From contig JAVXUO010002670.1 in assembly GCA_033065855.1 (NCBI GenBank), positions 62,001-126,000 on the forward strand: 64,000 nucleotides of DNA, written 5' to 3'. Shown in pieces: positions 1-64,000 of the stretch. The notes under the pieces were generated by a model. That model saw only the letters and a list, made by a program, of their open reading frames with translations. It was not told where the DNA came from and searched no databases. Both the position numbers and the translations under genes were made by a program. This DNA is from Escallonia rubra (Eukaryota; Streptophyta; Magnoliopsida; Escalloniales; Escalloniaceae). Position 1 is the first letter of the stretch. Every line of letters starts with the position of its first letter.

Positions 1-66
1 AATTACATGATTAAACATAATACTCGAAATCAATTTTAAAGTTTGAGGTCATCATGTTAAAATTAA

Positions 67-1088
67 GGGTTAATTACTCACGGCCCCCCTGAGGTTTACC
101 CTAAATTACACACGGACCCCCTTATCTTTTGAAAATTACAATCTGCTCCCCCCAGGTTTGTACCCACATTTCACGGAGCCCCACAAAATTGACGGGGACC
201 CTAACTCCGTCTAAAGATTCTCTGACACCTTACTTTTTGGATTTTTCATTCCCAAATTGCCTTCCCCTAAAAAATCATCAACCCTTGCCCTCCCCATGGC
301 CTTGCTCGAGATCCCCATGGCCGGGTGGACCTGCTTCAAGACCTTGAAGATGTAGATCTTGTAGGTCAGTTGTGCATTGCCACCGAAGCCACACGATCGA
401 CGGCGATCAACCAGATCTGAACTAGAAGACGAGGATCTGAAGTGGATCTAACACAAACCGATTGGAGATGGCCTTGGCGCTTGTCCGCCTGGAGCTGGGC
501 AAGCTTGGCGAGGCGCTGTTCGAGGAAGGAGGCAAGCCGAGAGTGCTGTGATTGGAGAGGGAGGCGTGCTTCTGCTCGAAGAGGGAGCAGGTCCGCTCGG
601 TAGTGATGGAGACGGTATGAGCCTGGGCCCTGACGGATCTGACACAAACACCGTCTGCACCAAGTCCATCTCCAATCGGTATGGCACTGATTTTTTCTCG
701 GAGGAGCTGCTGTGGCGGTGACTGTGATGGGGCATCTCGTGGTCATCCACCCCTCATTCTCCGGCCACACCCCTCACCGAAAGTACTGCCCAACACCCTC
801 GCGCACCACTGCGACACCGAACACTGCACGGCTTCATCACCTGTGAACCCAAAGCCGCATGCCTGACACCGTTGCCCTCCATTGGAAGCACCGCCCGCCG
901 TAACCTCTAAAACAATCCCTCCAAAATCCAAGACGATACTGTGTAGTTACTATACAAGGATAAAAATGTCTTTTTACGTCCCACCGTTAACACCGTCGAA
1001 GAAATGGAACAAAGTGTAATTTTCAAAAGATAGGGGGGTCCGTGTGTAATTTAGGGTAAACCTCAAGGGTGCCGTGAGTAATTAATCC
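67..1088. mobile_element. MULE-like TIR element, non-autonomous (element 1)
   Basis: The two ends are long inverted repeats: the left begins GGGTTAATTACTCACGG and the right end is its near-perfect reverse complement, with homology running inward about 70 bp. A perfect 9-bp direct repeat TAAAATTAA (58-66 and 1089-1097) flanks it, the target duplication size usual for Mutator-like elements. No transposase is present. The interior (about 400-930) is much more GC-rich than the flanks and looks like captured gene sequence, but its frames are broken and I do not recognise the donor. A 19-bp stretch near 455 recurs inverted near 670. Boundaries are firm; superfamily is inferred from target duplication length. 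Confidence 0.8.
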
Positions 1089-1097
1089 TAAAATTAA

Positions 1098-1905
1098 TTT
1101 GTGAAGTGAGCTGCTATATTGACATTTTAAAGTATTTTAAAGTATTTTTAAAACTAAGTCACATTTGGTTTTTATACTGCTTACGTGAAAAGATGTTAAG
1201 TACTAATCTTATGATCTTTCATACTCTACTTTGTGATTTTCTATTTTGTTGTTCAAAGAGCTTTTGAGATAGTAAAAACCAAGGCCTAATATATAAATTT
1301 ATTGGTTACCTAGTGTTTTAAAAACTTTAGAATTAGTTCTTAAGGTTTAAACAAGAATTGGTTACCTAGAGTTTTAAAAACTTTAGAGGTAAGCAAACCG
1401 AGATTTCCACTAAACTTGTGAGACTTTTACTGTTACGAAGTTGTTATTTAAACTATTGATAGTGTCAAATGGAGAAAACCTATTTCTCCCAACCGTAATT
1501 CCATCTCTTGTCCGTTTCATTGATAGTGTAGTTCACTTTATTCTGCATCTATATCTTTAACATATGTCCCTCTGAAAGGGTTTCATCTGTCAAGTTTGGC
1601 ATGACTTGCTTCAGTCGAAGTCTTCAGGAGAATAGAATCCTGTCAAGTGTACTAGTTATATCTCTGGAAAACCTATGTTCGGTGTCTGCTGAATCTCTTT
1701 CAACTGGCTAAGGACAGATAATCGGTTGAATCCTTTCCAGATAAACGATACAGATATCTCTACATTAATCAACTTCGATTTCTTAGTCCATGTAGAATTT
1801 TTTTTTTTAATAAATTGTAAAAGAATTTGAGGATTTTCCACTTCAGTACCCAACAATAACAGTATCGTTCTACTCTAAGACGGATTACAAAACTAAGAGT
1901 ATACT
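1098..1905. other. AT-rich stretch upstream of RLK1
   Basis: No gene recognised. A short direct repeat built on TTGGTTACCTAG, a variable base, then GTTTTAAAAAC occurs near 1300 and 1355. The part nearest RLK1 (from about 1430) sits where the rest of the ectodomain exon would be expected, but no convincing reading frame remains. Confidence 0.4.
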
Positions 1906-1965
1906 ACTCCAGGATTTGAAGTGGTAAATTTTGGAGTGGATTGCTTTGGCTGTTTACTTCGTTAG
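1906..1965 (+). pseudogene. Remnant of RLK1 ectodomain (WAK_assoc-like end)
   Basis: The plus frame at 1912-1965 reads GFEVVNFGVDCFGCLLR and then stops. The spacing of aromatic, valine, aspartate and the two cysteines (CxxC) matches the ends of the complete RLK3 ectodomain (FSVGLRVSDGCLVC) and of RLK4 (FSVEVLVSDDCFKC). It lies about 180 bp before the RLK1 transmembrane exon, the expected order. I read it as the decayed 3' end of the lost first exon. The glycine-cysteine motif that normally follows is not in frame. Short match, so confidence is modest. Confidence 0.45.
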
Positions 1966-2143
1966 AAGTTGTTCTAACATTAAGTGGTCGTGTCGCAGGA
2001 AATCGTGGACGACTGCAATATGGAATAGGTAACGTATTCATTAACCTCAATATGTGGGTTTGTGACAGGGCGAGCGAGTAGGGGTAAAGGCTCCTCAAAT
2101 TTCTCGTGTTTCATAACTTGTCTTACACCCTGACTGTTTGCAG

Positions 2144-3258
2144 CATTTTCGGTTGCGGGATTTGCCATTTTCGTCATTATAGTCGCTGGCTTCATATGGA
2201 GATCTGCACTAGGTAAATTAATGGTATGGAGGAAGAAAGAAAACTATCAAAACGTAGAGAAATTTCTAAACAGTTATGGGACCCTTGCACCGAAAAGGTA
2301 TTCTTATTCTGATCTTAAGAAGATAACCAATTCCTTTCTAGTTAAATTAGGCCAAGGAGGTTATGGTTGTGTATATAAAGGAAAGCTATCGAACGGTAGT
2401 TTTGTGGCTGTGAAGGTTTTGAATGAGTCAAAAGATGGTGAAGAATTTATCAATGAGGTGGCAAGTATTAGTCGGACATCCCATGTAAACGTGGTAACAC
2501 TTCTTGGGTTCTGCTTTGAGGGTCACAAGAAAGCTCTCATCTATGAGTTCATGCCACATGGGTCCCTTGAGAAATTCATATATAAGGAAAGCTCCTTGAC
2601 GGATCACCAGTTCGGGTGGGAAAGACTGTCTCAGATTGCAATAGGCATTGCTCGAGGATTAGAGTACTTGCACCGTGGCTGTAACACGAGAATCTTGCAT
2701 CTGGACATAAAGCCTCATAACATCCTTCTAGATGAGGACTTCTGCCCAAAGATCTCTGACTTTGGCCTTGCAAAACTATGTTCCCGAAAAGAGAGTATTG
2801 TGTCAATGTTGAATGCTAGAGGTACCGTTGGGTATATTGCTCCAGAAGTATTTTGTAGGAACTTCGGAAGGGTATCTCACAAGTCAGATGTGTACAGCTA
2901 TGGAATGATGGTTCTAGAAATGGTTGGAGGGAGGAACAAGATCAAGCCCGAAGTTGATGGCTCAACTGAAATGTACTTTTCCGATTGGATATATAATCAG
3001 CTTGAATTAGATGAAGTCGGTACGCACAATGGTATCACGAGTGAGGCGGAAAATGAAATGGCAAGGAAGATGGTGATTGTGAGCTTATGGTGCATACAAA
3101 CTGTCCCGTCAAGTCGCCCATCAATGACTAGGGTGGTGGAGATGTTAGAAGGGAGCATACAGTCTCTGCAGATCCCCCCAAAGCCTGTTTTATCTTCCCC
3201 ACCACGATCAGGAGAAGATTCTTCCGCCATAGAGAGTTCTAGTATGTCTATCTTGTAG
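2144..3258 (+). CDS. LRK10L/Lr10-type receptor-like kinase, TM plus kinase exon (RLK1)
   Basis: Acts as a Ser/Thr receptor kinase at the plasma membrane if expressed. A splice acceptor (TTTGCAG) precedes 2144; the open frame from there begins with a hydrophobic helix (about 2146-2200, [18 protein letters not shown]), then a basic juxtamembrane stretch and a complete kinase domain. Numbering from the Met at 2221 (345 aa): glycine loop GQGGYG 44-49, ATP lysine K65, catalytic block HLDIKPHN 160-167 (non-RD: Leu replaces Arg), DFG 180-182, APE 207-209. HxDIKPHN is characteristic of the LRK10L/PR5K-like group. The exon starts in phase 1, as in RLK2 and RLK3. No intact ectodomain exon was found upstream, so this is either a partial gene or one starting at the internal Met as a cytoplasmic kinase. 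The kinase frame itself is unbroken. Confidence 0.85.
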
Positions 3259-4745
3259 TTCTTTGTAAGCGTGTTTGGGACTCCTCTGTTGTTGTTGTTG
3301 TCGTGCTGAAGAGGAGTAGGCTTAAAAGTTGCACAAAACTTAACCCATTCTTGAAGTGTAAAGTTGAGGTCCCAGTTTCATGATTATCAGAGTTTGAAAG
3401 TTCAGCCTTTTAGGGACAACCATGAGTTAAACCTTAACCTATTAACGCGTCCAGATTAAAGATGATTGCTTAATGGCTTCATTCTGGGAATGATATCAGT
3501 TCGAGTCTTTGACAGAACATACCAAACAAGAACACATTGAGATTATGAACCTCAGGGCCTCTATTTGGCTCTTACTTTAGTCGGTTTCTACTGGTCTTCC
3601 TCAATAAACATTCGAGGTCGACTAGCACGTTAAATCTCATCACCTCCAAACATTTCTGAAGAGATGATGTAAGAAAAGGCCATAAGAAAGTCAAGTACTA
3701 AGTATATAATCATGAGAAGTTTGAACTTGAACTCCATATTGCACCAATGGAAACAAATCATTCATATCATTAGTGAGAGGGAAAAGAAACGACGAATCAC
3801 CCTGAGCAAAAGTGGCAGTCGACCATCAACGTTGTCAGATACCCACCTCAACCATTGCGGGCAACCATGCATTGACCTAAAGGAATCAATAGCACTAATC
3901 ACTCTTCTGCTGATCCTAGTTCCAATCATTTCCAGAGAAGTGGTTTCATGCAGGCCAGAAAAATTAATCACTGTTTACTGTTCAACATAAAATATAGACA
4001 AATCAATAGCTGCCTAAAATCTTGAGAAAATAAATTTGAATGCTCGCTGTCTGCATTTGTTTCAGTGAGTTCTTATGCTTTAACAGAACTGGAAGGTAAT
4101 CCTGAAAGGTGTCTTTAATTTCCAAAGATTCTAAGAATTTATGATCCACAAGGAGCTCAATATTGGCGACACTGGGGACTAGAAATGATAAAGCGGATTC
4201 TGTTAGTGGATGAGGATTATTGAAGGCCTTCCAAACAAAGGGCAATGAAAAGAATCATACTAAACCTCTTTGGTATTACAAATCACGCAGCATTTTCTAG
4301 GTCAATCAACTTTCATGAATGGAGTGCTAAGAACTTTGTAATGTTACAGTGTGATGGCAAGGGAATGATAAGGGGATGGCAAAGTGCTTATATAGTGCCC
4401 CTTACAAACCAGAGGGGAGGAGGGTAAATTTAATGTCTTCTAAAGACGAGAGAGATAGACATGTGACTAGCTGAAGCAGCAACTGATTACTCTTTTTGAT
4501 GGGTAGAATTTATTTACTTAGCTGCATTTTGGTTTGAGGTAAGATGGTTTGCTGAGTTTTGAGTTCACGTAAATATTAATATGTGAAATATAAGTCTTTT
4601 CTTGGATGAAGCGTGTACACAACAGCATGGTTGAGGTATTACTAGTTCTACGATTATTGCAATTTTTATTTCACATCCTCTCTTTCTTCTTTTTTTTTTT
4701 TTTTTTCTCAGTACCTCTCTCTTCTCCTCTTTCTCTCTCTTTTTT
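3259..4745. other. Intergenic region after RLK1
   Basis: Contains the presumed 3' UTR of RLK1, then sequence without a recognised gene. A minus-strand frame of 80 codons (4003-4245, start MPFVWKAFNNPHPL) has ordinary codon-like composition but no family I know and no visible partner exons. 4681-4745 is a polypyrimidine tract of T and CT runs directly before the next element. Confidence 0.45.
3780..3960. repeat. Dispersed block shared with the RLK2/RLK3 upstream regions
   Basis: The segment around 3810-3900 (AGTGGCAGTCGACCATCA then CCATGCATTGACCTAAAGGA) is recognisably homologous to 57049-57150 (plus) and to 45600-45720 and 51310-51410 (inverted). In the other copies this block lies 5' of an LRK10L ectodomain exon, so this is probably what remains of the promoter side of another receptor copy. 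Its sequence can be read in more than one frame in different copies, so I do not call it coding. Confidence 0.55.
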
Positions 4746-4974
4746 GGGTTAATTACAAAACTGTCCCCTGAGGTTTACACGTTTTTGCACTTTGCCCCCC
4801 GTGTTTACAACTTTTGCAATAATGTCCCTCGAGGTTGACAAAACCGTTGCAAGTAACTCCAAAATTGGACGTTAAGTGATCATGTGCAGTGCACATGCCA
4901 TTTTGGCATGGGCAAATTTGTAATTTGCCTACCCATCTTCCCCATGTCTACCAACTGAGTCTCTCCGAGTGAAC

Positions 4975-5557
4975 TCGGTCTCTCGGCTGAGTTTCCAGGC
5001 CGAGGTGGTGATGAGTGGCCTCGAATGCCAACCCAGCATGAGACACCCATCATGCTCCTCCACCCTGTACCCATCCCCACCGGCGAAGAGGGCCAGCAAC
5101 ATGCTAGCCTGCTTGAATGCGTTGAAGCCCAGATGGACAGACCCGAACCTGGCTGAGTTGAGTCGAGCCCTCCACTGAGCCAGGGTCTCGTGCCGCTCAA
5201 CCCGGTCCACCTCTTCGCATGCCACCAAGTTGCAGATCTGCCTCCCCAGATACACCTCGGACATCACCTTGTCCTGGCTGCTCACTGTTGATCCACCATC
5301 CCCACCACCACTGCCACCCCACCTCCACAACCCTTCAACGAGTCAAACAGGGTCAAGTAGTAATGTAACGACTCGGTAAACCGGTCCAAGAACACCGGCC
5401 CATTATGGTTAGACTTCTGCTCAACTAGAGTCAAGATCCCCGGCTTCATTTCCTTCACAGCAAATAACATCTTCTCAATCGCAACGGGTCAAGCTAACAA
5501 AGGGTGCAACTCGAAAACCGAGTTAACAGCCATAACTTTATCTTCTCTGAGGTCAAG
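4975..5557 (-). pseudogene. Captured DELLA (GRAS family) C-terminal fragment
   Basis: Translating the minus strand gives, in order, the DELLA blocks [94 protein letters not shown] and [13 protein letters not shown], ending in TSAWKLS. That is the PFYRE-SAW end of a GAI/RGA-type gibberellin repressor, about 190 residues. One in-frame stop follows HPLLA and one frameshift lies near 5300, after the DSLKGC block. The N-terminal DELLA and VHYNP motifs are absent. The normal stop after the SAW motif is missing and the frame runs into element sequence. It lies wholly inside the TIR element at 4746-6145, so it is a transduplicated piece, not a working gene. An antisense or hairpin transcript could act on the parent gene, but this is inference. 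Confidence 0.9.
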
Positions 5558-5558
5558 C

Positions 5559-5623
<65 letters not shown>

Positions 5624-5626
5624 TAC
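5558..5626. repeat. (TA)n-(GA)n microsatellite
   Basis: Alternating TA interrupted once by GTA, followed by GAGAGAGAGAG. It begins exactly where the captured DELLA homology stops. Confidence 0.95.
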
Positions 5627-6289
5627 TATACAATACGCTATACAAATAACTTTAGCATGAGGCTCTGTAACAGCTCTAAGTTACAAAAAGCATATTTTCT
5701 GATATGAACGCTGATAGCCCATCTCATTTTAGTCTGATTCGGTATTTGTTGCATCCGATGACCATGAGAGAGTGTTTCCTTTTCCATTTTTCTCTGCTAC
5801 AAAAGTTGATCCTGGTTTTTGTTTGAATTTGACGGGATAGAAACATGAGGTTTTACCTGACTAGCTTGAGGTGGAGGAGCTGTAAGGGCATTCGTAAGCC
5901 TTGATGATGGGTTCTCAATTAGACAAGTGGGGAAGATGAGTAGGCGAATTACAAATTTGCCCATGCCAAAATGGCATGTGCACCGCACATGATCATTTAA
6001 CGTCCAAAATTGGATGGATGTCCAAGTTTGGACCTATTTGCAACGGTTTTGTCAACCTCGAAAGACATTATTGCAAAAGTTGTAAACACGGGGGGGCAAA
6101 GTGCAAAAACGTGTAAACCTTAGGGGACAGTTTTGTAATTAACCCTTTTTTTTCATCCTCTCTCCTCTCCTCTTTTCGTGCTTTTCGTTGGTCAAGCTTG
6201 AGAATTGGAATTGTTTTAATAGTGAGATGTTAAAACCATACGGCTGATCCAAAAATTTGGTGTAATATGCGTACATGTGTTTTGGTGGA

Positions 6290-6625
6290 GAAGGGTGAAA
6301 ATGGCTCACATCAAATTCAAGACATCTCACGACTGAGAATGACTTTGAGGAAAGCCCTTTGAAGTCACGACGCCTCTTAGCAAAGTTATTGGAGATAGGT
6401 GCCAAGGTTGATAACAAGGGCTTCCAAATTTTTTGTTACTGATCTTTTATATTGAAAACAGTTAGTACACAAAATTCAATCACATCATATTCATGAAATC
6501 TCAAGAACAATAATGACCTTAAGGAAAGCCCTTTGGAGCCACAATGCCTCTTCGCAGAGTTTTTGGAGATAAATGCTAAGATTGATAACAAATGCTTCCA
6601 ATTTTTTTTTTTTTTTTTTTGGGTT
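6290..6625. repeat. Diverged tandem duplication, two units of about 170 bp
   Basis: The segment near 6325-6435 (GAGGAAAGCCCTTTGAAG, then GGAGATAGGTGCCAAGGTTG) recurs near 6500-6605 (AAGGAAAGCCCTTTGGAG, then GGAGATAAATGCTAAGATTG) in the same orientation. A poly-T run ends the second unit. No coding function recognised. Confidence 0.7.
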
Positions 6626-8650
6626 ACTCTTTTGTTGCCGGTCAATACATGAGTTCAATCTAACTGGTATGTTGTGCTATAGTGATTAGTAATGACGCCA
6701 GAGCACTACATGACATGTTATTACATTACGTACAGAAAGTTGCATAATACCATTCGAAGAAGTGTTCTCTTCCTTTGATTTGAATAACATCACAAAAAAG
6801 GCAACCTATTATTCCTAATGTGTTATAAACAATATAAGGGAAAAATGAAATTTAAGCCCGCACATTGCACGGCTCCTTAGCTCGTTACGTAAACTTACGA
6901 GCTAAAGTTGCAAGACCATGTAAAGATCCACGCGCTGAGTAGATACCAGATGAATAAAAACAAAGACATATAATAAATTAGGGTGGTTAAAAAAGCAATA
7001 AAAAAAAGTGTGAAAGCCACGTGACCAGCAGGGGGGTGGGGTGGCAATAAATGAAACGGAATACAATATTGGCGCAAAAGGTGATGATGCATGCAAGTAT
7101 ACTTGCCGAAATATGACATTTCTCTTACCATTGTCCCCGTCCCTCAAAATCTCACAAATATAAAATACAAAAAATCATGTATGAAACCAATAATAAATAA
7201 TTCACAAATTAAGATTTTTCAAAAAATAAATTACACAGTATTTTTATATATTTTTTTAGTGTTTATTGTGTTATCTGAAAGTACTTTTGAGGTATTAGTA
7301 GTTAAAATTAAGTCCTAATATGTCGATACATTGATTATGCAGAGTTTTAAAAGCTGTAAAATTAGTTTTCTACTCATATAAGGTTACTAAAAATATGACA
7401 ACAATAGCTACGAATTTTTGAATAATAAATTCACCTCTACTTATTAAAGTCACATTTGCATCATGACTCTTTACTTTAATTTATTACTATAAATTTATAG
7501 GTATTTTTGACGTAATTTTATAAATCTTTATAAGAGTAAAAAATCAATTCTACACCTTTTAAAACTCTACCTATTCAATATAATACAACATATTGCGACT
7601 ACTAACACCTCCAAAATACATTAAGATAAGAAAATAAACACTCAAAAATATTTAAAAAAAAAAGTAAAATATTTTTCAAAATTAAGTCATCACTTTGTGA
7701 ATTATTTTCAAAAGATTTTAATTAGTGAATTATTTATCTTTAATTTTGTACACAAATTTTCTTTTTACATTTTGCAAAAAAAACTTATTTATCCTAGTTT
7801 CATACATTATTTATCTTTAATTTTGCACATGATTTTTTATTTTACATTTGTGACATTTTGTTTTATTAAAAAGTACTTTTGACGTGTTAGTAGTGAAATT
7901 TAAGACCTAATATGTTAGTAAATTCATTAAATAGAATTTTAGAAGGTGTACAATTGGTTTTCTACTGCATTTAAGGTAAACTAAAATTATGGCAACAATA
8001 GTTACGAATTTTTAACAATAAATCAAAGTAAAGAATCACGATGCATGTGTAATTTTAATAAATTTGGATAAAAAAGGGACTGGAAAACAAATATGATGAT
8101 TTGTCGCAATATTGACCTCAAATTCTAAATTGAAAATCATATACAGCAAATCAAGCATAAAATCAAAGATAAATAATTCACAAATTAAGATCTTTCAAAA
8201 AAAATTTACAAAGTGATATAAACCTCATTTCATAAAAAATATTTTATGTTCTTTTATACTCCATATTTTTTAGTGTCTATTTTATTATCTTCAAGTGTTT
8301 TTGATGTGTTAATAGTTAAAATTAAATCCTGATATGTTGATACATTAATTAGGTAGAGTAGGTGGAAAATTAATTTTCTACTCATATAAAGTAAACTAAA
8401 ATTATGGTTGTAATAGTAAGAAAATTTTCAATAATAAATCAAAGTAAAGAATCATGATATACGTGTAATTTAAGAAATTAATTTTACCTAAATAGCTCAA
8501 ACTTTGAAAAATTAGTTTTACCTAAATATCATATAGATGTTTATTTAAAAATTAGTTACGAAATTAGTTTTACCAAAATAATGTCAAAATATCAAAATAG
8601 ATGTTTATTTAAGAATAGTTTTACCTAAATAGCTCAAGCTTTAAAATGAA
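6626..8650. repeat. AT-rich region with three diverged direct copies
   Basis: No gene. Three related segments begin near 7279, 7870 and 8290, each reading AAGTACTTTTGA(G/C)GT or a variant, followed by a TTAGTAG(T)TAAAATTAAG-like stretch, then TTTTCTACTCATATAA or similar and AATAAATCAAAGTAAAGAATCA. Spacing is roughly 420-590 bp. A related inverted segment occurs near 11030-11110. Probably an old non-autonomous transposon family; its ends were not found. Confidence 0.5.
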
Positions 8651-8665
8651 AATCATATACACCTA

Positions 8666-9120
8666 AGAAGACAGCGCACGGGCGCGGGCGACAGAAGTCG
8701 CGGAGCTGTCGCGAGGATGCAGGCGACGAAGGTCGGGGAGACGGCGCGCGGGCGACGGGAGTTGTGGAGTTGTCACGCAGACACGGGCGACGGGAGTCGC
8801 GGAGACGGCACGCGGGCGATGGGAATCGCAGAGCTGTCGCGCAGACACGGGCGACGAAGGTCGCAGAGACGACACGCGGGCGACGGGAGTCGTGGAGTTA
8901 TTGCTCGGGCGCGGGCGATGAAAGTCGTGTAGATGGCGCGCGGGTGACGGGGGTCGCGGAATTGTTGCGTGGACGCTGGCGATGAAGATCGCGGAGCTGA
9001 TGTCCGGATGACGGGCGACGGGGGTCGTGGAGATGACGTCCGGGCGACGGGGGTCGCAGAGATGACCTCCTGACGACGGGCGGCGGGTGTCGCGGCCGTT
9101 GCATGGGCCCTTGAAGAGTA
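8666..9120. repeat. GC-rich CpG minisatellite
   Basis: Degenerate tandem repeats of about 30-35 bp built on GCGGGCGACGGGAGTCGCGGAG with alternating GCTGTCGCGCAGACAC. The block is extremely GC- and CpG-rich inside very AT-rich surroundings. It produces long Arg- or Pro/Ser-rich frames on both strands that are artefacts of the repeat. It adjoins the retroelement end at 9301-9484. Confidence 0.85.
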
Positions 9121-9300
9121 GTGAAGGTTCTAAGGATGGACGCCAACGGCCAATCTTTGGGCGAAGGCCAAGGCAAACATCAAGGGGCGGCCGAGGCCGA
9201 CCCCAAGGGGGAGGCCAAGGCCAACCTCCTTGGGCAAGTGCCATGGAGCGCCGGCGGATGACGTGCGACATGCATGTGACGGTCGCAGCGTGATGAGGCA

Positions 9301-9484
9301 TCGTGCAAAAATGAGCTTCTTAGTTACGAACGTAACGAAAGTGAGAAGTGCACGTGACTTGAGCGTACACGCTTTGACCGGTTGTGAGCTTTGAATATTG
9401 ACTATTGCTTGTGCAGATGTGTCATGCAAAATGGGACCCCAGTGGACCTTTGGGTGCGACCAGAATAGGTTGGGAACCATATGG
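9301..9484 (-). mobile_element. Fragment of a Gypsy-like LTR end (fossil)
   Basis: From GCACGTGACTTGAGCGT to GCGACCAGAATAGGTTGGG this segment matches 27050-27190, the outer end of the LTR of the minus-oriented Gypsy fossil described at 22880-27193, in the same orientation. It is a broken remnant; no internal genes accompany it. Confidence 0.65.
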
Positions 9485-9581
9485 AGTTTCAATTCAGACT
9501 TCTGAATATGTAAATACATCTATATGAATTTTTCACTCAGGAAGAAAACTTGATACTTTCCATGAAGCTACATATATTCCA

Positions 9582-10520
9582 TCAAGCATGTCTTCTGGAG
9601 GCCATAGCAGGGGCCAATTCCTTGATGCGCTTTTGGAAGTAAACAACCATCTGCTCTTTAGGTGGCAAATTTTCTTTGATAACAGGGTTCTCGAGGAAAT
9701 TGTTCTTCCATGTAGTGATGAAGGAAACTTCAGTGGGTCAAGAAGCTGCATGGAGCTCATTCATCCCATACAGGCAACCAGTAAGAGATCCATCCAAGTG
9801 CAATGTCCAAATACCCAATTGTTTCTCCTCCAAAGAAACTATTTCCCTTTATTTCTCCTTCTATCTTTTCTAGAGCATCTATGGCTGATTTTACAGCTTT
9901 TTTCCTTCTGACTTTCATGGGAGCACAAAGCAATCCCCGCGTTTTCCAAAAGCTATATATATGACGCAATAGCTGTAGATTTAGTACTCTTATCATTGAG
10001 GAACTCTTTGAACCTTTACTTTGTAATCTAGAGGACACAAGGAGATTGAGGTTGCGATCAAGTTGCCTATATATACAGATATTATGAGAACAAAAAAGAA
10101 AACGAAGAAGTACGTGGAAGAACAAAATGTGAATCACGGTAAGGAAACATAAGAAATTCTTGGAAAAGAATCATTCTTTGTAATCAAATGCAATTAAATG
10201 CATACCTCCTCTTCGCCGAACTTAGCCCAAAAACGAGACACTGCTCTTTTGTAAGGATCTTGAGGCAACAGTGGACCCTCTTTCCATGTCTCTTCGATGT
10301 ACTCGAGAATAACAAATGACTCTACAATCACTTTTCCTCCATGAACCATCACAGGCACCTTCTTATGAACATGATTTAACTCCAAAAGCAAAGGGCTCTT
10401 GTTGTAGATATCGTCTTCTATATAGTCATACTCAACACCCTTCAGCTTCAAAGCCCACTCCACCCTGTGGACAAATGGGCTAACCCAGAACCCTAGGAGC
10501 TTCACCTCGTGGCTTGCCAT
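9582..10520 (-). pseudogene. Tau-class glutathione S-transferase, two exons, frameshifted
   Basis: Tau GSTs conjugate glutathione to electrophiles in the cytosol. Exon 1 (10206-10520) starts [20 protein letters not shown], with the catalytic-serine region SPFVHRV of the thioredoxin fold and the glutathione-contacting ES of [13 protein letters not shown], and ends GEEE at a GT donor (GAGGAG/GTATG). The intron acceptor is TCTACAG near 9988; exon 2 opens in the same phase and contains FFGGETIGYLDIALGWISYW. After LPVWDE the frame hits a stop. SMQLLDPLKFPS continues in a second frame, and FITTWKNNFLENPVIKENLPP to ASRRHA and a stop in a third. So two frameshifts (near 9758 and 9727) break an otherwise well-kept gene of normal length (about 225 aa). 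An alternative Met six codons upstream is less likely than MASHEV. Either a very young pseudogene or assembly indels. Confidence 0.88.
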
Positions 10521-11231
10521 TGGAACTGTGTTGCACAACTTATATGTTTGCTATCTCAGCTTCTTGAGCATATCTATATTCTATATATATACATATATAT
10601 ATATATATAAAGCTGAAACCTCCGCTTAAATAACAACATAAAATATCAGAAATCAGAAATGTAAAATACAAAATCTTCCCTACTTACTAACTCTTTATTA
10701 TGATTTTATTATTAAAGAACTTATAAGTATTATTGATTACTACACGTAAAATTTGCGACACATAAGATTTGTTGAGCTCTTATATTTTTGACAAGTATGA
10801 TTTTTAGAACTCTTGATCAGCAATTACATTAGAAATTCCAAGAGAATTATATGCTCAACAACGTTTGTTCTTTGAGATCGCTAAAGATAAGTTTAAAAGG
10901 AATTTAATTTTTTTTATAAATTATACCGTTGACATGTTACACTCAATTTTAACTGAACATATTTGTATTCAATTGAAGATTAACTTGTGGCAAGCTAAGA
11001 TTGAGTTGGAAGAAAATAAAATTTTATAAAACTAAAAAACCAATAATACACCTTATAAAACTCTACCCAATCACGATACATATATATATTAGGCCTTAAT
11101 TTTGATTATTATCACCTCAAAAGCACTTTAAAATAACAATATAAAACATCAAAATGTAAAATACGAACTCTTCCCTACCTACTAACTCTTTATTATGATT
11201 TTATTGTACTACTGATTACTACACGTATGAT
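10521..11231. repeat. AT-rich region, GST upstream DNA and a direct repeat
   Basis: A TA microsatellite (about 10580-10610) lies in the presumed GST promoter. Two direct copies of a segment including CTAACTCTTTATTATGATTTT and GATTACTACACGTA(A/T) occur at about 10632-10760 and 11129-11235. The second ends right where the helicase remnant starts. Nothing coding seen. Confidence 0.5.
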
Positions 11232-11900
11232 ATGCGACTTGATCAATATGATTCTACAGTAAACTTTGGCAAGTGGATATTGGATCTTGGAGATGGCAAT
11301 GTACCGGTGGTTAATCTTGACGGTGAAACGGATCCATGCAAGATAAAGCTACTGCCAGAGCTTCTTATCAAGCCCGATGAAAATCCGATACAAGAAATTG
11401 TCGATGTAACATATCCAAATCTCTTAACAAAGCATAAAGATGGAAAGTGGAAGGAATGGGCATAATGGCTACGCAATAGAGCAATATTGACACCAAAGAA
11501 TGAAGAAGTTGAGAAGATTAACTCTTACGTGCTTTCTACTTTACCTGGTGAGGTTACAAGCTGTAAAGCTCTGATATGATATGCAAGGCTTCCACAACTG
11601 TTTAAGATCATGAATTGTTATATCCCATCGAGTTTTTGAATTCTTTGGAGTTCAGCGGTATTCCTAATCATGATCTTGATCTCAAGATTGGAGCTCCAAT
11701 TATGCTCATGAGAAATATCAATCCAAGTAAAGGGTTGTGTAATGGAACGAGATTATTGTTAGTCAACAGCAAAAATAGGTCATTGAAGGAAGGCCGATTA
11801 CTAGTAAAAGATGTTGGAATTGGGTTTTAAACCCATTGTGAGAAGCAACTTTGACTCAATTTTTTAATAGGGTTCCAAACCAAGTTTTGGTTAGGAACAA
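11232..11900 (+). pseudogene. Helitron-type PIF1-like helicase C-terminal remnant
   Basis: Three plus-strand pieces in order match the end of the RepHel/PIF1 helicase: FGKWILDLGDG with LPELLIKPDENPIQEIVDVT (11232-11465); then, after a stop, WLRNRAILTPKNEEVEKIN and LSTLPGE (about 11466-11560); then in another frame [40 protein letters not shown] and NGTRLLLV (11615-11830). These are the distal helicase motifs, including the [15 protein letters not shown] block. The Rep nuclease and the Walker motifs are absent. Multiple breaks show it is dead. A host PIF1-like helicase is possible, but the AT-rich repeat setting favours a Helitron. Confidence 0.8.
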
Positions 11901-11940
11901 ATTAATTCATGTTCGTCTATTGGAATAGATGATCATGGTA

Positions 11941-13150
11941 GAGGAAACAACCCGGATGGTCCCTGTACTAAACGCGTTTTGCCACATTAGTCCCTAAACA
12001 AAATTTTTATCCATTTTGGTCCTTAAACATTGCGCTGTTTGCTGTATTGATCCTTTTCTCAACTTTCGTCCAAAAAAGTCCGTTTGTGGACCCCACACGA
12101 GGGGCACAAATGACATTTTCATTCTTCTATTTTTCCCCTTGTAGTTGCAGGTATTCCAATGAAAATGCCAGCGGTGGCGGGTCAAAGAACTGCCCAGGTA
12201 AGGTATTGTCGTTTAATCGATTTGAGTATATGCGTTTCAATTGATGGATGAGATCTGGGAGAGAGTGGTGGAGACAGCGTTGGACGACCAAACCGACGTT
12301 GCTTTGAACCCGAACCCTAGACTGAGCTGTGAAGTGCGTCCATGGCCGCCTCCCTCCTCCTGCGCTTTTAGAGAAATTTAACAACCTCCAACACCTTTCT
12401 GTCGCAAATATAGGCATCTCGTCCCTCGAGCATTCCCTCACTTTGAGAACCTCCAGAAATTGATTTTATCTGACAATCGCTTCGCAAGCGGGCTTGAATA
12501 CCTCGTGGAGGCTGGTCTCGAGTCGCTGAGGGACCTTGATTTGTCGAACAATCGGATTCAGGACATAAACGATCTCAGGCCGCTCGCGAAGCTTAAGCTC
12601 GTTTCGCTTGATCTGTACGAGTGTCCAGTGACGCGGGTGAATGATTATTGATTAGTGTTTTTGGATTGATAAAGTGACAGGATTGTTGATGTGGATGAGG
12701 ACGAAGAAAGCGCCGCGGATGAGGAGGAGACGGAGACGTTGAGGGTGGGGGGGGCAAATGGGTTCAGTCGGCCATCGTCACATCACCACTCGAATGGTTT
12801 CGTGGCAGCTGTAGATGTGGAGGAAGATGAGGAGGATGAGGGCGAGGAGGATGAGGAGATCGATGAGGATGATGGCGATGATGAGGATGAGGATGTGGTT
12901 GAGGTTCATGAGATCGATGACAGTGAGGATGAGGAAGATGGGGTTGAAGACGATGATGCTGATGAAGATGAGGAAGTGTCCTTTGTGCCCTTCATGTGGG
13001 GTCTATAAACGGACTTTTTTGAATGGAAGTTGAGAAAAGTATACCATGACAAACGGCGCAATGTTTGAGGAGCAAAATAGATAAAATTTTTGTTTAGGGA
13101 CTAATGTGGCAAAACGCGTTTAGTACAGGGACCACCCGGGTTGTTTCATC
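11941..13150. mobile_element. MULE-like TIR element carrying ANP32 sequence (element 3)
   Basis: Inverted ends begin GAGGAAACAACCCGGATGG (left) and GATGAAACAACCCGGGTGG (right, reverse complement), with homology extending about 130 bp inward. A perfect 9-bp direct repeat ATCATGGTA flanks it (11932-11940 and 13151-13159). The interior contains pieces of an ANP32-related gene. No transposase. It inserted just downstream of the helicase remnant. Confidence 0.85.
12244..12996 (+). pseudogene. Captured ANP32-related (acidic leucine-rich nuclear phosphoprotein) gene
   Basis: The ATG at 12244 starts MDEIWERVVETALDDQTDV, the N-terminus of plant ANP32-related proteins. Leucine-rich-repeat text follows in a shifted frame: NLQKLILSDNRFASGLEYL, VEAGLESLRDLDLSNNRIQD, LVSLDLYECPVTRVNDY (12445-12648). 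The acidic tail restarts at 12688 with VDVDEDEESAADEEETET and runs through long Asp/Glu stretches to 12996. The first repeat region is frameshifted, and the segment between VNDY and VDVDEDEE, which in ANP32 holds the LRR cap, is missing. Parent proteins are nuclear histone/phosphatase-binding chaperones. Here it is a transduplicated fragment inside the TIR element and has no normal stop of its own. Confidence 0.88.
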
Positions 13151-13189
13151 ATCATGGTATAGTCACATGTTTAAAACAAATGGAAGGTG

Positions 13190-13857
13190 AATGAGAAAAT
13201 TGAAGTTAAAGTTAGTGGTTCACCTTGAAGGAAAAAGAGTGTCCCACATTGAAGAGATAAAACCAATGTTATCTCCTTATAAGGCTTAGCCTTGAGCTAA
13301 GGGTTGGGCCCCTTGGGGGTACCCATGTTTTGTAAGGAGGGAGGACCTAGGTTGACCCAAGGTCCACCACACGCGCGCTAGGGACACATAATTTTTTTTT
13401 CTTTTTCCAAAAAGTTGTAACCTTTCCAACCAGCTGTGAAGAGTTGCACCCCCCAGTATAAAAACCGAGTCAGTTACAGTTTATTAGAAGAACTGAATCC
13501 CGAAATTATTTTCTGAAATATTCTGTCTCCGAATTTCCTGTATCCGAAAGAGTTCTGTGCCATTGTTTTGGTTCGTCGGGTCTGCAATTTGGAGTGCTCC
13601 TATTTCAGACGTATTGTCGTTGTATCCTGGGAGACTGTCGTCAAGAACCGTCAGCACCGTTGCGGGACGAATAAAGTCTTAAGGACAATGAGTCAAATTC
13701 ACGCCTCGGTTCTCCAATGCTGTTTGTCTGATTTTGCTGTGAGTTCATTTTAATTGTTCTTGCAAATACTGTTTGTTCTGTTTAGTAAACTACATTTCAG
13801 TATTTTCGTACTTACTTGTTTTCTGCACAAGTATACACAAACTATATATTTTACCAA
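13190..13857 (+). mobile_element. Lone Copia-type LTR (fossil)
   Basis: The sequence from about GTGTCCCACATTGAAGAG through CTTATAAGGCTTAG, a TATA-like and leader region, to the final TATATTTTACCAACA has LTR organisation, and its start resembles the LTR at 56399. No internal genes adjoin it, so it is probably a solo LTR. The left boundary is approximate and the target duplication was not resolved. Confidence 0.55.
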
Positions 13858-15638
13858 CAAAAGATTTACCAGTCCACCTCTTTTCTAGAGAAAGCAAAAA
13901 TCCAAAAATCCAAAAATTAAAATATGAATTCTATATATGATAACATCAGAACATTATTGGGTGTGATTGAAACTTGAAATTGAACATATCTATGAAATGA
14001 TTAAGCATATTACCTTGCAATTGACCTGGAGTTGGGAATTACGCCGTTCATGGGAAGAAAACAGGCATGAAATATAACTTCATTAACAGAACTGAAATCA
14101 CTCCCTCATAATCAGAATTCATCGGAGATAACTGCACCACTTCAAAGAATACTATAGCAGGAAGATGGATACAAAGAGCAACACGAAGCCAAGACACTAG
14201 AGAATGTGGATTGGGGAGGATAAGAAGTGGAGAATCAGTTCTGGCGGTAGAACGGGATTAAAATGCTCATGAGAAAGTTGGTGGAAATTTTAGGACCACA
14301 TATTTTGGTGAGACTTTGACACCCAGGGACTATGCTAACAAATGCAAACATTTTTAATGGAAATTCATAAATAACACAAAAGAGCCAAAATTCATTTCAT
14401 TTCCATTTCCAAAATTCATTTCATTTCCATTTCAATGGAAACATTTTACATGCACTTGGTATCACCGATAAATAAGAACCACTTTGAACTTGATTTACAT
14501 TAGTTATTTGAACTAATTTTATTGCTAAAGTGACCATTTTAAAGCCTTCCAGCAGAAAGTGGGGCTTAAATGATAAATAAAATAGAGTTCAAACACAAAT
14601 TTTCTTATTTGATGTCTACTTTTGTCGCTAAAATGTCTAAACAACGACACTTAATAAGCCTCGGTCTTAATAATGAAGCCTAAATGGTGATTTTGTAAGA
14701 GTTTGATTGGCAAATTCATATATCTTTTTGCATAATTGCTTTTGAGGGTGTACAAGGAGTGCAAAGAAGTGGGAAAGTGTCGTTAACAACTTCAAACACC
14801 TGGAATGTTACCGGGTAATGCAAATCTTTATTAATTTGATTGTCTTATGGATGCCGCCGAGTTGGATAATGAATGGATGGAATATTAACAACAGGCCCCA
14901 CTCACGTATACCTGAAACTTCTAACTTCTAAATACATAATAATAGAAGTTATTCGGAGTCTAAGCACCAGGGAGTCAAAGACCGAAGCAACAATATAAAA
15001 CCATGACAATTACAGCACCCACCTTATCCAATCTTCTACTCCAGGAATAGCTGCTCCAGTTTCTCTGCGCTAGCAAAAGGTACTTGAATTGATTTCATCT
15101 AATTTGTTTTAGATTCTAATATCGTAGTCCACCAATTGATTGGTAACATTGAGTATTTCTTATTGAAAGTATCGGTTTGCATCAAAATACAACTATCCGT
15201 AGAGAAGATTTTGTCTATCATTAATAAATCAAAGTTCTATTTTAAGTGGTTTTGTTGTTCAATCCTCTACTATTGACAAGGAAACCAGTGCTTGGGATGA
15301 CCGGAGAAAAGTTGTTCAATACTATCCAGGCCCAGGCCCTCTTTGCTTTCAAAAAGGAACTGGATCTCTAATATGAATTATCTTCAATTCTTTCGGGCAG
15401 AAGAAAAACTGTAAATTGGATTTAGTTGGTCTAAAAAGGGATGGATGAGTACTGTTCTGAAACTGTTTCACACACTTTAAGGTCATATATTGTACTTCCA
15501 ATAAAGAAAACTTTAATACAAGAGGAAATCCATATGTTAAACAAAAACTGAGTTATAAAGTTTTTTGAGATAAGTTGATATACTTAACGATTTTTATCAT
15601 CTCTTTCATGAACAGATTATAGTGTACCACCATTAGGT
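13858..15638. other. Region without recognised gene; possible RPA-like 5' part
   Basis: Mostly AT-rich. A short tandem duplication of AAAATTCATTTCATTTCCATTT lies near 14388-14435. CAATATAAAACC near 14990 is a TATA-box candidate, followed by a pyrimidine-rich leader and a GT donor (AAAAGGTACTTG, about 15077), with an acceptor at about 15616 before the RPA-like start. This would fit a leader intron for the next gene, but it is inference. Confidence 0.35.
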
Positions 15639-18600
15639 TTGCCGAAACCAATGGCAGGAAAATACAGCCTAATATTTGAACTCACGGATTTGAAGGATGA
15701 ATGGACCATTGAGGTCAGAGTCACATGGATACAGGATGGAATTAACCCCAATACGAACGAGATCCTCAACTCGAATATAATTTTTCTTAATCAGGATGTA
15801 TGTAGAATACTACTTTATAAGGTGAGAATATATATCTTTCAACACAAAGTTCTTTATGCAGAATATATATTTTGCTGGAAAATCAAATACATGTTCTCTT
15901 AAGGGAAAATCAAAGGTCCACATTCCTGCCCCAGTTCAAGGAAGGAAATGTTTACTTAGTCTCAAACATGAAGATTTCTCAACCGAGAGGAACATACCGA
16001 CCGTTGTCAAAAATAACATTGGTAATCACATTGTACCATGCAACAAAAATTCAGCAGTTAAAGCGTAATATTGATAAAATGCTAGAGCACAAGTTTGAGA
16101 TTGTCAGCTATGAGTAGCTGAGCAAACGCTCTCACGGTGTTACATACCTCACAGGTGAAAACAATCTCAGTACCTTGAATTAACCATTCTATCATACCAT
16201 ATTCTACTTGAATAATGCATAACCCATTGTCTTGAACTTTGTCCAGATGTTGCTGGAATTCTGTCAAAAGTTTGCGACACCAAGAACCTTCGAGTCAAAC
16301 CCACAACCCGAAAACAATTCTTGAAGAAAGATATCCTTTTGATAAACAACAGGTACGTTGTGTTTTCATGTCTAACTGTTGCATAGTAGCACCCAAGTGA
16401 TGAGTAGCTAACAAGCATCTATATTATATATAGGGGTCAAGAGTTGAAAGTGACCCTATGGTCGGAGAAGGCTTTAGAATAGGAAAATCTGCTAAAAGAA
16501 CAAATCACAACCACATTTGTGCTTATCGTTTGTGGTGGTATAGTCAAATCAATCAACAGTTCGATATACTCCCTTCAATGGTGTTCCACTTATAGAACTG
16601 GTTTTATACATAATTCTTTTTACTTCACTCTAATAGTGTCCTTGGAGTTTCTTATACTATTGATTTTATATAGAATTCTTTTTATTTCACTCTAATAGCT
16701 ATTAAATAATGTACTAGATTCTGCATCAAGCAATGAAGAAGAAAACCAAAAAAATAATAACAGAAAATAGAAGCACACGAGACACAAGATTTACGTGGTT
16801 CGGCGAAAGCCTACTCCATGGTGGTAACAACGATTTTACTATGTCTAGTTATGGAGATTACAAATCTTTGTCTCTCTCAACAAACCCTCTCAAAGAATTA
16901 CTCTTCTCTCTTGACTCTAAAACACAATAAAAGGCGACTTATATATACTCAGAGATAAGTAGCGACTTTTTTTAAATAAACAATGTGGGACAAGACAACA
17001 TATAAACTTAGGGCCAGATCGCGATTTATCCTGAATAACCGATGTGGGACACCCACACATTCCGAGCAAGAAAAATTATCACAAATCTCCACATTGGCTT
17101 GGATAAAACAAGCCATAAACAACTTAAAAATACCATCTGTTGCTACCACACCTGCCCCTTAGGGCTGCACCTAAATAACCTCTGCCACACTCAGAGCATA
17201 AGCAACCATATCCGAATATCAATACTTTTGAGGAGGTCGAATTTCTCTTCTCAATCTGTTTCTGGCAATGATATACTGATGTTCTTCGTTCTCTTCGTAG
17301 AATGAGAACCATCTTCCTTATCTATTGACGCACCGTGGTCTTTCCCTGCATCAATCAACTCATCCTTCTTCAAAAGCATAGAAGACTCATCAAAGGTCAC
17401 ATCTCTGCTAATTAGGAACTTCGCTGACTTAGAATCAGGACACCACAACCGATACGCTTTTACCCAGTTGCATAGCCTAAGAAAATGCACTACTTCACTC
17501 TTGACTCAAGTTTACCATCATTAACATGAACATAAGCAAGAAAACCAAATTTCTTCAAATTTTCATAATTAGCATGCTTACCAGACCAAAGTTATTTAGG
17601 AGTCTTGCAATCAATTGCATCCGATGGAGACCTATTCACCAAATATGTGCATGTGTTAACAGCTTCTACCCAAAATTCCTTTGATAACCGGGCATTTAAA
17701 AGCATACACCGAGCCCTCTCAAGGAGAGTTCTATTCATCTGTTTTGCAACCTCATTCTGCTGTTGCATTTTTCTAACAGTGTGATGCCTCACCATGCCTT
17801 CATTCTTTTAGAACTCAGTAAAATCATTTAAATAGAATTTCATGCCATTGTCAGTCCTCAAGCATTTAATTTCTTTACCAATCTGTTTTTCAATCATCGT
17901 CTTAAACTGCTGTCACTGAAGAAAGACATCACTCTTCTTTTTTCAGAATGTACACCCAGACCTTTCTTGAGAAGTCATCAATAAAGGTAAACATATATCA
18001 ACCCCCACCTTTAGAAGGAAGCGTGGAAGCGCCCCAAAGATCCGAATGGATTTACTCCTCCGTACGTTTGGTGTTATGAACAGCCCAACTGAATTTCACC
18101 CCGCATTGCTTCCCGAAGACACAATGCTCAAAAAAGTCCAGCTTTCTTGTTTTCTTTCTTCCTAGCAAACCTTGTTTGCTCATCATATCCATACTCGTTT
18201 CGCTCATATGCCCAAGACGTATATGCCATGGCTTGGTAGTGCCAAAATCTATACCAGAAGATGAAGATGTTGATGTTGCTCCTATAATCGTGCAACCCTG
18301 TAACAAATATAGACTATTTTGTTTCAACCCCTTCATCACAACAAGAGCATCCTTCATTATCCTCATTACTCCACCTGCAGCCCGATAGCTACAACCATTG
18401 GAGTCAAGTATACCTAAAGAAATTATATTTTTCCTCATCTCTAGAATGTGCCTGACATCAGTCAAAGTTTTCACAGTACCATTATGCATCCTAATCTGAA
18501 TTGAACATATCCCAACCACCTTACAGACGACATCGTTTCCCATAAGAAATTTGCCACCATTAATTGAGCGATAAGTGGCAAACCAGTAGGTATTGGGGCA

Positions 18601-20210
18601 CATATGATAGGAGCAAACCGTATCAAGAATCCACCTTATATCCAAGGAACTGATAGTAACTGAGAGAACATCCGCACCATCAGAATTATCTTCTACTACC
18701 CCAGCATCAGCTGTCTTGGAATTATCTTTTTTCTTTCCTTTACGCTAAGGACAATCCTTTCTATAATGCCTTCCTTGTGACAATGGTAGCGTTTTAATTT
18801 TCTGGTATTTGACTGAGATCTCGATCTTCCTTTATTTCTAGATCCAGCATGGTCAGTGCTTCGGCCTTGAGCCATCAAATCATCACTTTGTTATTCTCTA
18901 CTATTTTCTGTAACCTTCTTTCTTAATTCCTAAGAATTTATGACAGCCTCAACCTCCTCCATAGAGATATTGTCATTCTCATACAATAAGGCAGTAACAA
19001 GATGTTCATATGACAGAAGTAAAGAATACACCAACTATAAAATATGTATCCTCATCTTCTATCTTGATATGAATTATTTGCAGGTCTAATATTACCTTGT
19101 TATATTCATCAATGTGATCAATAATTGGCGTACCTTCATTCATCCGAAGAGTATACAATCGTTGCTTTAAACATAAGAGATTTGTCTGAGACTTCTTCAT
19201 GTACAAGCTCTCTAATTTCAATCAAAATTCAGCCGCAGTCGTTTCCTAAGAAACCTTTCGCAACACGGTGTCGGCTAAATACAACAATAGGGCCCTATGG
19301 GCTCTCTCCAACATGTCTTTTTTTTTTATCATCAGACATTGTATCAGGAAGCCCTAGTTTCCCCTTTAACGGTTTCAACAACCCTTGCTGAATTAAAACA
19401 GCACGTATCTTTATCCTCCATAAACTGAAATCGTTCAATCCATCAAACTTCTCCAAATCATACTTCGTCGAAGTATTTGGCTCAATTGCAAGTTGTTTTG
19501 CATCTAACGTAATCCCCAGCTCTGATACCACTTGTTAAATAATATACTAGATTCCACACCAGAAAATGGAGGAGAGAATCGAAAAAATAATAATAGAGAA
19601 TAAAGGCACACAAGACACAAGATTTACGTGGTTCAGCAAAAGTCTACTCCACGGTGGTAGCAGCGATTTTGCTATGTCTGGCTATGGAGATTATAGATCT
19701 TTGTCTCTCTCAACAAACTCTCTCAAAGAACGAATCTTCTCTCTAAAACACAATATAAGGCGACTTATATATACTTGGAGATAAGTAGTGACTTTCTTTA
19801 AATAGAAATATAGGACAAAATGACTTATATACTTAGGGTCATGTCACGATTTATTCTGCATAACTGATGTGGGACACCCATACATTCCGGGTTTTTTATC
19901 CAAGACAAATTATCACAATAGCGTCTATCGAATTTCTGAGACATTGCTATCTTAACAAAATCTCTATGACATACATAAAACAGGGAATATCCAGTTGAAT
20001 TCCACAAGCACAACAAAATTTTATGCCAATTTGAACATAACGGTAGTACATAACATATCTATTGTACTCCAGAGCAAAATTTTGAAATGAAGATGGTTCC
20101 AATCCCAAGAAAACCATCTATGGAGGAACTAAAATTGATTAACAGATCGACTATCAACCAAATTCTGAATATGAAACTGGAAGACAGAGAAAAGGTCTAA
20201 GACCCCAGTT
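15639..20210 (+). pseudogene. RPA70-like (DUF223 OB-fold) gene remnant, split by a Copia element
   Basis: RPA70 binds single-stranded DNA through OB folds. Pieces occur in family order on the plus strand. 15651-15800 reads MAGKYSLIFELTDL to WTIEVRVTWIQDG and NPNTNEILNSNIIFLNQD, ending at a GT donor. 15878-16117 reads ENQIHVLLRENQRSTFLPQF, KEGNVYLVSNMKISQP and YRPLSKITLVIT. About 16245-16355 reads DVAGILSKVCDTKN and LKKDILLINN. After the Copia fossil (16700-19917) come NSTSTTKFYANLNITVVHNI (about 19995-20055) and, in another frame, PRKPSMEELKLINRSTINQI (about 20100-20160). The later OB fold and zinc-ribbon parts are not seen. Several frame changes and a stop at about 20200 suggest a dead copy. 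RPA genes are also carried by plant Helitrons, and a Helitron-type helicase lies 4 kb upstream in the same orientation. Confidence 0.7.
16700..19917 (-). mobile_element. Copia LTR retrotransposon (fossil)
   Basis: Two LTRs of about 385 bp (16700-17083 and 19533-19917) flank a minus-oriented interior. A perfect 5-bp target repeat ATAGC lies at 16695-16699 and 19918-19922. A primer-binding site complementary to initiator Met tRNA (GCTCTGATACCA, 19519-19530) adjoins the right LTR. Parts recognised, from right to left: gag, protease-like segment, GAG-pre-integrase and integrase. The element is shorter than intact Copia elements and is broken in several places. The LTRs differ visibly (roughly one base in seven by eye), so it is not young. 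It sits in an intron-like part of the RPA-like gene. Confidence 0.9.
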
Positions 20211-22018
20211 ATTCGGTAATTAAATTATTATCATGTTTTAGGTTACCTTCATAAAATTAGTTAGTTCTTTTGGGGTACTTTTGAATATGTAATATATATT
20301 TGTGGATCTTTTAATTATTTACCAAAGTTAGAGACTTTAAGGACTAGCCAAGTCTGTTTTATTGACACCTCCTTCAGTTTTGGCTTACAGAGAAATAGAT
20401 GAAGAGAAAACATAGGGTTTGGAGGATTGCAATTTCAATGCACAATTGGTAAGTGATGTTGAACTCACTTCGAAGAATGAATTAAATCACATTAATGTTG
20501 TGCTTGTGAAAATTTTAACGTAAGTGGGCTGATTAAACTATTTAGGTTTTGAGATTTTTTGAAGCTACGCAACTTAGTGAAGATTATTGCGTAAAATTAA
20601 GGTAAATGTTTCATGTACATGTCCACCTCATTATCGTATGCGAATGAGTGATTTCGCTTCTCCGTTCTTTTTGTCAACAATAAATTTGTACTTTGTCAAA
20701 ATTAGCATTATTCGCTTGATGTGATATTTTTTTTAATCAAATTGGTGTATCCGTCTCAAAACGTTTTCGTGCATTGATTGCTGTGCCTATTTGCCGTTTC
20801 AGGTTATCGTCCTTTCTTTATATTTTTTTAACTATTCGGCTTTTGTGTTTTTTTTTTCTCTATTGGCTACTGTTGCGGCTATTGTTGCCCAACAATATTG
20901 GCAATTTCTAATCATCATTACTTGAAGGAAGTTTTCAGCCTTTTTTTTTTTTTAATGAAACGCATGTGCAATTGCAAAAAGTGGTTTTGCCACTTGTCAA
21001 ATTTCAAGTGGTGCACATATTTGGTTAATTTTTTGCCCATATTTCATTATTTCAAAATTATGTGATCATACGAACTCGGATTAAAGCGATTCAACTTTTG
21101 TTGCATTCGTTACTTCGTCCTCTTCAATTTGAGTCTAATATTTGGGTAATATTGGAAATTTTAGTCATTCTTTTTTAAATTCAAAATTTTGATACTTTCT
21201 GGCCTTTATGATTTTGAGATACTTTGATGTCCATTGGACCCTTTGAATTGAACTAATATTTAGAACCTTGATCTACTTAGGTTAACGTGGTGTCATGACA
21301 TGATATGACAATTGCCATCGGTATACAAACTTTGAACTTATAATCTTCGCGTGCTTAGGTTAACGTGTTTTACAGTCACGTATTACGTGATTGTATCGTA
21401 TTTTATTAGTTCAATTACTCGAATGGGTTCATTTGAATTTGACATTGATTTGATCTTTGATGGGTTGGATATCTCAAAGTGAGATTATGTGTCGTGCTAA
21501 GATTATCTATTATCTTCGCACTTTCATTTTCATATGCCTCGTTTGGACTTAGTTATATGTTATTAGATACTTGCATTGTATTCCGTGAGTGTGTGTGTGT
21601 GTGTTCTTTACTGGGTTGTGTGCTCACCTTCCCCCCCCCCTCCTCGCTTTCTCCCCTCATTTCAAGTAATTAAGGTGAGACGGTGTAGAGGAGTTAATAG
21701 CATTATGCCTAAGCTTGGAGTGTACTTCCATTGATAAATCTTAGTGGCTTTGGAATAAGAACTTTGTAATAGCTTTTGATTTAATGTCTTTTGGGAACTC
21801 CAAATGGTTGGGAAATAGTTATTGGTTATCAAATTTTTGTTGTAGTTACTAGAATTTGATGGTTAATGTGAGTAATTTGATTTTGGATATGTTTTAGAGC
21901 TCTGATTACTTTTTGAAGTTATGTTTTTGTAAAATATGTTGGGTGCCATATTTCTCGCAAGCATGAATATTTTGAAATAGTATTTGAAGGTCTGCCTCCG
22001 AGTTAGTGGGTGACAGAT
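20211..22018 (+). mobile_element. Probable 5' LTR of a Gypsy fossil and flanking DNA
   Basis: The region ends GGGTGACA just before the primer-binding site at 22022, which places an LTR end near 22015. A long T-rich stretch, a short TG repeat (21590-21603) and a C-run (21632-21641) lie within. The LTR start was not identified, and the paired LTR is absent because the element is interrupted. No host gene seen. Confidence 0.45.
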
Positions 22019-22880
22019 ATGGTATCAGAGCCAGGTTTAAGATTTTGTAGACTCTTAGACTTAAGCTTTCAATGATTTGAGCTGAGTTTTATGACATTTG
22101 AGATATAGTTTACAAAAGTCTAGCTTTTGTGTACGTTTGTTTGAAGCGTTTATACTATTGTTGTGATCTTATAAGTTGTTCACTATCTCAAAAACTATGT
22201 CGCTACGTCCAGCTAGAGGTGGTAGTATAAAAGGTTGCAGGGGTAATGTTGCCATTGGTAATGATGTTGCCGAGGGCAACCCATGAGTAAATGCCCCTCC
22301 AGCCCCATTGATTGTTGTTACTATCAAGGCATTTAACCGCCTAAACTTTCCCACGTTTGTTGGTGTAAAGAAGTCAGAGGATGCAGAGCCATGGTTGAGC
22401 AAGGTAAAGAAAAGGTTTAAGCTTCTGAACATCACCGATCATCAAAAAGTGGACCTCGCGGTGTACCGAATAGAGAATGAGGCTGACAAGTGGTAGAAAA
22501 TGGTTAAGAGAACTTTGACTGTAGAGGAGGTGCATGATTTAACTTGGGATTGTTTCCATGATAGATTTCTTGAAAAATCATTCCCTAGAAACGTGAAAGA
22601 TGATATGGCAGAGGAACTTTTGAAATTGGAACAAGGGCATGATGAAAACTGTCAAGGACTATAAAGCCAGATTTTTCAGGTTGTCGAGGTTTGCAACATA
22701 TGTTATAGATACTGAGAAGAAACGTGCAACACGATTCAATTATGGACTAAAGTATGACATCCAAAAGTTCTTGACATCTATGACTTTAGACACGTATGGC
22801 CAAGTCCTGGACAAGGCCCAGAGGGTGGAGAAAGAGGTCAAGGCCGGATGCAAGTACTACATGGATTAAAGGAAGAGAGA
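22019..22880 (+). mobile_element. Gypsy (chromovirus-like) gag region (fossil)
   Basis: TGGTATCAGAGCC at about 22022-22034 is an initiator-Met-tRNA primer-binding site. Downstream on the plus strand, recognisable gag text includes FNRLNFPTFVG, EDAEPWLSKVKKRFKLL, DLAVYRIENEADKW and, further on, VKDYKARFFRLSRFATYV. The element is broken in a few places and stops near 22880, where a second, oppositely oriented element begins. Confidence 0.8.
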
Positions 22881-24429
22881 AGAATAGTGCCGCGAGCCCC
22901 CGAGCCCCCAGATGGTGCAACTTAATGAGCAGGAGCGGGAGGGTTGGTATATGACAGGGGCTGGTAGCAGTAGCTGTGCGGGGGCATGGGTGGGTGGGCG
23001 AGACATGGTCCACCACTTGGCCAGTGGTTTGGGGTTGTTCAGTTGGATAAGGATTAGGTTCCATCTCAACGGAGTCATGAGTTTCAGAAGAGCATTGTGC
23101 CGGCACCAGACGGGGTGGTGTGGCAGTAGGGAGGACCTGTTGTAACACTGGTCCAAAATCCATGCACGGCCTACGAGATGGTACTGCAGAATGAGGTGCA
23201 TCGACTATGGGTGATGAGAATGTCGCGAGTCCTACCACCAAGGGTCTTGATGCTCGAGACGGCAGTGGTCGCGACACTGGGGCCTAGCTTAGGTCCTGAA
23301 GGCTGAACTGGTGAAATGGCTTGCTGCGAGGCTAACGCCCGTATGGATCTTTGCATTTCCATAATGGCGGCAATTAGAGTGGTCTGAGAGTCTTGCAGGT
23401 TGGCTATGGTGGGAGTGAGTTGCTAGATAGCTGCACTGACAACCACTTGTACATCGGGTGCAATGGTTAGTGGCTGGTCTTGAAGTTGTGTGGCATTGTT
23501 CTCTTCTTGGTCGCCAGGATAGTCTTCTTCTTGCACAATAGTGTTGGGGCCTTGACCTGTCATCCTGGTAGCTCTTCGTTGTATAGGCATGGTGACTAAG
23601 TATGGAAAATAGGCGGACTACAGTATGATGCTCACCTCCCCAGCGAAGTCGCCAAAATGATGCCAAGGAAAGTGGGTTCGTACATACGTGGAGATGCCAC
23701 AAATGATGAAATTTGAGTCAGTTGCCAGCTATACAAAGTGAAAGACAGTGAGGGTGGAGTAAGGGCAGAGAGCAAGGCTCCCCAAATATGTCGTGAGGGC
23801 TGACAGTACTGTGGAGACAAGGCAAAGATGAATAGGGCCGACAGTCGACAATCCAAGCTAAGGCCCAGCGTTAAGGGTCCAACTATGTTTCTCTCTAGAA
23901 TTTTAGAGGATTTTAGATTCTAGAGTGAAAAAGTGAAAATTTCTAATGAGGCAAATTCTGTTGAAAATAAAGTCTAAAGTCCACTATTTATAGGCAAAAG
24001 TGGGCATATGTCATCAGCCGGCATGTGTCATCCCCTGGGAGTGAGACGTCACCAGGGGGGTCCAAAAATATTGGTTCTCTGTTACACTGACGACTCCCAA
24101 ATTCGCGTTGCCTGCCCCCACACAGCGTTGCTCTACCAGTCTAAAAAGACGAACACACAGCGTCGGCATGATCAGAGTAAGCCCTTGCGCAAGCCACCGG
24201 TCAAGGCCCTTACTGAATCCCATAAGGGTGCATCGAGAGACGCAGAGAGAACCTGACAACAGTGAGGGAAGGTCCCTGTGCCCAACTGCCAGGTGTACTA
24301 GGCACGATGCCCTCCAAAGACCTGCTCCCTTCTCGGAGTTGCCCAGGGGTCATCGTCCTGGGGTCGCCGATGAAAACCGGTAACGTGAATGAACGTAGTC
24401 GCAGCTCAAATGTGCTTAGTGTCATGCAA

Positions 24430-24880
24430 GTCACCCCAGGCGGCGATAGCTTCTATGGTAACGAGCCTATCCCCCCTACGAAGGGTCCTCGTGCCGGAGC
24501 ACTACGAATGGAGCCCCCCAGGATGAAGATGGCGATAGCTTCTAAGGTAGCGAGCCTATCCCGCTACGAAGGGTCCTCCTGCAGAAGCACTACGAACGAA
24601 GCCCCTCAGAATGAAGATGGTGATAGCTTCTGGGGTAGGGAGCATATCCCGCTACAAAGGGTCTTCGTGCCGGAGCACTACGAAATGAGCCTATCCCTAG
24701 GGATGAAAACGACGATAACTTCTGTGGTAGAGATCCTATCCCGTTGCGAATGGTCCTCGTGCCAGAGCACTACGAATGGAGCCCCCTAGAATGAAAATGG
24801 TGACAGCTTCTGTGGTAGCGAGCCTATCCCGCTGCAAAGGGTCCTCGTGCCGGAGCACTATGGACGGAACCCCTCCGGAA
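24430..24880. repeat. Five-copy minisatellite, unit about 89 bp, inside the LTR
   Basis: Copies begin near 24441, 24531, 24620, 24712 and 24801, each with GGCGATAGCTTCTATGGTA or a variant, GAGCCTATCCCGCTACGAA and GTGCCGGAGCACTACGAA. From 24880 to about 25400 a different degenerate repeat of roughly 60 bp continues (GTGGCACATGGGTGCGGCGA-like), then short GGGAGGTGGCC-type repeats with C-runs to about 25570. Confidence 0.85.
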
Positions 24881-25656
24881 TGTTGCATACTCCGTAGAGT
24901 ATGGCGGGGGTGCATGATGTGGTGAACGAGTATGGCGCTCGGGGGCATGTAACATGATTATGGAACATAGGCGCAGTGCCAACAACACGAGATAATGAGT
25001 GTGGCTAATGGGCGCGGTGCCAACGACACGAGACATGATTGTGGTACATGGGCACGATGACCCTTGTCGAGAGATAATACATGGTGTTGTGGCACATGGG
25101 TGCGGCGACGACCGTCATGAGACAATACCTTGTGCCGGGGGCACATGTCATGGAAATGACGCATGAATGCGGTAAAAGTGTGTATGGTGTCGAGGGCACG
25201 ACAGTGTCACAGAGAGCTAGGGGGCATGCCTGTATCAGGGGTGCAGCACGGTGCATGGGCGTGGTAGAGTGTCCTGTGGACAGCGCGCGGGTGCGGTGAC
25301 GGCACGCAAGTGTGGGTGACGGCATGCGATCGTGAGCGACAACCATTGTAGCGACGACGTACGAGCGACAACGAGCGTCATACTATCGCGAATGATGAGT
25401 GAGCATTGCAAACAGTGTGGTCGAACGAATAAAGGAAAATGGTGGCATAATTCCCCATTGTAGGGCTGGCCGACCCCCCTCTTAAGGGAGTTGGACGACC
25501 CCTCCTGTCAAGGGAGGTGGCCAACCCCCCCCCCCCCCCTAATCAAGGGAGGTGGCATACCCCCTAGAAAAGGGGAGTCGCGCCAAGCTTATTTTTGAAT
25601 ATTTTCCTAAGTGTTGGTGGCGTCAAAGTCGCTACGCTGACGATAGAAACAATTTA

Positions 25657-27020
25657 GGGGTAATTAGCTAATGACCTCTTGTACTTTACACGTTGTGTGA
25701 TTTTTTCCTCCATTTCAAAATTAAGTATTAACCCCCCCCCCCCCCCCCCGCCCACAGTTACTAAAACTAGGCACATTTAACGGGGAGTAACAGATCTATA
25801 TGAAATGTCATTTTTGTCCCTTATTTAACCTGTTAATTAACAAAGCTTTTGACTAAACCCTCTCAAACAGTCCAAAACCACAGGATTTTCGGGTTTGCAT
25901 ATCAAACCAACAAACCCTAACAGACCGGTCTCTATATCACCGAATTTGCCAAAGAACCCGCGCAATCTCTCTGGATGAATTTCGAACTGGACATGGCTGA
26001 CGTAGATCTTTCGTGCCAGCACGTCCTGCCCCTGCGCCGACTGTATCGGCCCGGTCGAGGCCAGTTGGCACGACGCGATTCGGTTATTTATCTTCATCCT
26101 TGGGTGTCGTAAGGCCTTCGCGGCACCTCTCCGCGACGCGAACAGGACAAAGCTGAAGCCTTTGGCCTTACCGGTGACATGGTCGGTGAAGATTGTAGTC
26201 TTCAATTTCGTCGAATGGTTCGAAGGCCGCGGCTAGGGTTTCTCGAGTGCTGTCCCAACCGAGGCCGTGGACAAAGATCTTACGGTGGGAGACGTTGTGG
26301 TTGGCTGCGGGGCAGACGCGGGCGAGGATGAAGGGGTCTCAGACAGCAGCATCGATGAAGAACCTGACAAGGTGGTCCTTAGTGTAGGGTTTGAGGAGCT
26401 TTTGGATCTTCTCGGGTTGGGATAAGAACGGGTCGTCGTCGTCATCGGAGGAGGAGGAAGAGCCGGTGGCTATTTGAGGGTCTTGTTTCTTGGTGGGGAC
26501 TGGTATGATGGGTTTATCAGGCTTGATGAGCTTCTTCTTCTTCTTTAGCTTCTAGTCAATCTTGTTGGCGTTGATGGTGGCGTTGTCTGTTTCCTTGACA
26601 AGCTTTCGCTTATTCACTTTGACCTTCACCATTGTAGAGTTTGCTTTGGGAGTGAATGTGAGGGCCTTGTCGGTAAGGGGTTTTCAGAACCCAGATCCCG
26701 TGAGTTTGTGTTGTTTGGTAGAGGAAGCAAAAAGGGCTGATTGAGGTCGTTAGGGGACGAAATGAGGGCAAGGAAGGGGGTTTAAAGTGTTATAAAGTTG
26801 CTAGAAAGGTATTTTGGTCTTAAAAAATAACATTTGGGGTCTCATATGTTTCCTTCCAAAAAACACAGCAAAGTTAGATGTTTTCCGTTAATTGTGTCCA
26901 ATTTTTGTAACTGTGGGTGGGTGGGGGGGGTGGGGGGGGGGGGTTAGTACTTAATTTTGAAGTAGAGGGGGAAAAATCACACAACGTGTAAATTATAGGG
27001 GGTCATTAGCTAATTACCCC
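25657..27020. mobile_element. MULE-like TIR element carrying UBA2 sequence (element 4)
   Basis: The outermost 20 bp are a perfect inverted repeat (GGGGTAATTAGCTAATGACC). Homology continues inward about 130 bp through a C-run on one side and its G-run counterpart on the other. Flanks AACAATTTA and AACAATTGT form an imperfect 9-bp target repeat (7 of 9). It lies inside the LTR of the Tat/Ogre-like fossil, so it is younger than that element. The interior is a near-complete UBA2-like coding sequence on the minus strand. Confidence 0.85.
25840..26632 (-). pseudogene. Captured UBP1-associated protein 2 (UBA2)-like RNA-binding protein gene
   Basis: UBA2 proteins are nuclear hnRNP-like proteins with two RRMs. 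The minus strand from ATG 26632 reads MVKVKVNKRKLVKETDN, a lysine- and Ser/Asp-rich stretch (GSSSSSDDDDDPF), QPEKIQKLLKPYTKDHLVRF, FIDAAV then a stop, then NHNVSHRKIFVHGLGWDSTR (RNP2 of RRM1). After a frame change comes KAKGFSFVLFASRRGAAKAL (RNP1 of RRM1), then NRIASCQLASTGP, RKIYVSHVQFEIHPERL (RNP2 of RRM2) and FFGKFGDIETG. It ends soon after, without the rest of RRM2 or the Gly-rich tail. At least two in-frame stops and one frameshift. The frame crosses no visible intron, so the donor was intronless here or a processed copy was taken up. Confidence 0.85.
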
Positions 27021-27193
27021 AACAATTGTAGTCGTGAATTGTCATGAAAAGTCAATGACAAATGCACGTGACTTGAGCGTGCGCATTTTGACCGATTGAT
27101 AGCGTTGAAAAATTGACCGTTGAATATGTGATGTGTCGCGCAAAATGAGACTCCAAGTGGGCTCATGGGTGCGACCAGAATAGGTTGGGAACA

Positions 27194-29230
27194 AGCCTTA
27201 TATAATTGAAACTCTAATTCTAAAGATTGTGAAATTCTAACTAATTAATGAACTAACTTATTATGACTTAATCTTAACTATTATATCCTTAAACCTACAT
27301 TTTGATATGAATATAAAGATTCATATATCTAAAAAATGAAAATAACATATTAGATTCAGAAGAGAGAAAAAAAAATGACATTACACTACCACAATCGATG
27401 TAAGGATTTATCAATATAATATATAGCTTTTAGAATCCTTTTGGTAAAATGAAAAAGTGATATTATTTTTTGGGTGAGACCATGTGATCAACTAATAATT
27501 GCATCATTATTATTAATTAAAATTACAATGTCGATGGAGATTATTCGTGAATATGATAGTTGAAAAGGATGTAAAGCTTTATGCTAAACATGTCATTGTA
27601 TCTAAAGGTATGTAAATTATTATTTTGGATGTGATCCATTTAAGTTTACTTAATTTTGTAGAAATTATATGACGACTATATTAGGAAGCCTTATATAATC
27701 TGAAAACTAATTCTAAAACTCTTTTTTTAAGATTTGATTTTGACTATTGTGTTCTTAAACTTAACTCTCTGATACAAAGATAATAAAATATGTAACTAGA
27801 AAAAAAAAATAACAAATGAGATTTAGAAGAAAAAAATTATGTGACTATTAATTTAAGTTTATTATAATACAATAAGTTTATATGTATTCACTCAAAATGT
27901 AATTATTGCAAAAAATATACTATACAAAATCGATAATCAAATTGCTGGACAATTTGTTACTTTAATAAGACCGCATGATCAATAAAGTGACTGTATAAGC
28001 ATATATGAGATTTTGGAAAAAAAAAAAGTGCAATTAAATCAAATAATTGTTAATTACTACGTTCGAGAACATTTAAAACCTTTAAGATGCAAACATATGG
28101 TACCTAATCGTATTATGTTTCCAATGTGAAATAAAATTATTAACATTATAATTGCCTTTAAAGGTTTCAACTATTATGTTGGATGTGGTCCGCATTTCTT
28201 AATAAGTTGATTTCCATATCACTAAGATTTATATAATTGAAAAAATAATTCTAGATATTCTAAAACTCTAACTAATTAATGAACTAACTTATTAGGACTT
28301 AGTTTTTACTATTCTATTCTTAAAATCACACTCTAATATGAATGTAAAATTCATACATCTAAAAAAATATATATGACATATTAGATTTAGAAGAGAAAAA
28401 AATGATGTTACGATTGAGATAAAAATAATATAACAATTGATTCATATTAAATTTTTTTAGTATATGCTTACCGTAGTCGGTTTATAGATTTATCGATATA
28501 ATATATGTAGCTTTTCGAGTCTTTCGGTAAAATAAAAAATTGACGGTATTTTTTGGGTGGGAGCACACGGCCAACAAATAACTGTGTAATTATTGTTAAT
28601 TAAAATTGTAATAATGACAAAGTTATTGATAAATCTAATACTTGAAAATAATTTAAGGTTATATACTAAACATGTTAGTGGATATAAAAGTATACAATAT
28701 TATTTTGGATGTGATCCCTATTTTTAAGTTTATTTAATTTTGCAGGAATCATATGAGGGCTATATAGGAAAGCCTTATACAATTTTAAAACTAATTTTAA
28801 ATCTTAAATATACTAATTGATTTAGATCTATTTTTTACTATCCTGACCTTAAAATTAATCTCTCATACGAGGATAAAACATCATGTATCTAGAACACAAA
28901 AATAACATATGAGATTTAGAAGAAAAAATTATGCTACATTTAATTCAATTTTATTAAGTATAATTTAATAAGTGTATATATACTTACGCATAATATAATC
29001 ATAGTTAAATTATCTATATAGGATATAAGATCAATAATCAAATTACATGATAATTTTTTGCTTTGATAAAACGACATGATCAACAAAGTGGCTATATCAC
29101 GAGATTTTCAAATAAATCACATATGTATTAGAAGAAAAATGTTCAATTCAAAGAAATAATTCTTGATTATTATATATGATAGCGTTTAAAATCTTTAAGA
29201 TGCAAAAAGATATCCATATAATTCTACAAA
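27194..29230. repeat. AT-rich higher-order tandem repeat, about 1.05 kb dimer
   Basis: Four related segments begin CTTATATAAT(T)GAAA.CTAATTCTA near 27195, 27690, 28228 and 28774. Segments 1 and 3 resemble each other most: both have AACTAATTAATGAACTAACTT, a TTAGAAGAGA(G)AAAAAAATGA-like run, TTTATC(A/G)ATATAATATAT and ATTTTTTGGGTG. Segments 2 and 4 share AAATGAGATTTAGAAGAAAA-like text and CATGATCAA(T/C)AAAGTG. This is an A-B-A-B arrangement with both half-units derived from one ancestor. No coding potential. Confidence 0.75.
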
Positions 29231-30929
29231 ACTTACGACTAACCAGTTCGTTTTTACATAGGGCCCTTACGATTAATAAAATTCATTTATACTTAATTGC
29301 ATGTTCATTTATACTTATAAGCATTAAAATTTAATTATGATCATAATAGAATTGATTATAACTATTGGTGGTGGTTATTGTGCAAATTCAATAGCAAGTG
29401 GTTGATTTACGCGCGCCGCCCTATAATATTAGCCTAATATGATGATATTTGTTATCCTTTGGAAGCTCAGCTATTATAATTATAAGTATGACCCTCCATT
29501 TTTTGGTATATAAATGTTATATTATGTTGTGATAAAACACGTGTAATTCATGAGAAAATATAGTTTAGTGCATATAGTAGACATAGAAACTATAACTCGG
29601 CAACAAATAATAGTCATAAAAAATATGAAATATAATTTCAATACACCAAAACAAGGACACATTATCTTGACTAATTGAGTTTTCTCACTATTAGCATTTT
29701 GTAAGAATTAAATAAAAACATATATATGAAAAGATCGGATACTATGTGGTCATTATGTTAAGATTTAGTTTTGCAAAAAAGTGATAATTTATTTAAATGT
29801 GATAAGGTGTATACATAAGTCCTGTTAAATTTGAAATGCAACTTTATTCTTTTTAAATTTTTACTTGACCGTTTTAATAACCTCAAGAACATATTTAATA
29901 CTTTAAATCACTCTAAAGTTAAAGAATTAAATTCATACGCAACATTTACAATTTAAAAGGGATACGTGATAACGTCACCATTTTTAATTATAACTACAAT
30001 AGTATTCGTTGTTTAGTTCTATATAACACCAGCATCATCTACACTAGGTGCTAAACCAATATTCATTTGAAATATTATTTGACAACTTAAAATACAGTTT
30101 AAAAAAGGCAAGTATCTAACGGCTCCACGATATCGCTATCTGTTCTTTGTCTTTCAGATTATAATATTAAGAAGTTACAGGTAAAAACACATGTATATGC
30201 AAATATCTCATAATAATTGCATGCATCCTAATCAAACAAAACAATTCTATTTCATGATTGAAAATTGGAGTAATGCAAGTAAAGTTATTTATTTTTACAT
30301 TTTACTTAAGATGGTCATGATTAATTTAGGCACTAACGTTATTCTTTATAACCAAATAAGAATTTTTTATAAAATAATTTTTTTTAATACTCTTAATATT
30401 TTTTTTTTGTCTCAAGATATATGGTTTACATTAATAAACTTTTTAAAACTTTATGGTATAATGTATTTTGTAGACAAGTCTGAGTTTGGCTTGAGTTACT
30501 GGGCTAGTTTTTTTTTAATAACAAATCTAACCAATAAATTTTATTTTTCAGGAAAAAAAGTTATAAGTCAAAAACACCCTTAAATCACTCCTAACTTTTT
30601 AGCAAATTAAATTTAAGATCATGATTATATATGCATTTAAAAAATCTAAAAAAAATCCAGTTTTACGATAGCTTCCTTAAACCAATATATCTGTATGCAA
30701 AACCTAGAAATAAACCTTAATTTTACGATAGTTTCAATATACTAATACATTTACATAGAAAACTATAAACATGTACAATAACTGAAAGGCTACAGGAAAA
30801 TTATGTTATATGCAACTTGTTTTCTTTGACCAAATTTGATAGAGAAGATGTAGGCGTTACAGGGAATATATTAGTTTTAACATGAATGGAAGTAGGTTTT
30901 GATAGATTTTTTTCAGTAATAATGTTCCT
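29231..30929. other. AT-rich region without recognised gene
   Basis: Very AT-rich throughout. A 130-codon plus frame (30191-30583) is Phe/Ile/Asn/Lys-rich, has no recognised domain and reads like chance in such composition. Nothing else stands out. Confidence 0.5.
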
Positions 30930-30949
30930 AGAGCATGTAGAGGTGTCAA

Positions 30950-31200
30950 ACGGGCCGGGCGGCCCGCGGGCTGGCCCGACCCGGCCCGGTTCTGGCCCGG
31001 GCTGGCCCGGCCCCGTGGATGAACAGTAGAGGCCCGCACACATAGGGCCTGGGGCCTGGGCCTGGACCAGGCCTGAAGAATCTGAAAAAACGGCCCGGCC
31101 CGGTTTCGGCCCTGTTTCGGCCCGGGCTTGGCCCGGTTTCGGCCCGGTTTCCTGGCCCGGTCTGCGGCCCGGGTTTTGGCCCGGTTTTGGCCCCACATTT
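30950..31200. promoter_or_regulatory. Left subterminal GGCCCGG array of the hAT element
   Basis: More than a dozen copies of GGCCCGG or GGCCC in about 250 bp, many arranged as CGGTTTCGGCCCGG. The matching array at the right end is at about 34614-34778. Subterminal motif clusters are transposase-binding sites in Ac and related hAT elements; that role here is inference. Long Pro/Gly/Arg frames through the array are not genes. Confidence 0.65.
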
Positions 31201-31800
31201 TTTGAATCTTTTGCTTTTCCCCCCCTTTCTTCTCCCCCTTTTCCAAACTTCCACTTTTACCCCCCCAACAGCTATATAACGGCTAGTTTGGGGGGTATTT
31301 TAGTCTAACCTATATTTTTCAACTCCTTTACACTTTTACCCTCCCCAACAACTATAAACGGATAGTTTGTAGGGGTATTTTGGTCTTTTGTGAAGTTTCT
31401 AAAATCTATAAATTCACACCATTTCTCTCTAATTTTTCACACCAATCTTCTTACTCTCTTCTTATTCTCACAACAAGCTTTGCTACTATTTTCCTCTCCA
31501 ATTACTACTCTTGCTAATTACTACTAGTATTTACTAATTAGTACTCTTGTTTATTAATTACTAGTCTTGCTAAATTCTTTTTAGTTACTAACTCTCTAAT
31601 ATTTGTTACTCGTTCATTCTTTTAATTACTACTAGTATTTACTAATTAGTACTCTTGTTTATTAATTACTAGTCTTGCTAAATTCTTTTTAATTACTAAC
31701 TCTCTAATATTTGTTACTCGTTCATTCTTTTAATTGTTATTTCTTATTACTACTCTTATACTTGTGTATTTAGTTACTCTTACAAATTTTAGCGTGAAAT
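31201..31800 (+). promoter_or_regulatory. Leader of the hAT transposase gene with a 120-bp direct repeat
   Basis: AT-rich. The block TACTAGTATTTACTAATTAG through GTTACTCGTTCATTCTTTTA occurs twice in tandem (about 31521-31624 and 31628-31730), nearly identical. Upstream, two versions of CCCCAACA(G/A)CTATA.ACGG.TAG lie near 31263 and 31345. Candidate start at 31801 follows GCGTGAAAT. Confidence 0.5.
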
Positions 31801-34077
31801 ATGGCTGGAATATTGAAGAAAATGAGGCGTGTAACGTCATCACGAAAGAAATCATCATCATCGCAAGCACCACCACCAGCAGAAGCGCCAGCGCCACGGC
31901 CATCACAAACACCAATCCAAGCACCAACACAACCATTCGTTCGTGGACGAATGAGTACAGGCTCTATGATAGATACTCAAGCCAATTGGGAGTTCAATCA
32001 AAACATTCCAGATTTTGAATACACGCCTGATGAAGACCCCCCGCATTATAGTCAAGGACGCAGCTCGGTTGGCGAAGCTACTACTCAGTGGCATAATCTC
32101 AACCCTATGCCTGGTCATGATGAAGAAGGGCCGAGCAATGCCTCCGATAACGTGCCAGAAGTCCAGAAGGGGAAAAAGAAGAAAGCCGAGTGTTGGAATC
32201 ATTTCGACGTAGTTACGGTGGACGACACCCGAAAAGCTCGATGTAAGTACTGTCTTAAATTATTTTCGACTGGTAGTGGTAATGGACATCTTAACAGGCA
32301 TTACCCTCAGTGTGCACCTCGACAAGGCCACGTCGAACCTACCCAAACGCAGTTATCTTTTGACGGTAAGTTATTTGTTTATAATCAGCGAGAGCAAAGA
32401 GACGGTCTCGCTGAATTTGTTATTCATGATGAACAACCTTTTTCTTTTGCCGATAATCCTAAGTACTCTAGATATATGAACACATACGTCCAACCTTTGT
32501 ACAAAAAGGTTACTAGAAACACAACTAGATCCGATGCACTCCGACAGTACAAGGCTGCTAAAGCACGCCTTATCGATTATTTCGATAAATTTGACGGTAA
32601 AGTTAGTCTTACTTCTGATATTTGGCAATCTCCTTATACTTTTGTTAGTTATTCTTGTGTGACCGCTCATTGGATTGATGCAGATTGGGTTATGCACAAG
32701 AGAATCATCGCTTTCGAGCACTTCCCTTATCCGCACGATGGAATGAACATTGCTACTCTTATATTAAAAGCATGCAACACATTTAAAATTAAGGATAAGA
32801 TTATGAGTGTTAGTTTTGATAATGCTTCTAATAATAAAGCTGCTGTTGCAGCTTTAAAGGAGACGCTTCAACCTGTACTTCATGGTGAAGTATTTCATGT
32901 TCGTTGTGTTTGTCACATTATTAATTTAATTGTTCAAGATGGTTTAGCTGCTGCAGGAGATATTCTGCTCAAACTGAGGGGTATGACAGCGTATGTTAAT
33001 GGCTCGAGTTTGAGAACACAACAATTTAAAACGTTGTGTGTTCAATATAATATGCCTCGCAGGAGAGCAGTTACAGATGTGGTCCACAGGTGGAACTCTA
33101 CATACCACATGCTTTTACACATTCTGGCATACCGAGAAGTCTACACGCATTTTCTACTAACCCAGTTCCCAGCCGGCTTGCCAACTCAAGAGGAATGGCA
33201 GATGGCCACATACCTAGCTGAATTTTTAGAGGTATTCTACACGTCTACCAATTTATTGTCTGGTACGTACTATCCCACCTCTCCTCTCGCTGTAATAGAA
33301 ATTCTGAAGATGGCTACAATGTTAACAAAATGGAGATATATAGGACCCTTTAGGGAAATAGTACAAGTGATGGATCAAAAATTTAATAAATATTGGAGTA
33401 AACTGCCTGCTATTTTTACTGTGGCTACTTGTTTAGATCCTAGGTTAAAGTTGCATGGCGTGAACGCCTCGATACAAGAGATATCGAAATTAATGCACTA
33501 CACAGCAGAGGACACAACCTTGCTCACAGCAAAAGTGAGCAAGAGGTTTGAGGACTTGTTCAACCTCTATCGTAATTCTGCTGACGTGCGCGGGCGAGCT
33601 ACATCATCATCCACTGCTGAGAGGTATTATGCGCCATACCTTCAAGGCTTTGAACATCTAGTAGCAAGACAACTACCAGGTGAATGTACTTCTAATTCGG
33701 GAGGTTCGTATAATTTTTCCTCTTTTAATGAGATTGGTGTATATGCAAATACTGATCATTATTCTGATTTATCAAGGCAAGAACAGGTTAATTTTAATTT
33801 GTTAAATTTTTGGAAACAAAATCAAAACATGTATAAAACTTTATCCCAAATTGCACGGGATGTACTGCCAGTGCAAGCCTCCACGGTTGCTTCAGAGTCG
33901 GCATTTTCAGCAAGCGGGAGGGTTTTGGATGACAGGAGGAGTCGTCTTAACCCCGAGTCGCTCGAGCTATGTGTATGTTGGAAGGATTATCTTGATGCGA
34001 ATTACCGCGAGCAAGATAAACCGATTGATGATAGGAAGAGCAGTGACTCGGATATTGAAATACTTCCGGATGATTAG
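31801..34077 (+). CDS. hAT transposase with BED zinc finger (RICESLEEPER/Ac-like)
   Basis: Catalyses cut-and-paste of the surrounding element in the nucleus. 758 aa, the usual length. A basic, Pro/Ala/Ser-rich N-terminus is followed by a BED finger at about 124-172 (AECWNHF, CKYC at about 146-149, HLNRHYPQC), an alpha-helical region and the RNase-H-like core. Candidate catalytic acids are D272 (LTSDIW) and D340 (SFDNASNN). The C-terminal hAT dimerisation region at about 650-735 includes WKQNQNMYKTLSQIARDVL and ASTVASESAFSASGRVLDD, whose Glu is the likely third acid. No stop or frameshift. Domesticated hAT genes such as DAYSLEEPER lack element ends; here both TIRs and target repeats are present, so this is a transposon gene. 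Confidence 0.95.
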   Translation: MAGILKKMRRVTSSRKKSSSSQAPPPAEAPAPRPSQTPIQAPTQPFVRGRMSTGSMIDTQANWEFNQNIPDFEYTPDEDPPHYSQGRSSVGEATTQWHNLNPMPGHDEEGPSNASDNVPEVQKGKKKKAECWNHFDVVTVDDTRKARCKYCLKLFSTGSGNGHLNRHYPQCAPRQGHVEPTQTQLSFDGKLFVYNQREQRDGLAEFVIHDEQPFSFADNPKYSRYMNTYVQPLYKKVTRNTTRSDALRQYKAAKARLIDYFDKFDGKVSLTSDIWQSPYTFVSYSCVTAHWIDADWVMHKRIIAFEHFPYPHDGMNIATLILKACNTFKIKDKIMSVSFDNASNNKAAVAALKETLQPVLHGEVFHVRCVCHIINLIVQDGLAAAGDILLKLRGMTAYVNGSSLRTQQFKTLCVQYNMPRRRAVTDVVHRWNSTYHMLLHILAYREVYTHFLLTQFPAGLPTQEEWQMATYLAEFLEVFYTSTNLLSGTYYPTSPLAVIEILKMATMLTKWRYIGPFREIVQVMDQKFNKYWSKLPAIFTVATCLDPRLKLHGVNASIQEISKLMHYTAEDTTLLTAKVSKRFEDLFNLYRNSADVRGRATSSSTAERYYAPYLQGFEHLVARQLPGECTSNSGGSYNFSSFNEIGVYANTDHYSDLSRQEQVNFNLLNFWKQNQNMYKTLSQIARDVLPVQASTVASESAFSASGRVLDDRRSRLNPESLELCVCWKDYLDANYREQDKPIDDRKSSDSDIEILPDD

Positions 34078-34798
34078 GTAATTTGTTTTTATTTTCCTCT
34101 TTTGATCCTTTTGGTTGACGTTGCAGATTTCTTGATCTTTGATTGCTGATATTTTGGATAGACATGCATTATTATTTTGATTGTTAAAGTTTTAAGAATA
34201 AATTTTTTCACAAAATATACTTTTTTTCCATATATATAAAATAATTTTTTACAAGCAAGATATATATTTTTTCGTATATATAAAAAAATAGGTAACTTCG
34301 CCTGTTTGTTTACAAGCAGCCGGTCCAAGCCCGGATAAAAGGAGGAGGGCCTATGAACACATTTATTATTTTTCTATATAAATTGTTATATGTTAAGATT
34401 TTATTAATAAAGCTCACCAAGAAGAGTATGAAAATGTTTAACATATAATCAAAAATATAATGGCTAACAAATATTATTATTATATACATACATACATATG
34501 TATATTACTTATAATGAAATAAAAGGATAAAGATTAGGTTCGTTAAATTGTGAATATTGCCTAGAGGCTAGAGATGGAATTTAAAATTGAATAACAAGAA
34601 GAAAAAAAAAATTTGGGCCCGGGCCCGGCCCAAGCCCGGCCCTAGATATTGGGCCTAGGGCCAGGGCCTGGACTGGGCCTAGGTTTCCCTTCGGCAGGCC
34701 CGGCCCGGTTGGCAGCCCCCGGCCCGGCCCGACAGCAGGCCCGATGGGCTTGGGCTGGGCCGGCCCAAGCCCGGCCCTTTGACATCTCTAAGAGCATG

Positions 34799-34963
34799 TA
34801 GCATTGGATTAGAGTGATTTTATAGGAACTTTTTGTTTTTTTTAGATAAAAGTCCAAACAACCATTAACTCTAATAAAAGCATATATATTTTAATAAGAA
34901 AATTTTAAGTTTTATCTTTTATCTTTAGTAAAAGTCAAAACAACCCTAAATGCTAATAAAAAA

Positions 34964-35042
<79 letters not shown>

Positions 35043-35731
35043 TCCAAGAAGAGTCTTTTATGAAAAAAAAAATCTTGATATTCTATGAGAAGTCAAAATC
35101 ACCCTTGTCTTTTAATAACACTCTAGTCCAAATATCGCATTTAATAGAAAAAAAGTAAAAAGTAAAAAACACTCATTATCACTCCTGAACTTTGATGACG
35201 ACTTAAATTAAAAATAGTATTTCGAGAAAAAAAAATTAACCATTTAATCACATCTGTGGTTTTACAAATAGAATGGAGATATAGAAATAGAGAAATGAAG
35301 CAATTGAAGGGTTGAAAGAACGCTAAGAACAAATAATTCTGAGGATTGCCTAACCAGTCACCACAGAAGTATAAATAAGATAGCATGTGGATTCAAGGAA
35401 ATGATATGAAGTAAGAATTGTGACATATCTAGATTGTAAGCTTCATGTGATTTTTATGAAGCGTGACTTCAAAGTCAAAAGATTCTAACTTAAATCGTAC
35501 AGAACTTTGTTTCCTCTTTGGCGTCCACCCCTCACTTCATGCATTCCTTTGTTTTACCAAATTCCTTTATCGACTGTCACATAATTCATAGTATCAGCAA
35601 GTTCTTTTAAGAACGATGAATATGTAGACTGCGGACTGGTCTGAACTTCCCATATAAGGAGAATATCTAAGCACGGCCTTTTCCCAACTGCTTATGGTTA
35701 GCTTACATAAATTCATACTTGCGATTGCACT
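34799..35731. other. Intergenic region between the hAT element and RLK2
   Basis: Diverged AT-rich repeats near 34825-34945 (AAAAGTCAAAACAACC variants). A (CA)n-(TA)n microsatellite lies at 34966-35041. The rest, up to the RLK2 stop, is presumably 3' UTR and intergenic DNA of RLK2 (minus strand). Confidence 0.5.
34966..35041. repeat. (CA)n(TA)n microsatellite
   Basis: About 27 CA units followed by about 10 TA units. Confidence 0.95.
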
Positions 35732-38700
35732 TCAAGAGAGTGATACAGATTGAAAGCTGTTCGTTTCAATGGTGCGTGCACTTGAAGAATCTGCGGGAGA
35801 TTCCGGGGGGTAAACCAAGAAAGGCCTTGGGGGGATTTGCAAGGACTCCATGCTCCCTTCTAACATATCCAGCACATTTCTCATTGATGGCCTCGTTGTT
35901 GGATCACGCTGTATGCACCACAATCCAACAATTACCATCTTTAGTGCAGTTTCCTTTTCCTCTTCGTTCATGATGCCATGAAACTGAATTTCCTCATCTA
36001 TTTCAAGGCTATTGTATATCCACTGAGGAAAATATTTCTTGCTAGCATGGTCAACTTCTTCATCTGAATTCTTTCTCCCTCCCACCATTTCTAACAGCAT
36101 CATTCCGTAGCTGTAGACATCTGACTTGTCAGATACCCCTCCAAATGTTCTAGAAAATACTTCCGGAGCAATATATCCAGCCGTCCCTCTCATCCCCAAC
36201 ATTGATACTTCACTGTCTTTCCCCGGACATAGTTTAGCAAGCCCAAAGTCGGCGATTTTTGGGCAGAACTCTTCGCTTAGAAGAATGTTATGAGGCTTTA
36301 TGTCAAAGTGCAAAATCTGAGTGTTGCACCAGCGATGCAAGTAGTCTAGTCCTCGAGCAATGCCAAGTGAGATTTCGTACAATGTTTTCCACCCTAATTT
36401 ACGTTCTGTTGATGATTTTTCATTGTATATGAACTTATCCAAAGAGCCATTGGGCATGAACTCATAGATGAGTGCTTTCTTAGAACTGTCGGAACAAAAG
36501 CCCAGAAGAGTGACGATGTTAACATGGTTAGTCCTACCAATGCTAGCAACCTCGTTGGCAAATTCTTCTCCACTATCTTTCGGTCTATTCAATATCTTTA
36601 CTGCAACTGGACGGCCATCATGTAACTGTCCTTTGAATACACCCCCATATCCTCCTTGACTTAGCTTTTCTTTGAATGAGTGGGTCATTTTCTTAACATC
36701 AGAGTAACTGTATCTTGTTAGAGCAAGAGGCCTGTAATACTTTTGTAAGGACTCAATGTCTCCAATGTTTTTTGTTTTCTTTAACCAATTGATCATGGGT
36801 TCACATGATGTTGGCAGTAAAAGGGCTTTCTTGATAAGCAACTTCTTTATATGAAGGCTTAGCAAATGATAAGAGAATCTTTTCCAGACGCAGTAGAGTA
36901 AAACTGCTGTAATAACCACTCCAGTCAATAAAGTTCCTGCATAAAATGGAATGAGCCGACAGAGTCAAACAGATGTTAAAATCAGTTCGCTTTTGTCGTT
37001 TATATAATATTTTGGTAAGAATTTTTCTCAGTAACAAAATAAGGAGATCGCACAATGTATGTATCAACCGAAGGCAAGAGAATCCGCCCTTCAAAGGGCA
37101 GACAACAGCAATATTGCAGGCTAATATAAACACAAGCATGACCTGAATCACAACTTTCAAGGCTAACACTTGCTGAAGAATCATTAGCCCAAAATGTTGT
37201 GGTGAGAATGAATAATTGCTTAGTAGAGAGCCATGTTGGCAGTGGTTGAAGCTTAGCCTGGATCATAGCCTAAAAGGCCATATATGCTCTAATGCTTCAT
37301 TTCCTCACATAGTTATTAAAGTTCCCCTCTTATCTAACTGTTGACATTTGTGGAGGTAAGTATAATACCCGTGTTAATGTTGTAGTGTATAAACACAGAA
37401 AGAAGGAAGGAGAACTGGAGAACCCAAAGGGTTACATTGTAGAGTTGTGTATGTTGTGTGAATGATACAGATGTCTTAAATAGGCACACATACATGCGTG
37501 AATGCAGGTGGAAATGGTGAGCTATGGCTCACTTTTAGGGACAAGTAGGATGGCTAACATTGACCTTAACAGCCTCCCTCAAACTCGTGGAGGTTTGATG
37601 TGATCAAACAAGCTTGAGTTTGTATAACTGGCTGACGGCGTGAGGATGCCTGAAAGGATGACTTGATTTCTTGTAACCCATGCAAGCGTCACGCTAATAT
37701 ATCTTGTAGTTTAGGATGAGATCTTGCAACTCAATTGAGTGAGATTATGCATTTAACCCTATTTTATGGGGTATGATTTGCCGACCTATCTGTGCATAGA
37801 TTATGACAAATACCCCGGATAAGATCCGGTGAGCGGTGAGCCAAGAGAGCAGAGGTCTAGACACGAGACTCTAGGGTCTAAGGTGCAATCTGATAACCCA
37901 TTTTAGGTCTTGACAGAATAACCTGTGATCTATATCTAGATCAGGTGAGTCAAGAGAGCGGAGGTCCTGGCCTGTTACCTTATGATTTAGGATAAGATCG
38001 ATGAGCCTAGATAGCAGAGGTCTTGACTTGAGAACCCCGTGATCTGGGTATGATCTGGTGACCTATATATGCATGAGTCACGGTAGATACCCTGGACCTG
38101 GGTGAGGTCTAACAAAAACATGGAGCTAGTAGGGACCGAAAGTAGTTGACAGTTGAGTTCAGAGCCGAAAGTTAAACCCACTGCAGACATGTACCCTGAG
38201 AGTTGGCTTCCAATTGTTCTTATTAGACCTGGTCTGTGTAGACCGCACAGGAGCGACAAAGAACGGATATGGAATTCGAGTGGTTAGTTGCAATGCATAG
38301 AAGTTCTTGCAGTATCAATACTACAGAGGTTCTTCGCCAGTACTGGAAATGCGCTTTATGAATCATGTCCCATTGATTGGAGGTCATGAAGTCTTCAACT
38401 TGACCGAAAGCTGGTGGTGATGCATTAATGCTGAACACAGCGGTAGCAAATTTTGCTCACAAATAGTGCTGAATAATAAGCTATCAGTAGTGCTGTGTGA
38501 AACAGAGACGCCAAGGGATCGCGGTTTGATCTTGTTAAGTGTTACTCCCTCCGTCTCAAATTATTTAATTATATTTGACTTGCACGCTTATTAGAAAGAT
38601 TCATATTTTATGAGTTTCTCGCTGTCCCATGTTCCACAAGAGAGAAGGAGAGGAAGAAAGTAAGTTAGGAAAGAGAAAATTGCTTGTGATGATTAAATAT

Positions 38701-41700
38701 GCAAAGAGAAGTAGAATAAAAAATATATATAGAAAGGGTGAACATGAAAAAAAAAAAAACTATAGAATCTTTTTTAATTTGAAAAGTGTTCAATTTTTTA
38801 GGACAACTTAAAAAAGAAATATGATTAATTTTTTTGAACGGAGGGTTCAAAAGGTGGTAAACATAAGATTACTGTTTTTCGTCATTGCCAACTTAAAGTA
38901 ACTAGACAAAGGCTTGGACTTTGTGATACCCTTTGTTCTCATAATCTAAGCCTTCCTCGTGACAGCCATGGGAAATGGCAAACCAACCCTGATAAGGTTG
39001 ATAGCGTTTTTCTTCATTTCCTTATCTTTCTTTGACTTGTATAGCCTATTTGTAAGTTTTGAGATGAGAGAAAAGAAAAGAAAGAAAGAGAAGGGAAGAA
39101 AAGAGAAGGGATTTTCTTCCTCTTGTTTGTGAGTTTAAGAGATCGAGAAAAGAAAGCATCATTTTTCCTTGTTTGTTAGTTCAGCAAAAAAGAAAAGACA
39201 CCCGATTCCGTTATATAACATTATATTACATTGTGATAATTCTAACAAATACTATGATGAACGATTCTATAACAGGATTTTTACGGGAAAACAAATTAGT
39301 TGACAATGATATCATACAAATTTTATACCAAATTAATGTAATTAGCCTTATGCCAAAAGTAAAACAATCAGTCGTGAGTCAAATCTAACATCCAAAATAA
39401 TCATCTATTTCTAAGTAAAATAGTAAAATAGTAAGTTCTTGAAAGGAACCCTAAAACTTAAAAGTTATTTAAAGTTTAGTATTTATTATCACGAAGATAA
39501 TATGAACATTATTAAAAAACTCATCAATTTAAAAAAAAAGAACTCATAAAAGAACTCATAAAGAGGCTAGTACAGATGTACGCATACTATACTCTTGCTT
39601 CTCTCATCTGTCCCCGTCTCCAGACTTCTCTCTCTCTCTTCCTTCTTCAGTCTCTCGCTCCCCGAACAGTTATTGTCCAAGCTCTCTCTCCCCTTCTCAT
39701 TCAACGAATACAAGGTAGGAGTTGGATGAAGTGGAACATTAGCAAGTAAGGATGCCAAAGACTAAGGAGGTCCAGATCGGCGGCGGTAATAGAGACTTAG
39801 CCACAGGTCGTGCGACAGTTCACACCGACGATGGTCGTGAGGCGAGGCAGTAGCTATTGGCTTAATGATGGTGTCGAGATGGTCAAGGCTAGCAAGGGAG
39901 GCGAGGCAATGGAGGAGATGTAGCGGCTGTGGAGTTCGTGATTGCATTTTTCGTTGTAGAGAAAGAGCAGACACTGATGGGCTTTGGATCATTGAGTCAC
40001 TGGTCGATTCGGGTCGACTCGGTTGTGAATTGGCTCGAGTTCAGTGAGCTGACTTACTCAACACTGTCAGTGGTGAAAAATGTAAATCAATTGACTGAAT
40101 GAGGTGTATCTCACTGCTAAGATGAAGGGCAGTGATGAAAGGCAATTGACAGAATGAGGTGTTTCTCACTGATTCGAAGAGACAATTGGACAGTGGGAAA
40201 TGGGTTTGCCATTTCTAAGCAGCTACATCTGTGATTATGGAGAAAATGACGGCAACGGGTTGCCGACTTGCCATTGAAGAAGCGTAACGACGGATCGTGT
40301 ACGCTCTGATACTATGTTAAGATTTGTGAAGGAATGTATAATACCCGTGTTAATGTTGTTGCGTAGAAACACAGAAAGAAGGAAGGAGAACCAGAGAACT
40401 CAAAGGGGGGTTACATTGTAGAGTTGTGTGTATGATACAAGGTGCTTTAAATAGGCATACATACATATATCATATGTGAATGCACGCGGAAATGGTCAGC
40501 GATGGCTAGAACTGGCAAAATCTTACCCGGACTCGCGGGTTTATCCGAACCCATTCAGAAAATCCGGTTACGGGTTCTTATATAGGAAAATAGGCCCGTA
40601 CTCGAACTGAGCCGAAAATTTCGGCCCGGTCTGGGTCAGATACGGTTACCCGGACTACATTAGGGTTTTCATTTTCACTCTTCCTTCTCTCTCATTATCT
40701 CATCTGCTCTGCCCCTCTCCACCAGTTCCCCCCCTCTGAACTCTTTCTCAGGCAACCTTGCTGCCAAGGCTCTCTCTCTCTCCTCGTGTCTCTCAGTCAC
40801 TCATTCTCTCATCAGGGTCGCCCCTCTCTCCACCAGTTCCCTCCCCCCCCGCGTCACACACACACACACACAATTTCGCTTTCTCTGTGACTCATTCTCA
40901 CCCACCAGTCAGATCCACCGATGAACGCGCTACTCCATATCAACTCGACGTCGCCCATCGTCCCTTTCACGCTCGCTCACAGGTTCGCCTCAGATCCGCC
41001 ACCATTATCCCCGATCAGGAAATATAGTTATTACAAAGTTACAACCAGAGAAAGTGAGCTCCGATGGTGGTCTCCAGTCGATTTTGAGAGTTGAAACACT
41101 GTAGCTGGAGCAGCGGAGCTAGCGAATATAATTTTTTGTTAAACCAGATAATTCTTTGTTCATATGTACTCTCTTTTTGTTTTTTTGGTTAATTTTTTAC
41201 TACTTTAGACTTAGTAATTGATTTTCAGGTGATTTTCTGGGATTTTGAAGATATGTATGTGCTTTATTGTGTTGAGTTGAGATGATTGGGTTAGAATTGA
41301 GATGATCCTTAACAAGGCCAAGGTTGGAGCAGCTTTGCTGTTTGTCCGCCTCTCTTTTAACTTTTTCTTTTTCCTCTTGAATATGCCACCCTTAGTCTAA
41401 TTTCAAAATGATAAAGAAAAAAAATGAAAACAAATTTGCCAAGTGATAGTTGTAGTAATAAAAAAAAAAGGCGAAAAGAATACTCCAAAAGAAAGTATAG
41501 AATAAAAAATTCAAAATTATAATTATTTACCTACGAGTAATACCCGACCCACCTGGGTAAGATACTGGCATTAAAAAACACTACCCGAAAAAAATTAGGT
41601 AAAATTTACCCGATCCGTTTTACCCAGAATCAATCGAATTTTATCTATACACGACGGGTCAACTCGTTTACCAGGTCTAGCTATGGCTCAGTCTTAGGAA

Positions 41701-44616
41701 CAAGTAAGGTGGGTGGCTACACTTAGGTAGCGTTTTTATTTTCAGTTTTTGTTCAGTATTAATAACTGAAAAGAAAAATATGTTTGACAGACAATTTACG
41801 TTTTTTTCCCTTCAGTTTTGTGAACCCGTTTTTAAAATGGAGCTATTTTTTAAAACTCCAATGTGGTGTTTTCAGTTTTTGTTTTTATTTTAAGATCCAT
41901 CTTTCAACCTTTATTAGAAGCAAATTAAACTAGACAAAGTTTTTCCCAACTCCATTTAATCATTCAACAGCCACCACTACACTGCAACACAACATGTAGC
42001 CTCTATCTACCACTGCCGCCACCAGTGGCCCACCACCCAACCCCAAAACCTCCATAACGATTTTCATATCGTCATCCTTAACTATTTTCACATCAAATTT
42101 TTTTTATTATAACAAATTAACATACTAGAAATTCAGTGATACCAATCATCACCACCAAATATATTGTGCCACCACCACAACTTCCGCCGCTGCCTGGATC
42201 ACCATACACCACCACCACCGTCTTGACCACCAAGCACCACCACCGCAATTGTCGCCGCCTTAACCACTATATATGACCACCACCCGAATACAAATATCAA
42301 CGTCGACACCGTTGATTTCCACCGCCGTCAATCTCACGACTCCCGACTATCCACGGTTTACTTCTAGCAAATATCCCGTCGACACCTTTAATCTCCGGAT
42401 CTGTAGCTTAGTTTTCATGTGCTTTTGACGGTAGGTCGTGATGGGTGGTGGTTCGTGGCTACGGGTGGCGGCCATGGTTATACTGGGACGTGTTGGTGTT
42501 TGGTTGGTGATAATAAAGATTTCTTTATCTATTGGGAAAGAATGAGAATATAAAGGAAAAACAAATGCTCTCTTGAAACAAAAACCGGTAACAAAAACTT
42601 GTGTACCAAACATTCACTCTTTTAAAAAAAAAAAAATCATAACTTAAATTTTTGTTTTTGTTTTTTAAAAAGTCAAAACGAAAAACAAAAAGATTATCAA
42701 ACATATCCTAAAAGATTATCAAACATATCCTAAGAGTGTAACATTAGTCAAGTAAACTCATCAAAAAAATTATATTCCTCTGACAATGAAGGCCATAATT
42801 AAGTCAGAAAAAGACATGCCTAAAGTGGAGAAGCCTATACGAAATGTTCTTTCTTGTTTGACATAGGCTGCTCCTTCATTATGCAGTTTTGCTTTGAACA
42901 CTCTTTCTTCTCCAACACTAGCATGCTTGGGAAACGGCCTTACTGTTCCTTTAGCTCAGATGTGCCTTTCATGAGAAACTCACCACTTAAGTTATTGACC
43001 AAAATTTAGGTATTAGATCTAACGGTGTAACTTGAATGGGTTGGATTGGTTTTTACCCAACCCAAAAAAACCGATACGCCTAAAAAGTCCAACGAGCTTT
43101 AACCCAAGAAAGATTGAATAAATTGGGTTGAGTTGGGTTGGATTAGTGAGCTTTTTTGGGTTTCAATGGGTCAATCAATTTAAAATAAATATGTTTTATA
43201 TTTTAAAAAAAAGTGGAATGGTGGTGGTCGGTGATGGCGGTAGCCGTTGAGGTGGTGGCTGCCGGCGGTGGCGGACGGCGCGCGGTGGTTGGCGACGGCC
43301 GACAGTGGTGGCCGGCGACGGCTGCTACCGGCGATAGTGGTGCCGGCCGGCGATACTGGTAGTTATTCTACAGTGTGACCTTTTATCAAATGGGTTTTAA
43401 AAGCCCAATCCGAATAACCCATTATTATATAAGCTTAACCCATTCTAACCCAATTTATATTTAGGTGGGTTGGGTAAAAATTCAAAAAAAAAAAAATTTG
43501 ATTGGGCTGGTTAAAATCATAAAACTCAACTCAAAGTCGCAGCCTTAATTAGATCATTACCATATCCATTCCCTATTGGGATGTAAGTAGCTAACTTTAA
43601 ATGATCTAACCAAATTGTCAGATTAGAGAAGTTTCCAAACTAGCAAAAGGGGGACAAGTTGATAGACACCTGTTATTTTTCTTTAGCTGAGTGATGGAAG
43701 AAGCAAAAGATGACCATAGAACAAAAACGAGATATAGCAAGTGATGCTAGAGCTATTAAGAACGAGAATAATTTTGCCCTACCAGTGAGATTTTATCTTA
43801 AAAGATAATCTGTTAAGCATAGTTCTTTGTTAGCTTTAAGCTTTTATCAGAATAGTCAGTAACTTAACGTGGTATCAGAGTAACCACTCTGTTTATTTCT
43901 GCACTTGTGGTGTTGAGGGGGAATATTAAGCATGAAGCATCGTCACATTGTTGAGCTCATTCTTTTACAGCTTAAACTCATTCTTTTACAGCTAATGATA
44001 ACTTAAAACTCATTCTAATATAGTTTAAACTTAATAACTTAAAACCTGTTGCAAATAAAACTGAGTTGAGAGATGTAATACCCGGTATTAGGATGGGTCT
44101 CAACTTCTTTTTTCCTTTCACTTCATCAGCTGAGGCATAAGAGTCAAGCAAGTTTCATAAATTCGACAGTCCATATAAGATCAGAGTTTATATGAAGACA
44201 AAATAAAAGTCTGGATGGAGGGTTGGTACAAAAGCAGCAGCATATAAAGATCAGCCAGTACCTTCCGCGGCATATGCACATGACTGATACTCGTACCTAT
44301 CATCTAGATACTGGCTATTCAGGTGATCCTGGAACACTTGATAACGAATTACGACGGTGCTATCAGGCTGTGAAATGCGTACAACATCGTACCATCGCTC
44401 CTTGTCTTTGAGCTGAATTTTTGGTACTGGTCCGTTGCAGTTTAACATGCACCGGCCGCACTGCGGATCAGTGGTGTTGTGAAAGGGAAAGGTGAGAGAG
44501 CCGAGGCCGTTGCAGTAGAAGTACGTTGGACATACAGATTTGGATCTCTTCCATCCTTGAATTGAAGGAAGAAGCACAAGGTGAAGCAGAATCAAGGAAA
44601 GAGAACTTTTAGCCAT
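35732..44616 (-). CDS. LRK10L/Lr10-type receptor-like kinase with shortened ectodomain (RLK2)
   Basis: Two-exon model by homology to RLK3: exon 1 is 44262-44616, exon 2 is 35732-36936. Exon 1 encodes a signal peptide (MAKSSLSLILLHLVLLPSIQ), then the GUB_WAK start (CPTYFYCNGLGSLTFPFH, CGRCMLNCNGPVPKIQL), and jumps from DHLNSQ to YLDDRYEYQS. Relative to RLK3 exactly 435 bp (145 codons) are gone, in frame. The donor GAAG/GTACTGG and the exon 2 acceptor TGCAG/GAACTTTA are both phase 1, so the joined frame is open: 519 aa. Exon 2 has the TM helix TLLTGVVITAVLLYCVW and kinase motifs VAVKIL, HFDIKPHN (non-RD), DFG and APE. The first glycine of the nucleotide loop is Ser (LSQGGYGG, residue 211). The intron is 7.3 kb and filled with transposons. 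Whether the shortened receptor is made is unknown. Confidence 0.78.
38545..38845. mobile_element. Stowaway-like MITE
   Basis: The left end is TA/CTCCCTCCGTCTCAAATTA and the right end reads GAACGGAGGG, the inverted counterpart. This is the classic Stowaway (Tc1/mariner) terminus, about 300 bp, AT-rich and non-coding. It sits inside the LTR element at 37339-41721. Confidence 0.8.
40507..41679. mobile_element. Non-autonomous hAT-like element nested in an LTR
   Basis: Ends TAGAACTGGCAAA and, inverted, TAGACCTGGTAAA. 8-bp flanks GCGATGGC / GCTATGGC, and the intact LTR copy at 37519 reads GCTATGGC once, so that is the empty site. Subterminal regions are rich in ACCCG/CGGGT motifs. The interior has pyrimidine-rich and CACACA sequence and no transposase. 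Confidence 0.75.
41722..42732. mobile_element. Probable TIR element, unclassified
   Basis: Begins CTTAGGTAGCGTTTTTAT and ends in the inverted form of CTTAGGATATGTTTGATA. The interior holds CCACCACC-rich stretches. The last 48 bp contain two tandem copies of AAGATTATCAAACATATCCT. It lies directly against the LTR element, and no target duplication was found, so class is uncertain. Confidence 0.5.
43020..43547. mobile_element. hAT-like MITE
   Basis: A perfect 8-bp target repeat ATTAGATC lies at 43012-43019 and 43548-43555. Ends TAACGGTGTAACTTGAATGG and, inverted, TAAGGCTGCGACTTTGAGTT. Subterminal AACCCAACC motifs. The GC-rich middle (GGTGGTGGCCGGCGACGG-like) has no gene. The uninterrupted paralogous site is at 59484-59491 beside RLK3, read on the opposite strand. 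Confidence 0.85.
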
Positions 44617-45202
44617 TCTTACTCGACTAGTCTAGACTTGTACTAACAAACTGTACCAAGTACAGCAACTTGCTGTTAGAACATTTGCATTATAATAGTG
44701 GTCAAAGAGAGAGAAAATAAAATTAAGTGGTTTCTTAATACAAGGTGCATGTTAGCATTAATTAAATTACCACGTGAATGTTAGCAAAAGTTCTGTGCTT
44801 GATTCATTTGACTGATCGATGTCTCGTGAGTTAAATGTTCTTCAATAGTTTAGAGGGTTAAGCAAATCAAATGTTTTGGATGGCTTTTGCTTATGTTGGT
44901 TTGCATCTAAAGGTCGGCCTGCATATATGTACATATATGCACTGCCTTTGTTAGGCAACTTGGTTGGACAAACTGAAACAAAAGTTACAAAAATCCTCTT
45001 GAGATATTGAAGGAAATTAATTTGCTGCAGATATTTCATTTTCTATTTTTAGCAATCTTGCAAATCGTTAGTTGTTCTTGGATTGCAAAAATGTAATCAA
45101 CATGCAACGTAAAATTGGGTTTCATATTGTACCCTAGAATGCAACTTAAATCTTCATTTCGTAAAAAATGGGGTTTCGTTTATATAGTGTGTTTTTGTTG
45201 GT
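44617..45202 (-). promoter_or_regulatory. RLK2 upstream region
   Basis: Homologous, inverted, to about 57590-58082 upstream of RLK3 (for example AGAGGGTTAAGCAAATCAAA here and TTGGATGGCTTAGCCCTCTA there). AT-rich. No clear TATA box before the ATG at 44616. Confidence 0.45.
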
Positions 45203-48200
45203 GGGGGGGGGGGGGTTTGGTGTTTGACAACTTGACTTCGTTTTACACATTAGCTCCATAGAGTGGTGGGACAAATTGCGTCTTAGTAAAGTAATGTGAC
45301 AATGCACCTTGAAACTCATCTTGTCTCACTATTTTCGGTCTTCCGAGGCCATCAAGAACATCCGGACACCAACACTTGCCTCAAAGAATGATCAATTTTA
45401 AAATGCCATTTGTATAGGACAATGCTAGAGATCCCATTTGTCTTTTTACCTAAACTGTGTTATGATGTCAGACTTATTTGATTTGTATTTCTTAACCCAC
45501 TTTTTTCAAATTGATTGGAACGAGCTACCATTGTCCTTAATTTTAATGCTGCACGCGGTTGGAAGTTGGAACACATTTCAAAGGGAGAGGTTTCTTTCCC
45601 AGCTTCCTAGCAGCGTTTGACTGACTCGTGCTATTGACTCCTTCAAGTCAATGCATGGTTTTAGTAATGGTTGTGGTGGGTCTATGAGGGCTACTGATTG
45701 CCAACTGCCACTTTGGCTCTGAGTGACCCTCGGGTCTTGTTGTGTGAAGTTAAAATTATTTCGTGACATAAAAAAATGGTTTCAAGGTACGTTATAACGT
45801 TTTCTTTAATTTTATAGTTACCAATATCAGAAATGGTATGTAGTGAGTTACCAGTAAATACTCTCTAAGATACTGGATAACGGAGCAACTTTCTTGTTCC
45901 TTCTATGTCATCACATGGAGGTTTGTTCGGTGCAATCGGTCAATTGTCGAGTTTGATTAATAACGATAAATACATTTTCAAAATAAGAAATGTGTAACAT
46001 AACCTTCAAATTCTTGAAGACTTATCAAATGTACATGGTTTCACTTTGAGTCACCCTTAGTAAATCGGATTATTTATTTTAAAGACATATTTGGTATTTT
46101 ACTCTTTTATGTAATTCTTGTACATCTCTAATTCATTGTCTAAGCGGTAAATTTTTTTTGGCAGATATGATTGAATTCTTAGAAACCTCAAGAAGATTTT
46201 AAAACTGAGTAACATTGCGCTTTGAGATCGCTGAAGTTATGTTTTAAATGAATCTCACTTTACCATAAGCTTTGCTGTTAGTTTAGTAGTTTGCACCAAT
46301 CTTTAGTAATTTGCTTCAGTTTTCACCATTGTGCAGTGTGATCATGCACACTGCATGTTGCTGCTAAAAATATGCTCCGCGCAAATTCCGGAACCAGAGC
46401 CTTGACCGGTGACATGCAAGACAGAAAACGAGTGACCGCCGGGTGGGGTTCCCAGCGGAGAACTCTCCGATGCTTAAGTCAGAGCGCAGCTATAGAATAA
46501 TCACTCTGAAAAAGCATGAATTGTGTAATTGTCCTCATACCTGGGGGGTAGACCCCTTTATATAGCTGTAGGAGGAGAGTCCTAGTAGGGCTGGGCCGTG
46601 GGCCAGATATGTTAGGATCGCGTTAGGATCCTTGAGGATCACGTCACAATCTCTAAAAACTCTTTTAGAATTCTGATAAAAAATCTCTCAGTGTGACTGG
46701 GATTCGCCGGGTGTCCCCCAATTATTGGGAGTTATATTTGAATTATATATCATAAGCCCCCCCACTTTCTTAGCCAAAATGTTTGGCTGAGGAAGTTTAT
46801 ACCTAGTGTCTTGAGACACGCGTCAGATTTATAAGGGATTCTCCATCCCCTTATAGGGGTAATAATATTTCTCTTCTACATGTGCTCCGACCTAAGCTCT
46901 TGGGAGCTTAAGCCTTGGGACTTTGCCCAAGTAGGGTGCTAGAAGCCTAGCTCTCAAGAGCTAAGTCTTAGAATGTCGCCTGAGTAGGCTATTCAGAATC
47001 ATCTTTGGGAAGACGAATCATGGGATCTCGAGATCCTTTAGAGGCTGTGCCCAATGGTAGCCTAACACAAAGCTGTGCATGCAAGTTGTTGTATGTGCTA
47101 AGTATTTGAATGTTCCCTCGAGGGGTCACCTCTCCTTTGGAGGGTGTTCATTTTGTGCAAGTGTGTGTTGTTTAGCTCGAGCTGACCACATCATGCTTGC
47201 GTTTTACTTTGTTGCGAACTCTTATCATCAGCTGAGAGTTGGCAAAGAAGTCTCCCACTCAGCTATGTTATTTTAGCTCCCACTCAGCTATCTAAAATTG
47301 TTTGCTGGTTGTGTGTATAGGTAACTAAACTTGTGACCCCTACACTGCTGATATGAAACACATGCATTGGTTGGAAGCTCAAATCATGTCGTGATCTAGG
47401 CTCATATGACAAGTAGTTTTTCTACATTATACGAGACATAGCCATTTTTGTAAAGGTTGTCGGTTTTGAATCTCAGTTCATTCTATACTTAGAAAAGTTG
47501 CTCCACTTTCTCCACATGTCAAAACAAAACATGCTCAGGAAACAATTTTGGCTTATGTAATGAGGAATGTCCGTGTGTAAACTTAGATTGACACTCTAAA
47601 CAAGAAAATTGCAAGCATGCAGCTAATACTATGAAATTAAGTCCCCAATTCTATGGAGTGAAATTTGAAATATGTACACTATAATCAATTGACATCAAAT
47701 ATATAATCAGATTGCTAACTGAAAGTAAGTTGGCATCAAGTATAAAACATCGGTTTTCTAATAGGTATCCATGTACATGTAAGAAATAGTAAGAGAATTA
47801 AAAGTACCTTCAGTTGAGCCTAAATAGTTTGAAGCCCTGCTTTCAACGGATCCCAAATACACCAACGTATTTTCCCTTATCAAGCGATACCACAAAAGAA
47901 CCTAACATCATAACTGAAATAAGACTGAAAACGACAAAGAGAAAATAATAAAACACAAATATACTTGAGTACAAGGGTCAGGCCGTCGACCTAAGACTAA
48001 TTATAGCCTGGCTAGCTGCTATTTTTGCCAATCCATGCCTAACACATCAACGCCCTAATGCACACCCACAATATAACAAATGCCACACACATCATTCCCA
48101 GCTGATTTTCCCCTCTCCCTTACACATCTACACACACCAAAAATTCACGCACTCCCGCTGCCACTAGGGCAGCCCATTCGGCAGCCCTTTCTCACACCCA

Positions 48201-48539
48201 CATCATCATTGCACCCTCACATCTCACACATAAAACACCATGCACTTGCTACCTCACGACAGCTTCCCTTCACCCATCAACACCCCGCAAATATACATAC
48301 AATCACCCAAACACTCACACAGTACACAGCAGGTCCCCACTTTCCCCTTACACACACACACACTAACACAGCAGCAGTACCCCCTCATTGCTGTTGTTTT
48401 CCCCATTCCTTTTAACCCCTTTCACAAACAAAACACCACAAACACACCTCACACAATACTTCCCTACGACATACCCCTTTCCCCCTCGGTTTACACCACT
48501 ACACACGCACAAACACCCGCATAGCATCACCTTTTGCAA
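45203..48539. repeat. Direct duplication, unit A
   Basis: From the G-run at 45203-45215 to CATCACCTTTTGCAA (48539) this segment recurs at 48552-53049. Unit A contains about 340 bp (near 45735-46070) and a 900-bp LTR-like block (46356-47250) absent from unit B. Its left part (45240-45775) also matches 57030-57530 inverted. No confident gene. The frame at 48080-48415 is Pro/His/Thr-rich in low-complexity DNA and is not convincing as coding. Confidence 0.85.
46356..47250 (-). mobile_element. Probable solo LTR (fossil) in unit A
   Basis: Read on the minus strand it has a TATA box (GCTATATAAAGG, about 46557-46568), a downstream leader and an end at TTTTTAGCAGCAACA. It is absent from unit B at the corresponding place. 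The right boundary is approximate and no target repeat was found. Confidence 0.5.
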
Positions 48540-48736
48540 CAGCAATGTGAGAGGGGGGGGGGGCTGGTTTGGTGTTTGACAATATGACTTCGTTTTACAC
48601 ATTAGCTCCATATAATGGTGGGACAAATTGCGTCTTAGTAAAGTAATGTGACAATGAACCTTGAAACTCATCTTGTCTCACTATTTTCTTTCGAGGCCAA
48701 CAAGAACATCCGGACACCAACACTTGCCTCAAAGAA

Positions 48737-49956
48737 GGGTAAATTTTACGCTACACCCTGTACTTAGGGGTCAGTTGCAAAATTGGCACCCAGCACCAAA
48801 ATTTTAAAAATCTTGGTTTTCGGCACCAAATGACAGTCAATATGACCTTTGACCAAATGTCTGTTACGTTTTTAGGGACAAAATTGTCAGTTTGCTTATT
48901 GTGTCCAAGGTATCATCCCTGTGGCGTCTACATGGTGTCCATGTGGCATCTATGTGCCATCCAATTCAATCAGATAAAGCCCAATATAATCGCAGACCAA
49001 AACTCAACCACCGTCGGCAGACCAAGATCAACGCCGCAACCCCACCAAACCACTGTCAATGCCACCATTTGTAAACACCACCAAACCATGGTCAACGCAA
49101 CATCACACTCATCAACACCATTCCCTAATCGCACCCACACACACACACACTAATACCACCGTTAAACATCAGATCAAACAAATTAGATAGAAATTTCATG
49201 ATTAAAAACCAAAACTTTCAGCTGTTGACCCAAGGAGCAGTAGACGTGGCTTTCTCCGTTCAAGATTCTGGTGCTACTGACTCAAATCCGGTACGCAGAT
49301 GAAGAAAAGGGGATCGGGGACTCAGATATGTGGTAGCAACTTTGCTGGCGACGAATTCCGTAGCTGTGGATTTGGATCTGCTAGTTATTTGTAGGTTTGG
49401 TGAGGGGCTTACGGATGGCACCGCAAGGATAGTGGGCGGTGGCTGGTTGGTGGGGAAAATTGAAATGGCTTAATGGTGGATGGTGGGGTGGTCAGATATA
49501 GTGGATGGGTGTGATCCGTCGGCGCGTGGGTTGGCAGTGGGTTTTCATGCGGGATGGAGGTGGGATTTGTAGGTTGGTTGCCGTGGAGGGTTTGCTTGCA
49601 AGTCAGGTGGTGACAAGGCTTTGTAAATTGGTGGTATCGGTAAGGGTAATGGTAGAAACGAGTGGGTTGGTGAGGGTGAGGGTGGGGGAAGAAGATAATC
49701 TGGTGGGTCCAAATGGAGAGATCGACTGAGGATTTGACTACGTGGAAATGACATGGACACCATGTCATTTATAAAGGGCAACGAGACTATTTTGCCCCTA
49801 AAAAATTAACAGACGTTTGGTCAAAGGTCATATTGACCATCATTTGGTGCCGGAAACCAAGATTTTTAAAATTTTGGTGTTGGGTGCCAATTTTAAAATC
49901 CTAGGGTGCTGGGTGCAACTGACCCCTAAGTACAGGGTGTAACGTAAAATTAACCC
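48737..49956. mobile_element. MULE-like TIR element (element 5)
   Basis: Perfect 9-bp target repeat CTCAAAGAA (48728-48736 and 49957-49965). Unit A has the site once, uninterrupted, at 45380-45388. Ends GGGTAAATTTTACGCTACAC and the inverted GGGTTAATTTTACGTTACAC; homology extends about 130 bp inward. The interior has Thr/Pro/His-rich frames and probably captured sequence whose donor I do not recognise. Confidence 0.9.
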
Positions 49957-50071
49957 CTCAAAGAATGATCAATTTTAAAATGCCATTTGTATAGGACAAT
50001 GCTAGAGATCCCATTAGTCTTTTTACCTAAACTGTGTTGTGATGTCAGACTTATTTGGCTTGTATTTCTTA

Positions 50072-51194
50072 AGGTTAATTACACTTATGTCCCTGAGGTT
50101 TGGATGAAATTACAGTCAATGACACTAAGTTTCAAAAGCTAACAAACCGTGACCACGAACGTTAAAAAGGTAATACTTGTGTCCTTCCGTCAAGTATCCG
50201 TCCAAAAAATATTTGTTTTATGATTTCATCAATACATATTTTTAAAATGACAATCTTACCCTTGTATTACCCTTCTATATCTTCCCTTTACAATTTCATC
50301 CCTTTCTTCTCCAAATCTTCTCCCACGCCGCTGCCCCCACCCTCCTACCATCTGGCTGCCATCACCACCCTCCACCACTCCGCCGACGGGCCCACCCTCC
50401 ACCACCCAGTCGCCATTCATCTCCAATCAGAATCCTTATCCCACAACTCTCAGAAACCCCTCATTTACAAATTTAATATCTACTCAAAAATTGTTAGGCA
50501 ATGGCCTTCCTGGTGACGCCTTTCCTCAAATCCCTCACACCTGAATCGACACCCCAAACTGAATCCAACTTGAACAGCAGAGCCATTAGAGTCTCGTTGA
50601 TCTGAACCCCCACCTTCGGGTCCTTTTGAATCAACTCAAGAGATCCAGATCGAAATGACGAAGGTGGAGCACATGTTGGTGTTTTTCGACCGGCAGTCCA
50701 GTGGGGAGAACAGGGGGACTAGCGGCGGCGATATAGAGTTGTTGGGAGGCAGCGACGGTGGGTCCTTACCTGAGTTTCGCATCTGGGGTGGTGCCGGTGG
50801 TACACTTTGAGGGAGCTGGAGGTCGCCACCAATGGGCATGGGATTGTAGGCAACAGGCTGGGCCATTGAGGCACCTATGACGGGGTAATGACGTGAGGGC
50901 TGGTTATGGTGGGTTTTGAATAAGGGATCCATCGTGGTTTGATGCTTCAAACAAACTGCAATAAAATGTTATGTTGAAGAAGATTCTGAAATCCTAATAT
51001 GAAAATTAGGGAGATGGTAGGAGTGGCATGACAAAGAAATTACCTTTCGAATCATGGGCAAAAAGGTCATTTTGATCATTCTGTTATGTATTTGGGTAGT
51101 CCGTTAGGTCAAAGGACATAAGTGCCTATTTTCCAAACTTATGGACACGCGTGTAGTTTCACCCAAACCTTAGGGACATGAGTGTAATTAACCC
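50072..51194. mobile_element. MULE-like TIR element (element 6)
   Basis: Perfect 9-bp target repeat TATTTCTTA (50063-50071 and 51195-51203). Unit A has the empty site at 45486-45494. Ends AGGTTAATTACACTTATGTC and the inverted GGGTTAATTACACTCATGTC. The interior has a minus frame (50636-50950) with a Pro/Gln-rich stretch (MDPLFKTHHNQPSRHYPVIG) that looks like a captured N-terminal exon of an unidentified protein. Confidence 0.9.
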
Positions 51195-51670
51195 TATTTC
51201 TTAACCCACTTTTTTCAAATTGATTGGAACTAGCTACCATTGTCCTTAATTTTAATGCTGCACGCGATTGGAACAAATTTCAAAGGGAGAGGTTTCTTTC
51301 CTAGCTTCCTAGCAGCAGTTGAATGACTCGTGCTATTGGCTCCTTCAAGTCAATGCATGGTTTTAGTAATGGTTGTGGTGGGTCTCTGAGGCTGCTGATT
51401 GCCAACTGCCACTTAGCCTTAGTAAATCGGATTATTTATTTTAAAGACATATTTGGTATTTTACTCTTTTATGTAATTCTTGTACATCTCTAATTCATTG
51501 TCTAAGCGGTAAATTGTTTTTGGCAGATATGATTGAATACCTATAAACCTCAAGAAGATTTTAAAACTGAGTAACATTGCGCTTTGAGATCGCTGAAGTT
51601 ATGTTTTAAAGAAATCTCACTTTACCATAAGCTTTGTTGTTAGTTTAGTAGTTTGCACCAATCTTTAGTA

Positions 51671-51740
51671 ATTTGCTTCAGTTTTCACCATTGTGCAGTG
51701 TGATAATGCACACTGCACAATGGTGAAAACTGAAGCAAAT
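51671..51740. repeat. Perfect palindrome, 32-bp arms, 6-bp spacer
   Basis: Arm 1 starts ATTTGCTTCAGTTTTCACCA (51671-51702), the spacer is ATAATG, and arm 2 (51709-51740) is the exact reverse complement. The homologous place in unit A has only 8-bp arms (46333-46340 and 46347-46354). Confidence 0.95.
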
Positions 51741-53049
51741 GCTCCCACTCAGCTATGTTATTTTAGCTCCAACTCAGCTATCTAAAACTGTTTGCTGGCT
51801 GTGTGTATAGGTAGCTAAACTTGTGACCTCTACACTGCTGATATGAAACACATGCATTGATTGGAAGCTCAAATCATGTCGTGATCTAGGCTCACATGAC
51901 AAGTAGTTTTCCTATATTATACATGACATATATAGCCATTTTTGTAAAGGTTGTCGGTTTTAAATCTCAGTTCATTCTATACTTAGAAAAGTTGCTCCAT
52001 TTTCTCCACATGTCAAAACAAAACATGCTCAGGAACAATTTTGGCTTATGTAATGAGGAATGTCCGTGTAAATTTAGATTGACACTCTAAGCGAGAAAAT
52101 TGCAAGCATGCAGCTAATACTTTGAAATTAAGTCGCCAATTCTATGGAGTGAAATTTGAAATATGTGCACTATAATCAATTGACATCAAATATCAATAAT
52201 CATATTGCTAACTGAAAGTAAGTTGGCATCAAGTATAAAACATCGGTTTTCTAATGGGTATCCATGTACATGTAAGAAATAGTAAGAGAATTAAAAGTAC
52301 CTTTAGTTGAGCCTAAATAGTTTGAAGCCCCGCTTTCAACGGATCCCAAATACACCAACGTATTTTCCCTTATCAAGCGCTGCCACAAAAGAACCTAACA
52401 TCATAACTGAAATAAGACTGAAAACGACAAAGAGAAAATAATAACACACAAATATACTTGAGTACAAGGGTCAGGCCGTCGACCTAAGACTAATTATAGC
52501 CTGACCAGCTGCTATTTTTGCCAATCCATGCCTAACACATCAACGCCTTCATGCACACCCACAATATATCAAATGGCACAACATCATTCCCAGCTGATTT
52601 TCCCCTCTCCCTTACACATCTACACACACCAAAAATTCACGCACTCCCGCCGCCACTAGGGCAGCCTATTCGGCAGCCCCTTCTCACACCCACATCATCA
52701 TTCCACCCTCACATCTCACACATAAAACACCATGCACTTGCTGCCTCACGGCAGCTTCCCTTCACCCATCAACAGCCCGCAAATATACATACAATCACCC
52801 AAACACTCACGCAGTACATAGCAGGTTCCCCCCTTTCCCCTTACACACACAACACACTTTATATGTCCAAGCACACACACACTAACATAGCAGTAGCACC
52901 CCCTCATTGCTATTGTTTTCCCCTTTCCTTTTAACCCCTTTCACACAAACAAAACACCTCACACAATACTTCCCTACGACATTCCCCCTTCCCATTCCGT
53001 TTTCACCTCTACACACGCACAAACACCCGCATAGCATCACCTTTTGCAA

Positions 53050-53779
53050 TTCGAATAACTCATAACTAAAAAAAAAAGATACCTGCATAGGAATACATAT
53101 ACGCAAAGTAAATCGGCAACAAAGCCAAAAATGAATGGATGTAATTGTCAGGGTAAAAAGTGATTATGACTAAAATCACTTGAGCTTTGATCAAACACCT
53201 CATACTAATACACTTGTAGCTTCCATCAAGAAAAAAGTCCAATCGTGCCTCATGGAATTCAAGTAGACATCACTTAACAAAGATTTCTAAGACAATTAAG
53301 GTACTAATTGACACAGCACGCCACTAGATAAGACGACATGTCATAATTGGGTTAAACAATACATCAATGCTTATTTGATCAAGCCACCCAGATAAGACAT
53401 GTATGCCGTACTTGCGTTAAAAAATACTTCAATGCTTATGTTATCACATCTTACTGTAAACACTACCTACTTGATGCCCTAGCTACTTTCCTAGTTCTTC
53501 TGTTCTTTTTCTTTCTTACAAGTACTTCTTTGCTCCTACACCATAAATGAATGTACAAAACCTCAATAAGACAATGATCGTTGCACTAGGGAAATCTTGA
53601 CATTCTGAATTGTAGCCAAGTATACAGTTCTAACTACGCACTGCAAACTCACATAATTATAATGTAATAAAGGCTTTTGTGAAATGGAGGTGGACGGAGA
53701 TGCTATTTATATACTACTGCACAAACTCAAATATTTTAAGCATACTTGCTAACAGCGTTAAAATAATCTACCCGCTAAT
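53050..53779. other. Region without recognised gene
   Basis: Right of the direct duplication. AT-rich, with a partial repeat of ATAAGAC.ACATGT(C/A).. and AATAC(A/T)TCAATGCTTAT near 53325-53375 and 53390-53440. Nothing coding seen. Confidence 0.45.
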
Positions 53780-54100
53780 GCTACTGCTAAGCTGAGGAAG
53801 TGACAGAAGGTTCAAAGTAAAATCCTTGCTAATCTCAATCCTGGAGCTTTAGTGCATGAGTAGAAGAACCTACAGTAACAGTATAATGAGTTGGCCAAGG
53901 CTGAGGAGGCATTTTCCAATAAAAAAATCCAAACCTCAGCATATAAAACTAGGGGACCAGAATATAGTTTTTTCCAGAAAAAGGTGCTGGTACATGGTGC
54001 TAGAAATGCCATTCTTTCTATTCATACTCATCTTGGGCAGGAAGTACAGCGAGAAAATCTTGTGGTTAAGGAAGCTTTGCTACCTCTCTTGGCACTTCTG
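53780..54100 (+). mobile_element. LINE (non-LTR retrotransposon) fragment
   Basis: Plus-strand text NPGALVHE followed by NELAKAEEAFSNKKIQ, GPEYSFFQKKVLVHGARNAI and LSIHTHLGQE matches the region just before the reverse transcriptase palm in plant LINEs (family pattern: L..AEE.FLKQKSR..WL..GD.NT.FFH). Several stops. No reverse-transcriptase core or endonuclease nearby, so this is a short dead piece. Confidence 0.7.
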
Positions 54101-55539
54101 TTTATTTTGCTCAGCAATGTCAACAAAGGGTCCAAGAAGTGGTTACCAAAAGGCTTGCTTCACAACAAGAAGAAGCCTTAAGACAGCGGGAAAGGTTGCA
54201 ACTGCAGCTGTCTTAGCTTTTTTCAATCAGGGTAAGCAATAAGAGATACACCAGTTTTATGACAATTCATAAGTAACTAGAGTAGTTTTCTCCGGTCTAT
54301 AGCCTATTTCAGACTCAATTTTGTGATTGCCTTTATTCCTGTTGACGAGGCAGAGATGACTCACTCAACTAAAAAGTTGAGATCGACAAACTAACTTTAT
54401 CTCTATAAATACATTTGCAGATTATACATCTTCCCAAGTATCTCATCAGCCTTCCACCTCTTAGCCGAAGAACACACTACTCAAGTTTTTTGTAGATAAC
54501 AAACAGGAGATAACAATCAGAACTCTAATAACAAAATGATCACATTAAAGTCCAATGCAGCAATCCATGATTCAAACTCCTTAACAATCAGGCTTTGCCT
54601 TAAAGTTGTTGCCAAACTAAGTTAACCCCTAAAGATCTTCATATACTTCATTGATCAATACTATATCCTGCTAAATCATATATCCTAAATCAACTAAGAC
54701 TAACTCCAACCCAAAAAAGCCATCACTGAATAACATGACTTAGAACCAGAATCACACATAATTGAAGCACACCCAAAAACATAAGTTACACAATTTTTGT
54801 ATATCTAATCATTACCTCAACATGAAAAATTGCAATCACATAAAAAAAATTCATCACACCCATCACATCAATGACTCCATAATTACATAACCTGGAGTTT
54901 TAACCAGCTAATAAGGTAATCTAGACTTTAACAAGACTTTTCTGAAAAACCCTAGCTATACTCTATTCAATATTGATGCAAATGTGAAAAGCCTTGGATT
55001 TTAGACACAAAACTTTGTGATTGACTCATATTTTAATTATTCCATACCAACAATTAGCTTTTCCATCGAATAACTGAATCTAGGGTTCAACCTAACAGTA
55101 AAATCGTGTATGGTGTAAACCCAAATAAAAAGAAATAGTATAATTGTTTCACCATACATTGTGTTGCGCAAAATTCAAAGTAGAAGAATGATGTGAGTGA
55201 TCGACGAAAGAAGAGAAAAGAAGATCGTCAGTATGGTGTGAGTGATCGACAAAAAGAAGCGAGAAGAATGTCATACCTAGAAGTCGATCTTCACCAAAAT
55301 TCCAATTGCCCGCAAAATCTCGTTCGAGATAGGTTTTGTGCAATTCCAATTGCCAAAACTATGCCCGTGAAATTCTCTCACCTGATCGTCGACCCCGAAC
55401 CCGACGGTAGTCAGTCGTGGGGTTTGCGTTTGCGAGATTCAATTGCCAAAGCCGTGCGTCTCCTTATTTTTCCACCAAATTCCCCCGGTAGTCGCCGGTG
55501 CAATTGCATTCCAACTTCGCGCAGCACCAATGGCCACGA
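54101..55539. other. Region without recognised gene
   Basis: AT-rich. Near 55185-55265 a pair of GTGAGTGATCGAC(G/A)AA units lies in tandem. A plus frame (55193-55597) is charged and unrecognised. Nothing else supported. Confidence 0.4.
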
Positions 55540-55634
55540 TTCAATATTAACCGTAGGTCTAAGTGGACTTGTACCTACGGTTTCTTTTATACCGTAGGCT
55601 CTTTTGTCACCATAGAGTAGTTTTCTTATAGTGC
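55540..55634. mobile_element. Possible CACTA transposon end
   Basis: TTTTCTTATAGTG at 55622-55634 is the reverse complement of CACTATAAGAAAA, a CACTA-type terminus. Just inside it are three copies of ACCGTAGG or its inverse in about 60 bp, like CACTA subterminal repeats. The partner end was not found in the window. Confidence 0.5.
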
Positions 55635-55639
55635 TCTTT

Positions 55640-56398
55640 GCACTGTAATAGTAAAGCCTCTATGTCCACAATGTTTAGCAAGATATATAATAGCAAGTCT
55701 AAACATATCGCTTTAGAGACATGAGTATGTTATACAACTAATTGTTGATGGTACAACCATAGGTTTCTCAACATTAGATCGAAAAACAATCTTGTTGACC
55801 CATTGACTAAAGGTCTCTCGAAGGATATCATAAGGAGCACGACGAGTACAATGGGTCTAAAACTTTTAAGTTGTCACTAGAAATGGAAACCTTACCTCTA
55901 TTATTGCTCTGTAATTTGAAGGTCTAAAAGCTAATATGAAGTCATAGTTTGTGATGGCCAACAAGCACTAGGGTTGAGATGGTGCTTAAGAAAATGGGTT
56001 GAGTATTTAAGTGAAGGTATGGGGTTCGGATTAAGAAAAAGGAAGTCCAGTTTGAGACTCTAAACTTCACCTAAGTGAACACAAGTAGTGGTGTTGCTTC
56101 TATCGAAGTTTGAAAAATAAAACTTTGTTAGTGTTTAAGAAATCAGGGGTAGCACAAGGCTATAATATGGTACTAAAGCTCATGGTGAACACATTAAAGA
56201 ATTGGTAAGATTTGTGTGTATGATACTTCAGGTGTAATTGTAAGTATAGGAATTATGGTCTGATAGATATAGCTAACCATTAATTTTGACAAGATTTTGA
56301 AATATTTATACCAATAGGAGGTTTAAGTCGAAAGATACCTTCTATACGCATAAACCTGATCATGTTTCCGATTCTCTTGTAACTAATTAAGTTGGGGA
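55640..56398 (+). mobile_element. Copia RNase H end and 3' region (fossil)
   Basis: Plus-strand text including CDSKASMSTMFSKIYNSKSK, HIALRHEYVIQLIVDG and TKGLSKDII matches the C-terminal end of Copia polyproteins. The LTR at 56399 follows it, and TTGGGGATTG just before that LTR fits a polypurine tract. It is broken in several places and its 5' part is absent. Confidence 0.8.
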
Positions 56399-56830
56399 TT
56401 GTTAGAATAGTCAGTGACAAGGGTGGATTGGTTGTCCTACATTGAAAAAGTAAGAATGATAAAATAATAATAATAATAATAACCTTGATAAGGCTTAACT
56501 CACCAAATGAATTAATTTCAGATGATAGGAAAAGTTTGAGGAAAATTCTAAAATTTTGTTGGTTTGACCTTGGCTTGGGCTTGAAATAAAAAAAAAATTA
56601 ATGGTCAAAAGATGGGCACTTGGTCCACTCGGGTCTTAGTTGAAATGAATTAATAAATTTTAACTAATTTTTGTTTTTAATTTCATTGCAATTAATAGCA
56701 GTTAGTACCCAATAGCAAGTAGTGTCCAACAGTCCGGTCCTTTAGTGACTAGGGTTGTTTTGTTTGTGTTCATTCAGCTATTATAAATATCTTGCATCCT
56801 TCAATTTCCAGATATGAGAAACACTGTACC
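56399..56830 (+). mobile_element. Copia 3' LTR (fossil)
   Basis: Starts TGTTAGAATAGTCAGTGACA. Contains an ATA trinucleotide-type run (AATAATAATAATAATAATAA, about 56461-56481) and a TATA-like TATTATAAATATC near 56780. Its start resembles the lone LTR at 13190. The right boundary is approximate. Confidence 0.6.
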
Positions 56831-57029
56831 AAAAAAAAAAGAAAGGAAATTGTACCAAAAAAAGATATGAGAAACATATTTTCTAAAATGAATTCTTGGG
56901 AAAGTTCTGATTTTTTCTGATCAGAATTTTGATTGGCTTTGTTAACGGGGAAGAAACTGCTGTTTGCCCGGCAACAATTATAATGGAAAATATTTTTAAG
57001 GATAAAATCACGATCAAAGCCTTATTATA

Positions 57030-58082
57030 TTTCTAAGAGGGTCACCCAGAGCCAAAGCGGCAGTCCGCCATCAGCAGCCATCAAAGACCAACCACAACCA
57101 TTTATTACAACCATGCATTGACTTGAAGGAGTCAATGGCATGAGTCAGTCAACTGCTGCTAGGAAGCCGAGAGTGAAACCTCTCCCTTTGAAATGTGATC
57201 CAAGCGCGTCCAGCATTAAAATTAAGCATAACGCTAGCTTTACGTTCCAATCAATTTCGAAAAAAAGTGGGTTAAGAAATGCAAGACCAATAAGTCTGAT
57301 ATCATAACACAGTTGAGGGGAAAAAAGAACAAATGGGATTTCTAGTACTATCCTGTACAAACGGCATTTCACGTTTGGTCATTATTTGAGGCAAGTGTTG
57401 GTGTCGGTATATTCATGATGGCGTTGAAAGACGGAAATTAATAAGACAAGATAAGTCTTCAAAGCGCATAACAACATTACTTTCTTTAAGACGCAATTCG
57501 CCCCACCAATGTATGAAACTAGTATGTAAAAAAGGTCTAACGAATTACATTCTAAGATACAACGTTAATCCCATCTTCACGTTGTATGTTAATTACGTTT
57601 TTGCAAAAACAAAATCAATTCAAGAACAACTATTTGCAAGATTGCTAAAAATAGAAATATTAAATTTCTGCAGCAAAGTAATTCCTGCAAGTTCTCTGAA
57701 GAGGACTCTTGTAATTCTTGTTTCAGTTTGTCTAACCAATTTGCCGAACAAAGGCTATATAGTTCAGAGGCGTTCGGCTATGACCAACCGACCCATCCAT
57801 GTGACCCTTAGATGCAAACCAACGAAATCAGCAGCCGTTTCCAAAACATTGGATGGCTTAGCCCTCTAAGCTATTGAAAGTGACTCATGAGAAATCATTC
57901 AAATGAATCAAACAAAGAACTTTGTTAACCTGAGCACCTTGTATTAAGAAACCAATTAATTTCATTTTCTCTCTCTTTGACATTACTACAATAATGCAAA
58001 ATGTTCTAGCAGCAAGTTGCTTTACTTGAAAGGAAGGTGGTACTGAACTTTGTTAGTACTTGTCTAGTCCAGTTCAGCAAGA
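57030..58082 (+). promoter_or_regulatory. RLK3 upstream region, inverted duplicate of the RLK2 side
   Basis: 57030-57530 matches 45240-45775 inverted, and about 57590-58082 matches 44617-45060 inverted. It contains the dispersed block shared with 3780-3960. CTCTCTCTTTGACATTACTACAATAATG near 57970-57996 is a pyrimidine-rich leader candidate before the ATG at 58083. No TATA box was obvious. Confidence 0.5.
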
Positions 58083-61000
58083 ATGGCTAAAAACTCTCTT
58101 CTCTTGATCATCTCCATGGTGCTTCACCTTGTGCTTCTTCCTTCGGTTCAAGGGTGGAAGAAATCGAAAACTGTATGTCCGCCGTCTTTCCACTGCAACG
58201 GCCTCGGCTCTCTCACCTTCCCCTTTCACAACACCACTGATCCGCAGTGTGGTCTGTGCAAGTTAAACTGCAACGGACCAGTACCAAAAATCCAGCTCAA
58301 AGACAAGGACCGATGGTACGACGTTGTGCGCATTTCGCAGCCTGATAACACCGTCGTAATTCGTGATCAAGATTTCCAGGATCACCTGAATAGCCAAAGC
58401 TGCAATTTCTGGAGTTACGATCTTCCCTCCACTCGCTCCATTTCATTTACAGTCCTCTCCAACATCACCTTGTTCATGTGTCCAAATAGTCCAGAACTTA
58501 CTCAACGAACAGATGATCATTTTGGTAAGCAATCGGGTCGTTATTTGAGTTACAAAAACTGCAGGGACAAAAATATCTACTACAAAGATCCCTCGGCTCC
58601 ACCTCCAGCTGTAGACAAATATTCGAGGGAATATAACTCCTATGGATTCTCCAGCTCCAGGGACAGGGAATATCCAGACTATTGTCGCGCTACCAAGGGA
58701 CTGCCGGTACTGCCTGACATGCCTTTAAATGGCACACATGTGCCTGATTTGTTTAGCATGTTAACTGCCAAATTCTCTGTTGGATTGCGTGTATCGGATG
58801 GGTGTCTTGTGTGTAGATTTTATGGAGGCCAATGTCTAGATGATAGATACGAGTATCAGTCATGTGTATATGCCGGGGAAGGTACTGGCCAATCTTTACA
58901 TGCTGCAGCTTTTGCACCAATCCCCAATCCAGACTTGTATTAAGCATGCATAAAACTCTGATCTTATGAAAGTTGCTTGGTTCTTATGCCTCAGCTGATG
59001 CAGTGGAAGGAAAAAAGAAGTTGAGACTCATCTTAATACCGGGTATTACATTTCTCCACTCATTTTTGTTGCAAGAGGTTTTAAGTTACTATCTGCTCTA
59101 AAAGTTTAAGTTATTTAAGAATGGGCTCAACAATGTGATTATGCTTGATGTTTAACACTCCCCCTCAATACTACAAGTGCACAAATAAACTAAATGTCAA
59201 TTGCTCTGATGCCATGTTAAGTTACCAACTGTTCTAATAAAAGCTTAAGGCTAACAAAGAATGATGCTTAACAGATTATCTTGTGAGATGATATCTCAAT
59301 GGTTGGGCAAAGTTATTCTCGTTCTTAATAGCTCATGCATCACTTGCTATATCTAGTTTTTGTTCAGTGGTGATCTTTTTCTTCTTCCACCTTTTGCTAC
59401 TTTGGTAACTTCTCTAGTATGACAATTTGGGTTAGATCGTTTAAAGTTAGCTACTAACATCCCAATGGGGAATGGATGGTAATGATCTAACACCTATATT
59501 TTGTTCCGTAACTTCCATGCTTTAAAATATAGGGTATGAAATTGGTGAGTTTTCATGAAAGGCACATCTGAGCTAAAGGAACAATAAGGTTTTTAATTTC
59601 TCAAGCATGCCAGTGTTTGGAAAGAAAGAGAGTGTTATAAGCAAAATATCATGATGGAAGGAACAGCCTAAGTCAAAACAAGAAAGCACAATTCGTATAG
59701 ACTTCTCCTCTTATGGCATGTCTTTTTCTGACTTATGTCATGTCCTTTAGTGTCAGAGGAATATGATTTTTTGACGAGTGTACTTGTCTAATGCCACACT
59801 TCAGGAGATGCTGCATTTAAAATAGAGGATCTGATGGATATGGATTAGTTTGTTAGAAAAGAGGGAAACTTTGCTGACTAGGTGAGGAATGAAACATCAA
59901 AGCATATAAGGCCTTTTCGGCTATGATCCATGCCAATCTTCAACCACTGCCAACATGGCTCTCTACTGAGCAATTATTCATTTCTCAGCACATCATTTCG
60001 GGGCCAAGGATTCTTCAACATGTATTAGCCTTGAAAGTTGTGATTAAGATCATGTCTGTGTTTCATTAGCCTGGTCTGTATTTCATTAGCCTGCAGAATC
60101 TCTTGCCTTCGCGTGATGCATATATTGGGTGATCTCCTTATTTTCTAACTGATGAAACTTCCTACCAAAATACTGTATACCCAAAACATGCGAAATGGTT
60201 TTAACATCAGTTTGATTCTGTCATCTCATCCAATTTACTGCAGGAACTTTATTGACTGGAGTGGTTATTACAGTGGTTTTACTCTACTGCGTCTGGAAAA
60301 GATTCTCTTATCATTTGCTAAGTCTTCATATGAAGATGCTTATCAAGAGAGCCCTTTTACTGCCAACGATATGTAAACCTATGATCAATTGGTTAAACAA
60401 AACAAGAGATGTTGAAGACATTGAGTCCTTACAAAAGTATTATAGGCCTCTTGCTCTAAAGAGATACAGATACTCTGATGTTAAGAAAATGACCAACTCA
60501 TTCAAAGACAAGCTAGGTCAAGGAGGATATGGGGGTGTATTCAAAGGACAGTTACATGATGGCCGTCCAGTTGCAGTAAAGATATTGAATAGACCAAAAG
60601 ATAGTGAAGAAGAATTTGCCAACGAGGTTGCTAGCATTGGTAGGACTAACCATGTGAACATCGTCACTCTCCTGGGCTTTTGTTCCGACAGTTCCAAGAA
60701 AGCTCTCATCTATGAGTTCATGCCTAATGGCTCTTTGGACAAGTTCATATATAATGAAAAATCATCAACAGAACGTAAATTAGGGTGGAAAGCATTGTAC
60801 GAAATCTCACTTGGCATTGCTCGAGGACTAGAGTACTTGCATCGTTGGTGCAGCACTCAGATATTGCACTTTGACATAAAGCCTCATAACATTCTTCTAA
60901 GTGAAGACTTCTGTCCCAAGATCGTCGACTTTGGGCTCGCTAAACTCTGTCCTCGAAAAGACAGTGAAGTATCAATGTTGGGTATGAGAGGGACGGTTGG

Positions 61001-61445
61001 ATATATTGCTCCGGAAGTATTTTCTAGAATATTTGGAGGGGTATCTCACAAATCAGATGTCTACAGCTACGGAATGATGCTATTAGAAATGGTGGGAGGG
61101 AGAAAGAATTCTGATGAAAATGTCGATCATGCTAGCAAGAAATATTTTCCTGAGTGGATATACAATCGCCTTGAAATAGAGGAGGAAATTCAGTTTCCTG
61201 GTATCATGAACGAAGAGGAAAAGGAAAATGCATTAAAGATGGTAATTGTTGGATTGTGGTGCATACAGAGTGATCCAACAAAGAGGCCATCAATAAGAAA
61301 TGCGCTGGATATGTTAGAAGGGAGCCTGGAGTCCTTGCAAATCCCACCAAGGCCTTTCTTGGTTTACCCCCCGGAATCTCCAGCAGATTCTTCAAGTGCA
61401 TGCACCATTGAAACAAGCAGTTTTCAATCTGTATCGCTGTCTTGA
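58083..61445 (+). CDS. LRK10L/Lr10-type receptor-like kinase, complete two-exon gene (RLK3)
   Basis: Plasma-membrane receptor kinase with a wall-facing ectodomain. Exon 1 is 58083-58881 and exon 2 is 60244-61445, joined across GAAG/GTACTGG and CTGCAG/GAACTTTA, both phase 1: 666 aa. Signal peptide about 1-26 (MAKNSLLLIISMVLHLVLLP); GUB_WAK-type cysteine cluster at about 32-63 (CPPSFHCNGLG, CGLCKLNC); several N-glycosylation sites (NTT, NIT, NGT); WAK_assoc end GCLVCRFYGGQC; TM helix LLTGVVITVVLLYCVW; non-RD kinase with glycine loop G358-G363 (GQGGYG), K379, HFDIKPHN (H475, D477), DFG from 495, then APE. If exon 1 is not spliced, the same frame reads on to a stop at 58943 and would give a 286-aa secreted protein. 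The intron is 1.36 kb. This is the reference copy for RLK1, RLK2 and RLK4. Confidence 0.9.
58882..60243 (+). other. RLK3 intron
   Basis: Starts GGTACTGG and ends TTTACTGCAG. 59267-59770 and 59900-60240 match, inverted, the parts of the RLK2 intron that are not transposons (about 42740-44100 and 36937-37330). It is therefore the uninterrupted form of that intron. Confidence 0.7.
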
Positions 61446-62347
61446 AGTGCAATCGCAAGTACATTATTTCTTATGCTATCGTGTAAGATCTCTTTACAGA
61501 GAATTATTTTCACCAAGTCTTTAATTTCCAACAAAAGTGTAAGACCAGTCTTGAGAGAGCTGTAATCTGGTGTTTATTTTCTTGTTAACCAGGATTTCAT
61601 GAAAAGGAATGTCAGAATACAATAGAACATTTATTTTCTTCCAAAGTGCATCTTCCAATTGGTGTTATAATTCATCTTTTCAAGAGCACAAAGAGTATCT
61701 ATAGAGATGCTTCTATCCGCTGTGGAAAGCTGCTAAATAGAGCCAAGCAAGTCTGGAAGCTTTGAGCCTATTGGGAATATAATCTTGGGAATACAATTGT
61801 AGACAGTGGTACTGATAGATCTGGATGCTCACAATTGTTACTAATGTCTAGATTTTCCGACATCATCGCGACCCCCCACAATTTTGTCTACCCGGATGGG
61901 AGAATTTCCAACCTTTAGTTCATGACACAAAATCTTTTGTCCTTCTTTAGTTTTCGTCTACATAAGGAGAAAAGTTCAGTGCGTAATGGCCATCAAAAAT
62001 TTGAAACGATGAAAGCTAAAGGAAGGACACTGTAACCAATTGCCCAAAATATTCTACTCTTAAAAGGACTGGTCGTGTCTATCGCTTAATGACTTGCCAT
62101 TTTCATCAGGCAACTAACCATGTCCAAGATTTCAAAGAGACAATTTTCTAATCCTTGCTTGACTTGCTCTTCGAAATCTGAAGTCAAGATTGACTGACTC
62201 GTTCTTCATAATCATATTTACGTACGTTAAAACTTCCACCTTTCAGTTAATGGCTTTACACCATGAGGTACCTAGCCGATGGTGAACTTGTCATTCTTCT
62301 TCGGAGCATTTACTTGGCTTCATCATGTCCTTTTTCTGATTAGGGAA
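61446..62347. other. Intergenic region between RLK3 and RLK4
   Basis: Presumed RLK3 3' UTR, then the RLK4 promoter side. No gene recognised. Confidence 0.5.
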
Positions 62348-63037
62348 ATGGCTGGGATCAGCTCGTTCCTTTTGATCATCTTCATTCTTTTTTACTTTAT
62401 GCTTCATAAGTCAGCTGAAGAAGCAAACGGTATCCAACCCATCTGTCCTTTGTCTTTTGACTGCAAGGATTTAGGCTCATTCAACTTCCATTTCTACAAC
62501 ACCACGACTACGCGATGCGGATTGTGCAAGTTGAATTGCAACGAGCCAGTTCCAAAAGTACAACTTGGAGAGCAAGGTCAATGGTATAATCTAGAAGGCA
62601 CCTTGCAGCCCAGTACCATCCTCATTGGTGACCCGTTGCTTCAAAATCACCTAGCAAACCAAAGTTGTGATTCTTTCAATGCTTATGCTCTTCCGAACTC
62701 TCCCTCCTTATCTTTTATAATCTCCGCTAACCTCACCTTGTTTAAATGTAGTAATAGTCCTAATCTCTCTCGAGGGCCAGATAAGTACTTCCATGACCAG
62801 GGTGGTTATTACAGCTATAAAAGTTGCATAGAGCATAGTTTGTACTACAGATATCCAGATTATCATCGTTCCATTTCTGATAATCTTCCACCCAACTGCT
62901 CGTTTATTCAGCTGCTAGTATTACTGCCTAACATGATTCCAAATAGCACAAATGCTACTGAGTTGTTTTCAATTTTAACTGCTCATTTTTCTGTTGAAGT
63001 GCTTGTTTCGGATGACTGTTTTAAGTGTTGGGTTTAT
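62348..63037 (+). pseudogene. LRK10L ectodomain exon cut by a Copia insertion (RLK4)
   Basis: From the Met at 62348 the frame has a signal peptide (MAGISSFLLIIFILFYFMLH), CPLSFDCKDLGSFNFHFYN, CGLCKLNCNEPVPKVQL, YYSYKSCIEHSLYY and the WAK_assoc start FSVEVLVSDDCFKCWVY, 230 codons in all. It is colinear with RLK3 exon 1 but about half identical, so it is an older paralog. Directly after CWVY the LTR of a Copia element begins, and the frame ends ten codons later in LTR sequence. An in-frame Met 23 codons upstream (62279) would put extra residues before the signal peptide; the 62348 start fits the family better. Without the insertion the exon would presumably lead to a TM-kinase exon outside the window. 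Confidence 0.85.
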
Positions 63038-64000
63038 TGTAGAAAGACAGAGAGCTACACAATATCTTGAAACACTCTGTTTTCAGTGGCTTAAGATTAA
63101 CAATACAGAGTACATGATTTATATAAGCTTATCAAGAAGCATCTAGTAGAGACCCTTACAAATCTCAAAGTACTGACCTAAATGCTAGACTTAAATGTGT
63201 TTATATTCCCACTATAAGAACACTAAACATAGTACTCTGCCATTTATTAAACAAGTTTAATAGTCAACATTCTCCCTCTTTAAACTTGTATCTTCTAGTA
63301 TCATGACTCCAAGCTTCTTCTGTAGATAATAAAACATATCAGCTTTTAGAGGCTTTGTAAATATATCAGCAACTTGCTCATGTGTCTTCACATGAACCAG
63401 CTCAACTTCTTGCTCCTTCACATGCTCTCTTATGAAATGAAAACGGGTATCAATGTGCTTCGATCGTTCATGATGAACTGGATTCTTGGCTAATGCAATA
63501 GCTGACTTGTTGTCTATATAAATCTTAGTAGCATCTTCTTGCTTCTGTTGCAATTCTTCAAGCAATTTCCTCAACCAAATGGCATGGCAAACACATGAAG
63601 CAGCTGCAACATATTCTGCTTCACAGGTTGAAAGTGCAACAATATGTTGCTTCTTAGAAGACCAAGTAAATGTTGTTTCTCCAAGATAGAACACAAAACC
63701 AGTAGTACTCTTCCGATCATCACAACTTCCAGCCCAATCACTATCACTGTAACCTGCAAGTTCAAGATTTTGTGAAGATGGATAAAACAAACCATAACTG
63801 GAAGTTCCTTTAACATATTTCATAATTCTCTTGGCTGCTTACAACTGAGAAGTTCTTGGATTCTCCATATATCTACTAACCAAACCAACTCCAAATAGAA
63901 GGTCAGGTCTGGTGCATGTTAAATAACGTAAGCACCCAACAAGACTCTTGTAATAAGTTGGATTCATCCGTTTTCCTGCTCCTTCTTTTGTCAGTTTAGT
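63038..64000 (-). mobile_element. Copia retrotransposon, 3' part, running off the window
   Basis: LTR 63038-63269 (TGTAGAAAGACAGAGAGC to TTTAATAGTCAACA on the plus strand, about 232 bp), with a polypurine tract (AAAGAGGGAGAA, minus strand) next to it. From 63823 down to 63257 the minus strand encodes the C-terminal RNase H region (GYSDSDWAGSCDDRKSTTGF, ALSTCEAEYVAAA, DNKSAIALAKNP, HIDTRFHFIREHV, ADIFTKPL). That portion is open. The remainder lies beyond 64000, so completeness cannot be judged. It is inserted in RLK4; the left flank is TTTAT. Confidence 0.9.

Follow-up and report, generated by a model that had tools for sequence, protein, structure and literature searches.

The 64,000-nucleotide stretch of Escallonia rubra DNA analyzed here (the window) carries two closely related receptor-like kinase genes, RLK2 and RLK3, of which RLK2 encodes a much shorter ectodomain. 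How this difference arose, and whether the shorter protein could still act as a receptor, is the question raised by the locus. The gene models compared were:

44262 to 44616, minus strand: RLK2 exon 1, 355 bp, phase 1, with a putative signal peptide, a GUB_WAK_bind-like region and 16 residues of the former C-terminal ectodomain.
36937 to 44261, minus strand: RLK2 intron, 7325 bp, GT donor and AG acceptor.
35732 to 36936, minus strand: RLK2 exon 2, encoding the transmembrane segment, the juxtamembrane region and the protein kinase; the stop codon ends at 35732.
58083 to 58881, plus strand: RLK3 exon 1, 799 bp, phase 1, encoding the full ectodomain; the reference for comparison.
60244 to 61445, plus strand: RLK3 exon 2, encoding the transmembrane segment and the kinase.

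The donor AAG/GTACTG and the acceptor GCAG/GAAC were present in RLK2 and RLK3 alike, and the spliced models, both with a phase-1 intron, encode 519 (RLK2) and 666 (RLK3) amino acids. The RLK2 model of the initial annotation, with its coordinates, phase 1 and 519-residue product, was borne out by the sequence check, the splice signals and the translation. The difference of 147 residues is made up of 145 lost by deletion plus three in the signal peptide, minus one for a codon present only in exon 2 of RLK2. Hydropathy was maximal at residues 1-19 of RLK2 (1.66) and 6-24 of RLK3 (2.09), so that both signal peptides, read from hydropathy, are putative; a maximum at residue 117 of RLK2 (1.84) corresponds to the transmembrane segment. 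According to the gene model, RLK2 would be spliced across 7325 bp, and an intron of this length may hamper splicing.

The RLK2 intron contains about 5.4 kb of extra sequence (37339-42723) where RLK3 has 41 bp. This sequence includes an 80% direct repeat (37339-37529 and 40315-40507) and possibly derives from an old LTR-type insertion. Were the introns retained, the RLK3 frame would remain open for about 20 codons beyond the donor (58882-58943) before reaching a stop, giving a soluble ectodomain of 286 amino acids, and RLK2 would meet a stop almost directly after the donor, giving 121 amino acids.

RLK2 exon 1 aligned to RLK3 exon 1 with a single long gap, defined by two features:

44312 to 44315, minus strand: RLK2 deletion junction (GCCA), with a net 435 bp missing relative to RLK3; the meeting point in the self-comparison.
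58397 to 58831 (or an equivalent placement), plus strand: RLK3 segment missing from RLK2, 435 bp or 145 codons, residues about 106-250, with six cysteines.

In RLK3 the motif GCCA occurs at 58393-58396 and 58828-58831, spaced 435 bp apart. In RLK2 the motif is present once, at the junction, where the left flank of the first RLK3 motif is fused to the right flank of the second. This confirmed on the sequence that 145 codons between the motifs are gone with frame and splice phase kept, as first proposed. The figure of 435 bp holds for the deletion itself; exon 1 as a whole differs by 444 bp, which includes a 9-bp (three-codon) indel in the signal peptide.

Two further genes in the window were used for comparison:

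62348 to 63040, plus strand: RLK4 ectodomain exon, which covers what RLK2 lacks as far as about RLK3 residue 247.
2144 to 3258, plus strand: RLK1 kinase exon, about 60% identical, the outgroup for the kinase comparison.

RLK4 was 41.6% identical to residues 4-247 of RLK3 (E=3.9e-49). Since RLK4 holds the segment, RLK2 has lost it, which upholds the direction given in the initial annotation, and an insertion in RLK3 was rejected. In the self-comparison, RLK2 and RLK3 lie in opposite orientation and their homology begins about 1 kb before the start codon and ends 16 bp beyond the stop codon, indicating an inverted duplication. The two genes differ at 9% of the aligned exon 1 bases and are about 90% identical from the transmembrane segment through the kinase. 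Their dS was 0.26 in the retained exon 1, somewhat above that of exon 2 (0.17). Gene conversion between the kinase exons was unsupported, the exon 2 value being near the non-coding divergence of 0.14-0.20.

A gap of this kind could also reflect a local misassembly, or a haplotype whose full-length allele exists elsewhere, and the comparison draws on one assembly. However, the ends of the deletion, with 5 bp in common in RLK3, offer no long repeat that would cause collapse, and with exon 1 of the two genes differing by 9% long reads could hardly be confused; an artefact is therefore highly improbable.

Other rearrangements were seen in the window. Between RLK2 and RLK3 (45203-53049) lie direct duplications of 92-97% identity, for example 47252-48539 and 51742-53049, and the sequence found upstream of the RLK genes recurs there at 51195-51414. 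About 100 bp downstream of RLK1 (3797-3904) match the RLK2 and RLK3 upstream regions at about 77% and are possibly a promoter relic of another family member. An unbroken reading frame of 759 amino acids (31798-34077) presumably encodes a hAT-type transposase. In RLK4, the ectodomain can be aligned with that of RLK3 as far as about 63037, and the frame stops at 63070. The opposite-strand frame at 63257-63838 we take to be a Ty1/copia-like RNase H, and RLK4 may have been interrupted by an LTR retrotransposon close to where the deletion of RLK2 ends. Five stretches fitted the pattern of RLK3 kinase exon relatives in viral contigs, and none of them was confirmed.

The deletion ends in RLK3 share 5 bp (GCCAA). 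Among 100,000 random deletions drawn in the exon, microhomology of at least 4 bp was found in 1.7% and of at least 5 bp in 0.6%; among the 363 possible 435-bp deletions tried there, the counts were 11 and 6, respectively. These frequencies lend modest support to microhomology-mediated end joining, by which a break in the RLK2 ectodomain exon would probably have been closed with a net loss of 435 bp, by chance a multiple of three. The two bases that differ just 3' of GCCA (CAA TGT in RLK3, CAG TAT in RLK2) belong to a junction that a 438-bp deletion with a 3-bp filler would fit equally well. One of these two changes places a tyrosine codon in RLK2 opposite cysteine 251 of RLK3, and its direction is one that we infer, because RLK4 does not cover this position. 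Retention of the frame by one deletion is in itself weak evidence, since a multiple of three arises by chance in about a third of cases or fewer; it was found in 12 of the 57 gaps of the non-coding RLK2/RLK3 comparison.

The consequences for the receptor depend on which part of the ectodomain was removed. The GUB_WAK_bind family (PF13947) matched residues 29-90 of RLK2 over profile positions 1-62 of 64 with 24.4 bits (E 3.7e-5), under the cutoff of 29.4 bits, and the first 102 amino acids queried separately gave 24.9 bits. RLK3 also scored below this cutoff, with 25.5 bits for residues 32-94 of its ectodomain and 28.7 bits for its N-terminal part by itself. A Pfam query of RLK3 including the read-through tail returned no family at E<=1, which places the GUB_WAK_bind match at the edge of detection, and three Pfam searches of RLK4 gave no match to this family. 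The deletion begins at about RLK3 residue 106, C-terminal to the matching stretch, and reaches residue 250 or so, taking out most of the region of RLK3 (about 187-263) in which the C-terminal part weakly matched WAK_assoc (PF14380; 15.3 bits, cutoff 27). Pfam gave no WAK_assoc match in RLK2, in the whole RLK3 ectodomain query or in RLK4. No EGF family was among the Pfam matches of the RLK2 or RLK3 ectodomains, which sets both apart from WAKs proper. The RLK3 ectodomain contains 13 cysteines and that of RLK2 six; six of those missing lie in the deleted segment and one corresponds to the tyrosine of RLK2.

The ectodomain had been described initially as a stub. It is indeed shortened, but the term is too strong, because the deletion starts past the GUB_WAK_bind-matching stretch, which survives with 24.4 bits. 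With cleavage assumed near residue 21, the mature ectodomain would comprise about 97 residues and appears better described as GUB-only; the predicted product is closer to a WAKL-like receptor of this kind than to a bare stub. If spliced and expressed, it would still have the putative signal peptide and the GUB_WAK_bind-like module, followed by the transmembrane segment and the kinase; of the C-terminal half of the ectodomain, which is WAK_assoc-like, almost everything would be missing. Most likely RLK2 cannot perceive the ligand of RLK3 and would be a loss- or change-of-perception copy. Searches for solved relatives of the ectodomain returned only two matches, with E values of 1.6 and 2, which we attribute to chance, and structure predictions from three-sequence alignments had mean pLDDT values of 37.7 and 51.1, too poor for use, including for disulfide pairing; loss of a binding site is thus argued from the missing sequence and not from structure. 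Ligand binding could nevertheless survive, because a review (PMC11588464) ascribes pectin binding in WAKs to the GUB region.

RLK2 exon 2 matched the protein kinase family (PF00069, 156.3 bits), RLK3 also had a Pfam kinase match, and the best solved matches to the RLK2 kinase were SymRK and BAK1. RLK2 retains VAVK, HFDIKPHN, DFG and APE, which we take to be the corresponding kinase motifs. The non-RD sequence HFDIKPHN is found in both RLK2 and RLK3 and the RD motif is absent; on this motif we presume that both belong to the LRK10L-2 subfamily. Residue 211 of RLK2, the first P-loop glycine, is serine, and the residue is glycine in RLK3, in RLK1 and in the best three of the 138 solved kinases matched. 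Serine at this position could lower ATP affinity; a literature search for serine replacing the first P-loop glycine found no report.

The similarity of the two kinases bears on a possible interference with RLK3. As a dominant-negative or decoy partner, the decoy being one of the forms suggested in the initial annotation, RLK2 would pair with RLK3 via the transmembrane and kinase parts without perceiving a ligand. The identity of about 90% in these parts speaks for this, and co-expression is possible because the upstream regions are homologous. However, the loss of the membrane-proximal ectodomain does not in itself make a decoy, and we consider such a role quite unlikely.

Whether RLK2 remained under constraint was determined from gaps and from codon substitutions. 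Four non-coding RLK2/RLK3 comparisons (2224 aligned bases) contained 57 gaps, 45 of which were not multiples of three, and the coding comparison (1557 aligned bases) had no stop and no net frame change. The gaps in exon 1 were aligned as 4, 5, 19 and 416 bp, lengths not divisible by three, and were counted as two events because the aligner splits both the 9-bp indel and the 435-bp deletion in two; exon 2 had one 3-bp gap. The downstream stretch 61446-62000 (48 gaps) was excluded from the gap rate because homology ends 16 bp beyond the stop codon. With half of the gaps assumed for each branch, about 16 frame-breaking gaps were expected on a neutral RLK2 branch (P ~1e-7), and the gap count allows at most about 19% of the branch to have been unconstrained at the 5% level.

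A three-taxon codon model was applied to 369 kinase and 101 retained-ectodomain codons. The initial annotation had proposed a selection test on the RLK2 kinase exon; in this test omega on the RLK2 branch was 0.195, and a value of 1 was rejected (p=0.016). This omega did not differ from the 0.504 of the RLK3 kinase (p=0.41), and neither RLK3 value was distinguishable from 1 (kinase 0.504, p=0.55; ectodomain 0.151, p=0.21). Pairwise omega between RLK2 and RLK3 was 0.27 overall (bootstrap 0.18-0.40) and 0.21 in the kinase domain (0.12-0.36). For the retained ectodomain of RLK2, omega was 0.685, separable neither from 1 (p=0.78) nor from the 0.151 of RLK3 (p=0.42). On the RLK2 branch, the ratio of nonsynonymous to synonymous changes was 11:4 in the retained ectodomain and 15:14 in the kinase exon, with no significant difference between the two (Fisher p=0.21); the RLK3 counts, 5:6 and 16:8, did not differ from those of RLK2 in either the ectodomain (p=0.23) or the kinase exon (p=0.40), changes unassignable to a branch (17 in the kinase exon, 7 in the ectodomain) having been dropped. 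The selection tests had low power, the outgroups being near saturation (dS 1.1-1.6). As far as can be read from the sequence, these results indicate that RLK2 was a working gene with a constrained frame for most of its history. The signal belongs to the whole branch and possibly predates the deletion, since the deletion cannot be placed on the branch.

This last point weighs against the reading that selection has preserved the shortened protein as a working GUB-only receptor of WAKL type, either ligand-independent or changed in specificity, forms akin to the constitutive and altered-specificity products suggested in the initial annotation. The conserved frame and kinase, the intact GUB-like stretch and the six remaining ectodomain cysteines, an even number, agree with it, as do the annotated WAKLs with GUB and kinase but no EGF, described as common in PMC12911021 and PMC11588464. 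On the other hand, up to about 19% of the branch may have been unconstrained, omega of the retained ectodomain is compatible with neutrality, and serine occupies the first P-loop glycine, so that we regard maintained function as unlikely. It appears improbable that RLK2 is an expressed, selection-kept GUB-only form that signals without the ligand of RLK3 or tunes RLK3, with the P-loop serine adjusting kinase activity.

The same data can be read as those of a nascent pseudogene, in which a recent deletion and the enlarged intron ended function too recently for frameshifts to accumulate. Kinase constraint is compatible with a long functional past, the point estimate for the retained ectodomain is closer to neutral than that of the kinase, and the 5.4 kb of extra intron sequence and the P-loop serine point the same way, as does a cucumber CsLRK10L2 deletion allele that its authors judged loss-of-function (PMC7649820). 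Neither a stop nor a net frameshift was found in the 1557 aligned coding bases, and the 11:4 and 15:14 counts do not differ significantly; we hold this reading tentatively, as possible.

The explanation that we prefer, at a probability of roughly 0.55, is that RLK2 is an end-joining deletion copy, changed or lost in perception, arising from ordinary birth-and-death variation. RLK2 and RLK3 would derive by inverted duplication from a single non-RD receptor-kinase gene of the LRK10L-2/WAKL type, in a cluster that would show normal birth-and-death turnover. The nascent pseudogene is a stricter form of this explanation and the functional alternatives share its structure, so that the readings overlap and are not mutually exclusive. 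If the deleted RLK2 is expressed and maintained, the pair, homologous in the upstream regions, about 90% identical in the kinase parts and with half of the ectodomain absent in RLK2, would be a natural experiment on the role of the WAK_assoc-like ectodomain half; if not, it would be one more case of birth and death in a receptor-kinase cluster.

Loss or change of the ectodomain is known in LRK10L and WAKL relatives, and the RLK2 event is therefore not new in kind; its in-frame, paralogue version is a new instance, and no report of an in-frame ectodomain deletion of this type was found in the open-access literature searched. In tomato, no recognised ectodomain is reported for LRK10L-2 members (PMC3552996). 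Arabidopsis LRK10L1 is LRK10-like and has more than one form, transcripts 1.1 and 1.2, which come from two promoters and not from a genomic deletion (PMC12479429). In strawberry, the susceptible allele of LRK10A (FaRCa1) carries a 26-bp deletion and a premature stop (PMC11899574), a frame-ending allele in contrast to the paralogue RLK2. Among annotated WAKLs, in Phaseolus (PMC12911021) and in a review (PMC11588464), the combination of GUB_WAK_bind and kinase without an EGF domain is common, and both sources count WAK_assoc as an auxiliary domain. RLK2 shares with these EGF-less WAKLs a putative signal peptide, an N-terminal GUB_WAK_bind region, a transmembrane segment and a kinase, and differs in that its GUB match is under the Pfam cutoff and its architecture comes from a visible deletion of a longer form. 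A further parallel, cucumber CsLRK10L2 (DM4.1.2), has a kinase reported without the RD motif and a published 551-bp deletion allele; in N. benthamiana the long allele caused necrosis and the deletion allele none (PMC7649820). RLK2 resembles it in its presumed LRK10L2-type non-RD kinase, putatively galacturonan-binding and WAK-associated ectodomain, tandem partner gene and intragenic deletion, but the cucumber deletion is a within-species allele of 551 bp, not a multiple of three, whereas RLK2 is a diverged paralogue whose 435-bp loss keeps the frame (PMC7649820).
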